NCBI GenBank assembly: GCA_963924555.1
Contig: OZ004582.1
Span: forward strand, 8,589,927-8,653,926
DNA: 64,000 nt
Source: Crambe crambe
Taxonomy: Eukaryota > Porifera > Demospongiae > Poecilosclerida > Crambeidae
Direction of reading: 5' to 3'
The translations under genes and the position numbers were made by a program. Positions 1-64,000 of the stretch are shown one piece after another (positions within the stretch are counted from its first letter, which is position 1; each line of letters begins with the position of its first letter). The notes beneath the pieces are model-generated. The model searched no databases. It saw nothing but the letters and a program-made list of their open reading frames with translations, and was not told the origin of the DNA.

Positions 1-448
1 ACGTCAATGCAAATATTGCATTTTTCCAGAAAATGGATCCAAATGCTTGTGTGAAGTGACGAATAGTAGTGGTGTCTTGTTTCTGTATGCGCAGGTCGTC
101 CATTTTTAAGCAGTATAGTACCAAATCCACTTGAGATATATCCCTCTGGAGTGCTTGGAATCTTATCACTTCATCATCAGTAGCTACTGTTATTCCAGGA
201 GTATCCCAAAGCTTGACTGCTATTCCATGGATATTAGCAATATAACTATTGATACCCGTTGTTGCGGACTGAATTGAGTCACTCTCTGGGGCTACCTCAT
301 CTCCTACAAGTCCGTTTATCAAGGCGGATTTTCCCGTTCCCACCTTCCCCGTGACTAGGATACTGACTTGGCGGTGACCGTTCTTCTCCAGGAGTTCTCT
401 AGCGACCTCGGGGAGGCTAGGCTGCTGCTCCAACGCTGATAAAGACAT
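1..448 (-). CDS. AIG1/GIMAP-like GTPase, 5' part only (runs off window)
   Basis: The reverse strand reads open from an ATG at 446-448 to the window edge, about 149 codons, so the 3' half lies outside. The protein starts MSLSALEQQPSLPEVARELL, followed by a P-loop GKVGTGKSAL, the G3 motif WDTPG, and the family box YCLKMDDLRI. It is most like the B-type genes at 4044-4997 and 10513-11481, sharing the leader ending in LLEKxGHRQ and the stretch DEVAPESDSI. AIG1/GIMAP proteins are septin-like GTPases that act at membranes and are linked to immune or stress responses; the role here is unknown. It is divergent from the gene at 557, with 108 bases between start codons, so the two probably share a promoter. 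Confidence 0.85.
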   Translation of the reverse strand, partial: MSLSALEQQPSLPEVARELLEKNGHRQVSILVTGKVGTGKSALINGLVGDEVAPESDSIQSATTGINSYIANIHGIAVKLWDTPGITVATDDEVIRFQALQRDISQVDLVLYCLKMDDLRIQKQDTTTIRHFTQAFGSIFWKNAIFALT

Positions 449-556
449 GATTTCTCTGCAATCTAAGGTTCTGTTTCTGCGCGTGGGACTTAATTTTTGC
501 GACACACATACCTAGACGTTTACTGAGCGTGCACGGATCCTATATCTTGTGCAGCA

Positions 557-1582
557 ATGGCAACGTCTAAAAACATACCTCAGGTTACCCCCGAGCAGAA
601 AGAGGAGTTGAAGAAATGGATGAAGGAAAGCAAGTCTCTAAGCATCCTGGTGACTGGGAAAACTGGAGTTGGGAAGTCATCACTTGTGAATGGGATAGTA
701 GGCAAGCTTGTGGCTCAGGAAGGAAGCACATTGAGAAGAGAGACCGAACACGTTAAAGAATACTCATGCAAAATCAAAGGAGTAGATGTAACCATATTCG
801 ACTCACCTGGCCTTCAAGATATCACTAGCAGCGAGGAAGATTATCTCACTGATATCGCAAGCAAATGTGGGAAGGTTGATTTAATACTATTCTGCTGCAA
901 GATGAACGATGAACGACTTTCCAATGATGACGTTAGAACCATGAAAAAATTAACGCAAGCATTTGAGAAAACGCTCTGGGAGAATGCTATATTTATCCTG
1001 ACATTTGCCAATAAAGTCACCCCAACAATTCGAGGTCGTGAACCAAGCAAAACTGAGATTGATCATCATTTCCACACGAAGAAAGTGCAATGGAAGAAAG
1101 TCCTCACTGAGATACTCATTGATGCTGGAGTTGATAAAACCATTGCTGACAGCATACCGGCTGTCCCTGTGGGTTATCATGACAACCCAGAGATTTCTGA
1201 TACGAAGAACTGGTTTAGTCGCATGTGGAAGGTATGCCTCGAAAGAATGGCAAATGTAGCCAAACCAGCATTCCTCAAGATGAACATTGAGCGATTCCGA
1301 AAAGAGGTCAGCGAAGAAGAGCTCAGATTCGAACTCTATAAGCAGCCAATTCAGTTTCCCAAGGGTGAGGAACTTGTGAAAATGAACATACCTCCAGCTT
1401 TACTTGATTTGTTTGGATTACCAGCTGAAATGGGTCTCGGTGGGATTGTTGGTGAAATGGCGGGAGGATTTATAGCTGATATCTTTGGGTTAGGTTCAAC
1501 TGCTTGTGGGTTTAATGCTGTTGCTTTTGCTCTCCTTGGTGAGCTGGTTTTGAATTACGGCATGAAATATTTCGGCTGGTAA
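557..1582 (+). CDS. AIG1/GIMAP-like GTPase, 341 aa, intact single exon
   Basis: The ATG at 557 opens MATSKNIPQV. The P-loop GKTGVGKSS lies at residues 34-42, the G3 motif DSPG (Asp-Ser instead of the Asp-Thr of its neighbours) near residue 83, and the box CCKMNDERLS near 112. In place of a canonical NKxD, it has the family's TFANKV signature near 150. The C-terminus has a glycine-rich hydrophobic stretch (LGGIVGEMAGGFIADIFG) and ends in an aromatic NYGMKYFGW, a divergent form of the tail found in the other cluster members. It is the most diverged full-length member here. It forms a head-to-head pair with the truncated gene at 1-448. Membrane association through the tail is inferred. Confidence 0.9.
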   Translation: MATSKNIPQVTPEQKEELKKWMKESKSLSILVTGKTGVGKSSLVNGIVGKLVAQEGSTLRRETEHVKEYSCKIKGVDVTIFDSPGLQDITSSEEDYLTDIASKCGKVDLILFCCKMNDERLSNDDVRTMKKLTQAFEKTLWENAIFILTFANKVTPTIRGREPSKTEIDHHFHTKKVQWKKVLTEILIDAGVDKTIADSIPAVPVGYHDNPEISDTKNWFSRMWKVCLERMANVAKPAFLKMNIERFRKEVSEEELRFELYKQPIQFPKGEELVKMNIPPALLDLFGLPAEMGLGGIVGEMAGGFIADIFGLGSTACGFNAVAFALLGELVLNYGMKYFGW

Positions 1583-2867
1583 TGACTATTGTGTCTTTTT
1601 GTTGTTGTTATTTTTTTGTCAAAAAATTGTGAATAGCTAATGCTAATAACAGTGCATTGATACTGAACAATTGGAAATTCTCTGCTTTGTATATCATAGG
1701 TATAGCGCTGGGTCAGGCAGGTCAGGCATTTGCCTGATCAATACAAGCCAACACATCTTGATGGTCTCGCTTCAGGGAGAGTCTGGTAGCTACAACTGTT
1801 AATGCAGTTTGCATGACTTCAGTCCTATGATTTGTTTGCTGACACTGATACCTCCCAGATTCTTTATATCACTCAGTATTATGAGAGCCTGACTAGTAAG
1901 ACTAACCGGACCATTGCACGAAACACTGCTACACCTCTGTATATGATGCAACTTCCACAAGGATATGGAAGCATTATAATATAAATTCCTCATTATAGGT
2001 CGACTGCTAACAGATCATGAATAGCTAATATTTTATCAGATTTAATATTCATTAGTGGTTATTATCATTGGCCAGATTCTGACCTTTATCCTTTGTGAGG
2101 GTCATATATAGGACTCTGCTCCATTAGTGTAAACAATAATGCTTGCAACTCAACAAGTTTAATTAATTTAGAGCTGTAACCTTCCTGCAAGACTAAGCAA
2201 TCAGTGCAACCAATGCACTGCTATCATATACTATTAAAGCACTCCACCTGGCACCTATAACTGCTATAATTTCTAGTTTAATGCATCAACCGAAAGCAAT
2301 CTCTCTGCTGGTGTTTGAAATTTGAATTGAAAAAGTTCTATATAGTGGTGCCAAGTGAAGACTTTAGCCTATTCATGAAGACTTTCAAGCATACAACCAA
2401 TGAACAGTAGCTGTACAACTTTACAAATTACTATTGTTGTTATAGCTATGACATCTGAGGCATCTGCTATGAATTATCTGTCACTTGATAAGGGTATTGA
2501 TGCTGAACCCATGGAGGTACACCTCAGATAATATTGCAGCATTTTCAGGGAGATGCTCCCCACCCCTCCCAATGCTGTATATAATCTGCACAATCTATGG
2601 TAGCTACCACACACTTAATTCCCTGATTATTTATTCCAAGTATATAGATCTTACCATTTTGCATGAAAATAATTATTGTGCTTATAATTCTACATGTGAC
2701 TGCATGCACATCCAAGTCCACACTTTTGGAAGTATCGGAATTCATACCATTTAAAGGGACAAAATATTTATGATCATTGAATATATTAAACAGACATCAC
2801 TTCACAGCTACTATAGTACTATGAAATCCAGTTAAATGTATAGCTATGGAAAAAAATTAGTCAGTTC
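1583..2867. other. Intergenic, no gene seen
   Basis: AT-rich sequence with only short chance ORFs. From about 2260 it aligns with 8690 onward and marks the left edge of the duplicated four-gene AIG1 block. Confidence 0.6.
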
Positions 2868-3899
2868 CTAACTAGTTGCTTTCTTTTCTTCTTCTTTTTC
2901 ATCTTCATTTTCTTCATTTGAAATGCTGAAATAGGCAGTAACTGCATCAGCTACGCCACCCACTGCTACCCCTGCTGCTGCCCCTGCTGCTGCCCCTACA
3001 GGTCCGAATATGAACCCCACTGCTGCACCAACTGCTGCAAAAATGGTTGGAGGTGCTCCATATTTGACGGGTGCGGGAACCCAAATAATGGGCTGGTCCT
3101 CTATAGGCTGATCAAAATCTTCATCAGTTAAATCCTCAGGTCGTTTCAGTCGGTCGATATTTGCTTTGAGGAGACCAGCTTGTGAACTTGGTTTCATACG
3201 GAATATACAAGCATACCATAATGGTGACAGCCAGTTTCCTCGGTCTGGAAGAGCTACTTGTTCGTCATAGCCAGCTGGGACAGGAATGAGCTTGTCTGCT
3301 ACTTTTTTGGAGACCCCAGCTTCCCTAAGTGCTTCACCAAGCATTTCTTTCCATTCTCGAATGCGTTGTTTGAAGTATTCGCTTTGTATCTTCTGTATTT
3401 CTTCTTCGCTCTTCTTGGGTTCTCCTTTCTTTGGTCTCTTAATCGTTTTATCAACTTTATTTGCAAAAGTGAGGATGAAGAGAGCATGCCTCCACATATC
3501 TTTTCCAAATCCAGCTGTGAGCTTCTTGATGGCTTCGATATCATCCACTCTCAGTCGAGTGTCGTCCATCCTTGTGCAGTAGAGGACTAGATCTGCATTA
3601 CCACAGCCTGCACTTTGCATCTTCTTCATGTACTCTCCTTGTACCTCCACTGTATCTTGCAGTCCTGGGGTGTCCCATATGACAATTTTCACTTCGTTAC
3701 GAGTGAGATCGAATTCTTTCACTTCATAAGTGCCTCTCTTGAGATTCTCTCCTTCTGTCGCGACGTCAGCGCCCACGATTCCATTTATCAGCGCCGACTT
3801 GCCAGTTCCTGTTTTGCCAGTGATCAGAATCCGTACTGGTCTTTCTCCAGTCCACGCTTCAGGGAGATACGACTTGATTTTCTCAAACACACTCGCCAT
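2868..3899 (-). CDS. AIG1/GIMAP-like GTPase A1, about 343 aa, intact
   Basis: The frame extends upstream to 3950, but the start MASVFEKIKSYLPE at 3899 matches the starts of the C and D genes and is preferred. It has the P-loop GKTGTGKSAL, the G3 motif WDTPG, the box YCTRMDDTRLRVDD, the G4-like TFANKV, and the G5-like PVPAGYDEQ. After residue 280 comes a strikingly repetitive Gly/Ala/Val segment (VGAAVGFIFGPVGAAAGAAAG) with small residues spaced as in glycine zippers, then an acidic/lysine-rich end (NEENEDEKEEEKK). A soluble GTPase domain with a membrane-inserting tail is the natural reading. The copy at 9336-10375 is nearly identical but carries a 10-base deletion. Confidence 0.9.
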   Translation of the reverse strand: MASVFEKIKSYLPEAWTGERPVRILITGKTGTGKSALINGIVGADVATEGENLKRGTYEVKEFDLTRNEVKIVIWDTPGLQDTVEVQGEYMKKMQSAGCGNADLVLYCTRMDDTRLRVDDIEAIKKLTAGFGKDMWRHALFILTFANKVDKTIKRPKKGEPKKSEEEIQKIQSEYFKQRIREWKEMLGEALREAGVSKKVADKLIPVPAGYDEQVALPDRGNWLSPLWYACIFRMKPSSQAGLLKANIDRLKRPEDLTDEDFDQPIEDQPIIWVPAPVKYGAPPTIFAAVGAAVGFIFGPVGAAAGAAAGVAVGGVADAVTAYFSISNEENEDEKEEEKKATS

Positions 3900-4043
3900 C
3901 TTGAAAGTTTGTGGTATTATTTCACGCGCACAATTAATTAGGCCAATCATTCTATTATTTCTTAATTAAGCCAATATTAAAAAATACCACTAAAGCACTA
4001 TATACAAAAAGCCAAACTACCACAAAGTGTAACGACTGCTATA

Positions 4044-4997
4044 TTAAGCTGGACTGTATTTTTCAGCACAAATATAACCAACTAGAGCTCCTATAGCTCC
4101 ACCTGCAAGAAGTCCATAACGTCCATACCTATAATACCCAAGCAAGCCACCAAATGCAATGCAAGCAAGAACACCAATTATCTTCCATATATTATCAAGG
4201 TTTTGCTGTGGTGGGGATCGAGGAGAAGGTTGGTAGGTGTCCATCTGTATGGGTGTGTACGGTTTGAGATTCTCAGCATGTACTTTCAGCATGACTGGAG
4301 TCGCTTGATTCATTATGGACTGAAGACACATCAACCAAAATCGATTAATCCAGTCTTCACAACCGTCAGGTAGCATGGTATCATTATAGTGACCAGCAGG
4401 TACAAAGGATACTGATTTAATCACATTTGCTGGAACACCAGCCTTTTGCAGTGTTTCCTTGAGTTCTTCGCTCCATTTGCTCAAACGCTCTCTAAAGAAT
4501 GCCAGTCTTGCTTGCGGATCATTATAGTTTCGAGCCGGTAGCACCTTATTCGCAAATGTCAGCGCAAACACTGCACCTTTCCAAAATTTAGTTCCAAATG
4601 CTTGAGTGAGACGATCTATGGTAGTGACATCTTGCCTCTGAATGCGCAGGTCGTCCATTTTTAAGCAATACATTATAGAATCAGCTTCTGAAACTGCTTT
4701 CTCTAATGCGTGAAACTTCTCTAACTCGTCTTCCGCACCAGCAGTTATTCCCGGCGTGTCCCACACCTTTACGGCTATTCCATGGACGTTAGCAACATAG
4801 CTCTGGATTGTAGTAGTCACAGATTTGATTGAATCGCTCTCTGGGGCTACCTCGTCTCCAATCAGTGAGTTGATTAGGGCAGACCGTCCAGTTGCGAGCT
4901 TGCCTATGAGAAGAATGCTGATCTGGCGGTGGCCTTTCTTTTCGAGTAGTTTCTTGGCCACTTCAGATATGCTAGGCAGCTCAAAAAGAGAAGACAT
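4044..4997 (-). CDS. AIG1/GIMAP-like GTPase B1, about 317 aa, intact
   Basis: The frame is open to 5039, but the ATG at 4997 (MSSLFELPSISEVAKKLLEK) matches the start of the partial gene at 1-448 and is preferred. The P-loop is unusual, GKLATGRSAL, with Arg in place of the invariant Lys of GK[S/T]; its copy at 10513-11481 has the same change, whereas the gene at 1-448 keeps GTGKS. G3 is WDTPG and the box is YCLKMDDLRI. The tail is short and hydrophobic (IIGVLACIAFGGLLGYYRYG, then GLLAGGAIGALVGYI), like one or two transmembrane segments. Loss of the P-loop Lys suggests weak or altered nucleotide binding (inference). It is divergent from C1, with 82 bases between start codons. Confidence 0.88.
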   Translation of the reverse strand: MSSLFELPSISEVAKKLLEKKGHRQISILLIGKLATGRSALINSLIGDEVAPESDSIKSVTTTIQSYVANVHGIAVKVWDTPGITAGAEDELEKFHALEKAVSEADSIMYCLKMDDLRIQRQDVTTIDRLTQAFGTKFWKGAVFALTFANKVLPARNYNDPQARLAFFRERLSKWSEELKETLQKAGVPANVIKSVSFVPAGHYNDTMLPDGCEDWINRFWLMCLQSIMNQATPVMLKVHAENLKPYTPIQMDTYQPSPRSPPQQNLDNIWKIIGVLACIAFGGLLGYYRYGRYGLLAGGAIGALVGYICAEKYSPA

Positions 4998-5042
4998 GGT
5001 CTTGCGACAGTTAGTGTGTTCAGTGGGTGTGTCATTCAATTA

Positions 5043-5052
5043 CGCATGCGCA
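5043..5052. promoter_or_regulatory. NRF-1-like palindrome CGCATGCGCA in the B1/C1 bidirectional promoter
   Basis: The 82-base gap between divergent starts contains ACGCATGCGCAT. It is close to the NRF-1 consensus YGCGCAYGCGCR and recurs at other promoters in this window. Confidence 0.5.
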
Positions 5053-5079
5053 TAGATATATTTACATGTACACGTCAAG

Positions 5080-6285
5080 ATGTCTCTTTCCGACGATGTA
5101 TTCGAAAAAATCCAAGAGTATCTTCCAGAAAAATGGACTGGAGAAAAGCCTGTGCGCATTCTGGTCACCGGCAAGACAGGAACTGGCAAATCGGCGCTGG
5201 TAAATGGAATTATAGGTGCTGAGGTACCGTCTGCTGAAGAGGATGACAATCTCAAGCGAGGCACAAAAGAAGTCAAGCCAATCGAAATGTCACACAAGAA
5301 TGTGAAAATAATCATATGGGACACCCCTGGTCTGCAGGACACAGTGGAAACAAAGCCAGGGGAGTATATCGAGATGATGAAAGAAAAGAAATGTGACGAG
5401 GCAGATCTGGTTCTCTATTGTATGAGAATGGATGATACCCGATTGAGGCAGGATGATATCAGAGCCTTTGAAAGTCTAACATATGGACTTAGCGAACAAA
5501 TTTGGAATCATGCTATCTTCATCCTCACTTTTGCAAACAAAGTGGAAAAAATGATTAAGAAACCAAAGAAAGGTGAACCAAAGAAGACCGACGAAGAAAA
5601 AGAGCAGATACAGAAGGAATACTTTGAAGAACGTCTTCGAGGATGGAAGGAAGAGATAGTCGAGGCACTGAAAAAAATAGGTGATAAACTGGCCGAACAG
5701 GGTGAGGCACTGATTAAGAAAGGTGAAACACTGGCAGAATGCGAGACACTGGCAGAAACGGGTGAAGTATCGGTAAAACTTGAAAAAGGTGAGACTTTGG
5801 AAAAAAAGGTCGAGAAACTGAAAATAGAGGGTGAAGCACGAGTAAAAGATGGTAAGCACCTGTCAAGTGAAGTAATCGACAAAATCGTTGTAATCCCAGC
5901 CGGTTACGATGAGCAAGTTGGCCTCCCAGACAGAGAAAATTGGTTATCACCGCTATGGTATGCTTGTATATCCCACATGAAAGAAAGTGCACAAGCCGGT
6001 CTCCTCAAAGTCAATCTGAGTAGAATAAAGCGTCCAGAAGATGTGGCTGAAGAAGATTCCGAGAAGCCTCTATCGGAACAGCCTATTATTTACGAACCCT
6101 CACTCATCAGCAAGGTCTTCAAGTATGGAGCAGCTCCAACCATCCTTGGAACCATTGGCTTAGCAGTTGGATTCCTGGTTACAGCCCCAGTGTCACTTCC
6201 AGTGGCAGCAGGGGTGGCAGCTGGAGGAGCGATTGGAGCTGGAATTGGAGTTGGAGCAAGTGCTTACATGAAGTCCAAAAAATAA
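5080..6285 (+). CDS. AIG1/GIMAP-like GTPase C1 with charged repeat insert, 401 aa, intact
   Basis: The start is MSLSDDVFEKIQEYLPEKW at 5080. It has the P-loop GKTGTGKSAL near residue 30, WDTPG, YCMRMDDTRLRQDD, TFANKV and PAGYDEQ. Between the last two motifs lies a roughly 65-residue insert (residues about 197-262) absent from types A, B and D. It is made of degenerate copies of a GExL/GExLxxK motif (for example GEALIKKGETLAE) and is predicted by eye to be helical and highly charged. The tail is Gly/Ala-rich (VAAGVAAGGAIGAGIGVGAS) and ends SAYMKSKK. The near-identical copy at 12578-13782 has a one-base deletion just after this insert. Confidence 0.9.
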   Translation: MSLSDDVFEKIQEYLPEKWTGEKPVRILVTGKTGTGKSALVNGIIGAEVPSAEEDDNLKRGTKEVKPIEMSHKNVKIIIWDTPGLQDTVETKPGEYIEMMKEKKCDEADLVLYCMRMDDTRLRQDDIRAFESLTYGLSEQIWNHAIFILTFANKVEKMIKKPKKGEPKKTDEEKEQIQKEYFEERLRGWKEEIVEALKKIGDKLAEQGEALIKKGETLAECETLAETGEVSVKLEKGETLEKKVEKLKIEGEARVKDGKHLSSEVIDKIVVIPAGYDEQVGLPDRENWLSPLWYACISHMKESAQAGLLKVNLSRIKRPEDVAEEDSEKPLSEQPIIYEPSLISKVFKYGAAPTILGTIGLAVGFLVTAPVSLPVAAGVAAGGAIGAGIGVGASAYMKSKK

Positions 6286-7526
6286 GGAACAGGAGAATTC
6301 ATAATGCAGCTATTGACAAGATTCCTTTTGTTTATTGAAAAATTTTTCCCAAGTGTACTAGCTAGAATTACAATTTTGTTGATGTCAAGTTAGAATGTTT
6401 TTTTTTGTGCTCAGACTTTAACTTTGTTCATACATAAATGTATTCTACATGGCACTAGCCACTAGGTTGGTTGTTAACTATCTATAAACACCAAAATTTA
6501 CATAGTTCAAAGGGCTTTCGAGTTTGGTTACTTAATAGGAAGCTAATATGGTTTTAGTGTTCTGCAAGTCCACTGTACAGAGTTTTGGCAACAAGAATAT
6601 GCTCAAATTGTTGTGATAGAGCTATACTGCTGTGGTCCAGGCCTATTGTTCTAGCTACCACTACTCTACTACTACCAAATATGGATCTTCAATCTTCAAG
6701 CTCTGTTGCAAAGATTCTGCAAAACCCTGTACTCTCCATTGTACAAAAGGTTTGGGGTCCTATAGTTTACACAACTGGATATTCTGTGTAGGACAATCCC
6801 CATCCTAAATCAACAGTACTACTAGCTACGTGACTAGATGTGTCAATAATTAAATAAAGCTATTAGATAAGTGTAGAAGTACAGGCAATTACATGTTCAG
6901 CGGGCTTACTCCTAGGCTTAGGTAGATTATGCCAGCATAATTTTGGGAATAATTGGGACTTCCTGGAATTAAGCATAATGCCAGAATAGTGGGGCATATT
7001 TTGAGCATAATGAGAATAATTGGAGCTTCTGCAAGCCTGAAAATAAAAATTTCTGTCACTCTGTACTGGCTGAGGTGGTTTCTTGCTACACTGTGACAGT
7101 GTCTAGCTATACCAATACCTAAGACCTGAATCATTATTATAGACAACTACATGCAGCTGTTAGTTTATGGCAATGGCTAAGCTACTTCTAGCTCTGCTAC
7201 TGCTACTGGTGGACTGGGCAAGCATAATCATTAGCTTATTTAAGAATAATAGTGGTGCATTTAAGGGAATAATTGGTGCATTTTAGGGAATAATTGGTGC
7301 ATTTAAGGGAATAATAGGTAGCATTTTGGAGCATTGTGGAATAGAATAACTGGAGAAATCTTGAGCATAATCTACCTAAGCCTACTTACTCCTCCACCCA
7401 CCGTAATTAAATTACTATGAATCTTATCTTGTCAATCCACAGGAATTTACAGAATTATAATAGCTATAGATCAGATAAATAACTATGTACTAGAATGTTA
7501 TCCACAAACTAAAACCCTAAGAGCTG
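6286..7526. other. Intergenic with short tandem repeats, no gene seen
   Basis: Between about 7250 and 7325 a unit of roughly 22 bases (GGGAATAATTGGTGCATTTA-like) is repeated three to four times. Similar AATAATTGG-rich sequence occurs near 6945-7030. No coding potential was seen. Confidence 0.55.
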
Positions 7527-8595
7527 CTATGATAATTGTGACTTCTCATTACGGTGACCGAATTTGAAGTAAGCAGTGACTGCAGACACAACTCCACCCA
7601 GCCCCGCCCCTGCTGCACCACCTGCTACTCCTCCAACAGCCACTCCTGCAGGACCACCAATTATTCCCACTGCTCCCCCTACTACTGCTCCAATTGCTGT
7701 GAAAATGGCCGGGGGTGCACCATACTTGATGGATGGGGGTATAGCAAGAATTGGCTGCTCGGATAAAGGCTGATCGAAGTCTTCTCCGGTTACATCCTCA
7801 GGTCGTTTTATTCGCTCTATATTTGCCTTGAGGAGACCTGCTTGTGAACTTGGCTTCATACGGATTATGCATGCATACCACAAAGGAGTCAACCAGTTTT
7901 CTCTGTCTGGGAGGCCAATTCCTTTTATATCATCACTGTCATCATCAAAATGTATATAACCAGCGGGAACAGGAATGATCTCTGAAGTTGCCTCAATAGG
8001 CACACCTGCATTAATAAGCGCTTGATCAAGTTCTTCCTTCCATTCTTCAATTCTTTTTTTAAAGTAATCAGTTTTTTTCTTCTTGATTTCTTCTTTACTT
8101 AATCTTGGCTCTCCTTTCTTCCTTTTGACTATTTTTTCCACTCTATTAGCATACGTGAGAATGAAGAGAGCGTCCATGGTCCCAAATTTCTTTGCCAAAA
8201 CGTTGAGTGAGCTTTGTAATAGCTTGGATGTCATCTAGCCTCAATCGAGTGTCGTCCATTTTCGTGCAATAGAGGACCAAATCGGCATCTGCACAACCAG
8301 CACTTTGCATCTTCTCCAGGTATACTTCTCCTTCTTCCACACTATCTTGCAGACCAGGAGTGTCCCATATCACTATCTTCACGTCATTTTTTATGTGTTC
8401 GATTGCATGAACTTCAGCTGTGCCTCTTTTCAGTCCTTCACCTTCTTCAGCTACTTCTGCACCAACGACTCCGTTGATCAGAGCTGATTTACCAGTTCCT
8501 GTTTTTCCCGTGATTAGAATCTTCACAGGTTTTTTCCCAGTCCATCCTTCTGGAAGGAGTCCTTTGATTTTATCAAAAATCGTGCTTGCCATCAC
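7527..8595 (-). pseudogene. AIG1/GIMAP-like GTPase D1, frameshifted
   Basis: The 5' part (8146-8595, from MMASTIFDKIKGLLPEGW) reads through GKTGTGKSAL, WDTPG and YCTKMDDTRLR, then loses frame at WDHG. The 3' part (7527 to about 8175) resumes with ALFILTYANRVEK and the Gly/Ala-rich tail. The intact paralog at 14537-15550 lacks four bases (GTCC at 8172-8175, plus-strand sense) that break the frame here. D1 also has an in-frame acidic insert (IHFDDDSDDIKG) after PVPAGY. No GT-AG intron removes the extra bases. It could be a real pseudogene or an assembly error; the rest of the frame is well kept, so inactivation would be recent. Confidence 0.8.
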
Positions 8596-9335
8596 CGATC
8601 AAGCTATTGTGTTGCAACGTTAATGTTGATTTACTGCCTGGGGGGTAGTTGCCCCACCAAGTCATAAACCCTAGCTACTCCCCTGATAACTGTTACAAAT
8701 TTCTAGTTTAATGCATCAATCTCTCTGCTGGTGTTTGAAATTGAAAAAAGGCAGTTATGGTGAATGATCAAGGTGCCAAGTGAAGACTTCAGCTCACCTA
8801 CTTTCGAGCATACAACCAATGAACGTTAACAGTAGCTGTACACAACTTCACAAATTACTAGACTCGCCTGTTGTTATAGCTATAATATCTGAGGCATCTG
8901 CTATGAATTATAGTCTTGTTTCTGTTACTTGATAAGGGTATTGATGCAGATTGCTGAACCCATGGAGGTACACCTCGGATAATATTGGAGCATTCCAGTA
9001 TGTTTGCTCTAATACTTATCTCAGGGAGATGATCCCAATGTTGTAATCTGCACTATCTGTCCACATATCTGGTAGCTAGCTACCTACCACACACTTAATT
9101 CCTTGATTGTTTATTCCAAGTATAGTATTTTGCATAATTTCTACATGTGACTGCACATCCAGGTCCACACTTTTGGAAGTATCCTGAGATGTGAGATGGG
9201 AAGGAATTCATACCATTAAAAGGATAAAATATTTATGATCATTGTAGTAATATATTAAACAGACATCACTTTATAACTACTAGCTACTACTATGAAATCC
9301 AGTTAAAAGTATAGATATGGAAAAAGAGTCAGTTC
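8596..9335. other. Intergenic at the junction of the two AIG1 blocks
   Basis: No gene seen. From about 8690 the sequence is a diverged copy of 2260-2867, marking the start of duplication copy 2. Confidence 0.6.
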
Positions 9336-10375
9336 CTAACTAGTTGCTTTCTTTTCTTCTTCTTTTTCATCTTCATTTTCTTCATTTGAAATGCTGAAAT
9401 AGGCAGTAACTGCATCAGCTACGCCACCCACTGCTACCCCTGCTGCTGCCCCCGCTGCTGCCCCTACAGGTCCGAATATGAACCCCACTGCTGCACCAAC
9501 TGCTGCAAAGATGGTTGGAGGTGCTCCATATTTGACGGGTGCGGGGACCCAAATAATCGGCTGGTCCTCTATAGGCTGATCGAAATCTTCATCAGTTAAA
9601 TCCTCAGGTCGTTTCAGTCGGTCGATATTTGCTTTGAGGAGACCAGCTTGTGAGCTTGGTTTCATACGGAATATACTAATGGTGACAGCCAGTTTCCTCG
9701 GTCTGGAAGAGCTACTTGTTTGTCATAGCCAGCTGGGACTGGAATGAGCTTGTCTGCTACTTTTTTGGAGACCCCAGCTTCCCTAAGTGCTTCACCAAGC
9801 ATTTCTTTCCATTCTCGAATGCGTTGTTTGAAGTATTCGCTTTGTATCTTCTGTATTTCTTCTTCGCTCTTCTTGGGTTCTCCTTTCTTTGGTCTCTTAA
9901 TCGTTTTATCAACTTTATTTGCAAAAGTGAGGATGAAGAGAGCATGCCTCCACATATCTTTTCCAAATCCAGCTGTGAGCTTCTTGATGGCTTCGATATC
10001 ATCCACTCTCAGTCGAGTGTCGTCCATCCTTGTGCAGTAGAGGACTAGATCTGCATTACCACAGCCTGCACTTTGCATCTTCTTCATGTACTCTCCTTGT
10101 ACCTCCACTGTATCTTGCAGTCCTGGGGTGTCCCATATGACAATTTTCACTTCATTACGAGTGAGATCGAATTCTTTCACTTCATAAGTGCCTCTCTTGA
10201 GATTCTCTCCTTCTGTCGCGACGTCAGCGCCCACGATTCCATTTATCAGCGCCGACTTGCCAGTTCCTGTTTTGCCAGTGATCAGAATCCGCACTGGTCT
10301 CTCTGCGGTCCACGATTCAGGGAGATACGACTTGATCTTCTCAAACGCACCACTTAACACACCCGGCTTTGCCAT
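9336..10375 (-). pseudogene. AIG1/GIMAP-like GTPase A2, frameshifted copy of A1
   Basis: The first 230 codons (start MAKPGVLSGAFEKIKSYLPE at 10375) match A1 almost residue for residue through PVPAGYD and GNWLSPL, then leave frame. Compared with A1 at 3206-3220, ten bases are missing near 9676, within the codons for WYACIF. The downstream part (9336-9665, from MKPSSQAGLLK through the Gly/Ala tail) is intact in another frame. The N-terminus differs from A1: MAKPGVLSGAFEK instead of MASVFEK. Truncation would remove the hydrophobic tail and leave a GTPase-domain-only protein of 237 residues, so a soluble product cannot be excluded. Confidence 0.82.
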
Positions 10376-10512
10376 CTTGAAACTCCGAGGTAATTATTTC
10401 ACGCGCACAATAATTAGGTCAATTATTTTACTACAAAAAAAAAAGAAGAAATTTTCACGCGCACAATTAAATTTTAGGCCAATTAATACAAAAAACCACA
10501 AAGTAACAACTG

Positions 10513-11481
10513 CTAATGAGCTTGGCTATCATATTGTTCAGCAATAATGAAACCAACTACAGCCCCTAAAACACCCCCTGCAACAAGTCCAGAACGTCCA
10601 TACCCATAATACCAACGCATGCCGTAATACCCAAGCATGCCACCAAATACAATGCAAGCAAGAATGCCAATTATCTTCCAAAGGTTTTGCTGTGGTGGGG
10701 GTTGAGGAGAAGGTTGGTAGGTGTCCATCTGGATGGGTGTGTACGGTTTGAGATTCTCAGCATGTACTTTCAGCACGACTGGAGTCGCTTGATGCATTAT
10801 GGATGAAAGACACATCAACCAAAATTGATTAATCCAGTCTTCACAACCGTCAGGTAGCGTAGGATCATTATAGTGACCAGCAGGTACAAAGGATACCGAT
10901 TTAATCACATTTGCTGGAACACCAGCCTTTTGCAGTGTTTCCTTGAGTTCTTCGCTCCACTTGCTCCAACGCACTCTAAAGAATGCCAGTCTTGCTTGCG
11001 GATCATTATAGTTTCGAGGCGGTAGCACCTTATTCGCAAATGTCAGTGCGAACACTGCACCTTTCCAAAATTTAGTTCCAAATGCTTGAGTGAGACAATC
11101 TATGGTAGTGACATCTTGCCTCTGAATGCGCAGGTCGTCCATTTTTAAGCAATAAATTATAGAATCAGCTTCTGAAACTGCTTTCTCTAATGCGTGAAAT
11201 TTCTCTAACTCGTCCTCCGCACCAGCAGTTATTCCCGGCGTGTCCCACACCTTTACGGCTATTCCATGGACGTTAGCAACATAGCTCTGGATTGTAGTAG
11301 TCACAGATTTGATTGAATCGCTCTCTGGGGCTACCTCGTCTCCAATCAGTGAGTTGATTAGGGCAGACCGTCCAGTTGCGAGCTTGCCTATGAGAAGAAT
11401 GCTGATCTGGCGGTGGCCTTTCTTTTCGAGTAGTTTCTTGGCCACTTCAGATATGCTAGGCAGCTCAAAAAGAGAAGACAT
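10513..11481 (-). CDS. AIG1/GIMAP-like GTPase B2, about 322 aa, intact
   Basis: Start chosen at 11481 (MSSLFELPSISEV), as in B1; the frame is open to 11541. It shares B1's atypical P-loop GKLATGRSAL and YCLKMDDLRI. The C-terminal membrane segment is longer than in B1 (CIVFGGMLGYYGMRWYYGYG, then GLVAGGVLGAVVGFIIAEQ). Substitutions relative to B1 are scattered and conservative, consistent with both B copies remaining functional. Its former divergent partner C2 now lies 1.1 kb away because of an insertion, so its promoter context has changed. Confidence 0.88.
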   Translation of the reverse strand: MSSLFELPSISEVAKKLLEKKGHRQISILLIGKLATGRSALINSLIGDEVAPESDSIKSVTTTIQSYVANVHGIAVKVWDTPGITAGAEDELEKFHALEKAVSEADSIIYCLKMDDLRIQRQDVTTIDCLTQAFGTKFWKGAVFALTFANKVLPPRNYNDPQARLAFFRVRWSKWSEELKETLQKAGVPANVIKSVSFVPAGHYNDPTLPDGCEDWINQFWLMCLSSIMHQATPVVLKVHAENLKPYTPIQMDTYQPSPQPPPQQNLWKIIGILACIVFGGMLGYYGMRWYYGYGRSGLVAGGVLGAVVGFIIAEQYDSQAH

Positions 11482-11530
11482 GGTCTTGCGACAGTTAGTG
11501 TGTTCAGTGGGTGTGTCATTTTTTCCATTA

Positions 11531-11540
11531 CGCATGCGCA
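11531..11540. promoter_or_regulatory. NRF-1-like palindrome CGCATGCGCA upstream of B2
   Basis: This is the counterpart of 5043-5052. It sits 50 bases upstream of the B2 start codon and at the left edge of the inserted DNA; a second, mutated copy (CGCACGCGCA) stays with C2 at 12537-12546. Confidence 0.5.
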
Positions 11541-11553
11541 TAGATATAAGAAA

Positions 11554-11680
11554 ATTCCTCCACGTTTGGCTTTTTCAGCTCTTCCACGCACCGAAAGACG
11601 GATTATACCACGCATGTTGTATTGTTGCTATGCCGTCTTTCGGTGCGTGGAAGAGCTGAAAAAGCCAAACGTGGAGGAAT
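11554..11680. repeat. Perfect 48-base inverted repeat, 31-base loop
   Basis: Bases 11554-11601 are the exact reverse complement of 11633-11680 (arms beginning ATTCCTCCACGTTTGG), with a loop at 11602-11632. The perfect arms imply recent formation or a foldback element. Confidence 0.9.
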
Positions 11681-12328
11681 CGACCCTCTCGAAGTTCAGA
11701 AGTAAGTCCATAGCATAGCTAGTAACTTCACCACCTTACTCGTGCAAAAAGCAAATTTTTTGCTGCTCGGACACCCATACCAGCCTATTTTAGCCTGTTT
11801 TGGCTTTGTGTACCTGTATCCTCTTACATGATAGAGTAAATATTCAACTTACAGTTTCAGAGTTTAGTGTACACTCTACTTCATGCCCTCATACCTAAAA
11901 TGTAGTGAACTTTGGATGTATTCAAGAGTTTCAGCCAATAGTTCACATTTGCAGGGTGCGTACCTTTTTTGAAAAACTGAAGTTGTTTCTAGTGACCCCA
12001 ATTTATATTCATAACATGCCCTCTACCTATGCTTTCCAAATGTATGCATTCCCTTGCCAAGAAAAAGCTCAATGATTAGAGTACATTAATTTTTAATATT
12101 ATATTCCTCAGGGATGATCAACTGAGAGGGAGGCTTCAATATCTTCACTCATAGTTCGGGCAGAGAACAAGAAGGTGCAGAGGTGAAGAAGAACCTGAAA
12201 GAAATCACCAGGATCAATGGCTGCACACTTAATACCCAAATTTGATAATTATTGTATTGTATTAATTAATGCAGGCATGCACAATAAGGAGTGGCCGGGC
12301 AGTTTATATTGCGTTTCCAATCCCGGTT

Positions 12329-12495
12329 ACAGGGGTTTTCAGGTTGGTTGACCAGTAGAATTTGCACATGTGCAAGATAAATTCAAGCGAGCATAATATA
12401 CTGTCATATAAATGCAATGATCTTAAATTTTATGAGCACGAATTTAATTCTGCACAGTCGGCAAATTTTGTGTCAACCAACCTGAAAACCCCTGT
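12329..12495. repeat. Inverted repeat with 24-base perfect arms, MITE-like
   Basis: Bases 12329-12352 (ACAGGGGTTTTCAGG...) are the reverse complement of 12472-12495, and the match continues imperfectly inward. A 14-base palindrome TTGCACATGTGCAA lies at 12362-12375. It looks like a small non-autonomous element of about 170 bases. Confidence 0.65.
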
Positions 12496-12577
12496 ACGTA
12501 GTCTATACAATCTATGGTGGGTGTGTCATTCAATTACGCACGCGCATAGATATATTTACATGTACACGTACGTCAAG

Positions 12578-13782
12578 ATGTCTCTTTCCGACGATGTATT
12601 CGAAAAAATCCAAGAGCATCTTCCAGAAAAATGGACTGGAGAAAAGCCTGTGCGCATTCTGGTCACCGGCAAGACAGGAACTGGCAAATCGGCGCTGGTT
12701 AATGGAATTATAGGTGCTGAGGTACCGTCTGCTGAAGAGGATGACAATCTCAAGCGAGGCACAAAAGAAGTCAAGCCAATCGAAATGTCACACAAGAATG
12801 TGAAAATAATCATATGGGACACCCCTGGTCTGCAGGACACAGTGGAAGCAAAGCCAGGGGAGTATATCGAGATGATGAAAGAAAAGAAATGTGACGAGGC
12901 AGATCTGGTTCTCTATTGTATGAGAATGGATGATACCCGATTGAGGCAGGATGATATCAGAGCCTTTGAAAGTCTAACATATGGACTTAGCGAACAAATT
13001 TGGAATCATGCTATCTTCATCCTCACTTTTGCAAACAAAGTGGAAAAAATGATTAAGAAACCAAAGAAAGGTGAACCAAAGAAGACCGACGAAGAAAAAG
13101 AGCAGATACAGAAGGAATACTTTGAAGAACGTCTTCGAGGATGGAAGGAAGAGATAGTCGAGGCACTGAAAAAAATAGGTGATAAACTGGCCGAACAGGG
13201 TGAGGCACTGATTAAGAAAGGTGAAACACTGGCAGAATGCGAGACACTGGCAGAAACGGGTGAAGTATCGGTAAAACTTGAAAAAGGTGAGACTTTGGAA
13301 AAAAAGGTCGAGAAACTGAAAATAGAGGGTGAAGCACGAGTAAAAGATGGTGAGCACCTGTCAAGGAAGTAATCGACAAAATCGTTGTAATCCCAGCAGG
13401 TTACGATGAGCAAGTTGGCCTCCCAGACAGAGAAAATTGGTTATCACCGCTATGGTATGCTTGTATATCCCACATGAAAGAAAGTGCACAAGCCGGTCTC
13501 CTCAAAGTCAATCTGAGTAGAATAAAGCGTCCAGAAGATGTGGCTGAAGAAGATTTCGAGAAGCCTCTATCAGAACAGCCTATTATTTACGAACCCTCAC
13601 TCATCAGCAAGGTCTTCAAGTATGGAGCAGCTCCAACCATCCTTGGAACCATTGGCTTAGCAGTTGGATTCCTGGTTACAGCCCCAGTGTCACTTCCAGT
13701 GGCAGCAGGGGTGGCAGCTGGAGGAGCGATTGGAGCTGGAATTGGAGTTGGAGCAAGTGCTTACATGAAGTCCAAAAAATAA
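12578..13782 (+). pseudogene. AIG1/GIMAP-like GTPase C2, one-base frameshift
   Basis: The native start is MSLSDDVFEKIQEHLPEKW at 12578; the open frame further upstream to 12362 is chance. It matches C1 through the P-loop, WDTPG, TFANKV and the whole charged GExL insert, then a missing T after TCAAG (13361-13365) shifts frame and ends the protein at KDGEHLSRK (13372). The remaining 136 codons, including PAGYDEQ and the Gly/Ala tail ending MKSKK, continue intact in another frame to 13782. A truncated product would keep the G domain and the insert but lose the tail. Confidence 0.82.
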
Positions 13783-14536
13783 GGAACAGGAGAATTCATA
13801 ATGCAGCTATTGACAAGATTCCTTTTGTTTATTGAAAAATTTTTCCCAAGTGTACTAGCTAGAATTACAATTTGTTAATGTTAAATTAGAATGCTTTTTT
13901 GTGGTCATACTTTTTAACTCTATTCATAACATATTATCGCATACATTAATGTATTCTACATGCTCTCACTATAGATTAATACTGACAGTGGTGAAATTCA
14001 GAACACCACCTTAAACCCAAAGAACTTAATGAACTGTGGCTCTCAATTGAGTTTACATAACTGCATATTCGGATCACCTATTTCTCGATCCTTAATCGTA
14101 AATTAGCTATGCTAGTCCTATAGCTATGCAATGTCAATAATTGCATTTGCAAATGATAGAGATAAACCACAAAGTACAGGTGATACGTATATCTTTCTGC
14201 ATTCATGTTTCCTCCTCCACTGTGTGTTAGCCTAATTAAATTTTATCTCATTACGCCCATACAAAACATGCCAATCCACAGGAGAATTCAGATCGATCTG
14301 ACTACAATAATAAATATAAGATGTAGTTCCATTATCAGCTGACATTCTAAATTTCTTTTATTTTTCTCTTTTATATTCTTAATTTTTGTAATCATAAAAC
14401 CCTGAAGAAGGCTAGAGACCTAGCCGAAACGTAGGTTTCAAAAAGAAATTTGTTAAGCTGAATAATTATAAAAGAGGAAATATAAGATGTGTTAACAGCT
14501 ACATCTACTATAAAATAATAGCTACTATAATCATGC
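13783..14536. other. Intergenic with a small retroelement-like insertion, no gene seen
   Basis: Diverged from the equivalent stretch 6286-7526. Apart from the insertion at 14325-14477, no feature is evident. Confidence 0.55.
14325..14477. mobile_element. 153-base insertion with 13-base target duplication and hammerhead-like core
   Basis: The direct repeat AAATATAAGATGT occurs at 14312-14324 and 14478-14490, immediately flanking 153 bases that block 1 lacks. Inside, 14397-14438 reads AAACC, then CTGAAGA, then a GGCTAG/CTAGCC stem, then GAAAC, GTA and GGTTT. This is the layout of a minimal type I hammerhead: stem I AAACC/GGTTT, core CUGANGA and GAAA, self-complementary stem III ACGT, and a possible NUH cleavage site GUA. 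One extra A precedes stem II, so activity is uncertain. Such motifs are known from Penelope-like retroelements. The outer sequence is itself partly inverted (AAATTTCTTTT against AAAAAGAAATT). Confidence 0.65.
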
Positions 14537-15550
14537 TCAGTGACGGAGTTTGAAGTAAGCAGTGACTACAGACACAATTCCACCCAGCCCTGCCCCTGCT
14601 GCACCACCTGCCACTCCTCCAACAGCCATTCCTGCAGGACCACCGATTATTCCCACTGCTCCCCCTACTACTGCTCCAATTGCTGTAAAAATGGCCGGGG
14701 GTGCACCATACTTGACGGATGCAGGTATAGCAAGAATTGGCTGCTCGGATAAAGGCTGATCAAAATCTTCTCTGGTTACATCCTCGGGTCGTTTTATTCG
14801 CTCTATATTTGCCTTGAGGAGACCTGCTTGTGAGCTTGGCTTCATACGGATTATGCATGCATACCACAGAGGAGTTAACCAGTTTTCTCTGTCTGGAAGG
14901 CCAATTTCTTCATCATAGCCAGCAGGAACAGGAATAATCTTTGAAGTTGCTTCTATGGGCACACCCGCTTTAATAAGCGCTTGATCAAGTTCTTCCTTCC
15001 ATTCTTGAATTCGTTTTTTAAAGTAATCAGTTTTTATCTTCTTTATTTCTTCTTCACTTAATCTTGGCTCTCCTTTCTTCCGTTTGACTATTTTTTCCAC
15101 TTTATTAGCAAATGTGAGAATGAAGAGAGCATGGTCCCAAATTTCTTTGCCAAAACGTTGAGTGAGCTTCTTAATAGCTTCGATGTCATCTTGCCTCAAT
15201 CGAGTGTCATCCATTTTTGTGCAGTATAGGACCAAATCGGCATCTGCACAACCAGCACCTTGCATCTTCTCCAGGTATACTTCTCCTTCTTCCACTATAT
15301 CTTGCAGACTAGGAGTGTCCCATATCACTATCTTCACGTCGTTTTTTACGTGTTCGATTGCATGAACTTCAGCTGTGCCTCTTTTCAGTCCTCCACCTTC
15401 TTCAGCTACTTCTGCACCAACGACTCCGTTGATCAGAGCTGATTTGCCGGTTCCTGTTTTTCCCGTGATTAGAATCTTCACAGGTTTTTTCCCAGTCCAT
15501 TCTTCTGGAAGGAGTCCTTTGATTTTATCAAAAATCGTGCTTGCCATCAC
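14537..15550 (-). CDS. AIG1/GIMAP-like GTPase D2, 337 aa, intact
   Basis: The start is MMASTIFDKIKGLLPEEW; the second Met (MASTIF) is equally possible. It has the P-loop GKTGTGKSAL near residue 30, a G3 with Ser in place of Gly (WDTPSLQD, whereas D1 has WDTPGLQD), YCTKMDDTRLRQDD, TFANKVEK, PVPAGYDEEIG and a Gly/Ala-rich tail (GGPAGMAVGGVAGGAAGAGLGG) ending FKLRH. The G3 change removes the glycine that normally contacts the gamma phosphate, so this otherwise intact copy may hydrolyse GTP poorly (inference). It is the surviving reading frame of the D pair. Confidence 0.9.
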   Translation of the reverse strand: MMASTIFDKIKGLLPEEWTGKKPVKILITGKTGTGKSALINGVVGAEVAEEGGGLKRGTAEVHAIEHVKNDVKIVIWDTPSLQDIVEEGEVYLEKMQGAGCADADLVLYCTKMDDTRLRQDDIEAIKKLTQRFGKEIWDHALFILTFANKVEKIVKRKKGEPRLSEEEIKKIKTDYFKKRIQEWKEELDQALIKAGVPIEATSKIIPVPAGYDEEIGLPDRENWLTPLWYACIIRMKPSSQAGLLKANIERIKRPEDVTREDFDQPLSEQPILAIPASVKYGAPPAIFTAIGAVVGGAVGIIGGPAGMAVGGVAGGAAGAGLGGIVSVVTAYFKLRH

Positions 15551-15702
15551 CGATCAGGTATGGCTATTGTGTGCCTAGTAGGGGAGGGGGATCTCCCACG
15601 TATATAGGGATTTCCCCGTGCTATAACTTGCGTTAGTAAAAAACAATTTAATACAAAAATGAAAATAAATAGACCAAAGAAAAAAAAAAGGACTACTGAC
15701 TA

Positions 15703-17598
15703 CTATGATTCTGTTTTGTTTTCAGTAGTTTTACTTTTAGTAGTGCTGAAATAAGCAGTGATTGCAGACACGACTCCACCCAGTCCTGCCCCCGCTGCAC
15801 CTCCTGCTGCCCCTCCGATAGCCATTCCTGGAGGTCCACCAATTATTCCAATCGCTGTGCCAACTGCAGCACCAATTGCCGTCAAAATGGCTGGGGGTGC
15901 ACCGTACTTGATAGGTGGAGGTATACCGGTAAAGATGATCGGCTGCTCGGACAAAGGCTGATCAAAGTCTTCTTCCTTCAAATCTTGAGGTCGTTTTATT
16001 CGATCGAGATTTGCCTTCAAGAGACCCGCTTGTGAACTTGGCTTCATACGGAATATGCAAGCATACCATAGTGGTGATAACCAGTTCTCTCTATCGGGAA
16101 GACCAACTTCTCCATCATAGCCAGCTGGGACTGGAATGATATTTGCAATTATCTCCTTTGGTACTCCAGCTTGTTCGAGTGCTTGATCAAGCTCTGTCTT
16201 CCATTCTTGAATGCGTTGCTTGAAATATTCTCTCTGTATCTCTTGCTTTTGTTGTGCATTCAATTTCTGTTCTCCTTTCTTTCTCTTGATCATTTTTTCA
16301 ACTTTGTTTGCAAACGTGAGGACAAAGAGAGCGTGTTTCCAAAATCCATTGCCAAATCCATACGTAAGCTTCATGATGGCTTCAATATCATCGTGCCTCA
16401 ATCGACTATCATCCATCCTTGTGCAATACAGGACCAGATCAGCATCTGCGCATCCTTCATCTTGCATCATCTTGACGTACTCCCCTTTCTTTTCAACGAC
16501 ATCTTGCAGACCAGGAGTGTCCCAAATGATGAGCTTGACGTCATTACGCACATGCTCGATGGCTTTTACTTCAGAAGTGCCTCGCTTCAGCCCGCTCCCT
16601 TCTTCTGCAACTTCGGCACCCACAATTCCATTAATCAGCAGGGATTTCCCCATTCCTGTCTTACCAGTTATTAGGATTCGAACGGATTTCTCCTTCGTCC
16701 ACTTCTCTGGATTGAATTCATCTGGAACTGTTATAGATGGTTCATCACTATCTCCTGAGATTTCAGGTAGTTGATAGTAGTCATCCACTATGAGCAAATA
16801 ATCTTCCACTGTGGTTAAAGACACTGATGCTTCTTCTATGTCATCGTCCAACGTTTCAGGTGGTTTTAGCAGCTTGAGATAATTTCGGAGTAAAGAGCTT
16901 TGAGGGCTAGGCTTCATATGTAGTATACCATCATGCCATAGAGGTGAGACCCAGTTTTTTCTGTCTGGGAGGCCACGTCTCTCGTCAAAGCCAGCTGGAA
17001 TAAAAGTTATTTCTGCGGCTACTTCCTCCGGCACACCAGCTTCCATTAGAACTCTTACGTACTCAATTTTCCATTCTTGGATGCATTTTTTGAAGAACTC
17101 CTTCTGTATCTGTCGCTTTTCTTGCGTATTGAGATTCGATTCTCCTTTGATTTTTTTCTTCACTCGGTTCGCAAAAGTGAGGACAATAAGAGCATGTTTC
17201 CAAATATCTGGACAAAACTCATACGTCAGCTTCTTAATAGCTTCAATATCATCCTGTCTGATTCGAATATCATCCATTTTGGAACAGTAAAGAATCAGAT
17301 CCACCTTACCACAGCCTGCACCACGCAACTTCTTCATGTAATTGTCTCCCCCCTCTCCAATGGTATCTTGTAGACCAGGGGTGTCCCATATTAATACATT
17401 TACATCGTTAAGTACGTGTTGGATGGACTTAACCTCAGTGGTGCCTTGGTCTAGATCGAACCCTCCTTCCCCTGCTAATTCCGACCCCACCATTCCATTT
17501 ATCAGAGCAGATTTGCCAGTTCCTTTTGTTCCAGCAACCAAAATCTGAACGGGCTCTCTCTTCCAGAATAAGTCATAAACTTTCTTAAGAAACGCCAT
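15703..17598 (-). CDS. Two-headed AIG1/GIMAP-like GTPase, 631 aa
   Basis: One uninterrupted frame from MAFLKKVYDLFWK encodes two complete AIG1 domains in tandem. Domain 1 (about residues 14-250) has the P-loop GTKGTGKSAL, WDTPG, YCSKMDDIRIRQDD, TFANRV and IPAGFDE. Then comes a linker of about 50 residues rich in acidic residues and Thr/Ser (SLTTVEDYLLIVDDYYQL). Domain 2 (about 305-600) has GKTGMGKSLL, WDTPG, YCTRMDDSRLRHDD, TFANKV, PVPAGYDGE and the Gly/Ala tail (PPGMAIGGAAGGAAGAGLGG). Domain 1 lacks its own tail, as expected for fusion of two neighbouring genes with loss of the first tail. AIG1 GTPases dimerise through their G domains, so an intramolecular dimer is possible (inference). Confidence 0.92.
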   Translation of the reverse strand: MAFLKKVYDLFWKREPVQILVAGTKGTGKSALINGMVGSELAGEGGFDLDQGTTEVKSIQHVLNDVNVLIWDTPGLQDTIGEGGDNYMKKLRGAGCGKVDLILYCSKMDDIRIRQDDIEAIKKLTYEFCPDIWKHALIVLTFANRVKKKIKGESNLNTQEKRQIQKEFFKKCIQEWKIEYVRVLMEAGVPEEVAAEITFIPAGFDERRGLPDRKNWVSPLWHDGILHMKPSPQSSLLRNYLKLLKPPETLDDDIEEASVSLTTVEDYLLIVDDYYQLPEISGDSDEPSITVPDEFNPEKWTKEKSVRILITGKTGMGKSLLINGIVGAEVAEEGSGLKRGTSEVKAIEHVRNDVKLIIWDTPGLQDVVEKKGEYVKMMQDEGCADADLVLYCTRMDDSRLRHDDIEAIMKLTYGFGNGFWKHALFVLTFANKVEKMIKRKKGEQKLNAQQKQEIQREYFKQRIQEWKTELDQALEQAGVPKEIIANIIPVPAGYDGEVGLPDRENWLSPLWYACIFRMKPSSQAGLLKANLDRIKRPQDLKEEDFDQPLSEQPIIFTGIPPPIKYGAPPAILTAIGAAVGTAIGIIGGPPGMAIGGAAGGAAGAGLGGVVSAITAYFSTTKSKTTENKTES

Positions 17599-17696
17599 GC
17601 TTATCTTTTATATCAGGCAGATACAGGCTACTCCTGTACGTACTGTACCATTGTTTTTCTGTGAGCTAGACCACGCCTCAAAAGCAGAAGGACCAA

Positions 17697-17708
17697 TGCG
17701 CATGCGCA
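17697..17708. promoter_or_regulatory. NRF-1-like palindrome TGCGCATGCGCA
   Basis: Perfect 12-base palindrome 99 bases upstream of the start of the two-headed AIG1 gene, an exact fit to the NRF-1 consensus YGCGCAYGCGCR. Confidence 0.6.
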
Positions 17709-17807
17709 TTTTGAAAAAAAAAATCGTAAATTAAATTAAATTGGTGGTTGACATCATTAACTTTTTTCACTGTACTATGTCACGTGGTAGCTGTTCCTTC
17801 ACATACA

Positions 17808-18833
17808 TCACCATACAGCCACAGCTTTGTCTCGCCAAAACTCCCCGTTGGGACTTCCAGGTGGGAGAAGGGCCACCATGACGGGAGTTTCAGCCCCCTG
17901 ATCTGGGGTCAGTGGAGCCTTGTCTCCAGCCATATCTGTCTTCACCCATCCTGGGCAAACAGCATTTATCAGGATGTCCTCAGCACCTAAAATAAATATT
18001 AATCGGTAGTATAGTGAACCATATTAAGTTATGGAGGAAGTATGATACAGTCATACTCCAAAAGCTTCTAAATTTAAATGTACCTTGTACAAAAATAACC
18101 TCACAACCTCTCTACAAAGGACAAAAAGGCTGGATCCCAAGTGTGCAGAAGTTCCAGGGCCGAAAAAATTATAATATTATACTGTACCTGATTTGGCAAT
18201 TTGCCTTGCGAATACTTTAGTCATGGCTGTTTCACCTATCTTTGACATGCCATAAAATGTATTGGGCCAGCCCCTTTCGATGTGCTTCCCTTCCTTCACA
18301 TCTACAATGAACTCGTCCATCAGGGCCACAATACCAGCTTCAGTCAGTGTTGGATCTCTAAAACGATCTCGTAAAGTTTCAGTACCAAGTCGAGATAGAG
18401 TGCCAACCATGGATGATACATTGACAATTCGTCCATGTGGTTTAGTAATAGGAACAAATGCCTTCATCATGTTGAGGGTTCCAGTGAAATTAGTAGACAC
18501 AGTAACAGTTGCTTGTTCAATAGCTGGCACAGTGGAGGCCATTTTGTAGGCAATACCAGCATTGTTAATCAGTACATCTATTCCACCGTATTTATCCACG
18601 ATAAACTGCTTCAACTTCTCTATGGAGTCGGCAGAAGTGATGTCAAGCTGATGGAATTTAGGATTCAGCCCTTCAGTTTGAAGGGTTGAAAGGGCTTCTT
18701 TTCCTCTCGTCTCGTCCCTGGAAGTCAAATAAACGTCGCCTTTGAACTTTTTGCATAGACTCCTTACTATGGCCAGGCCTATTCCTTTGTTAGCTCCTGT
18801 TACAACAGCCACTTTCACCGGATCTACAGCCAT
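17808..18833 (-). CDS. Short-chain dehydrogenase/reductase, carbonyl reductase (CBR1) type, two exons
   Basis: Exon 1 is 18188-18833 and exon 2 is 17808-17986 (intron 17987-18187, GT-AG, phase 1), giving 274 residues, about the length of CBR1. Near the N-terminus is the NADP-binding TGANKGIG; LDITSADS and NNAGIA follow. The usual Ser-Tyr-Lys triad region appears as VSSMVG, then YGMSKIG, with Tyr and Lys at the expected spacing. Exon 2 gives INAVCPGWVKTDMAG, then GAETPVMVALLP, both typical of CBR1-like enzymes. It probably reduces carbonyl compounds in the cytosol with NADPH. It lies 124 bases downstream of eIF3m on the same strand. Confidence 0.88.
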
Positions 18834-18957
18834 TATTTTAGCACGAGATGCAACGCCCCTTCACCAGTTAATCTAACATTATAAAAAGAATTTTGATTTG
18901 ATGTCCTGTATAAATGTCTAGTAACACTTTTTTTTTTGTTTTGAAAAGGCCCAAGAA

Positions 18958-20448
18958 CTACGCTTTCACTGTTTTCAGACTAGACTTGAGGTTTTGAAGG
19001 CCTTGCTGCCAAAATGACAAACGATCGTGAAGCAGCTGCCACTGCCCCTTTTCAAAAGTACGGTGAATAGAACTCCTGCAAAAGAGTAAGATTCTGTTCA
19101 TCAAAAAATTTCCGTTAATAACACTGACTCACATTATTACTAAGGTTTGGTTTACTTGGTTGATTCGTGCTTCCACTAACTTTAATCTAATACCTGCATA
19201 ATAAAAGAACACATCAGGATGAGGTGCTCACTTGGAGCTATATCACACACACAAAAAAAAGCTATTGATCCCAGGTGATTGATATTAGACCACAGCTACA
19301 ATGTTGGAAAGTATAATCTTATGGTGCTCATTATATGGAGCAATGCTACCCATGGTGCTCATTATTTGGAGTGATGCCATAGTGCTCATGTACTCATGGT
19401 GTTCATTATTTGGAGTGGTACTAATTAATTGGACGTCCCACACAGTATTACAGTACTAACAATTGATTATAAAGTCTTCCAACTCCTCCTGCGAGAGTTG
19501 CAGTTCCTCCCTCAGCGATGAGAAGGGTATGACCTCCTGACTCACCGCCATGCTGGACAAGGTAAGGTGACGCATCTTAGCCACACAAGACTCGTGATCT
19601 ATGCCTGAGGACACAAAGAAAAGTACATATCAGGTGAAATAACTATTTCAAAGGCATCTTCCACAAGTCCAGATGAAATTATGATTGATATTAGCAATAG
19701 CCGCAGATTCTCGACAGCTTGTCAGTCTAATTAACCCTCAATGTACCCAATTCATCCACGAAAGCCTTGTGTTGAGAATAAAAAGTCTCAAAAGATGACA
19801 GGTAGTCAAAGACAAAAATCTTCAATAACTGCATGAAAAGGGTAACATTTGTCATCCTATTACAGTAATACGAAATGGACTTCTTCCTCACATTATGAAT
19901 GTTTTGATCAGCCAGTGCTTTTATTGGGGGTAGCTCTAAAATGTCGTCGAATATGAAAGAGGAGGGGTCCAGTATTACCAGTTTTATGAGCTCTTCAGCA
20001 TAGCTCTTACCCTCACTGGCATCCGCATCACTATAAGTGAGCAACAACTCCTTCAGAATCCGAATTGGAAGTCTGAGGGGAATGTAAATGACATTATGAT
20101 TGTGGACTATTGTTTTTTTCTTTACGTTTTCTTTCTCTCGTTTTTGAAAGTTTGCCACAATAATTCAAATAGATTTCGTTTCTCCTTCATATCTATTTTC
20201 CACAGCTCAACCCATTTGCATAACTATGAAAGAGAGAGAGAGAGAGAGATCACGTCAAACGTCAAGACTCTTTTAATTAAGTTCTTTATACTTGGTCCAT
20301 GTCTACAGCCAATGAACTGGAAAGTCCAGTCTGCCCTGCCAGTTTGATGCGATGACAGAGGATGGTATAGCGAAGAGGGTCCTTTGCGGGAAAATGGCAG
20401 AACATCAGTCCAAGCCTGTTGCATAATAAAAGGGAATGAGTGAGTGTT

Positions 20449-20479
<31 letters not shown>

Positions 20480-21073
20480 GAGTATGAATAAATCTTCATA
20501 GTTATTGCCATAGCAATAAGTAGCAGGCAACTACTACTATGACAATTAAGATGCAAATTACATCATCACAAAGAGAGAAATTCACTAACTACAGATTGTT
20601 CTTTTGGCTTAATAGGGGAAAGAACATTCCTACTCACAGCTTCAGTCTGCACTCCAGATTTTCAGGGGTACCCCCCTCCACGATCTTGACGCAAAATGAA
20701 TCCACGACATCCTTAACTTGATCAGAGGAAACCACATGAAACAGTGACACAACACTGTAAAAAAATCCCTCCAAATCTACAAAATAAAATTATAATTTCC
20801 TCTCCTAATTAAATTTTGCAAATTACCTTGTTGATCCTTTTGTTCAAATACAACAGAACATTTCTGGATTATAGCTTGTAAGCGAAGCAGGAGCTCAGTG
20901 TCACTAGAGGTAACTATATCAGATCCCTTACTGCGCAGGTATTCTTCTAATTCTTCACACTTATATAATACAATGCGCCTTAATTAGAAAATTATTATGA
21001 GATTAAAGTAATTCACCTGTTCTTCCTCTGCTATATTTATCAAAGCTGTAAAACATGTGATGGCGGTATTCAT
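18958..21073 (-). CDS. EIF3M: Translation initiation factor eIF3 subunit M, ten exons
   Basis: Ten exons on the minus strand join in phase: 21017-21073, 20827-20959, 20638-20776, 20292-20415, 20126-20223, 19892-20072, 19747-19828, 19461-19604, 19133-19193 and 18958-19075. They total 1137 bases (378 residues), close to human eIF3m (374). Recognisable blocks are EEEQCEELEEYLRSKG, SVVSLFHVVSSDQVKD, DPLRYTILCHRIKLA, ILDPSSFIFDDILELPP, FYSQHKAFVDELG, MAVSQEVIPFSSL with LQLSQEELEDFII (the PCI winged helix), and SSIHRTFEKGQWQLLHDRL near the end. eIF3m is a PCI-domain subunit of the eIF3 complex on the 40S ribosome. Introns are short; one (19829-19891) is only 63 bases and open in frame. Confidence 0.93.
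19318..19420. repeat. Imperfect tandem repeat in an eIF3m intron
   Basis: About three copies of a unit of roughly 36 bases built on ATGGTGCTCATTATTTGGAG lie between exons 19133-19193 and 19461-19604. Confidence 0.6.
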
Positions 21074-21187
21074 ATCTACTCCCGAAAGGAGTGCCTTCAC
21101 CTCCTATGGCGTGCTCTCAGCCGCCAAGACTATTTTAATACTATAATTGGTAAAGGGTGAGGTGAAGGGTCAACACGTGTTCGACAA

Positions 21188-21197
21188 CGCATGCGCA
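21188..21197. promoter_or_regulatory. NRF-1-like palindrome CGCATGCGCA upstream of eIF3m
   Basis: It sits 115 bases upstream of the eIF3m start codon and 95 bases downstream of the first transporter's stop codon. Confidence 0.5.
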
Positions 21198-21291
21198 ATA
21201 GGAATTCGGTAATTTTACAGTCATGTGACAAAAATTTTTTACAGTCATGTGACAAAATAATGTGACAGTGAATAAATAAATATAAAACCTG

Positions 21292-24093
21292 TTATAAATT
21301 ACTCCCTTTTTTCTTGCAATGCCAACTCATGAAGTAAGGCTGCCGAAAGAGAGATTCCACTTCTTCTAAAGTTTTCCCTCTGGTCTCTGGAAGAAAGAAG
21401 ACGATGAAGATCAACGCCAATACACCCAGACTAATATACACAACAAATGTAACAGGTTGCCCAAGGTTGTCAGCCATAGTCAGAAATGTCATGGAAACAA
21501 TAAGATTGGATATCCAATTGACCATTATTGCAATGGAGGCAGCCATACTTCGTGCCCAGGTGGGGTATATTTCGGAAGTGACAACCCATGGCACTGGGCC
21601 CATTCCAAATGAGGAGGAAGCGATGTAAATAATGAGTGCAATAACAGCCAAGGGACCAAGCCGGTTTTCCGGACATGTACTAAAGAACCATTTTCGTTTT
21701 AAGTGAGAGGGAAGAACTACACCGGATCCTTCTTTGTGAGGTGAAATAAGACCATTATGGAAAGGTTGAGAATAATTTTCAGTTCTTGATGTAACTGTTT
21801 CTCCAAATACCACACACTTTTTGCCCTCGGGATGATACTTAGGAGCAAATGATCCATTAGACTGAGACGAGGGAATACACGTGCCATTAGAATAGTAACC
21901 AAGATCTTCATCAAAATCAGCACAAAATCCACACTCCGAATTCCCCACACAACTCCCACAGTTTTTATAAACGCAAGAATCCCCGATGAATGGAACAGAT
22001 GTAGGACTATTGATATTTGAAACATGAAATGTAACAGAAAGGAGTGAAAATCCCACGATCGTCCCACAAAGACTTCCTATAATGAGGTACCGGCGACCGA
22101 GCTTGTCAATGAACACCAGGCTGACGAGTTTGAAGAAAAAGTTGACAAAGCCAGGGATGACTGCCAGCCATATGGCACTTTGGTCGGGGAAACCAGCCAT
22201 TTGAAAGATGGAGGCGCTGTAGTACCTGTACAATGAATAAAAAATTTAAAAAATCATAAAATTTTCCTGCGTTTCCCAGCCTTATACTTACACTAACACT
22301 CTTGCAGTAAATAGAGTTAGCCAGCTCTTGCAGAAATAGAGTTATTTTCAACCATGCTCTGGCAAAAATAGTATCCCAGTTATTGCAGAAATATCAGCCA
22401 TGCTCTTGCCAAAATATAGAGCCGTGCCAAGAAAGACTATGCTATGCACATACCGTATAGTGCAAAATTTTTCGTGGTTTTGCAAATATATATGTGATAG
22501 ATTCCCTTATTCTCGTGTATTATTTTTTCAAAACCACGAAACCCACGAAAATATCGTGCTAAACGGTAGCATTTTACACGGACTCTACTAACTCACATGA
22601 CAACATTGATACCGATAAACTGCTGGAAGAGGTGAAGACCACACCCCACTGTGAGAGCTAGCAGAACTGATTTACTGGTGAAGAATTTCTTCACCAGATC
22701 GAAACACCCTAAAAGAGATTTATTTAAAGATAACTAAACTCTTCACACCTAGATTGGGAATATGAAGGATTATATAACTGATCCTGTACATGTTTACTAA
22801 TAGTGAAAAGACCCTGTGTCAGGCTTTATTTATTTTTATTTATTTATTTTATTGAACAGTGCCATTGCACTGAATCACCTATCATTTTCCTTGCATGTTC
22901 CCTGTGATCAGCAACAATGCTTTGCAGTTCAGCATCCACACTCCTCCAAGGAGGACGGATCTTCTTCAAGACTTTTCGAGCTTTTTCTCTCCTCCTGTGG
23001 AAGACAAGCCATCGTGGACTCTCCGGCATGAAGATCAGACCAACGAATGCGATGAGAGAAGGAATCACAGACAATCCAAACATGAACCTAAACAAGTTGA
23101 TCCGAGAATGTTAAAAAGTGGACAGAGGAAGTAAGGCATTTTGGCTCTTTATTGATATGGTGTAGTCAATCCTTTACCAAATACGGGTAAAGGGCCAGGG
23201 CAGACTACGTCCAACAAAACACGACATTTCATCACACCAAAAAAAGTAACCTTTTGGTCAGCCAGTAAAGTCGAATACATATTGAACAGATTAAAAAGGT
23301 GACCTTTCAGTCAGCTGGAAAGCCCTATTCTATAATGGACTCTTACCTCCATGTTCTGCTCTGACTTATCATGCATTATAGTATCACAGTGAAGCCTGCA
23401 ACCATCTGTAGACCCCAGTATGTTTTAAAATGTTCTGGTTAGTGGTTAAATAAATCAATGGTCACGTTGATTTTGGAGGCTTCACTGTATTGACTTTGAT
23501 CACCTCCATCCAACATCAATTTCAAGATAGGAGAAAGCGCCGTCTATAAGTGTTGCCATGAACTGTCCACCGGAGATGAACAGCACGTTAATCACTACCA
23601 GCTTACCCCTGATATCAGCAGGTGCTGACTCAGCAATATACATAGGTACTGTCACAGAACTTATACCAACGCCCACCCCAACTATGATGCGACCGACAAT
23701 GAGCATTACAGGGTGATATGATGCTGCCATGAGAATTCCACCTATAGTGAAAACTATAGATGCAATTAGAAGTGTCGGTCGACGACCAATCAGATCACAC
23801 AGAAATCCAGCACTGAAAGCCGAAATTGCAGCTGCTCCTATGGCTACACTTACTATAGCCTCCAGCCACGTAGAACTCAGGGCAAAATAGAGTTTGATCT
23901 TTAATATTGCGCCCGAGACTACACCTGTGTTGTAGCCGAAAAGGAATGCACACAATGAAGAAATAACCGTTAGGGCGATCAAATATCCATCTGTTCGCCA
24001 TCGTAACGTCCTACTCGTGTCGTTGTTTACTACATCAACAGCAACGTCGTCTGGGTCGGTGACAATCAGAAGATCCTTATCGTCGTCGTCCAT
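21292..24093 (-). CDS. SLC2A13/HMIT-like sugar or myo-inositol transporter, copy 1, four exons
   Basis: Exons 23504-24093, 22879-23087, 22597-22708 and 21292-22225 join in phase to 1845 bases (614 residues; human SLC2A13 has 648). The N-terminal cytosolic tail MDDDDKDLLIVTDPDD precedes twelve expected membrane segments. Family motifs seen are FGYNTGVVSGA in helix 1, GRRP, PMYIAESAP, GWRFMFGL, PESPRWLV, QQFIGINVVMYY and LPETRGKTLEEVE. A large Cys-rich extracellular loop (CGSCVGNSECGFCADFDED) between helices 9 and 10 is the hallmark of the HMIT branch. It is likely a plasma-membrane transporter for myo-inositol or a related sugar; proton coupling is inferred from the family. It has a tandem duplicate upstream. 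Confidence 0.9.
22300..22420. repeat. Degenerate CTCTTGCAGAAATAGAG repeats in intron 3
   Basis: Several copies of a unit of roughly 30 bases with the core GCTCTTGCAGAAATA. The same array is in the duplicate transporter at about 25330-25470. Confidence 0.5.
22453..22566. mobile_element. 114-base MITE with TA target duplication in copy 1 intron 3
   Basis: It begins CCGTATAGTGCAAAATTTTT and ends with the imperfect inverse (AAAATATCGTGCTAAACGG); TA dinucleotides flank both ends at 22451-22452 and 22567-22568. Internally TTTTTCGTGGTTTTG is inverted as CAAAACCACGAAA. The duplicate transporter lacks the element at the matching site (around 25480-25492), so it inserted after the duplication or was lost from that copy. 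Tc1/mariner-type MITE by TA duplication (inference). Confidence 0.7.
23387..23487. mobile_element. MITE-like element with CAGTGAAGCCT termini, copy 1 intron 1
   Basis: Terminal inverted repeats CAGTGAAGCCT (23387-23397) and AGGCTTCACTG (23477-23487) bound about 101 bases. The duplicate at 26295-26395 is shared, so insertion predates the gene duplication. Termini resemble the CAGTGGAACC elements near 60,328 and 61,091. Confidence 0.6.
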
Positions 24094-24166
24094 TATTTTA
24101 CAGTCGTTCCGCGATCCGCAGATCCGCCAGATTCTGAATTCACGTGATCCCCAGAATTTTCAACAA

Positions 24167-24176
24167 CGCATGCGCA
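24167..24176. promoter_or_regulatory. NRF-1-like palindrome CGCATGCGCA upstream of transporter copy 1
   Basis: It sits 74 bases upstream of the start codon at 24093, followed by the same ATAGGAATT sequence and GTCATGTGAC motifs that follow the eIF3m upstream site. Confidence 0.5.
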
Positions 24177-24258
24177 ATAGGAATTACAGTCATGTGACAA
24201 AAAATTTACAGTCGTGTGACAAAATAATGTGACAGTGAATAAATAAGTATAAATCCTG

Positions 24259-27001
24259 TTATAAATTACTCTCTTTTTTCTTGCAATGCCAACTCATGAA
24301 GTAAGGCTGCTGAAAGAGAGATTCCACTTCCTCTAAAGTTTTTCCTCTGGTCTCTGGAAGAAAGAAGACGATGAAGATCAACGCCAATACACCCAGACTA
24401 ATATACACAACAAATGTAACAGGTTGCCCAAGGTTGTCAGCCATAGTCAGAAATGTCATGGAAACAATAAGATTGGATATCCAATTGACCATTATTGCAA
24501 TGGAGGCAGCCATACTTCGTGCCCAGGTGGGGTATATTTCGGAAGTGACAATCCATGGCACTGGGCCCATTCCAAACGAGGAGGAAGCGATGTAAATAAT
24601 GAGTGCAATAACAGCCAACAAACCAAGCCGGTTTTCTGGACATGTACTAAAGAACCATCTTCGTTTTAAGTGAGAGGGAAGAACTACACCGGATCCTTCT
24701 TTGTGAGATGAAACGAGACCATTATGGAAAGATTGAGAATAATTTTCAGTTCTTGATATAACTGTTTCTCCAAATACCACACACGTTTTGCCCTCGGGAT
24801 GATACTTAGGAGCAAATGATCCATTAGACTGAGATGAAGGAATACATGTGCCATTAGAATAGTAACCAAGATCTTCATCGAAATCAGCACAAAATCCACA
24901 CTCTGAATTCCCCACACAACTCCCACAGTTTTCATAAACGCAAGAATCCCTAATGAATGGAACAGATGTAGGACTATTGATATTTGAGACGTGAAATGTA
25001 ACAGAAAGGAGTGAAAATCCCACGATCATCCCACAAAGACTTCCTATAATGAGGTACCGCCGACCGAGCTTGTCAATGAACACCAGGCTGATGAGATTGA
25101 AGAAAAAATTGACAAAACCAGGGATGACAGCCAGCCATATGGCACTTTGGTCGGGGAAACCAGCCATTTGAAAGATGGAGGTGCTGTAGTACCTGTACAG
25201 TGAATAAACAGGAAAGAATGACTTGCACAAAAAAATCATAAAATTTTCCTGCTTAGTATCACATAACAGTATTAATGCTGTTTCTTTCGGCCTAGCCTTG
25301 CACCCGTGCTCTTGAGTTTCCCAGCCTTACACTTACACTAACGCTCTTGCAGTAAATAGAGTTAACCAGCTCTTGCAGAAATAGAGCTACTTTCAGTCAT
25401 GCTCTTGCAAAAATAGTACCCCAGTTATTGCAGAAATATCAGCCATGCTCTTGCCAAAATAGAGCCATGCCAAGAAAGACTACAGCATTTTACACGGACT
25501 CTACTAACTCACATGACAACATTGATACCGATAAACTGCTGGAAGAGGTGAAGACCACACCCCACTGTGAGAGCTAGCAGAACTGATTTACTGGTGAAGA
25601 ATTTCTTCACCAGATCGAAACACCCTAAAAGAGATTTATTTAAAGATAACTAAACTCCTCACACCTAGATTGGGAATATGAAGGATTATATAACTGATCC
25701 TATACATGTTTACTAATAGTGAAAAGATCCTGTGTCAGGCTTTATTTATTTATTTATTATCGAACAGTGCCATTGCACTGAATCACCTATCATTTTCCTT
25801 GCATGTTCCCTGTGATCAGCAACAATGCTTTGCAGTTCAGCATCCACACTCCTCCAAGGAGGACGGATCTTCTTCAAGACTTTTCGAGCTTTTTCTCTCC
25901 TCCTGTGGAAGACAAGCCATCGTGGACTCTCCGGCATGAAGATCAGACCAACGAATGTGATGAGAGAAGGAATCACAGACAATCCAAACATGAACCTAAA
26001 CAAGTTGATCCGAGAATGTTAAAAAGTGGACAGAGGAAGTAAGGCATTTTGGCTCTTTATTGATATGGTGTAGTCAATCCTTTACCAAATATGGGTAAAG
26101 GGCCAGGGCAGACTACGTCCAACAAAACACGACATTTCATCACACCAAAAAAAGTAACCTTTTGGTCAGCCAGTAAAGTCGAATACATATTGAACAGATT
26201 AAAAAGGTGACCTTTCAGTCAGCTGGAAAGCCCTATTCTATAATGGACTCTTACCTCCATGTTCTGCTCTGACTTATCATGCATTATAGTATCACAGTGA
26301 AGCCTGCAACCATCTGTAGACCCCAGTATGTTTTAAAATGTTCTGGTTAGTGGTTAAATAAATCAATGGTCACGTTGATTTTGGAGGCTTCACTGTATTG
26401 ACTTTGATCACCTCCATCCAACATCAATTTCAAGATAGGAGAAAGCGCCGTCTATAAGTGTTGCCATGAACTGTCCACCGGAGATGAACAGCACGTTAAT
26501 CACTACCAGCTTACCCCTGATATCAGCAGGTGCTGACTCAGCAATATACATAGGTACTGTCACAGAACTTATACCAACGCCCACCCCAACTATGATGCGA
26601 CCGACAATGAGCATTACAGGGTGATATGATGCTGCCATGAGAATTCCACCTATAGTGTAAACTATAGATGCAATTAGAAGTGTCGGTCGACGACCAATCA
26701 GATCACACAGAAATCCAGCACTGAAAGCCGAAATTGCAGCTGCTCCTATGGCTACACTTACTATAGCCTCCAGCCACGTAGAACTCAGGGCAAAATAGAG
26801 TTTGATCTTTAATATTGCGCCCGAGACTACACCTGTGTTGTAGCCGAAAAGGAAAGCACACAGTGAAGAAATAACCATTAGGGCGATCAAATATCCATCT
26901 GTTCGCCATCGTAACGCCCTACTCGTGTCGTTGTTTGCTACATTAACAGCAACGTCGTCTGGGTCGGTGACAATCAGAAGATCCTTATCGTCGTCATCCA
27001 T
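24259..27001 (-). CDS. SLC2A13/HMIT-like transporter, copy 2, four exons
   Basis: Exons 26412-27001, 25787-25995, 25513-25624 and 24259-25192 are the same lengths as in copy 1 and again give 614 residues. The protein differs from copy 1 at only a few scattered positions (for example NVANNDTSRA against DVVNNDTSRT, and FFFNLISLV against FFFKLVSLV), while introns are also nearly identical, so the duplication is recent. All transporter motifs and the Cys-rich extracellular loop are intact. The upstream flank differs: this copy is head-to-head with the gene at 27082 (80 bases between starts) and has lost the CGCATGCGCA element seen before copy 1, so expression may differ (inference). Confidence 0.9.
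26295..26395. mobile_element. MITE-like element with CAGTGAAGCCT termini, copy 2 intron 1
   Basis: Ortholog of 23387-23487 carried along by the gene duplication. Confidence 0.6.
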
Positions 27002-27081
27002 AATAATTATTATTTTTCACCCCCAAGGTTCAAAGTGCAGCCACCGGAAAGACGACCCTTTACCAAGTAAAATATTAAGAA

Positions 27082-28473
27082 ATGAAAGCTTCGTACAGCC
27101 AAAACCTATCATATATTATGATGGTCACGGTTGCTGCAGTGGTTATCGTTTTATACTTGTTCTCCAAGACTAATAGAACCGAAAGAAGGCCTGTCCCTAG
27201 CCTCATCCCAACTACTGCTGCTGGTGTAGAACATGTACTGATAGGTGTAAAGAAATTGACAAAGGTTTATAGTAAGTTTGGATATGTGATGGCTTCTAGC
27301 TATTCGGATCAGATGACAGGCTCTATGGCAAATGTGGTATCCTTGCAATGCTGGGCAGCCAGTCTAGGCACCGATGTTAGAGTCGTTGAACCTTTCTTGG
27401 TTCGGTCAATTCTGGGAGTGAATATGTACGCTACCTATAGAAATGCATCTGTTGAGGAGAACAATTCAGTGAAGTTAGGAGATATTTACGATCAGAATCA
27501 GTGGGAGAAAATTACAAAAGGAAAAGGGTATGCACCTCTCATTACCTGGAAACATTTTCTAGAACATTCACAGCGAAATTTGATTCTTGTCGGTCAGGAA
27601 TGCACTGGTAAAAGTGGTGTGAAGAAATGTTTCGATTGTGGCAGGGAATCTCGTGATTTTGCAAGGGATGGTGAAATGTTTGCAATGAAGTATGGTTTTC
27701 AAGTGGTGCGTAAAGTTTGTTATCCTCCTAAAGTTTTATCGGAAAGTAAATTTAAGAAGCTGATTTATGGCAAGTACAAACCCCATGAGGCAGCAGTCAT
27801 ATACAAACGTTGGGGTGGAGTGCTGAGAGGTGACTTTAAATGGCGTGTCGGAATAGCTGGTAAGCATGTCAATCGATGTAGTAGAGGAAGAAATTTCTTT
27901 GAGATGCCTGTTAGTCCAACAATTACTCAAGACAGTGCGAAATACATTCACAAGTACCTCCCAGAGTCTGATCCTAAGGGCTACATTAGCGTCATGTTAA
28001 GAATGGAGCATTTTGTCATAAATCGTGGAGGCTTCAGGGGAAAATCGAAAGACCAGATCTTATCGGCTATAATGCAGTGCTATAACAGCATAAGCAAAAA
28101 TGTGATAGAACTGAAGCAAAAATATAAAGTAAACTCTGTTTTTTTGACGATGGATTGTAGGAAACATGGGTCTCGGTACTTTAGTGAGAAGTTAAAGTCA
28201 CCTATTATGAAGATGGTGGCTGACAGTGTTCCCAAACTGTATCAGATGTTATATGGAAACTCTTCGACACTAGAGAAGTGGGACGAATCGTTTGATACGA
28301 CCGCCTCATCCACGACTCCAGGCTATGTAGCAATGTTACAGAAACACATGGCCGCGAAGGGAACCTGCCTCCTAACAGCAGGGGGTGGAGTTTTCCAGTC
28401 TTCTTCTCGTGGATTATACTCAAAGTACCATCCAAAGGGACCTAAATGTGTTTCTACAGTGAAATACTGTTGA
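27082..28473 (+). CDS. Type II membrane protein, glycosyltransferase-like (paralog 1), 463 aa
   Basis: A short cytosolic N-terminus is followed by a single hydrophobic anchor (MMVTVAAVVIVLYLF, residues about 13-30), a variable stem, and a luminal domain of about 380 residues: the topology of Golgi glycosyltransferases. Family motifs shared by the three paralogs are YSDQMTGSMANV, VVEPFLVRS, GYISVMLRMEH, VFLTMDCRKHGS and CLLTAGGG. The pattern of an N-terminal glycine-containing loop, a central hydrophobic-LR motif and a late VFLTMD motif recalls GT-B fucosyltransferases such as the POFUT group, but I cannot assign the family. Several cysteines (CFDCG, and KYC at the end) fit a secreted domain. 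Single exon. Confidence 0.75.
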   Translation: MKASYSQNLSYIMMVTVAAVVIVLYLFSKTNRTERRPVPSLIPTTAAGVEHVLIGVKKLTKVYSKFGYVMASSYSDQMTGSMANVVSLQCWAASLGTDVRVVEPFLVRSILGVNMYATYRNASVEENNSVKLGDIYDQNQWEKITKGKGYAPLITWKHFLEHSQRNLILVGQECTGKSGVKKCFDCGRESRDFARDGEMFAMKYGFQVVRKVCYPPKVLSESKFKKLIYGKYKPHEAAVIYKRWGGVLRGDFKWRVGIAGKHVNRCSRGRNFFEMPVSPTITQDSAKYIHKYLPESDPKGYISVMLRMEHFVINRGGFRGKSKDQILSAIMQCYNSISKNVIELKQKYKVNSVFLTMDCRKHGSRYFSEKLKSPIMKMVADSVPKLYQMLYGNSSTLEKWDESFDTTASSTTPGYVAMLQKHMAAKGTCLLTAGGGVFQSSSRGLYSKYHPKGPKCVSTVKYC

Positions 28474-31400
28474 GGGAGTAATTTCTGTTGGTATATACAT
28501 GATCCAGTCCTTTGCTTTTTAAATTATTAGTAAAATTTAAACATAGCAAACTGCTGGTAGTTTAAGGGTTCATTAAACATAGCAACCACTTGGTCACACA
28601 GAATGTAAGTGGTCACAAAAGAATGTATGTAATATTACTTTCCTGTAGCTAGTACACTAAGCCACATACAAATACCTAGGTGAACAAAATTACAGTAGAT
28701 AACAAGCTGTATCATGAATGTCATATGAATAGATAATAAAAGCTTCTGTACTCCAGCATACTCAAAGTCTAGCCCCTCCCCTTGGAAACATAATCTAAAA
28801 CCCATGGAATTCAGCAAATAAAGATTTGTCCTCTTTCTGTAGTAGTAGCTAAAGGACATTGAAAGAGGCAGGACTAAAATTAATAATGCACAAAAAGATG
28901 ACTGCTATAATTATAATCAGCTCTACATAATGGCTGACACTAATGGTATCTCAATGACAAAAGATACCTTTGTATAAGTAACCTGAGGACAACCTCTCTA
29001 CAAAGGAGTTCGTAATCATGCCTACATGTCCTTACATAATTATGCAGGGGCTGATCCAGAAATTTATAAGGGGGCCTTCATTGTGAATCTGATGATTGCA
29101 AGCGAGCATGAAAGAAAAAAAAATCTTTTAGAGGACAGGACCTTTACCAAATGTTAATTATTTTAGCTATTTATTTTGAATAACATAAGTTAGATCTAAT
29201 GCGTGTAATTTACTGGAGGTGGATTCCCCCCAGATGGTACTAAGCTATCATGGCCACTGGCTCTGGCTTGGTAATGAGCAAAATCCCTGGACAAATAGAC
29301 TAAATCCCTGGACCACTGGACATAATGAAGTGCCTCCAAGTGTACGTTTTTATGCATATTTATATGGAAAAATCATGAAAGTAGCTATGCTCAAAGTATG
29401 CAATATTGTTATATAGCTGGGCACTATGCTGAATCACCTGATAATCATGTGTTGCATAGCTACACCCATGTCCACAGTTCTGAATAAAAATTCTAGCTAG
29501 CTTTGATATGCAAGGTACACTAAAAATATGCAGATCTGGGTGTCTCAGTATTCATTTTTTTGGTTGGCTACTTGGAGGCTCTGCCAGTGTAAACTTTGAT
29601 TTCAGTATAAATTGTCTTAGAATTTTCAGCCAATGTGTATAGTGAATTTTCAGTATTTTTTGAAAATTCTTCAGTTTTGGTCAATTGATAAATCAGTATG
29701 GTTGGAGGCTCTGCTCTGAATAGCCAAATCCCTGGATAATTCAGGGAAATCTTGGATGGATATGCTACTCGACTGATAATGTCAGCTATGCATCATGTTG
29801 TGTGAGCTATAAGGGCGTATACAATCAGTGGACTGGACTACTGGACTGGACTACTGGACTGGACTACTGGACTGCCCTTTCACCCTGCACATGCGAAAAT
29901 TGTAGAAGTGTAGCTGCATACACTAGTAATTTGTCTACCACTAGAAGTGCATATCATCCTGCATACCTCTGAATGACACTTGTTGTCTTGCACAAAAAAT
30001 GGTAAGGCCATAGAATCATGAAGATAGCTATATGTTTGCTGCTTGTAAGAACTAGCATAAAATAATAAATTTGCTACTAGTTGGAAATTTTTAGTCAAGC
30101 TCTATACCCTCCCCTCCATTCCACTTCCCTCCCTCCAGTCCAGTGACACCCAGATACAGGTGGGTGTATGGTAGCTTTGAACCTGTATGTACTTCCTTGG
30201 ATAGTTTTGTTCGGGGAGGGAGGGAAGTGGAATAGAGGGGAGTGTAGAGTTTAACTAAATTTGAATAGCTTTTACAAGCTGCAAAGATACCTTCATCTTG
30301 TAGCTAGATTGTATGGCCTTACCATTTTTTGTGCAAGACAAGTGTCATTCAGAGCTACATATGCAGGATTCTAGTGATAAACAAATTACTAGTGCAGCTA
30401 TAATTACCAGTAATTACTGCAATTACTAATATTACATCTTCCCCAGTAATAGTTTGCACATGCTCAGATGTAGGAGTGCAATTATAAACTACTGCAATTA
30501 GCATGCAAACTGATGAGGGAAGATATAATATTAGTAATTGCAGTAATTACTGGTAGCTACACTAGTAATTTGTTTATCACTAGAAGTGCATATCATCCTG
30601 CATACCTCTGAATGACACTTGTTGTCTTGCACAAAAATGGTAATTAGGCCATACAATCTAGCTACTAGATGAACCCACCAATAAAAGGAAGGTAAAGGGT
30701 CGGCAACGCCAGACTAGGTATGCTCGGGCTTATCCAAACTCTACTCCCCTCCATTCCACTTCCCTCCCTCCCCATACAAAACTATCCTAGGAAGTACATA
30801 CCAGTTCAAAGCCACCATACACCAGTGACACCATCTGTATCTAGGTGTCTGAGCTGACTGGACCACTGGCTAGACCACTGGACTGGAGGGAGGGAAGTGA
30901 AATGGAGGGGAGGGTATAGAGAGTGACTAAAAATTTCCAACTATAGTAGCAAATTTATTTATTTTATGCTAGTTCTTACAAGCAGTATACCTTCATCTAC
31001 TAGATTCTATGGCCTAATTACCATTTTTTGTGCAAGTGTCATTCAGAGGTATGCAGGATGATATGCACTTTTCTAGTGGTAGACAAATTACTAGTGTACG
31101 CAGCTGCACTTTTATAATTTCACATGTGCAGGGTGAAAGGGCAGTCCAGTAGTCCAGTCCAGTAGTCCAGTCCACCGATTGTATACACCCGTGAGCTAAT
31201 GTGAGCTCAGCCTCACATTCTCTGAGTACCATTATGTACACCATCGTTAGGAAACACAACATGGCTGGCTTATTAGGAATTGAACACTGACATGAGTCAC
31301 ATGACACAGTAAAGGACAAAAAAGGGTTGGTGCTGCACACACTGTTCCACACACACACACAAAAAACTCTGAAAGGTGGTATAGTCTAGTCTCGCGTATG

Positions 31401-31691
31401 ACCATGGGTCATGGGCCGTACCATCCGTAGCAGTGTTGCAGTGCCTTCAGCCATGCAGTTATTGTGGTGAAGGCAGCTGTTTACTTCATGTGACTGGTAG
31501 CTATAGCAACCAGTAATATTTTTATGTACATAATTATACAGAGAATTTAGCAAATTGTGCAGGGATTTTACCAGGGTATCGTAGCCTGTACACCTGTGAG
31601 ATGTGACAATTAGTGATTCAAAGTGTGAAGGAATTTCATAGGTATTGATATATTGATAATTGATGGAGATGGTGAATTGTTATACAAGTCC
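28474..31691. other. Intergenic region dominated by a foldback element
   Basis: No gene seen. It holds the nested inverted-repeat element at 29813-31190; short ORFs here are chance products of the repeats. Confidence 0.6.
29813..31190. mobile_element. 1.4-kb nested foldback element
   Basis: The left end GGGCGTATACAATCAGTGG and right end CCACCGATTGTATACACCC are inverted copies, followed inward by tandem GGACTGGACTACT units. The arms extend for about 350 bases (29813 to about 30190, against about 30810 to 31190). Shorter copies of the same arm lie inside, around 30200-30400 in inverted and 30545-30680 in direct orientation, giving an A, A', A, A' layout. GTGAGCTA occurs at 29802-29809 and 31191-31198, a candidate 8-base target duplication (three bases intervene on the left). 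No transposase was found; a hAT-like non-autonomous element is possible. Confidence 0.7.
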
Positions 31692-33017
31692 TCAGCAATT
31701 TTCCACTTGAAAAACACATTTAGGTCCATTTGGATGGTACTCTGAGTATAATTCACGAGAGGAAGACTGGAACATACCACCCCCTGCTGTTAGGAGGCAA
31801 ATCCCCTTCGCAGCCATGTGTTTCTGTAACATTGCTACATAGCCTGGGGTCGTGAATGAGGCAGTTGTATCAAACGATTCATCCCACTTCTCTAGTGATG
31901 AAGAGCTTCCATATAACATCTGATACAATTGGGGAACACTGTCGGCCATCATCTTCATAAGCGGTGACACTGACTCACTGAAGTACTTTGACCCATGTTT
32001 CCTACAATCCATTGTCAAAAAAACAGAGTCTATTTCATACTTTTGTTTCAGTTCTGTCACTCTTTCTCCTATGCTGTTATAGCACTTCTTTATAGCCGAT
32101 GAGATCTGGTCTTTCGATTTTCCCCTGAAGCCTCCATGATTTATGACAAAATGCTCCATTCTTAACATGACACTAATGTAGCCCTTAGGATCAGACTCTG
32201 GGAGGTACTTGTGAATGTATTTCACACTGTCTTGAGTAATTGTTGGACTAACAGGCATCTCAAAGAAATTTCTTCCTCTAATACATTGATTAACAAGTCT
32301 ACCAGCTATTCCGACCCGATATTTGAAATCACCTCTCAGCACTCCACCCCAACGTTTGAATATGACAGCTGCCTCATGGGGTTTGTACCTGCCATAAATC
32401 AGCTTCTTAAAATCACCTTCCAATAAAACTTTAGGAGGATAGCAAACTTTACGCACCACTTGAAAACCATACTTCATTGCAAACATTTCACCATCCCTTG
32501 CAAAATCACGAGATTCCTTGCCACAATCGAAACATTTCTTCACGCCACTTTTACCAGTGCATTCCTGACCGACAAGAATCAAATTTCGTTGTGAATGTTC
32601 TAGAAAATGTTTCCATCTAATGAGAGGGGCATACCCTTTTCTTTTTGTCACTTTCTCCCACTGATTCTGATCGTAAATATCTCCCAACTTCACCGAATTG
32701 TTCTCCTCAACAGATGCATTTCTATAGGTAGCGTACATATTCACTCCCAGAATTGACCGAACCAAGAAAGGTTCAACAACTCCAACATCGGTGCTTAGAC
32801 TGGCTGCCCAGCATTGCAAAGATATCACATTTGCCACAGAACCGGTCATCTGATCAGAATAGCTAGAAGCCATCACATAGCCCGTGGTCGTAGCCTCAGG
32901 CCCTCTTTTAGATCTTGATGACCCATCAGTGCTGGATCTAACATAGAAGAAGATGATAACTGTAACGACTGAGACGTTCATTAAAAGAAGTAACTTCTGG
33001 CTCAATATATTTTCCAT
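31692..33017 (-). CDS. Type II membrane protein, glycosyltransferase-like (paralog 2), about 441 aa
   Basis: Start chosen at MENILSQKLLLLMN (33017), because the anchor follows at once (LLLLMNVSVVTVIIFFYV) and the frame further upstream has no convincing protein. The luminal domain is about 90 percent identical by eye to paralog 1, sharing YSDQMTGSVANV, VEPFLVRSILGV, GYISVMLRMEH, VFLTMDCRKHGS and CLLTAGGG. Differences concentrate in the stem after the anchor. The next gene upstream, paralog 3, is on the same strand, and its stop codon is only about 130 bases from this start. Confidence 0.75.
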   Translation of the reverse strand: MENILSQKLLLLMNVSVVTVIIFFYVRSSTDGSSRSKRGPEATTTGYVMASSYSDQMTGSVANVISLQCWAASLSTDVGVVEPFLVRSILGVNMYATYRNASVEENNSVKLGDIYDQNQWEKVTKRKGYAPLIRWKHFLEHSQRNLILVGQECTGKSGVKKCFDCGKESRDFARDGEMFAMKYGFQVVRKVCYPPKVLLEGDFKKLIYGRYKPHEAAVIFKRWGGVLRGDFKYRVGIAGRLVNQCIRGRNFFEMPVSPTITQDSVKYIHKYLPESDPKGYISVMLRMEHFVINHGGFRGKSKDQISSAIKKCYNSIGERVTELKQKYEIDSVFLTMDCRKHGSKYFSESVSPLMKMMADSVPQLYQMLYGSSSSLEKWDESFDTTASFTTPGYVAMLQKHMAAKGICLLTAGGGMFQSSSRELYSEYHPNGPKCVFQVENC

Positions 33018-33145
33018 TTTTCTGAGCCAGTCTCGTAGCCTCGTTCCCAGGACTTCACTGGTATGTAGCCAGTCTCTCACGAAGAAAAAGGTAAAGTATC
33101 GCGCGTACGTGTAGCTAATGAGCCACGCCCCCAATTATTAAAGTA

Positions 33146-34540
33146 TCAGCAATTGTTTACTGTAGAAACACATTTGGGTCCCTTTGGATGATACTTTGAG
33201 TATAATCCATGAGAAGAAGACTGGAAAATCCCACCCCCTGCTGTTAGGAGGCAGGTTCCCTTCGCAGCCATGTGTTTCTGTAACATTGCTACATAGCCTG
33301 GAGTCGTGAATGAGGCAGTTGTATCAAACGATTCATCCCATTTTCCCAGTGTCGAAGAGTTTCCATATAACATCTGATACAGTTCAGAAACAGTATCGGC
33401 TACAGATTTATAGAGTGGCGTCCGTCTTCCTTCACTAAAACCATTCGACCCTTGTTTCCTGCAGTCCAGGGTCAGAAAAACAGCATCAATGCCATACAGC
33501 TTTTTCAATTCATTTACTTTCCTTTGTATGTTTTTATAACACTTCATTAAAGTTGACAACACTTGTTCTTTAGACGGTGCTTTTTTGACAAGGTTATGTT
33601 TGATAATAAAATGCTCAGTCCTTATCATGACACTGATATAACCCTTGCTGCTAGCATTGGGGAGGTATTTTCGATTGTACTTCAAACTATCTTGAATAAC
33701 CGTTGAACTAACAGGCATCTCGATGAAATTGCTACCTCTGAAACATCGATTGACACGACTTCCTGATATACCCACACGCCACTTGAGGTCACTAGTATGC
33801 ACCCCTCCCCAAATACTGAATATGACTGCTACCTCAAGGGGGTCATAATCACCGTAAATTAGTCTTTTGAATCGTTGTTCTGACAAAACTGATGGAGGAT
33901 ATCCTATGGTTCGTACAATCTGAAAACCATGCTTCTTTGCAAATATCTCACCATCCCTTGTGAATTTACGATAACGCTGACTGCACTTTATAACTCTCCT
34001 TGAACCTTCTTTGCCAATGCATTCTTGACCGACAAGAATCAGCTTTCGCTGAGCGTTTTCAAGGAAGTATTTCCAACTAACGAAAGGGGCATACCCTCTT
34101 CTTCTTGTAACTTTCTCCCACTTCTCTCGATCGTAGATATCACTCAACTTTACTGAATTATTTTCCTCAACCGATGTATTTCCATTGTAAGTAGCAGCAT
34201 ACATGTTCACTCCTAGAAGAGAGCGAACCAAGAAAGGTTCGACCACTCTAACATCAGTGCCTAAAGTACCTGCCCAGCATTGGAAAGATATCACATTTGC
34301 CATAGATCCTGTCATCTGATCACCATAGGTTACAGCCATCACATATCCAAAATCATTAGAGTTTGAGTAATTTCTCTTGGGATGAAATTCATTGTGCATG
34401 TGATTCACCCATGGTTTTGTCTGTGGTAGCCTTGGCACAGTCTTCTTTGCCTTAGGAAGCAAGTAGAGAATGGTCAAAATCGTTAAAACTGCGACTATGA
34501 TTAGCAACTTCTGGAACCATGGACCTAGTTTTCCACCCAT
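33146..34540 (-). CDS. Type II membrane protein, glycosyltransferase-like (paralog 3), about 464 aa
   Basis: Start chosen at MGGKLGPWFQKLLIIVAVL (34540), where the membrane anchor begins; the open frame up to 34693 overlaps the divergent gene. The body is clearly more diverged from paralogs 1 and 2 (for example YDPLEVAVIFSIWGGVHTSD), but the last 75 residues, from YQMLYGNSS onward, are almost the same as paralog 1, including silent positions, which suggests gene conversion. Conserved motifs are YGDQMTGSMANV, VEPFLVRS, GYISVMIRTEH, VFLTLDCRKQGS and CLLTAGGG. It is divergent from the gene at 34611 with 70 bases between starts. Confidence 0.78.
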   Translation of the reverse strand: MGGKLGPWFQKLLIIVAVLTILTILYLLPKAKKTVPRLPQTKPWVNHMHNEFHPKRNYSNSNDFGYVMAVTYGDQMTGSMANVISFQCWAGTLGTDVRVVEPFLVRSLLGVNMYAATYNGNTSVEENNSVKLSDIYDREKWEKVTRRRGYAPFVSWKYFLENAQRKLILVGQECIGKEGSRRVIKCSQRYRKFTRDGEIFAKKHGFQIVRTIGYPPSVLSEQRFKRLIYGDYDPLEVAVIFSIWGGVHTSDLKWRVGISGSRVNRCFRGSNFIEMPVSSTVIQDSLKYNRKYLPNASSKGYISVMIRTEHFIIKHNLVKKAPSKEQVLSTLMKCYKNIQRKVNELKKLYGIDAVFLTLDCRKQGSNGFSEGRRTPLYKSVADTVSELYQMLYGNSSTLGKWDESFDTTASFTTPGYVAMLQKHMAAKGTCLLTAGGGIFQSSSHGLYSKYHPKGPKCVSTVNNC

Positions 34541-34564
34541 GCATATAGGGGCGTTTTCTACCTG

Positions 34565-34575
34565 TGCGCATGCGT
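34565..34575. promoter_or_regulatory. NRF-1-like motif TGCGCATGCGT in a 70-base bidirectional promoter
   Basis: Lies between the divergent start codons at 34540 and 34611. Confidence 0.5.
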
Positions 34576-34610
34576 CTAATTTATTTTGGAGTTCAAAGGT
34601 CAAGATAATC

Positions 34611-35968
34611 ATGTCTGCAGTGAAAATCAAGAAGGTCGGCTCGAGACAACTCTTCAACCTTCCCCTATACGAGCACCATCTGGTGATCGACACGAGACCT
34701 CTCTCTGCCTACCAGGAAGGGCATATAGCTACGGCTGTGTCTTTTCCTGCTCTGCCTCTGGAAGTGCAAGAAGTGGAGAGGGTGAAGAAATTGATTGAAT
34801 TCATCAAATCCTACATCAAAGAGTACTTGAGGTATTTCCTACCCTCTAATGATAAGGCCATTGAGTCACTTCAGTATAAATCTGGAGTGTCTGGAATACC
34901 AGTTTAGTCTGGCGGCGCCGACCCTTTACCTAGGGTCGGCGCAGCCAGACTATGCTTATGGACAGAGCTAGGGGTGGATAAAGGGTATTGTATTACAGCA
35001 TTTAACGGACATATATGTCCTCCAACTTTGAGGTTAGCAGTTTCAGATTTTGTTATTATTTAAAGATGCTATCATCAGTCTGTGTATCGATTCACTGACA
35101 CCCTTCTCTTCTTTCTTTATTTCCTCCCTTTAGACCAGAGAACCCCAGTCCTATAGTGATCTATGGCAACAAAGAACCAGAGAGCCAATATCATGGAGAA
35201 TGGCTGATCCAGAAACTGGAACAACTTCACAAAGATCGAAGAGTATTATCCCCACTCGGTAGCAACACTGAAGAGTTTGAGAAACAAATTGAGGATTATA
35301 CAGAAAAGATTAACTATTTTGAGCAGTTTTGTAACACTGTTGCCGATTATACCGTTGAGATTTGGATGCTGGAGTGTTCCTATGAGGAGTTTCGGGATCA
35401 GTATGACTTTCTGTGTGGACATGTGGAATTTTCTTGCATGTATCCAGTTCCACATCAGATAACTGATAATCTCTTCTTGGGTTCTCGGGTCTTTCCACTG
35501 ACTCAACAATGTCTTTCACAATTGCGTATCAGTCACATGATAGTATCGGACAGGCAAGAACTTGATTGGTCAGAATTGAAGGGCATATCAGTGTTGAAAT
35601 GTGGTGTTGAGGATTCTAATTCACAGGACATGAGTAAATGCTGGGAAGCTTGCTGTACATTCATTGATCAAGCGTTATGTAATATTGAAGGTGAAATATC
35701 CTCTGATACTGTAGCCAGAATAGGTGATGCCTCTTCACCTGATGTGAATAAAGAAACTAGATCTGCTAGAATATTAGTCATTCTCTTTGGACGTTCACGA
35801 TCAACGTCTGTGATTCTTGCCCACATGATCAAAACTTACAAAATGACTTTAGAAAATGCATGGGATTTTGTTCGTGAGGGTTGCTGGCATCTGATTGACA
35901 GATCTCTTATTTATGAGGAGCAATTATATGAATGGCAAAAAAGACACTTGCTCAAAATAATACTATGA
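34611..35968 (+). CDS. STYXL1-like protein: rhodanese domain plus inactive dual-specificity phosphatase domain
   Basis: Two exons, 34611-34831 and 35134-35968 (GT-AG, phase 2), give 351 residues. The N-terminal half has a rhodanese/CH2 fold (LVIDTRPLSAYQEGHIATAV). The C-terminal half is a DUSP domain: PHQITDNLFLGS is the usual start of DUSPs, and ILVILFGRSRSTSVILAHMIK occupies the signature-loop position. The catalytic His-Cys of HCxxGxxRS is replaced by Ile-Leu, so phosphatase activity should be absent while the SRS phosphate-binding residues remain. STYXL1 (MK-STYX) is a known pseudophosphatase with this rhodanese-DUSP architecture; its partners in stress-granule and mitochondrial apoptosis pathways are known in vertebrates only. 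Confidence 0.82.
34907..34950. repeat. Hairpin repeat in the STYXL1-like intron
   Basis: GTCTGGCGGCGCCGACCCT (34907-34925) and AGGGTCGGCGCAGCCAGAC (34932-34950) are inverted with one mismatch around a 6-base loop. The core GGTAAAGGGTC recurs in either orientation near 27052, 30688, 36018, 46541 and 48711. Confidence 0.8.
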
Positions 35969-38900
35969 ATTTTAATGTTGACGATCTTTTACCTTTAAGA
36001 TTAATTGCGAATGGTAACGACCCTTTACCAACGACATCCTGTTACCAAGCAGCAGAAAATTTGCAGCGCCAGCTGATTTCCATGTACATCAAATGTACAT
36101 CAAATCTACATGCACAGAGCTGAGCTTGAAGTCTTTGTCAAGTTAGGCTGGTGTTTACGGTTTAGACAGAGGAGTTAAGCTTAGTTAGATACTAGTAGGC
36201 CCCTATGGTTAAAGAACACTCTCGAAGAAAACTAAACAGCTGTCCACACAAGTAAGTCCCGCTAACTAGCTAGCTAGCTAGCTCCATTATCTAGCTATAA
36301 AGCTCTGTCATAATTTTACGATTCAGCAGTAAAGATTGGTATATTATTTCGTCTGTCTATAGCTCTCACATTTGATTCGCAGCTACAAAGCTTAATACAA
36401 CAAGGAGCATGACTAAGTGAGCAAGGTGAGTGAATGCCCTAACAGGTGGACTTAAGCTGTGTATAGTTCCATTTAGCTATGCTTGAGAAGTGTAGTGTGC
36501 AAAAAGTGCATGGCACTAAAGACCTAATTATTTTATTAATATCAATAAGAGGTGATGAAACTTTCTTTTAACTTTTTTTTTTTGTTGAAAGAGGTGCAAG
36601 ACCAATTTGAATCAGCTGTTCTAACTTTACATTGTCTTGGATCCACCCCCTCTGAGGGGTGGGTGGTACATACCCCCTCTTAAAAGACCACCAAATAATT
36701 GTGAGATGAGTTCCAGCAAAAAATTAATAGTCACATGTGTGCCCATTGTGAAATTCCTTTGCTGGAATGTTTTGTCCTAATCAATGTGAACTTCCACTCA
36801 GCAGTGCAGAGGTAGACTGATGATTATGTACGTGCAGATCCATTAAGTCCTATTTGAAAGTCATGCATTATTGAATTGATTTGAATGCTTCTACAGGAGC
36901 ATGTACCTCTTTTGAGTTTTAGAATGTCGCCACTTTTAGTCTGTAAGAAGCTTGAACTTTGAATTTCTTTCCAAAAATGAAAACAATTAGTTAAGTTGTT
37001 AACACCAATGTCTAGTTAAAACAGAGAGAGAGAGAGAGACTTTCCTAATGAGCAATAATATAATATATAATAGGTAGGGTTGTCCCCTTCTCCTTATATG
37101 ACACTGTTTTCAGTATCACTCAGTTCTAATTACAAATCTTCATCGGGGAATTGTAGGTTGACCACACTCTGCCTTAAGGTAGGAATTTGGTAAAGAATTG
37201 GGAAAGTTGTAAAAGGTCAGCATGTGTGAAAGGATCTTCTGGTGTAGATGAGAATCCCAGTCATCACTTGATCCCTTAATGATCTCTCTGGATCATCAAT
37301 AATGCTAAGCCGCTCAAAACCGTTCACTTGATCATTTGCTAAATCTGCTCTAACACTCTTAATTCTTTGGACCAAATCACACATTTAAAACATCAGCTAG
37401 CAGAGAGCTGATTTTTTTCCCCTCAAGGTCACACACTTGATAACTCTGGCATGCTAGCTGCTCTAGTGAGTGTTGTCCATATCAACTTTCAGTTCACACA
37501 AAGAAGGTGTGTGAATGTGCATTCCATGAAAGAAGTGGAAGCTTAGCTTGGCAGAGATTTCTTGTGCATTCCGTAAAACTTCCAGTTTTCCACTGAATCA
37601 CGATTGATTGGATTACTATTATACCATGTGATACACTATCTTCGGGAGAGATACCATTACTAATTAGCATAGTGAAACCTGTCGAACCAAGACAGCCCTG
37701 ACTCCACCAGCACCTTAATTAAATGGGTCCACTTCTCATCTTAAGACCACTCTACCATGTCCCACATAGTATTATTCCAGCTCAGTAGTGGGTTCCTAAG
37801 TCCATAGGTAAGGAAAGCAATAAGCTTTTCATTTTTTGGTGCAAACATTCTGCCATTTCAACCTGCACTTGATCCTGGCCCACACACTTGGCTAGTGTTT
37901 AAAATTACGTTTGTTATTGTTGGCTCAGATAAGCACATAATTACCAAATGAATTTGTTTTGTGGGCTAATATTTGGTGATCGTGAATGTTATTTATCCAT
38001 CGACTTATGCTTACTCATTCATGACTAACGAAATGGAGTCTCCCCCTTTTTCAGAGAATTCGTGAATTACCATATTAATGAATAGTGTCAATACAATTAT
38101 TATTTTCATGGTGGCCAATTAGATTCAATAACTCAGTTAATGCAACTTTTAATTGGATCACAGAAATCCGGCAATCGGAAATCAGTGGTTAGAACTGGTA
38201 TTCTATTTCTCACTGAATAGCTGTAATCACAGATAAAGTGCCCATGAAATTCTCCTTTGGGTGGTAAAAAAAAAGTTTTGGCCCCGAAGTAAAGTGAACA
38301 GAGACAGTTTTGTATCCACTTACAAACTTATTTAGAAGCGTCATACCTTCCCAGGGAGAAACCCTCAGCTCACGTGAAAATGAGCTGAAAGAACTCGTCA
38401 TTTGATATGTGGGAATGATGAATAGCAGTGTTAATAGTTTATGATTAATCGTAATATATACGTTTGTACTTTATGGTGGTAAAATATTTTATAGTAATGG
38501 TTTGATGATTTAACCATAAAGATTTTCCCCGTGGAAATTTCACTGTGATAATTATGGAGACATTTCTCTTTCTCTCTTATTTTGGTGGTTTTCAATTCAA
38601 TTGCTTCTTCTCTGGTTGGCCCCCCAACGCTATGATGATATGATATTATTGACACCACATCCTTTGGAGTGGCTGGAAAATTTCCTGTTTAACAACCTGA
38701 TGGGAAGTCACATGATTACAATACACGCAGCATTACTATACTGGAGTCAGAGAAAAAAAATATGACTCAGTAGTTGGGCTAATATGGTGTGACCTTTGAA
38801 CTCCATTGTGTTGTATTGTCTATGGGGTATTTTAGTGTATAGTATTCAGTTTCATGGCCGACAGTTGAAGTATGAAGAGTGAATGACATAAACTAAAACA

Positions 38901-39539
38901 TAATAGCAGAAATCACATGATAGGTCAAAGGTCCATAGCTTTGGCTTTGCATTTTTTTGAGCTTTCATTTTCCTCAATTACTCGGCAAGGATCTTTGCAA
39001 TTACATTGAGAAATGATTTCTACTGGGTCTTTTCTGTAACCTTTTAAGTCCATGTAAGTTGAGGATTTAGTGTCGGTGCTAATGAGTTTTAGTAGATGTT
39101 GACGGAATGTAAGGAATGAGGAATGTCGTGTAACTTGTCCTAGTCTCCAATCCACTAATCACGCTTTGAACAGCTGTTTGGCAGTACTTGACTGTAACTG
39201 TCAGCCTAATTATTGTCTCTCTCTCTCTCTCCAATTATATACTCGGTCCAACTTCCCAGACTCACTGTGGTCACTCTATATTGTGGGTACCTAACTCATC
39301 CACCCCATAAACAACCCATGCCCAGAGGTAGCTCTAAGACGAACATCTTACACTAGAACACCACAAGAACAGGGCAAAGAATCAAAACCAAGGAGAGACA
39401 GTTGCTTGCAGTGGAGTAGGAATAATCTCCAAATTTCTATTTTAAGGCATCAGTGCTCAATGAGTGTTGGTACTTGAATTTAGCAAGTTAATTAAAACAG
39501 TAATACAAAGCTATGACTGAAGGACCTCAAGTACGGATG

Positions 39540-39912
39540 TATTGTGCACTGTTAGAGCTTCACTCTGACATTGGGAAGTTTATGTTGTTCTTGACTCAAG
39601 TGTAGAGCTTGTTCCAATATGACAACATAACATGATACGTTGGGTAGCTTCAGATAATAGTGCATATATGTAGGGATTGCTGGCTGGATATACAGAACAA
39701 AGATTGATTCCATTTCCATCCTTCATCCCTACTCTTGTTTCCTTACTTTTTTGAGCAACGGTTGTTCCTACATTTTCATTTCCGTGAAATGTTTTTTCCT
39801 TATGTATTATGCATGCACTGTTAGAGCTTTACTCAGACATGGGGAAGTTTATGTTATTCCTCTATGTTCTTGACTCAAGTGTGGAGCTTGTTCCAATATT
39901 GTGACAACATAA
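39540..39912. repeat. Direct repeat of about 90 bases, two copies
   Basis: About 39540-39625 and 39812-39912 share GCACTGTTAGAGCTT, GGGAAGTTTATGTT and TCTTGACTCAAGTGT in the same order and orientation. The function is unknown. Confidence 0.6.
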
Positions 39913-40434
39913 CACACATGGTTGCTAAGGGGTCATATCTCCAAAACTACTTGCACCATAGACTTTAAACTGCACGTGGCTTCAAATCCTACAGATGCTA
40001 TGAACAGTTTTCAAATTCAAACCACCAAACCTCACTGGCTGATTTTTGGTTCGTCAATGCTTTTTATCTCTAAAGAGTCATAGCACCTGTAAGAATTATC
40101 CTTTTTTCAGTGTGTGATAGACTACCTTATATCTCTGTGCAATTTGAAGTCCATAGCCATTGTATCATACTAGTATGAGGTATATAATATTACATCAAAT
40201 TATTTTCTCAGACAATAGCCTCAGTGTCCATTATATTCAGTCATGCTTCACGACTCTTATTTTACAATGATTTGACTATTTCCAGGATTCTCCCCAGGCA
40301 TCTTAAGGCATAGCGGGCCTTCAGTTCTTCTCCCTATGTCTTATATCTTGCCCCTACCTATGCCTTATTATTCATTACTGGTGGCTGGCTTCTATACCAG
40401 GAGCCATCTTAGAACACTCATAATCATTACCTCT

Positions 40435-40456
40435 CCCCCCCCCCCCCCCCCCCCCC
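40435..40456. repeat. Homopolymer of 22 C
   Basis: An uninterrupted C run followed by C-rich sequence to 40468. Its length is likely unreliable in any assembly. Confidence 0.8.
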
Positions 40457-41193
40457 TCCCCTCCCCCCATGCCTTCAATAGAACCCTGCTATTTCTGTAT
40501 GAAAATTTCATTTGTAGGAAAAGTACCCATACCATTACATTACATTACCAATTATCCTTAATTGATTACAGGAATTACATACCCACTCGTTATATTTACC
40601 TTATAATTAATCCTAATAATCTTGAGAGAGGTTTAATGTCCCAAGTGAGAGGAGCCATGCTCATTTTGGAGGGAGTTGATGCATTTATGTATATGTGACA
40701 TCAATTGGGACAAAGAAGAATGATTTCATGGGACTCGTCCACATTGAGCGATTGTATTGTCTCATATTTTTCTCTGTGTCAAAGTCCAGTTAATTTGTTA
40801 GAACGACTTTCAATGCGGGCCATTAGGAATCACATTGTATGGCTTAGTGGTGGGTCCTTTGTCTTGTTTGATTCTTGTAAAGATGTATTAAAGAAAACAT
40901 TCAAAGTGTGTAATATCTGAATAGAACGGGCCTCCACCCAGTCTGTATACCTTCTCTATGATATGAATGGACCAGTAACCTTATACTGTCGTCATTATGG
41001 GATACATGACATAACTGTGTATTTTACTTCTGACCATCCTTACCAACTTGACCAGATCAGAGTACATAGTGCATGATGTTTATAATTTATAGAGAAACAT
41101 AGTATAATTTATAGAGAAACGTAGAGACGAGAGATCTACATCTGTTATAAACATTCTGTAATATCTTCTTTCAGCATTATAAGTAAAGCAAAA

Positions 41194-41732
41194 ATGTCCA
41201 CACCATGTGATATGGAAGCAGTGGACTCATGCCCCCCAAACATGACCGACAATATCACAAATGTCAAGGAGCTTCTTGCTGATGCCAGTGAGGAAAAAAT
41301 CTACGAGTATTTCTCCCTGACGGCTTGGGACGCCAAAGAGATCCTGGAGTCTTTCGAAGTCTTGAAGGACAAGCTGGGCCTGGCGAAGAAGTCGGGACTG
41401 GATTTATCGAGGTTTGAAGATCACTCTTGGTTCTCAGAATGGGAAGGCGTGGAAGGCAAGGGACATGATGAATCTATTGGACAAAAGAGCGAACCAGAAG
41501 GAGTATGCACAGCAGGTATAGTTGGATTGAGTATGTAGGAATAGTATTTTCTCATGCAATCCAAAACTGTATGTATTAAACTTACACATGTTGACTAGCT
41601 GTTGCATGTTTCGAGCTTTGCTGAATCTCATGTTTCTTTCAGCTTCAAGCTTCATAGATCAATGCTTTTCCCCTGTCAGTCTCAAGTTGGGACCAGGTGA
41701 TACTTTTTTGGACTGAGCACTAGTACTTCATC

Positions 41733-41789
<57 letters not shown>

Positions 41790-44700
41790 GTATATTATTG
41801 TATATATACACCCTATAGAAAGCTGCTGCTGGTATCAGAGTCTTCATAGTAGGGGGTGGTCCAGTTGGACTTCGCCTGGCCATAGACTGCCTCCTGTTGG
41901 GTGCCGAAGTGGTTGTCGTAGAGAAGAGAACTACTTTCTCTCGTAACAACGTCCTCCACCTGTGGCCCTTCACAATTGAGGACTTGAAAGCACTTGGTGC
42001 TAAGAAGTTTTATGGAAAGTTTTGTGCTGGTGCTATTGACCATATCAGTAAGTTCTAAATTTGTGTACAAAATACGCTGGACATGTACACAAGTCCTATT
42101 CTCTCAATAGAGGGCATTGGGGAAATGGGCATAAATTGATCGGGCAACTGGGCATAAATTGACTGGGTAACTGGGCATAAATAGTTGACTAATGGGCATA
42201 AATTGACTGGGCAAATGGGCTGGGCCAATGGGCATAAATTGACTGGGCAAATGGGCTGGGTAAATGGACTGGGTAAATGGGCATGGGCATAATTGACTGA
42301 GTGCACCCATAAATGACAAGGACTGGGTTAAATTGACGGGGAATTAGCCAGAAAATGTGTGTTAGGTTGTTATTGTATTTGGATGCCATGAATTCTATTA
42401 GAGATGGTAATAGTAACTATAGGAACTATGCACATACTTCATTAATTGTAGGCATTCGATCACTTCAGTGCATTCTGCTCAAAGTAGCTCTCCTCTTGGG
42501 AGTGAAATTCCACAACGGTCTGGAATTCCTGGAGATCGAGGAACCAGATTCTCAAATAGGCTGGCATGCCAAGCTGAACCCGTCTGACCACCCACTGAAC
42601 CTGTTTGAGTTTGACATCCTGGTGGGTGCCGATGGAGCACGAAAGAGTCGAGTCCCGGGTTTCGACAGGAAGGAATTGAGGGGGAAATTAGCTCTGGCCA
42701 TAACTGCAAATTTCAGAAATAAGTTTACAAGGGAAGAAGCAGCTGTTCAAGAAATTAGTGGCGTGGCCTTCATATTCAACCAAAAGTTCTTCAAAGTATG
42801 TTGGATTCAGCTCTTTTCAAGATTTTCCAGTAGGAATGCATGCATCTCCGTGTATTCCTCTAGCCAAAGATTGTTCCAAAATGTACTGAAATGCTTGCAA
42901 TTAGTCATTCATAATACTAGTCCTTGAACAAACAAAAAAAAATTTGGAAGCATCATTATGAGCTCCAGAAGTGTCCCATTTCTATATATTGAAACACTCT
43001 ATTCAGTTCAAGGGCACAGTCATTGTATTGATCTCAGCAATTGGTAAATTAACCTTTTCAAGCAATGTAAGTAAGCAGACATTTTGGGAGATACAGCAAT
43101 AACAATGATAATGTACCTTAAACATTAAACATGTGTACACACGTTATGTACATGTACATGCATGTACATGTATGTACATGCATGTACATATGTATATGTA
43201 TGGGTCAGCAGGTTGAGTTCAACTTACTATAAACAGTTTGTTTATCACGTAGAAAAGGAACCTGTTTAATTAGTAACCTTACCACTGGTAAGAAAAAAGA
43301 AACATCTCTATTTTTGTCTCTTAGAAATAGAGATGTTTTATTTATTTTGGGTTTTTATGGAGTCCACATTGAAGAATAGTCAGATTGAATCTTTTTTTTC
43401 TTCTTTTTTTTGTAGGATTTGAAGGAAGATACTGACATCGATTTGGAGAACATTGTGTACTACAAAGATGACACACACTACTTTGTCATGACAGCAAAGA
43501 AAGACAGTCTCCTCACAAAGGAGGTCCTCTTGGCTGTAAGTCAAATACCTCAAGTACAACTATATATTCTGAAATGAAAGACAGTCTCTCTTGGCTGTAA
43601 GTCAAATACCTCAAGGACAACTGTATATTCTGAAATGAAAGGGAGGTTCTCTTGGCTGTAAGTCATCCCCACTTTGGTTCTCCTCACAAAATCCTGGAAG
43701 CTAGGTCTGAGAAAGAACTTGATGGACCCTAAATTTGTTTTCGCATGTAGCTGGATCAATAACATACTATCAAGATCTTATCTGGTTCTAGCTAACTGCT
43801 TATTTTGATATTTTGTCAGATAATGTTTCCATGTGTTATGTGGTACGTCAGAAATACGTCTATTTGTGTTCACCCGACATTCGCACTCCAACTTTTAAGC
43901 TGGTTTTTTGAAATTTGAAATTATAGTTAAGAATTAAGAAAGAATGAAAATGGACTTTAATAAAAGTTATTTATTGCGTGGTTATAAGAAAAGAACTACC
44001 AGGTTGGCCATTTTGGGTCAGACAGTGACCAAGAGTTACTGTATTTCCCTCTCTGGTATGTGCAACTAGAGGGAGATATTTGGCAAATCCTCCACTAGTA
44101 GTTATTTCACTGTAATAGGATCGATAGGGTATGACTTTCACTATGATATGATTGATAGTTATACTGCACTGCTATATTATTAGGGAGATATGATAGTGGG
44201 TTGACTTTTAACACGGCCCCATTGGACTAATATTACATAATAGGATTGATAGCTACATATATTGATAATAGCTAGTGGAAAATTTTCGTGGGGTGAAAAA
44301 TTTCGTGGATTTTTGTGTTCCCATTCTTTGGCAAGAAAGCCATAACTAATGCCCGTTTGGTGTAATCCACTTATTATTGTTAACAAAAGCTTTTTGTGTT
44401 GCCAGGACTACTCGGACACACGCCAACTCCTGCACCCCAATAACATCAACATGGGGAAGTTGTATGAATACGCAGAGGAAGCAGCCGATTGGTCAACTGA
44501 TTCAGCACTAGGGAAACTAGAATTCATGGTAAGATATATAATAAGTTCATGGTAATCTAGATCCCCCCAATTAAATTGAGTGTTAAAATTGTATGTAGCA
44601 TCACTGGTATTAGTTTGAACTTTGAATCCTACTTACTCCAGGGAGTGTGATTATTAATTTTTTGATGCCTTAAAAGTATCGATCTCTATAGGGATGTCAT

Positions 44701-47700
44701 TTATTTTAGATGTCCTTCAGTCTTGTTCTTTCTATTGTTACAGATTAATCACCACAATCAGAAAGATGTGGCGTTGTTTGACTTCACTTCCATCCACCAA
44801 GCAGAATATGCAGCACAGGCCATCAACAGGAGAGGCAAGGACCTCTTCCTCTGTCTTGCTGGCGATGCTCTCCTGGAAGTAAGTGTATCTTGGAGAACTA
44901 TGTAACTTACCTTTTGGCTTATTGTTAAAATATTCTGTAGCATGTTAAATGGACGAAAGGTTATTTACTTGCAAACTATAGAAAGCCAAATCATGGTTGA
45001 TCACTGCTTGTTCAAATCCAAAATTCTATTACCACAGTGATAATAAAAATCCGTATGTATGTCTGATCTTTTCTCCAGCCATTTTGGCCGATAGGAACAG
45101 GATGTGCCCGAGGTTTCCTCAGTGCCATGGACACCGCTTGGTTGGTCAGGAGGATGGGGCAGAAGAAACCAGTCCTGGACATCCTGTGTGAGAGGGAGTG
45201 CATCTTCCAACGCCTGCCTCAAACTACCCCTGAGAACCTGACCTCTAATATCAAGGCTTATACCATTGACCCCAAGGTAAGTCACATGATCGCTGCATTG
45301 AGGTCACATGATTATAGTAATTAGTGATCCCTATGACATATAAATCACATGATGCATGTACCTAGTACTCAGAGTGACTATCTTACTCCATGCCACACCT
45401 TGCATTGATCCGTACACCTTGCATTGATCCATAGATCTAGCCACATGATTTACCATTGACCCCAAGGTAAATCAGTGTATAGACTTACTATACTATGTAC
45501 TAATATGGTAATACTCCAAGTGATTATTATACGAGTCATTTTTCAATGTACATAATTCAGTGTCTCCAATCATACTGTATTTTTACTGAAATTTGACCCA
45601 AAAGAATTTTAGGCAAACTCACTTTTTATATTAGCATTACTTATGAAAATTGCTGATAAAATGGCAAAGTTCACAGGTTGGAGGCACTGTTGATATCATT
45701 TACCCTACAAAAAAAAATCTGCATTGATCTTTAATCAGTGGCATAGCCATGTGATTTTAATATCACATGATTTGATGGCCTATTGAAGCCGATGACCTCT
45801 GAAGTAAAGGTCATACCATTCATGTAAAGGAGCACCAACAAATACTGGTCCACTCCCTAGTCAGTGAATTAATGGCCAGCCGTTTAATAGTCAATTACTA
45901 GGCTGACACAACTTTAAAAAGTCTATTTGCATTCCAATAACTTTCTCTCGGTTCGAGTTGTTGATCTGGTGTTGAAATTTGGTCAAGAATTAGAGCAGAT
46001 AATTATAGTGAATGATCAAGGGGTCAAGAGAACGTAAACAGAGAGTGGTCTATTTGCATTCACTAGGCAGATTTGGATGTTTTGCTTGTGATCAGATTAT
46101 TTCTAGCATTGACATTATGATAGGATTCAGGACACTCCATAAAATTTTCCCTTACCTTGTATTGTTTAGTCTCGTTATCCCAACCTTCATCTCCATCGTG
46201 TTCGTCCCTCTCATGTCGAACATATGTACGACACGGACCAATCCATGCCCAGCCCTGCCCGCCGCCAGGGATCTGTCAAGGTCAAAAGGTCAGCTGAGGC
46301 TGCAGGAGTGGGTGTGACCTCCAAGCCTGCATCGAGAGTGGTTTCCGATGCGGGTGAGGTCATTGAAGAGGAGGGCGAAGGAGAGGGGGAGGACAAAGAG
46401 AACGTGGGACCAATACCCATTGAGAAGAAACGAAAACAAGAGGTACGTCTACTGCGAGTGAGGTTCCATGAAAGGAACTTTGTGATTTGCAAAAAAAAAA
46501 GAAAAAAAAAAGAGAGATCAATATCAATAAATTTAAGCCCTTTACCATGCTGATTTATCTGGTAAAGGGTTTTCAATAACCCAGTTGCTTATACCTTCTG
46601 ATCAATGTATAGTAACCTAGTGTTATGTTGCTTCTATACATGTAGCGCGAGATTTCACCTCTTTCAGTCAGTCTGATGTCACCAAAGAAACGTTCCCTTA
46701 ACGAGAGGGGTTCTATTCACTTGGCTTACTATGCCGAACCTGAAGGTGCATCATAATAATAATTACGATAATGTGTTTTGCCCAAACTTCATTTTTATTT
46801 TAATGTGTGTGTGTGTGTGTGTGTGAAAAACTGAAATCTTTCTGCCAGCATCCTCAGAGGAAGAGAAAGCTAATCACACATTGCCTTTTTTTAAAAATTT
46901 ACTGCAGATGCATGCACGTTGAATGACCCGATGGTTTTGCAGCGCTGGTTGCAGAAGCAGGTGGAAGGTTATGGGATAGCAGTCACTGACTTGACTACTT
47001 CGTGGAGAGATGGCATGGCCCTGTGTGCCCTCATCTATCACTACCACCCTGAACTCATGTGAGGATCATGTGATCACACTTATAATTATTTGAGAGGTCA
47101 TGTGAAAGTCTATAATCACATAATCAAAGCTCATGTGAGGATCATGTGATCACACTTATAATTATTTGAGAGGTCATGTGTAAGTCTATAATCATGTAAT
47201 GCTTTCCAATTCAAAGCTCATGTGAGAATCATGTGATCATATACATCCATACATACATTGACTTTGTGCATGCGTAATGCATCATTCAATCAATCCATCT
47301 AAAGCTCATTGCCCTAATTGATATAGACCGGACTTCAAGAAACTCTCTCCCAGAAACCCCAAAGAGAACAATAAACGAGCCTTCACTATTGCCGAAGAAC
47401 ACTTTGGAATTTCTCCTCTTCTCAAACCGGAAGAAATGAAGAAACCGGACAAACTCACTCTTCTCTCCTACCTCAGTCTCTTCTATGAACTATTTCTAGA
47501 TTCGGAGCCGGCCCTGGCTCCTTCCGACGAGGAAGTGGAGCCAATGTTGACAGAGGATCCAGTACTGTCCTCCACCCCTGTGACCAAGGGGGGACATGAA
47601 GTTTCAGAAGGTGCGTCTGAGGACAGAGGAAGTCAGAAGAAGAAGCGGAAAAGGAGTTTGTTCCGTCGTTCATCCAAGAAGAAGTTACTTGGTGCTTCTC

Positions 47701-50700
47701 CATCTTCTGTTGACAGGTTAGAACATAATTATCATGAAACTTCCCATTTTCTATTTGATCTTTGGTCTTGCACTAATAATAGAAGATACCTTTTACCTCA
47801 TATGCAGGTCATGGAATACCAAGGGTGTCAAAAGAGACATGATCGAGTCTCCTCCAACTAGCCCTCCCGTCAGCAAGGTCACAGGTGGCACCAGCCTCAC
47901 CACTATCCAGGAAAAGGTATCATAATGTGGGCTCCTATGGGCAATATAATAGTTAATTACATAAATCCTTTAATGGTATCTGATAATACAGCAAGTGAAT
48001 GGCTCCACCCCCAAGGTGACACGCACCAAGCCCCCCGTGACCACCCTTGGATTCAAGCCCCCTTCTGCAGACTCGAGCGACTTCTGCTTCTTTTGCAGCA
48101 AACGAGTCTACCTGATGGAAAGGATGTCTGCAAACGGTTTCTTTTTTCATAGAACTTGTTTCCGCTGTTCTCATTGTAACTGTCAATTGAAAATTGGAGG
48201 GTATTCTCTATCAAAAGGTGTCGGCAATGAAAAGGGAAAGTTTTTCTGCTCAGCTCATTACAGACAGCTTTTCTTGTCCAACCCTGAAGCTATTAATTAC
48301 TCAAGGGCTGGCTTTGGAGGAGGGACTGGAGAGAAAACTGGCGCAGGAGGGGGTGGTGAAGCATCCAAGAGGATCCAAGAAGATGGGGATCCCCCTGAAG
48401 CCAATAGAGAGCTTTCACCTCAAAAAGAATCCACGCCCACTCCTAGCACAGATGATGAAGAGACAGGGAAGACAGAAAAGAAGAAAAAATCGATGGGTAT
48501 TCGAGAGCGTTTACGGACATGGTCTAAAGGCAGAAGATCTGCATCTCGTTCCCGTTCCCGTTCCCGTTCTAGAAGTTTGGAACCAGAAGATCTTTCACAG
48601 AGTCCAGAAGGGGATGAAGTGGAGGAGCATAGGAGTATTATACAGACACCCAAGTCGGAAACAAAGATAGAAAGTACTGCATCAGGTATAATTATAGAAT
48701 AATGTTGTGTGGTAAAGGGTCACCTCCACATCAGATCAGATCAGGTAGAGTAATGTGGTAAAGGGTCACCTATGCATCAGGTAGAGTAATGTGGTAATGG
48801 GTCACCTATGCATCAGGTATATTACTCTGCATAACATATAGCACACTAAGACTAAGTGATTTTTTGCAAAGTATGAACCAGTACGGTTTTTTTGTGTATT
48901 AATTTATTTATCATAACCACGAAATTTGCAAAAATTCCTGCTATAGCTAGTATAGGCCCTGCTCCTATGTTTCTGCTCACAATTTCAGGGCCTCTCTCCA
49001 ATGGAGAAACTATGGAAGTGGATCCAATAGTTATGAGAAGCTTGCCCAAGGGTTCTGGCATGGTGCAGAGGCTCTCCATGGGCTTCGAAAAACTGGAAGC
49101 CAATGCACGTGAAACAGAGATACAACCTGGACCTCTGGGAAGGTATTAAATTTGTACCCTAGTATACAAGGTACTCTTTCTAGTATGTTAAGGTATGCTT
49201 TCTAGTATATTTTTATGCATTCTAGTATATTGAAGGTATGCATTCTAGTATATTAAGCTATGCATTCTAGTATATTAAGGTATGCATTCTAGTATATTAA
49301 GGTATGCATTCCAGTATATTAAGGTGTTATGTTAAGTATACATTTGCATTCCAGTATAGATGTGCATTTTCTCTTTATATTTGCAGAGAAAGGGCCAAGT
49401 CACAGCTTTCCTCCCAACCACCAGAAAGTGTCCCCCAGCCCTACAAAACGCAGCGCTCGCTCACATCCATCCAGGAAGGGAAAGAAGACGGGAGTCCACG
49501 ATACAGCAGGCCTGCCCCGCCTCCACCTTATGGAAGTGGAAAGGAGAGCCCGCGGGACAACCGGCCTACCCCGCCTCCACCTTATGGAAGTGGAAGAGAG
49601 AGTCCACGGTACAACCGGCCCGCCCCGTCTCCTCCTCAGGGAAGTGGGAGAGAGAGTCCACGGTACAACCGCCCTGCCCCATCTCCTCCGCAGGGAAGGG
49701 AAGGGGGAAGTCCACGATACAGCAGGCCTGCCCCGCCTCCTCCTGAGGGAGGTAGGGGAACAAGGAAAAATCTTCAGCAGTCACGACCTCCCCCAGATCA
49801 AGTGAAAGGCATTCAGAGAAGTGAGTGTTACTGAAAAGTTACAGTCTTGACACAGAAAAGAAGGGGTCTTAAGCATTTAGTGGATTTTAATTGAATTAAT
49901 TCTTTTTTACAGGTTCTCGAAGTGTGGTCAGACGTCCCCAGAAGAAGGGGCGTGGCCAGAAGAGCATATCTCGTCCACAGACCGATATTTATGACACCAG
50001 TGATGTTGCAATACAGGTTAAAGGATAACTGTACTCCAATTGTACTTTAGAACTCAATATCATGCGCCATGCAAGTATCAGCCAAGCACTAAAATAATCA
50101 TGCATCACAAGCACTATGCAAGTATCCTTATACCTTTAAGTCAATGTTATGCACCAAACATTTGCCAAGTAACTAACTGCATATTAGAGAAAAGAAAACC
50201 TCAAAGTAACAAGTTATTATTTTAAAAGATGCTGAACTCCTCCCTTAGGCAGTAGCAGATAACGTGTCGTAGCAGTTTTATGTATAGATGTTTTTTTCTA
50301 GTAAAATTTGACTCTCTCTCTTATCATTTTTACAGGAGAGACGAAAGCAGCAGAAGAGGTTCCGAGATGCTCAGCTGATCCAGAGGGAGATGAGTCAGTT
50401 GGAGCGACAGTATGACGAGCTAGAGGAGTTCGGCAGGCAAATTGAACAGGAGCTCAGAGAAGCAGAAGAAAGTGAGTTAATTCATTCAACTTGTTCAGGG
50501 TTTCAATATACTGGGGGGGTTCACCTTACTCCTTTTTTATAGCCAAGCAAGAAGTCCCTCTGATGAAGTCTTGGCTCAACCTTGTCAACGAGAAAAACGG
50601 CTTGATCAGGAAGACGTCTGAGCTGAGCTTAAGGATGAAAGAGCTGGAGCTTGAAGATAGACAGTATGAGATTGACAAAAAATTGAGCACTCTCAGCAAT

Positions 50701-51638
50701 TTGCCTGGTAAGTCCAAAATCATTACATAGAGTGTGTAAGACCATGAAGTTCACAAACAATTTCCACATGTAATTACTAAAGGACACTTTAGGATCAGCC
50801 ACTTTTCTCGGAGGTTAAAAATGTACTAATGCTATGGGAAAGGGGCCCAAAAGACCATCCTCTCAGTCTGTTGGGAGGTTGTCCTTTTCTGGAGGTTCCA
50901 CTGTATTATTTCATTAGCCACTCAACTTATTATGAAATAACTGTAGCTTGGAAGTTAGATTTTCTCTTGCTATCACAGAGGGCTTTGAACTCACTGAGGA
51001 AGAGATGGCTGAATTTGAAGAGCTCTGTACTCAAAAAATCAAGATTGTCGAGGAGAGAGACGAATTAGTCAACCAAACAGAGGAAGAAAGACTTCGGTTA
51101 GTGAATTGTTGGGATTTTTTGATATGGTTTTTTGAACAACATTGGGATTTGGAAGAGCCAAAAAAAGTTATACTGGTCATAATGAATGGGGTTTATGTCA
51201 TGTGACAATGGGAACTCTCTGTCGTGCAGGGAACTGGAAGAGGATGATGCTCAGGATGTTCTAAATGACAAAATGAAAGGTTCTGACTCCAGTGATGAAA
51301 GTGCGTAGGTTGCCATACGTAGCCTAGCCTATAGCTAGCAATAATATTATAGTTATAATGCACTCTATAGAAAAATAATATTAATAACCTCCAAAAAGGA
51401 CCACCTTTTTACAAAGGACAAAAGGCCAGGTCCCAAGTGTGTCCATTTTTTTTCCTTCTTCCAGAGATTCACTGTACTACTTCAACTTTGTATAGGTTTT
51501 GACAATATCAGTGGGTCTGATATACCATCCCGTCGTGGATCAGCTCCTGCCAGAGTAGCCCAAAGTACTGAGCCAGCTCCTACCAGTAACGACAAGGCTC
51601 AACCCAAAAGAAAATCCTGGTTTCCCTTTGGAAAATAA
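41194..51638 (+). CDS. MICAL-type flavin monooxygenase, 21 exons, about 1,500 aa
   Basis: Exons: 41194-41515, 41819-42047, 42452-42795, 43416-43535, 44406-44528, 44744-44878, 45079-45276, 46170-46442, 46646-46745, 46908-47058, 47327-47716, 47808-47916, 47992-48685, 48989-49142, 49387-49820, 49913-50016, 50336-50471, 50543-50707, 50979-51096, 51230-51300, 51496-51638; phases agree throughout exons 2-21. Order: FAD monooxygenase ([45 protein letters not shown]), CH domain (exons 10-11), LIM domain ([14 protein letters not shown], then [11 protein letters not shown]), Pro/Arg/Ser repeats, and C-terminal bMERB coiled coil. MICALs oxidise actin methionines and disassemble filaments; bMERB binds Rab GTPases. 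Exon 1 needs a one-base shift near 41430 to match the family. Confidence 0.92.
41735..41788. repeat. GA microsatellite in MICAL intron 1
   Basis: About 26 GA units, ending 30 bases before the exon 2 acceptor. Confidence 0.9.
42112..42300. repeat. Tandem repeat GGGCATAAATTGACTGGGCAA in MICAL intron 2
   Basis: Seven or eight degenerate units of about 22 bases (AATGGGCATAAATTGACTGG). Antisense ORFs across it are repeat artefacts. Confidence 0.85.
43140..43200. repeat. TGTACATG/CATGTACA alternating repeat in MICAL intron 3
   Basis: Self-complementary run of GTACATGCAT-type units, able to form cruciforms. Confidence 0.75.
43520..43665. repeat. 61-base tandem triplication of the exon 4 end and splice donor
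   Basis: CTCTTGGCTGTAAGTCA recurs so that GT donors fall at 43536, 43597 and 43658, exactly 61 bases apart. The first is the donor that fits the MICAL frame. Confidence 0.85.
45261..45470. repeat. Copy of the exon 7 end and donor inside intron 7
   Basis: The 20 bases at 45261-45280 (TACCATTGACCCCAAGGTAA), spanning the exon 7 donor, are repeated exactly at 45451-45470. Confidence 0.85.
46538..46570. repeat. Inverted CCCTTTACC/GGTAAAGGG in MICAL intron 8
   Basis: CCCTTTACC and GGTAAAGGG are inverted around a short A/T-rich loop. It belongs to the GGTAAAGGGTC motif group. Confidence 0.6.
47050..47235. repeat. Tandem triplication around the exon 10 donor
   Basis: CTCATGTGAGGATCATGTGA recurs with donors at 47059 (used), 47135 and 47222 (GTGAGAATC variant). 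The units are 76 and 87 bases. Confidence 0.85.
48678..48830. repeat. 36-base tandem repeat resembling the exon 13 donor
   Basis: Units of GTGGTAAAGGGTCACCTATG plus CATCAGGTAGAGTAAT repeat about three times at 48709-48830. The TGCATCAGGTA part matches the exon 13 end and donor at 48679-48689, giving donor-like GTs at 48745, 48781 and 48817. Confidence 0.8.
48860..48955. mobile_element. Possible decayed MITE in MICAL intron 13
   Basis: Contains ACGGTTTTTTTGTG and CCACGAAATTTGCAAAAATTC, resembling the element at 22453-22566. Ends are not clear. Confidence 0.3.
49160..49330. repeat. 22-base tandem repeat in MICAL intron 14
   Basis: About seven units of GTATGCATTCTAGTATATTA with small variations. 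Confidence 0.85.
50779..50904. mobile_element. Truncated MITE of the CAGTGGAACC family
   Basis: The right terminus GGAGGTTCCACTGTA is intact. The body (AAAGGACACTTTAGGATCAG, then GGAAAGGGGCCCAAAAGA) matches the elements at 60328-60495 and 61091-61260; the left terminus is missing. Confidence 0.65.
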
Positions 51639-52055
51639 CTTGTTAACTGCAGCCCAATTGATTTCCAACTATTATATTTATATAAGTTTTTTTCTCAGTA
51701 TTTTATAAAGCATCCATGTCACTTTTCTCATTGTATTGTCATTAGTCACCGTTACTGTACTATGTTGATTGCAAAACTTGGCATAGTAATGGAATTATTG
51801 TGTTCTGCTGGGTATATTATATGATTGGATACTGGTCAACTGCTTAATTATAAATAAATGTGAAACTGAATAATAATTAATAAAGCGTTTGCAATGCATC
51901 TTTTTACCATTTTGGTGCACAATAATGCTCTATGGAGATTGTGCACCAAAATGGCTGCCGTTGGCATGGCAAAAGGATGCATGCTAACGCTCTATAGATT
52001 CATACATATAGCTGCAAAGATAAGGTACAGTTTTTGGTGAAGGTGACTTGATATT

Positions 52056-52421
52056 TTAACGGTGTGCTTCTATATTACAATCCTCTGTTCCAACTTCAAT
52101 AGCACTTTTAAATTTTTCCTTCATCATACCCACACTATCCGACTTGTACCAGGTTGTGCCTCCTTTCCAAGTACGATAAATATTCAAATGCTTTAGCTTT
52201 TCATGACATTTCCTCTCTTTCTCTAGCATTACTTTGGTCTTTGTATGGCAGATGATTTTTAACAATCTGGGGTTACCATTTTGAAGTTCTGCAATGCTTT
52301 CCCTCAGATGATCAGCTGTTCCTATTCTGTAAAAATTTGTTGGAGTGTTATTAACCACATCATATTCTTGTGTGAGGAATATGTAAGCTTTACCCTCCTC
52401 TTCATCGAATTCACAAGCCAT
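52056..52421 (-). CDS. Small T5orf172/GIY-YIG-like protein, 121 aa
   Basis: A single-exon frame starting MACEFDEEEGKAYIFLTQ. The order YIFL, YRIGTADHLRESIAELQNGNP, a basic helix with ERKCHEKLKHL, and TWYKSD matches the T5orf172/MUG113 branch of the GIY-YIG superfamily, where YI[F/Y]L and [YK]xIG form the core and a LQxGNP helix follows. The protein is this domain alone; no other domain or signal peptide is seen. The catalytic status is unclear because the classic GIY-YIG residues are only partly kept. It is divergent from the gene at 52568 with 146 bases and two palindromic CGCATGCG elements between. Confidence 0.65.
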   Translation of the reverse strand: MACEFDEEEGKAYIFLTQEYDVVNNTPTNFYRIGTADHLRESIAELQNGNPRLLKIICHTKTKVMLEKERKCHEKLKHLNIYRTWKGGTTWYKSDSVGMMKEKFKSAIEVGTEDCNIEAHR

Positions 52422-52451
52422 TTTTCTGAGTAACTATGGAAGCCGATTGTG

Positions 52452-52488
52452 ACGCATGCGCATGCGATTATATAATACGCATGCGTAG
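52452..52488. promoter_or_regulatory. Paired NRF-1-like palindromes in a bidirectional promoter
   Basis: ACGCATGCGCATGCG at 52452-52466 and TACGCATGCGTA at 52477-52488 lie between the divergent starts at 52421 and 52568. Confidence 0.55.
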
Positions 52489-52567
52489 TAAATTAAAGGA
52501 AGCCACACCCCTTTCATTTTGCGCAGATCGATCGGCGCTCGCTATAGGAATCTAAAGCTACATCATC

Positions 52568-53692
52568 ATGTCGGTAGAAGGTAGCCCTACGGATCCTAAA
52601 AGAATTGAAGGTCGCAGCGAAGACAACCGGCCAAGAGAATTCTTCTGGGACAGCATCACTATTTATATATTTGGAGTGATCCTAGCGTTGGCTGGTCTTG
52701 ATGCTCTCACCGAGTTCATTCGGGGCAGCAGTATAGCCTGTATAGTGAGTGGACAGGATGTAACAGCTGAATTCATCAATGGATACTGTTCTGGAAGCCT
52801 TTCATCATCTCAATTCTTCCCTGCCTTTATCGTTGTCCATGGCATCCTAATTGCTCTACCACATTACTTATGGTCCAATCACTATGGAGGCAATTTTGAG
52901 TACTTTTTCTCACAAGTCCGTGAAATGGACCGAATCAGGAGTGAAGAAACTGGACAATTCTCCAAGAAAAACTACATAATCGTGGAGCAGCTTCGACAGG
53001 TCTTTACCACCTACAAGCAGAACTGGATGTTCATCCTCTACGTTCTCAAACTGATTCTCCAACTTGTCATAACCCTGATCGGTTTCTTCACAGCTATTTT
53101 TTTCTTTACTGATTTTAATGTTGTCTTTCGTTGCCCACAAAACTTTGACAATGCTACTCAAGGGTTAACAGATCCCTTGTGGCCTTTAGACCATCAAGTT
53201 ACCTGCGTATTCACCTCAATGAGACTCTTTGAGACCATCCGAATTGCTGATCTGATTTTGCTTGCTCTCCTCATCTTCTGTTTCATCTGGTCCCTCGTGT
53301 GGTGTGGAAGTACCCATCCCACTGAATTGGGCACGAATCACGTCGCCTCCTTCTGTTTTGAGTCAGCAATGTCTCCAGTTCACTACATCCCTAAATTCCC
53401 CCTGATATTTTGCTCTCACAATCTCAAAAGACTCTTTCGTGCCTTGTTCACCAGTATCCCATTTTGTGGGTCGGGACCACACATTGCAACTAATCTGGAT
53501 TTTCTGGTTTTGCGGCTATTTCGAACAGACAGTGGACAGGGTTTCATCTTCCGTGAGATGCAGGTTCTACACATGATCAAACAGTACAATAACGATGATC
53601 AAAGAAGAGCCAATTTGCACAGGGTGCAGCAAAAGTTGAAGAAAATGGAAGATGGAGGTAAGTTAAATTGTAACTGCAGAGAACATACCTAA
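52568..53692 (+). CDS. Four-transmembrane innexin/pannexin/LRRC8-like channel protein
   Basis: The frame gives 374 residues. Hydrophobic segments lie at about 28-48, 82-102, 152-181 and 224-246. The two putative extracellular loops each carry two cysteines (C58 and C74; C189 and C213), the innexin/pannexin pattern; LRRC8 loops carry more. FFPAFIVVHGILIALPHYLW resembles the second-helix entry of pannexins and LRRC8, and the segment from LDFLVLRLF to MQVLHMIKQYN resembles their post-TM4 region. No leucine-rich repeats follow. A strong donor (GGAG then GTAAGT at about 53660) suggests a further exon, so the true C-terminus may differ. Likely a plasma-membrane large-pore channel subunit (inference). 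Confidence 0.7.
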   Translation: MSVEGSPTDPKRIEGRSEDNRPREFFWDSITIYIFGVILALAGLDALTEFIRGSSIACIVSGQDVTAEFINGYCSGSLSSSQFFPAFIVVHGILIALPHYLWSNHYGGNFEYFFSQVREMDRIRSEETGQFSKKNYIIVEQLRQVFTTYKQNWMFILYVLKLILQLVITLIGFFTAIFFFTDFNVVFRCPQNFDNATQGLTDPLWPLDHQVTCVFTSMRLFETIRIADLILLALLIFCFIWSLVWCGSTHPTELGTNHVASFCFESAMSPVHYIPKFPLIFCSHNLKRLFRALFTSIPFCGSGPHIATNLDFLVLRLFRTDSGQGFIFREMQVLHMIKQYNNDDQRRANLHRVQQKLKKMEDGGKLNCNCREHT

Positions 53693-56126
53693 CAGTGTTC
53701 CCAAATGATAGAATAAAAAGGCAAGCTTATAGATTTCTACAGTATATTTTGTGTCATTGTTGATTGTTAGGCTATAGGCTTAGGTGCTTTGTGGCAGCTT
53801 CTATGTAGCTATGCAGCAGCCTGCCACTTATATAACTCAACTCATACTTCAGTATAACAAAGGTTCTTTCCAGAACTAGAGTGGAACTCCTCGATATGAC
53901 CAAATTAATAGCCACCTTGCATGAACTTGCAATTCATCCTTGAAATGAGCACATCATGTATCTTAATTGCTTCCACACATTAGAGCTTCAAAAAGTGTCC
54001 ACATTTCAGCAGTTCCACTCTAGTATTATATGAATAGAGCTATCTGAGCTGCATGGCCACTGTGGATAATAGCTACATATTACACCTTCCCATCTTGCTG
54101 TCTGTAATCATTTTGAAGAAACTCCCCCTCCTCCTCTGCCCGTATATAGCAGCACGGCGTAATTAACTGGCTACATACCATATCACAGTTCAAGTATCAC
54201 TATACAGAGAGATCTAGAAATATAAGACCATTTGAATGTGTGCGATAAATGAGTGTGGTACGTGGTGTTTTGTCTAGTGCGAGTTCGAACATCTTAGGTT
54301 TGTGTGTAACTGAGAATAGCTTTTTTTGATTAAAAGCTTCAATTCATCCGGCATCATGTAACATTTGCGGGTCGGGTAGATGTATTAGACATCTCATAAG
54401 AGTTCCTTTAATGGAGTATATCAACGATTTAGCTACATGGATACAATATTATGTAAGTACAGCTAAAGGGATTTAGTATGGCTGCAATATATAGAGTGAC
54501 TAGAGTACCTCTGCACTGACAAAGAATCTAGATTGTCATTAAGCTACTGTTGTATTATAGCTAGCCAGTATCCACATGCAGATAAGACTGGAGACAGCTA
54601 CAATACACGTACAGTATATAGCTGGCAAACATTCTGGGGCCTTAGATTATCATGTATATAATTGTAGCTAATATCCTTGGCTTTATCATTGAAGATTAGA
54701 GCTTCCAATAAAGCAGTTTATCTGTGTGGCTGTAACTAAAGAACATTTGCACTCATTTTAATTTTATCTTTCGCCTATGGAGAAAGAATCTTTCTATGAA
54801 GCAACAAATTTATCACTCTCATTCTAGTCTCTCTGTTATTCAGCATGCCCTCTTTGGTCCATGAATGCATAATCATGCAACCTTTTACATTTGTTGTACA
54901 CTGATGAGGAACTTAGAAGAGTGATAAATTGCAAGCCGCATTCAGCAAACGTGTGATCTGACAAATGAAGATATCATGTACTGAATACCAACTGAAGAGT
55001 TGAGAACAGCAAAACTGATGTCTTACAGCATGCACTATAACTACCTAGCCATAGGAATGAGACCTATTCAACATGTAGGGAAGTAGACATACGTATAATC
55101 TATAAATGAAATTCGTCTATTAGCTGTCAGGATCAGTGCAATTTAGACTGACTTTTGAAATAAAGACACCTTTCTAATCAGGCCAGTCCCAAATAGTGAG
55201 GATGTTCAGCTATTGATTTGTGAGTATTAAGCTATTACACTGTATGCTGTTTATCTGAAGGAGTGTTTGAAGGAATGGGTTAAAGATCTATAGCAATTGG
55301 TATAAATAAATCACCAAGCATATAAATTAATTGACCCATCAAATAATAATACCATGTATTGTGTCGAGGTAATTACTTGACTCCATTTAGTTGCTTTCAG
55401 GCTATTTTCTTTTCCTGAGCTTTATGGAAAGTCATATCTCTTCATCATCATCTCTATACCCCTTAAGGGTGGTTTACCCGGCAACTTGGCAGAATAGCAT
55501 AATACAAATGCCAAGGAGCTTATAAAAATGGTTGCTATCGCTATTTGTTGTCATAGACAGCATTCAGTCTTGGTAATTGTATTGTTAGCTAATGTGCATG
55601 TCACTATGGCTACTGCTAATTGTTTGACCATGACTTTCGTTGCTCCTAGCCAGACTTGTATCATAAACACGCCATTTATATACAAGCCATTGGACTTTCA
55701 TGTGAAGTGAAAGCTCCATAAGGAAACTATGATGATCTTCTGGCATGTAGCTATACGTGGAAATAATGTACAGTGGATTCAGGAATGGGGAGATGGTGAT
55801 CTCTTTGGGGAGCTGGAATAGGTGCTGCTATTTTGACATCGGGTGGTGGTAGAAAGGTGGTCTTGTCTGGTCTGGATGAGTAATTTTGCTTTTGGGCACC
55901 CCTAGAAATGTACTTCAATCTAGTCAAACCTGAACAGTGTCCAGGAGAAGTATAATAGAAGTGACATGATGCTCATTTGAGTCCAGAATACATTAGATTA
56001 ATATCAATTCATGCATGTTTACCAACTTGCTAATCATTATCATTAGCTACTCATAACCGACACATGAAATAACTTTCCCGAATAAGGCTATCTATAGACC
56101 TCGTCTTCAAGCTTCTTTTATTAAAT
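53693..56126. other. 2.4-kb region with no recognisable exon
   Basis: Scattered short ORFs only. A stretch near 55930-55955 (AACAGTGTCCAGGAGAAGTA) is repeated near 61358, upstream of the second TRIM copy, showing that the TRIM duplication includes 5' flank. Confidence 0.5.
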
Positions 56127-58232
56127 ATGGCTGAGGATACCATCAAGGAACTTGAGGAACAGCTCAAATGTGCCATCTGTCTGGACACCTATACTGACCC
56201 TAAGCTTCTCCAGTGCTTCCATATCTACTGCAGGCAATGCCTTGTGAAACTCGTGGTCAGAGACCAGCAGGGACAATTCATCCTGACTTGCCCAACCTGT
56301 CGTCAGGCCACATCTGTTTCAGCCAATGGAGTGGCAGGCCTCCAGTCAGCATTTCAAGTCAACCACCTCTTAGAGATCTTGGAAAAGCACAAGAAGGCTA
56401 AAGATACAGCAGCCAGTCAGGAGAGGGCAGAGAGTGTCAGGACACAAACCATTCCATCAAAGAAGGTCAATGTCAACTGTTTAGAACACACAGACAAAGA
56501 ACGAGAGCTTTACTGTGAAACATGTAGTGATCTGATTTGTATAAAATGTGCCATTAAAGGAGGCAAGCATCAAATTCACGATCACTATTTGTTGGATGAG
56601 GCATTTGAGAGGTACAAGGAAGAGATTTCACCATCACTTGAGCCACTGGAGGGGAAACTGGTGGCTGTCAAGGAAGCACTGGCACAGTTGGATAAGCGTT
56701 GTGGGAAGATATCCAACCACCGAGTAGCCATTGAAGCCAACATACACAACACCATTGGGCGACTCCACAAAATCCTTGATGTTAGGAAGACCGAGCTTAT
56801 CAGCCAGCTACATAAAATGACACAAAGAAAGTTGAAAGACCTTGCCATTCAGAGGGACAAGATGGAGACCATCCTGGCACAGCTGAGCAGCTGTCTGGAC
56901 TTTGTCGGGGAAAGCTTGAAGACGGGGAATCAGGGAGAAGTGCTGATGATGAAGACAAATATAGTGAACCAAGTGAAGGAACTGACCTCACCTTTCCAAC
57001 CAGGTATACTTGAGCCTAGTGAAGAAGCTGACATGGAGTTTTCAGTTTTGCAAGATCTTATTGCCAAGTGTCAGAACTATGGACAAATACTCTCATCAGG
57101 GTCACCCGATCTATCGAAATGCCAGGCCGCAGGTAAAGGTTTGGAGGAAGCAGTGGTTGGAGAGAAGTCTACTGGTGTTGTGGAAGCTGTTAACCTTGAG
57201 GGCAAGTCGTGCGTGAAGTCGATCAGTTCGTTGCAGTGTGAGCTTGTGTCTTTGATAACAGGTGCCACTGAGAGAGGCAATGTTGAACATAAAGGACAGA
57301 ACCGATACGAGATCAGTTACTGCCCCACCATCAAGGGGAAGCACCAGCTACACATCAAAGTTGAGGACACACACATCAGAGGAAGTCCATTTAGTGTAAG
57401 GGTGAAGTTGCCAGTCAAGAAGTTAGGCACTCCTATCCTGACAATTGATGTTGTGAATAGACCAAGGGGAGTGGTAATCAACCAGAGGGAGGAGGTGGTG
57501 GTTACGGAGTATGATTGTGTTTCAGTGTTTAGTCCCAGTGGTAAGAAGCTTCAATCATTTGGCTCTCGTGGTTCTGGTCAAGGACGGTTAAAGTTCCCTT
57601 GGGGAGTGGCAGTGGATGGTGAGGGTAATATCTTTGTGGTAGATAATGACGATCATTGCATACAGAAATTCACAGCAAGTGGTCAGTTCCTCTGTGCAGT
57701 GGGTACACAAGGTAAAGGACCTCTGCAGTTCCATCACCCTATATACATTGCATTCAATACTACTAATAATAAGATATATGTCACGGATAATGTAAATGTT
57801 CGTGTTCAAGTTCTGAACTCTGACCTTACATTCTCAAACACCTTTGGGAGGAAAGGCAATGGCAGTGGTCAGTTTCGTGGCATACGTGGTATAGCCTGTG
57901 ACAACACCGGGAATGTGTATGTGGTTGATGGTGACAACCATCGTATCCAAGTCTTCACAGCTGATGGGAAGTTTTCGAGGATGTTTGGTTGTGGTAGATG
58001 GGAACTCAGGGATCCTTGTGGCATTGCTATTGACAGTAATGATGTTGTGTATGTCAGTGAGTTTAGTAATGATCGTGTTTCCATGTTCACCTCCAAGGGT
58101 CAATTCATATCATCATTTGGCGTAGAGGGGGTGGATCCAGGAGAGTTTAAGTCTCCCTGGGGTGTGGCAGTGGATAGCTGTGGAGTGGTGTATGTGTGTG
58201 ACACTCTTAATAACCGTATTCAAGTGTTTTAA
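56127..58232 (+). CDS. TRIM-NHL protein (TRIM2/3/71 type), 701 aa, single exon, intact
   Basis: RING finger C3HC4 at C15, C18, C30, H32, C35, C38, C55 and C58. A B-box 2 starts at C118 (CLEH, CETC, CIKC and HxxxH spacing), followed by a helical coiled-coil region (about 160-320), a filamin-type immunoglobulin repeat (about 340-425, ending HIRGSPFSVRV), and six NHL repeats (about 440-701), each with a GVAVD..G.I.V.D..N.R.Q.F pattern. The family acts as RING-type E3 ubiquitin ligases and, for some members, RNA-binding regulators through the NHL propeller. The absence of introns next to intron-rich genes suggests an origin by retrocopy or an intronless lineage (inference). A decayed tandem copy starts at 62503. 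Confidence 0.92.
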   Translation: MAEDTIKELEEQLKCAICLDTYTDPKLLQCFHIYCRQCLVKLVVRDQQGQFILTCPTCRQATSVSANGVAGLQSAFQVNHLLEILEKHKKAKDTAASQERAESVRTQTIPSKKVNVNCLEHTDKERELYCETCSDLICIKCAIKGGKHQIHDHYLLDEAFERYKEEISPSLEPLEGKLVAVKEALAQLDKRCGKISNHRVAIEANIHNTIGRLHKILDVRKTELISQLHKMTQRKLKDLAIQRDKMETILAQLSSCLDFVGESLKTGNQGEVLMMKTNIVNQVKELTSPFQPGILEPSEEADMEFSVLQDLIAKCQNYGQILSSGSPDLSKCQAAGKGLEEAVVGEKSTGVVEAVNLEGKSCVKSISSLQCELVSLITGATERGNVEHKGQNRYEISYCPTIKGKHQLHIKVEDTHIRGSPFSVRVKLPVKKLGTPILTIDVVNRPRGVVINQREEVVVTEYDCVSVFSPSGKKLQSFGSRGSGQGRLKFPWGVAVDGEGNIFVVDNDDHCIQKFTASGQFLCAVGTQGKGPLQFHHPIYIAFNTTNNKIYVTDNVNVRVQVLNSDLTFSNTFGRKGNGSGQFRGIRGIACDNTGNVYVVDGDNHRIQVFTADGKFSRMFGCGRWELRDPCGIAIDSNDVVYVSEFSNDRVSMFTSKGQFISSFGVEGVDPGEFKSPWGVAVDSCGVVYVCDTLNNRIQVF

Positions 58233-58593
58233 TTACTTTTATACTATTTATATCATCTGCTGCTCTTTGGGAATTTGTGTGTTGTGAGGAAGTATGTATG
58301 TATTGTATTACATCAACTCATAGTTACATAGATAGCTACCTTAGTTTTTAAATCAAATTTATGATTAAAACTTTGAAAATTGATCAGTATAGCATGGTAG
58401 CTTGAATGTATCAAACTCCACGAGAATTAACAACTGGCCATCACATTCTCACTTAGCTATCATTTACATCAAAAAATTTAAAACGTTGAAATGGAATGAA
58501 AAAAAAAAAAAGATCCTTACCAGTGAGAGATGTCACTTATAGTAATTGCATTGGTAATCTACTGTACTACAAAATGTCATTCATTATTTGTAG

Positions 58594-60815
58594 ATGTCAT
58601 AACAAGTTTCAATGTGCAAGGACACCATCAGGACCTGGGCTGGAACTTCACCAAAGAAGCTGGCGTTAAAGGAGTCTATGACACAAGTATAGCACCTTTA
58701 AAGTCCAATGAAACACTAGTAAGTCTTTTGTAATGTATTGTAGTTGAGCATTAACATCATACATCCTATCTTAGGTAGTTACCATGGCAATGGTAGCTAC
58801 ATATATAGCTAACTACTATTGGTGCACACCTTGTCTACTACTAAACTCTGCACTGAAATTGCCACCATCAGTGTAGTAAAGATATTACTCCATAGCTACC
58901 AGTCTTCATGCTATTACTATGGAGTTTGAGCATAAATGGAGGAAATTAGCTAGTTTGGTTGATAATGAAATACTCTGTGTTCTGTTTCTAACTCCATTAG
59001 AATGGCATGAATAGCGACTGAAAAAAATTCTACTTGAAATGGGACCACTAGCTATTTCCCAAAATGCATTGTTAGCTATGTAACGATTTTTTAAAAGGTT
59101 CTTCCTGATTCTCTGAGAGGTGTCATTTTGGGTTTTTCCTCACTCACCGCTGTCCACAAACGTGCTGTCTTTGTCACTTTTGGTTCTACGTCCCTCGGCA
59201 TTCCAAGTGCTCTCACTAGAGTTTTTACAAAGGTGATTATTTCAGCATTTTCTAGGCATACCATATAGTTACCTAAACCAGGATTTCAAAAAGAGTATCA
59301 GTGTGTGGGCGTCTTTATTTCAGGGGTGAAATGCTAGTAATATGGGGCACAATCAAAGTCTCCCGAACCAATTATCAGATTCAGGGGATCCATGCACATC
59401 GAGCCTCAAGGGGTTTTCCACTAATAATCTACTTTTGCCTTCTCCAGGTGGGTGTGCTGAACTTTAACCCCCACTTCACTCAGAAAGGCGACAATGATTA
59501 CTTCTTTCGACCAACATTTTACTGCTCGGATATAATAGAACTCGACTTCCCTGAGGATATTCTGGCAGCTGAACATGCTGCCTCTAATGATGTATGAATA
59601 TTAATTTGGCTACTTACCTCCTTAATGTATAAGATAATAATTAGCTATGAGATTTCTTTTATAATTTAGTTTCCGACTGGCCTTGAGAAGCTATTTACAT
59701 CAAAAGTTAGCACAATTGATTATATGGTCATTGGACCTGTTGAAAACTCCCTTCATTTATCAACTGGTGAGTATCTATAGCAACGGATTAATTTTAGCTG
59801 AATAATAAGAGTGGTGTCTCATTGGAAAACAAATCCTCTTGAACATGAGGACAGTTCTCCAGACCAACCTTATCACTTATCATTAGAACCTTTTTTCCCC
59901 CTTTTCATCCATAAAAATGGAAAAGCAGCCAGCAAGACTAACTCTACACTGACTACACACTAACAGTAGCTACATCATGTATGTTAGCCAGCTTTTTTAA
60001 TTCAACCTTTCTCCTTATCCATAGTCTCAATGTCCCTAATGAAGATGGTTTCTGACAGGTTCACAAGTGATAGTGTCCTTCTCACCGTGTATCCAAAGGA
60101 AGTGTCGGCTAAAAACACCGGTGGAGAGTTCCACCGCTACACCCCTCCAAAGAAATAGTAAGTCAAGATTCATTATTGAATTTATATAGTGTGGATTGGA
60201 TTATAGATGGTAGTTAAACACATTGCGATTGTTTGGATTGAGATAAGCATTTTGGTAGTTCTATATAGTTCTATATAGCTACTGTCCCCAAAATGCCTGA
60301 AGCTCTGTGCATTTCCAGGGCAGAATACAGTGGAACCTCCGAGTAAGGGACACTTTGGGATCAGTCACTTTATCCTTTGTAGAGAGGTTGTCCTTTCTCA
60401 GAGGTTAAAAATGTACTGGAAAGGGGCCCAAAAGAGCGTTCTCTGTCTGGAGATCGTTCTTTTCTTAGAGGGTCCTTTATCGGAGGGTTCCACTGTATAC
60501 CATCTTTCATTTTTTTATAGTTTTCAGTCATATGCCCAGACGGTCAGCCTGTCTGCCTCAGAACAGAAATGGCCTCCGAAGAAAGAGAACAGTGATACGA
60601 CCAGTTCCCCACCCGTGAAGCGTGACCACTTTGAATTCAACCTCTCTTGCGGGGAGTCGGAGGGCGTATTTGAGTTCCAACTCTTCAAGTACGTTGATCC
60701 TTCCTCCCAGCCACAGCAGGAGAGGCCTCCAGAGGTGGAGATAGGATCAGCAGAGCCAATGCCTGATAAAAACACCTCCACTGGTCATCAAGTGGTGGAC
60801 ATTCCAGCTGTCTGA
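58594..60815 (+). CDS. Unrecognised six-exon gene
   Basis: Six exons join in phase: 58594-58718, 59098-59232, 59448-59591, 59670-59766, 60025-60157 and 60521-60815. They encode about 309 residues ending VVDIPAV. An ATG at 58530 is in frame with the first exon (MSLIVIALVIYCTTKCHSLF, which could be a signal peptide or translated intron), so the true 5' end is uncertain. Visible segments are ILGFSSLTAVHKRAVFVTFG, YFFRPTFYCSDIIELDFPED and SMSLMKMVSDRFTSD; the end is Ser/Pro/Lys-rich and low-complexity. No transmembrane segment or catalytic motif is evident. The first acceptor is phase 1, matching the unpaired donor of the channel gene at about 53660, so the two could be one gene with the TRIM gene nested in its intron; this is untested. 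Confidence 0.6.
60328..60495. mobile_element. MITE with CAGTGGAACC termini in the last intron of the 58594 gene
   Basis: The left end CAGTGGAACCTCC and right end GGAGGGTTCCACTG are inverted; TA lies on both sides. The body shares ACACTTTGGGATCAG and GGAAAGGGGCCCAAAAG with 61091-61260 and 50779-50904. It ends 25 bases before the exon 6 acceptor, so it abuts the splice-site tract. Confidence 0.75.
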
Positions 60816-61090
60816 ACTTAGCAATTTTTTTTAAAGAGCTAGTTAGTAACTTATAACTTATTTTTAATGTCAGCCAGCCATTTAAAACATACTAATACAC
60901 TCAGCTAGTTGCTATATCGACAATTTGTACATGCTATTTATAGTACACTTCATTTTTTTAAATGTTTGTAGCTTTATAGAAACTGATGGATTAATAATTA
61001 GCAAGAAACAAAACCACACACGTGTACACCTGTCATGTCATCAGCTGATTCTATAAAAATATGAAGAAAAAAAGGAGCGGTGTCATAAAA

Positions 61091-61260
61091 CAGTGGAACC
61101 TTCAATAAAGGATCCTCCAAGAGAAAAGAACGACCTCCCAACAAAGGACACTCTCTTTTTGGCCCCTTTCCCATAGCATTGGTACATTTTAACCTCCGAG
61201 AAAAGGACCAAAGGACAAAGTGGCTGATCCCAAAGTGTCCTTTACTCGGAGGTTTCACTG
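61091..61260. mobile_element. MITE with CAGTGGAACC termini, opposite orientation
   Basis: The left end CAGTGGAACC and right end GGTTTCACTG are inverted with a mismatch. The body is the reverse complement of the element at 60328-60495. Confidence 0.7.
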
Positions 61261-61740
61261 CAGACCTATGACACTATGTTATTAGCTAAGTGTTCTGCTA
61301 TGAAAACTTGATATAAATTGTGAATTTTATTCTTCAATCTAGTCAACCTGTCATTGAACAGTGTCCAGGAGAAGTATATTGGCTGCTAAGATTTTTCTGT
61401 TCATCTAACCCCACATGCTAGATCAGTTAGCTATAAAGCAATGTTAGAGCCTCTATGGACACCCCCTTATGAATGGGGAAAATGAAGAATTCATTTTGGA
61501 ACCTGATCGAAGAATCACCACAATCTGCTGTTCCGGGACCTGACCACTAGTAGTGCTGCCTCTTGATCAGGCTGTGGGGAGCTATGGAGAAGAATGTGGT
61601 ACCCTCTCCAGGGAGGAGCCAGATAACTCAAGCACTCACCATTCGACACAGAACAGCAGCTGTATGGTGCTCAAGAATACAACATAGCTACCAGTAACCA
61701 CTATCATTTATAATACTGTCTTACCACTAAGAGTGAGTGT

Positions 61741-62397
61741 CAGGGCTGGATCCAGGGGTGGGGTTGAGGGGGTTGCAACCCCCCCTTTCCCCCAAGCTAT
61801 TATAAAATGAAAATGCGATTTGACCATGCCTACTTGCTTAGCCATGTCTATTTTCCTTTGTTTCTCCTCTAAAGTAGTGTAATTAGAAGAGAGAACATGT
61901 TACATGTGTGGGCTAACTAAACTAGGAACTAATGCGGTTACTATATCATCTAAGGCTACGGTCAAAGAAAGAAATAATTTATGTATACATGACACATCCA
62001 TTTTTGCTCTCACTTTCAAGGTCACACATTGGATAACTTGGTGCATACTAACTGTGATTTCCTTTTACGATCACACCTGTGATCATGCACGTGTCACTTC
62101 AAAGATATCTTTTGGAGAACTCAGTGCATACCAATTGTGAAATCACACCTGTGACCTTGCACGTGTCACTTCAAAGATATCTTTTGGAGCACTTTGGCTT
62201 ACATTTTCAAGGTCACACATTAGATAACTCAGTGATTTGAGGTGTGACCTTGGATGTGTCAATGCCCATAGTGGTAGCCTGCCAGTGAAGCCAACATATA
62301 AATAACTATGCTCTTTCTTGCACCTTTCCTCATGGTCCAGTGTTTGTGCTCCTAGTCCTGCAACCCCCACCTATCAAAAATCCTGGATCCAGCCCTG
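61741..62397. mobile_element. Non-autonomous element with CAGGGCTGGATCCAGG termini
   Basis: CAGGGCTGGATCCAGG (61741-61756) and its exact inverse (62382-62397) bound about 660 bases. AGTGT precedes the left end and follows the right end, a candidate 5-base target duplication. The CAGGG tip is common in hAT elements. Inside are two direct copies of a segment with CACGTGTCACTTCAAAGATA (near 62091 and 62160). No transposase. It sits in the upstream flank of the TRIM pseudogene and is absent from the intact copy. Confidence 0.75.
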
Positions 62398-62502
62398 AGT
62401 GTATTCATTGGAATATACCTTTACCAAATAAAGCTATCATAATTATATGCATATAGACCTCACACAAAGTAGCCCTGAAAAAGTTCAAGCTTCTTGTCAA
62501 GT

Positions 62503-64000
62503 ATGGCTGAGAATACCATCAAGAAACTCTAGGAACAGCTGAATTGTGCCATCTGTCTGGACACCTATACTGACCCTAAGCTTCTCCAGTGCTTCCATAT
62601 CTACTGCAGGCAATGCCTTGTGAAACTTGTGGTCAGAGATCAGCAGGGACAACTCATCCTGACTTGCCCAAGCTGTCGTCAGGTCACACCTGTTCCAGCC
62701 GATGGAGTGGCAGGTCTCCAGTCGGCATTTCAAGTCAACCACCTCTTAAAGATCTTGGAAGAGTACAAGAAGGCTAAAGATACAGCAGCCAGTCAGAGGG
62801 GGCAAAGAGTGTCGTGACACTCCCCATTCCATCGAAGAAGGTCATCGCAAACTGTATTGAACACACAGACAAAGAACGAGAGCTTTACTGTGAGACGTGT
62901 AGTGACCTGATTTGTATAAAATGTGCCATTAAAGGGGGCAAGCATCATAATCACGACCACTATTTGTTGGATGAGGCATTCAAGAGGTACAAGGGAGAAA
63001 TTGCACCATCACTTGAGCCACTGGAAGGGAAACTGGTGGCTGTCAAGAAAGCTCTGGTACAATTAGGTAAGCGTTGTGAGGAGATATCTGACCACCGAAT
63101 GGCCATTGAAGCCAACATACACAACACCATTGGACGACTCCACGAAACCCTCGATGTTAGGAAGACGGAGCTTATCAGCCAGCTACACAAAATGACTCAA
63201 AGAAAGTTGAAAGAGCTTGCCATCCAGAAGGACCAGATGGAGACCATCCTAGCACAGCTGAGCAGCTGTCTGGACTTTGTCGGGGAAAGCTTGAAGACGG
63301 GCAATCAGGGAGAAGTGCTGATGATGAAGACGAATATTGTGAAAAAAGTGAAGGAACTGACCTCACCTTTCCAACCAGGTGTACTTGAGCCTAATGAAAA
63401 AGTTGATATGAAGTTTTTAGTTCTGCAAGATCTGATTGCAGAGTGTCAAAACTATGGACAAATTCTCTCACCAGGGTCACCTGATCCATCAAAATGCCGG
63501 GCCACAGGTAAGGGTTTGGAGGTAGCAGTGGTTGGAGAGAAGTCTACTGCTGTCATGCAAGCTGTTAACTTTGATGGCAAGTCGTGTGTGAAGTTGATCA
63601 GTTTGTTGCAGTGTGAGCTTGTGTCTTTGATAACAGGTGCCACTGAGAGAGGCAATGTTGAACACAAAGGACAGAACCGATACGAGATCAGTTACTGCCC
63701 CACCATCAAGGGGAAGCACCAGCTACACATCAAAGTTGAGGACACACACATCAGAGGAAGTCCATTTAGTGTAAGGGTGAAATTGCCAGTTGAGAAGCTA
63801 GGAACTCCTATTCTGACTATTGATGGGATGATTGGACAAAGGGGAACCAGAAGGAGGAGATGGTGGCTACGGAGTCTAGTTGTGTCTCAGTGTTTAGTCC
63901 CAGTGGTAAGAAGCTTCGATCATTTGGCTCTTGTGTCTCTGGACAAGGACAGTTTTCTCACCCTTGGGGAGTGGCAGTGGATGGTAAGGGCAATATTCTT
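62503..64000 (+). pseudogene. Decayed TRIM-NHL copy, runs off the window
   Basis: It aligns throughout with the TRIM gene at 56127. The start MAENTIKKL is followed by a TAG stop at 62530-62532 (codon 10), where the intact copy has Glu. A second lesion near 62795-62800 (CAGTCAGAGGGGGC against CAGTCAGGAGAGGGC) shifts frame after KDTAASQ. From about 62822 the B-box, coiled coil and filamin repeat are again open in one frame (CIEHTDKERELYCETC through HIRGSPFSVRVKLPV), then another deletion near 63840-63860 breaks the first NHL repeat. The long open stretch suggests fairly recent death, or a residual transcript. Confidence 0.85.

What the first reader, a model, noticed from the sequence alone, without database searches (positions are those of the whole stretch)
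52568..53692. Innexin/pannexin/LRRC8-type four-TM protein in a sponge-like genome
Four transmembrane segments, two cysteines in each putative extracellular loop, and pannexin/LRRC8-like sequence around TM2 and after TM4, with no leucine-rich repeats attached. Sponges are generally described as lacking innexins and gap junctions, so a pannexin-like protein with the 2+2 cysteine pattern would bear on the origin of large-pore channels.
Basis: partly seen in the sequence, partly recalled or inferred. Interest (0 to 1): 0.7.

Follow-up and report, generated by a model that had tools for sequence, protein, structure and literature searches.

The report
Pannexin-like channel family in a sponge
A sponge genome carries a family of genes related to the pannexin and innexin membrane channels, which sponges are usually said to lack, and in this family the channel part is joined to an inner domain that matched no catalogued family searched here.

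Summary
The ORF 52568-53692 is exon 1 of a predicted seven-exon gene ending at 60815 (672 aa), with a TRIM-NHL ORF inside intron 1. Exon 1 encodes four hydrophobic segments and 2+2 extracellular cysteines, invariant in 7 of 7 aligned family members. Homology to the innexin/pannexin superfamily is supported: Pfam Innexin E 3.4e-6, over cut-off; family profile against wild-type PANX1 E 9e-7 and INX-6 E 9e-6, well above shuffled controls. LRRC8A is marginal; connexin 26 gives nothing. No leucine-rich repeats follow; instead there is a conserved ~230-residue domain without a Pfam or PDB relative. Innexin's YYQW motif is absent, so it is neither an innexin proper nor an LRRC8. Most likely it is a non-junctional large-pore channel subunit regulated by its cytosolic domain: homology shown, function inferred. 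Passages seen in five papers report no innexins/pannexins in sponges. Expression, assembly, presence in other sponges and deep placement were not testable here.

The parts
52568..53657 (+). exon 1: N-terminus, four TM segments, both extracellular loops, first cytosolic part (363 codons + 1 base, phase 1)
   Evidence: ORF; donor GAG|GTAAGT at 53658; nucleotide similarity to paralogue L015 runs from window 52565 to 53664, i.e. from the ATG to just past the donor; dN/dS 0.107 against L015
52655..52711 (+). TM1 (residues 30-48)
   Evidence: hydropathy
52739..52789 (+). extracellular loop 1 between cysteines C58 and C74
   Evidence: both invariant in 7 of 7 aligned members
52814..52870 (+). TM2 (residues 83-101), inside the Pfam Innexin match (residues 82-187)
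53051..53107 (+). TM3 (residues 162-180)
53132..53206 (+). extracellular loop 2 from C189 to C213, with N-glycosylation sequon N195-A-T (codon at 53150)
53243..53299 (+). TM4 (residues 226-244)
58594..58718 (+). exon 2
   Evidence: tblastx match to L015, 58% over 45 residues; GT-AG and phase fit
59098..59232 (+). exon 3, start of the conserved C-terminal domain
   Evidence: 79% identity to L015 over 48 residues, 40% to L016 over 50; GT-AG, phase 0
59448..59591 (+). exon 4
   Evidence: 64% identity to L015 over 50 residues; GT-AG
59670..59766 (+). exon 5
   Evidence: matches L015, L016 and L019; GT-AG
60025..60157 (+). exon 6
   Evidence: 74% identity to L015 over 46 residues; also matches L019; GT-AG
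60521..60815 (+). exon 7 with stop codon TGA
   Evidence: matches L015 exons 7 and 8; frame closes with one stop, 672 aa in all
56127..58232 (+). not part of the channel: uninterrupted 701-aa TRIM-NHL ORF (RING, B-box, filamin, NHL) nested in intron 1 (53658-58593)
   Evidence: Pfam NHL 5.9e-31, Filamin 1.7e-14, RING 2.3e-8, B-box 2.4e-5; L015 intron 1 is only 305 bases

Best explanation
The gene encodes a subunit of a large-pore membrane channel of the innexin/pannexin superfamily, from a family with eight loci in the demosponge Crambe crambe. Four membrane helices form the pore subunit. Two cysteines in each extracellular loop make a pannexin-type disulphide-stapled outer cap. Several subunits assemble around a wide pore. 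Because each of the seven aligned members carries an N-glycosylation sequon in an extracellular loop, and sponges are reported to have no gap junctions, the channel most likely works unpaired in a single membrane, passing ions and small metabolites such as ATP. The conserved ~230-residue cytosolic domain after TM4 most likely takes the regulatory place that the leucine-rich repeats have in LRRC8 and the C-terminal tail has in pannexin 1 (both recalled). Shown: gene structure by paralogue comparison, family, remote homology, cysteines, purifying selection. Inferred: topology, oligomer, pore, glycosylation, non-junctional state, the domain's role.
For: Pfam Innexin 3.3e-6 for the window protein and 25.0 bits (the cut-off) for L015; at E<=10, 5 of 6 members scanned match Innexin and 2 of 6 Pannexin_like. 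All 27 distinct PDB sequences matched at E<=10 by the six-member profile are pannexins, best 2e-4. hhalign of the seven-member profile: wild-type PANX1 E 9.2e-7 (probability 91%) over 225 columns from TM1 to TM4, score 53.0 against a shuffle maximum of 25.8 of 150; INX-6 E 8.6e-6 (83%), 47.1 against 27.2; Cx26 19.0, reached by 18 of 150 shuffles. Four loop cysteines invariant in 7 of 7. dN/dS 0.107 in exon 1 and 0.151 in the downstream exons. Gene model: six GT-AG introns, consistent phases, first six exon borders shared with L015. C-terminal domain conserved in four subfamilies, 25-67% identity to the window copy. Extracellular sequons in 7 of 7.
Against: Homology is remote. The single-sequence PDB match is weak (frog pannexin 0.006), and L017 and L019 alone find no channel of this kind in the PDB; L016 has no Pfam match at E<=1. 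Against a frog pannexin fragment lacking TM1 and loop 1 the profile scores only 32.2 (27%) with a shuffle maximum of 31.0, so the PANX1 signal leans on TM1-loop 1-TM2; a profile of the window, L015 and L016 alone reaches PANX1 at E 2.9e-4 (40%, no shuffles run). Sequons are common in these loops by composition (shuffle product over five groups 0.033), and 2 of 7 members also have one in the predicted cytosolic loop. Seven glycosite-bearing innexins are reported to form gap junctions (PMC8769644). The single-sequence structure model is poor (pLDDT 48.6); its best PDB match is pannexin 1 but at E 0.6. Hydropathy gives exactly four peaks in 3 of 7 members. No expression or channel data.
Confidence: 0.6

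Rival explanations
1. A volume-regulated anion channel of LRRC8 descent that lost or never gained leucine-rich repeats.
For: Pfam Pannexin_like TM region of LRRC8 matches L017 (2.6e-5, 23.9 bits, cut-off 25) and L018 (3.6e-5, 23.4 bits). The stretch after TM4 in L019 (TPRIKNDLDFLLMRLF) resembles LRRC8A (IPDVKNDFAFMLHLID) by eye. LRRC8A's score of 28.9 was reached by 0 of 150 shuffles.
Against: hhalign to LRRC8A only E 0.0046 (8%), shuffle maximum 28.1, and only over TM1-TM2. No LRRC8 among the 27 PDB matches. PF12534 did not match the window protein and rang nowhere in the genome search, though that search also rang in no control genome. No leucine-rich repeats.
Confidence: 0.15
2. Sponge gap-junction proteins: paired channels between cells, overlooked because of divergence.
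For: Homology to innexins and a multigene family, as in animals with innexin gap junctions.
Against: Extracellular sequons in 7 of 7 members; [quoted passage not shown] the innexin YYQW motif at TM2 is absent.
Confidence: 0.1
3. An unrelated four-TM protein with chance resemblance to pannexins.
For: Single-sequence matches are weak or absent.
Against: Block shuffles never approach the PANX1 and INX-6 scores (0 of 150 each); connexin 26 gives no signal; two Pfam models of one superfamily match different paralogues.
Confidence: 0.06
4. Exon 1 is a stand-alone 374-aa single-exon gene and the downstream exons belong to another gene or to a decayed copy.
For: Exon 1 ORF has its own stop at 53692; a 4.9-kb stretch with a TRIM-NHL ORF separates it from exon 2; dS differs between the two parts (0.63 and 1.60).
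Against: Similarity to L015 stops at the consensus donor; exons 2-7 join in frame with six GT-AG introns and match the L015 gene, whose intron 1 is 305 bases; dN/dS 0.151 downstream.
Confidence: 0.1

Closest known systems
Pannexins (PANX1, PANX2, PANX3)
   Same: four TM segments, 2+2 loop cysteines, extracellular sequons, best profile match, over TM1-TM4; L017-L020 share R-D-Q-[AN] in loop 1 with PANX2
   Different: 23% aligned identity to PANX1; more distant from pannexins than INX-6 is by the same single-sequence program (0.006 against 1.7e-6); a conserved domain after TM4 that pannexins are not known to have (recalled)
Innexins (C. elegans INX-6)
   Same: Pfam Innexin match over cut-off, over TM2-TM3; loop-1 pattern C-x2-P ... 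[YF]-[VI]-N-x-[YF]-C in L017-L020 as in INX-6
   Different: no YYQW motif at TM2; profile match limited to TM1-TM2; gap-junction function unshown
LRRC8 (VRAC subunits)
   Same: channel part followed by a large cytosolic domain; weak Pfam Pannexin_like match in two paralogues
   Different: no leucine-rich repeats; profile match marginal
Connexins
   Same: same overall membrane plan only (recalled)
   Different: no sequence signal for connexin 26: 18 of 150 shuffles reach the observed score

Membership tests
innexin/pannexin superfamily (Pfam PF00876) | profile match over the curated cut-off | tested here: met
   window 27 bits against 25, L015 25.0; L017 16.1, L018 15.0, L019 21.0 and L020 15.4 are below, L016 has no match at E<=1
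innexin/pannexin superfamily (Pfam PF00876) | four TM segments | tested here: met
   window protein: four hydropathy peaks; at the same threshold exactly four in 3 of 7 members, five windows in 3, three in 1
innexin/pannexin superfamily (Pfam PF00876) | two cysteines in each extracellular loop | tested here: met
   7 of 7 members
innexin proper | YYQW motif at TM2 (motif recalled; present in INX-6) | tested here: not met
   window has SSSQFFPAF, L019 NEYYSIF at that place
innexin proper | forms gap junctions | not testable with these tools
   needs cell pairs or microscopy
pannexin proper | clades with vertebrate pannexins in a tree | not tested
   too few reference sequences at hand for a deep tree
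pannexin proper | N-glycosylation site in an extracellular loop | tested here: met
   sequon in 7 of 7, at differing positions; occupancy not testable
LRRC8 | C-terminal leucine-rich repeats | tested here: not met
   no Pfam match at E<=10 in the rebuilt C-terminal regions of the window gene and L015
LRRC8 | Pannexin_like TM region over cut-off (PF12534) | tested here: not met
   no match in the window protein; L017 23.9 and L018 23.4 bits against 25
connexin | sequence similarity | tested here: not met
   connexin 26 only: hhalign E 0.079, 18 of 150 shuffles reach it
CALHM | Pfam Ca_hom_mod match | tested here: inconclusive
   no hit in the genome, but the search rang in no control either; no CALHM match in the Pfam scan of the window protein at E<=10

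The most novel reading that the evidence does not exclude
The sponge family is the missing early branch of the innexin/pannexin/LRRC8 superfamily: a non-junctional channel with its own cytosolic sensor domain that predates the use of these proteins in gap junctions, so sponges never lost innexins but kept an ancestral-type relative.
Probability: 0.3. Interest if true: 0.85.

Novelty: new variant of a known kind. Interest (0 to 1): 0.68.

Why it matters
Papers on gap-junction evolution report innexins/pannexins as absent or not found in sponges (passages seen: PMC9949713, PMC8769644, PMC6391747, PMC10280926, PMC4685580), and PMC6391747 infers basal absence or loss from that. A divergent family in a chromosome-scale demosponge assembly would change that inference and offer a testable channel for nerveless signalling such as ATP release. 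The C-terminal domain would be a further kind of regulatory module on this channel fold.

Tried and rejected
LRRC8 with repeats further downstream: rejected, the downstream exons carry no leucine-rich repeat by Pfam. Identity of the C-terminal domain: Pfam, NCBIfam and PDB by sequence gave nothing convincing (best PDB profile E 0.24, a riboflavin kinase). By single-sequence search the domain was found only at the channel loci, apart from one weak unfollowed match at C9:3432766 (E 0.2, 25% identity). Silicatein as a sponge marker: an active-site motif was printed for 14 of the 20 cathepsin loci fetched (of 35 matches), and none looked like silicatein; 6 of 20 printed none. Relatives in bacterial/archaeal and viral contigs: none (12 and 20 pattern matches, none confirmed). 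Structure: single-sequence AlphaFold2 was poor and Foldseek uninformative. The first PANX1 comparison used a mutant chain (8gtt, RDQ in loop 1) that flattered the match (E 3.3e-8); it was replaced by the wild-type sequence. No deep tree was built: too few verified references.

Full report
What was checked. The ORF 52568-53692 exists as described. Its Pfam scan at E<=10 gives Innexin at E 3.3e-6, 27 bits against a curated cut-off of 25, over residues 82-187 (TM2 to TM3), and otherwise only DUF412 below its cut-off. Hydropathy gives four segments, and the two loops predicted outside carry two cysteines each.

Which organism. The window lies on contig C3 of a 143.14-Mb genome in 119 contigs. Nine contig lengths seen (9.566, 9.684, 9.494, 8.844, 7.656, 7.569, 7.245, 6.799 and 5.671 Mb) all match chromosomes 1, 2, 3, 6, 8, 10, 12, 14 and 18 of the Crambe crambe assembly (143.20 Mb in 124 scaffolds, so not letter-identical in total; Demospongiae, Poecilosclerida; PMC12166358, abstract and passages seen). 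The window is therefore on chromosome 2 of this sponge, by inference from lengths. A silicatein marker was looked for and not seen.

The family. A search of the genome with the ORF finds 12 matches in eight loci: five on C3 (window; L015, 88% identical; L016; the pair L017/L018), one on C9 (L019), two on C1 (L020, L021). A search with L019 finds the same eight loci and no other at E<=10. L020 and L021 are 96% identical across exon 1, and length differences between them break the frame once in each. In the seven-sequence alignment (L021 left out, L020 in part) the four loop cysteines are invariant. dN/dS is 0.107 between the window gene and L015 in exon 1, and 0.104 between L017 and L018 in exon 1.

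The gene is larger than the ORF. Nucleotide similarity to L015 runs from window 52565 to 53664, that is from the ATG to just past a consensus donor (GAG|GTAAGT at 53658). Conserved coding blocks from the other loci match the window again at 58.6-60.7 kb. With GT-AG borders they join in frame into seven exons and one stop at 60815, 672 residues in all. L015 shares the first six exon borders and phases and divides the last exon in two. The downstream exons evolve under constraint (dN/dS 0.151), but their dS (1.60) is far above that of exon 1 (0.63); gene conversion of exon 1 would explain this but was not tested. Intron 1 is 4936 bases in the window copy and 305 in L015; in the window it holds an uninterrupted 701-aa TRIM-NHL ORF on the same strand.

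The C-terminal domain. After TM4 and a linker comes a region of about 230 residues conserved in the four subfamilies compared, 25-67% identical to the window copy (three of the five rows are hand-joined exon blocks). It has no Pfam match at E<=10 for the window gene and L015, only a stray zinc-finger match at 0.24 in one of five members, no NCBIfam match, no single-sequence PDB match and a best profile match of 0.24. By single-sequence search of this genome it was found only at the channel loci, apart from one weak unfollowed match.

Relationship of the channel part. At E<=10, five of six members match Pfam Innexin and two match Pannexin_like of LRRC8; L016 matches nothing at E<=1. A six-member profile finds 27 distinct PDB sequences at E<=10, all pannexins, best 2e-4. 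hhalign of the seven-member profile gives: wild-type PANX1 score 53.0, E 9.2e-7, probability 91%, 225 columns from TM1 to TM4, best of 150 block shuffles 25.8; INX-6 47.1, E 8.6e-6, 83%, shuffle maximum 27.2; LRRC8A 28.9, E 0.0046, 8%, shuffle maximum 28.1; Cx26 19.0, reached by 18 of 150 shuffles. A profile of only the window, L015 and L016 reaches PANX1 at E 2.9e-4, 40%, over 79 columns, without a shuffle control. Against the reading: a frog pannexin fragment without TM1 and loop 1 scores 32.2 (27%) with a shuffle maximum of 31.0, so the PANX1 signal leans on the first half. For scale, in single-sequence PDB searches INX-6 finds a pannexin at 1.7e-6, a PANX1 query with the mutant loop finds INX-6 at 2.3e-5 and LRRC8D at 0.32, the window protein finds a frog pannexin at 0.006, and L017 and L019 find none. 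The sponge family is thus more distant from pannexins than INX-6 is.

How it probably works. The shared loop cysteines and four segments argue for the pannexin/innexin subunit plan and hence an oligomeric wide pore (inference). Each of the seven aligned members has at least one N-glycosylation sequon in an extracellular loop, at differing places; composition shuffles give a joint chance of 0.033 over five groups, and 2 of 7 members also have a sequon in the predicted cytosolic loop, so this is suggestive only. Glycosylation there is reported to hinder gap-junction formation by pannexins, though seven innexins with such sites are reported to form gap junctions (PMC8769644, passages). With the report that no gap junctions are known in any sponge (PMC10280926, passage), a single-membrane channel is the likeliest state. 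The C-terminal domain is placed where LRRC8 and pannexin 1 carry regulatory parts (recalled), so gating by it is the simplest guess.

What is in print. Passages seen report innexins or pannexins as absent from or not found in sponges: PMC6391747, PMC9949713, PMC8769644, PMC10280926, PMC4685580. Seven searches listed 20 of 63, 10 of 10 (16), 3 of 3 (26), 23 of 23 (53), 15 of 828 (57), 7 of 7 (85) and 15 of 20 papers (86); among those listed none, from title, abstract start or the passages opened, reports a pannexin-like family in sponges. Preprints and most subscription journals are not held, so prior report elsewhere is possible.

Limits. No RNA evidence, no other sponge genome, no deep tree. 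The only structure model is poor (pLDDT 48.6, pTM 0.29), and its best Foldseek hit, Xenopus pannexin 1, has E 0.6, which is not evidence.

Noticed in passing
window 56127-58232: Uninterrupted TRIM-NHL ORF nested in intron 1 of the channel gene on the same strand; an 85% identical TRIM start (318 aligned residues) lies about 3.1 kb beyond exon 1 of L017, and broken pieces of one beside L018.
   Followed up: partly
window 557-17598: Cluster of AIG1/IIGP-type GTPase ORFs on both strands, one of 631 aa with two AIG1 stretches; three of them tested in Pfam (AIG1 3e-17, 8.8e-16, 1.6e-24).
   Followed up: partly
window 52568-60815 against L015: dS is 0.63 in exon 1 but 1.60 in the downstream exons of the same gene pair, as if exon 1 had been homogenised.
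   Followed up: no
L020 and L021, exon 1: Neighbouring inverted copies, 96% identical in exon 1, each with one frame break in exon 1; the assembly's stated quality value is 58.1, which makes decay likelier than sequencing error.
   Followed up: partly
window 27082-34693: Three ORFs of 463-515 aa that look alike; the one tested has no Pfam match at E<=1e-5.
   Followed up: no
window 21292-27001: Two near-identical copies of a sugar-transporter gene in tandem; one ORF tested (Pfam Sugar_tr 7.7e-40).
   Followed up: no
window 52056-52421 (-): 121-aa ORF, divergent from the channel gene with 146 bases between the two start codons; no Pfam match at E<=0.01.
   Followed up: no
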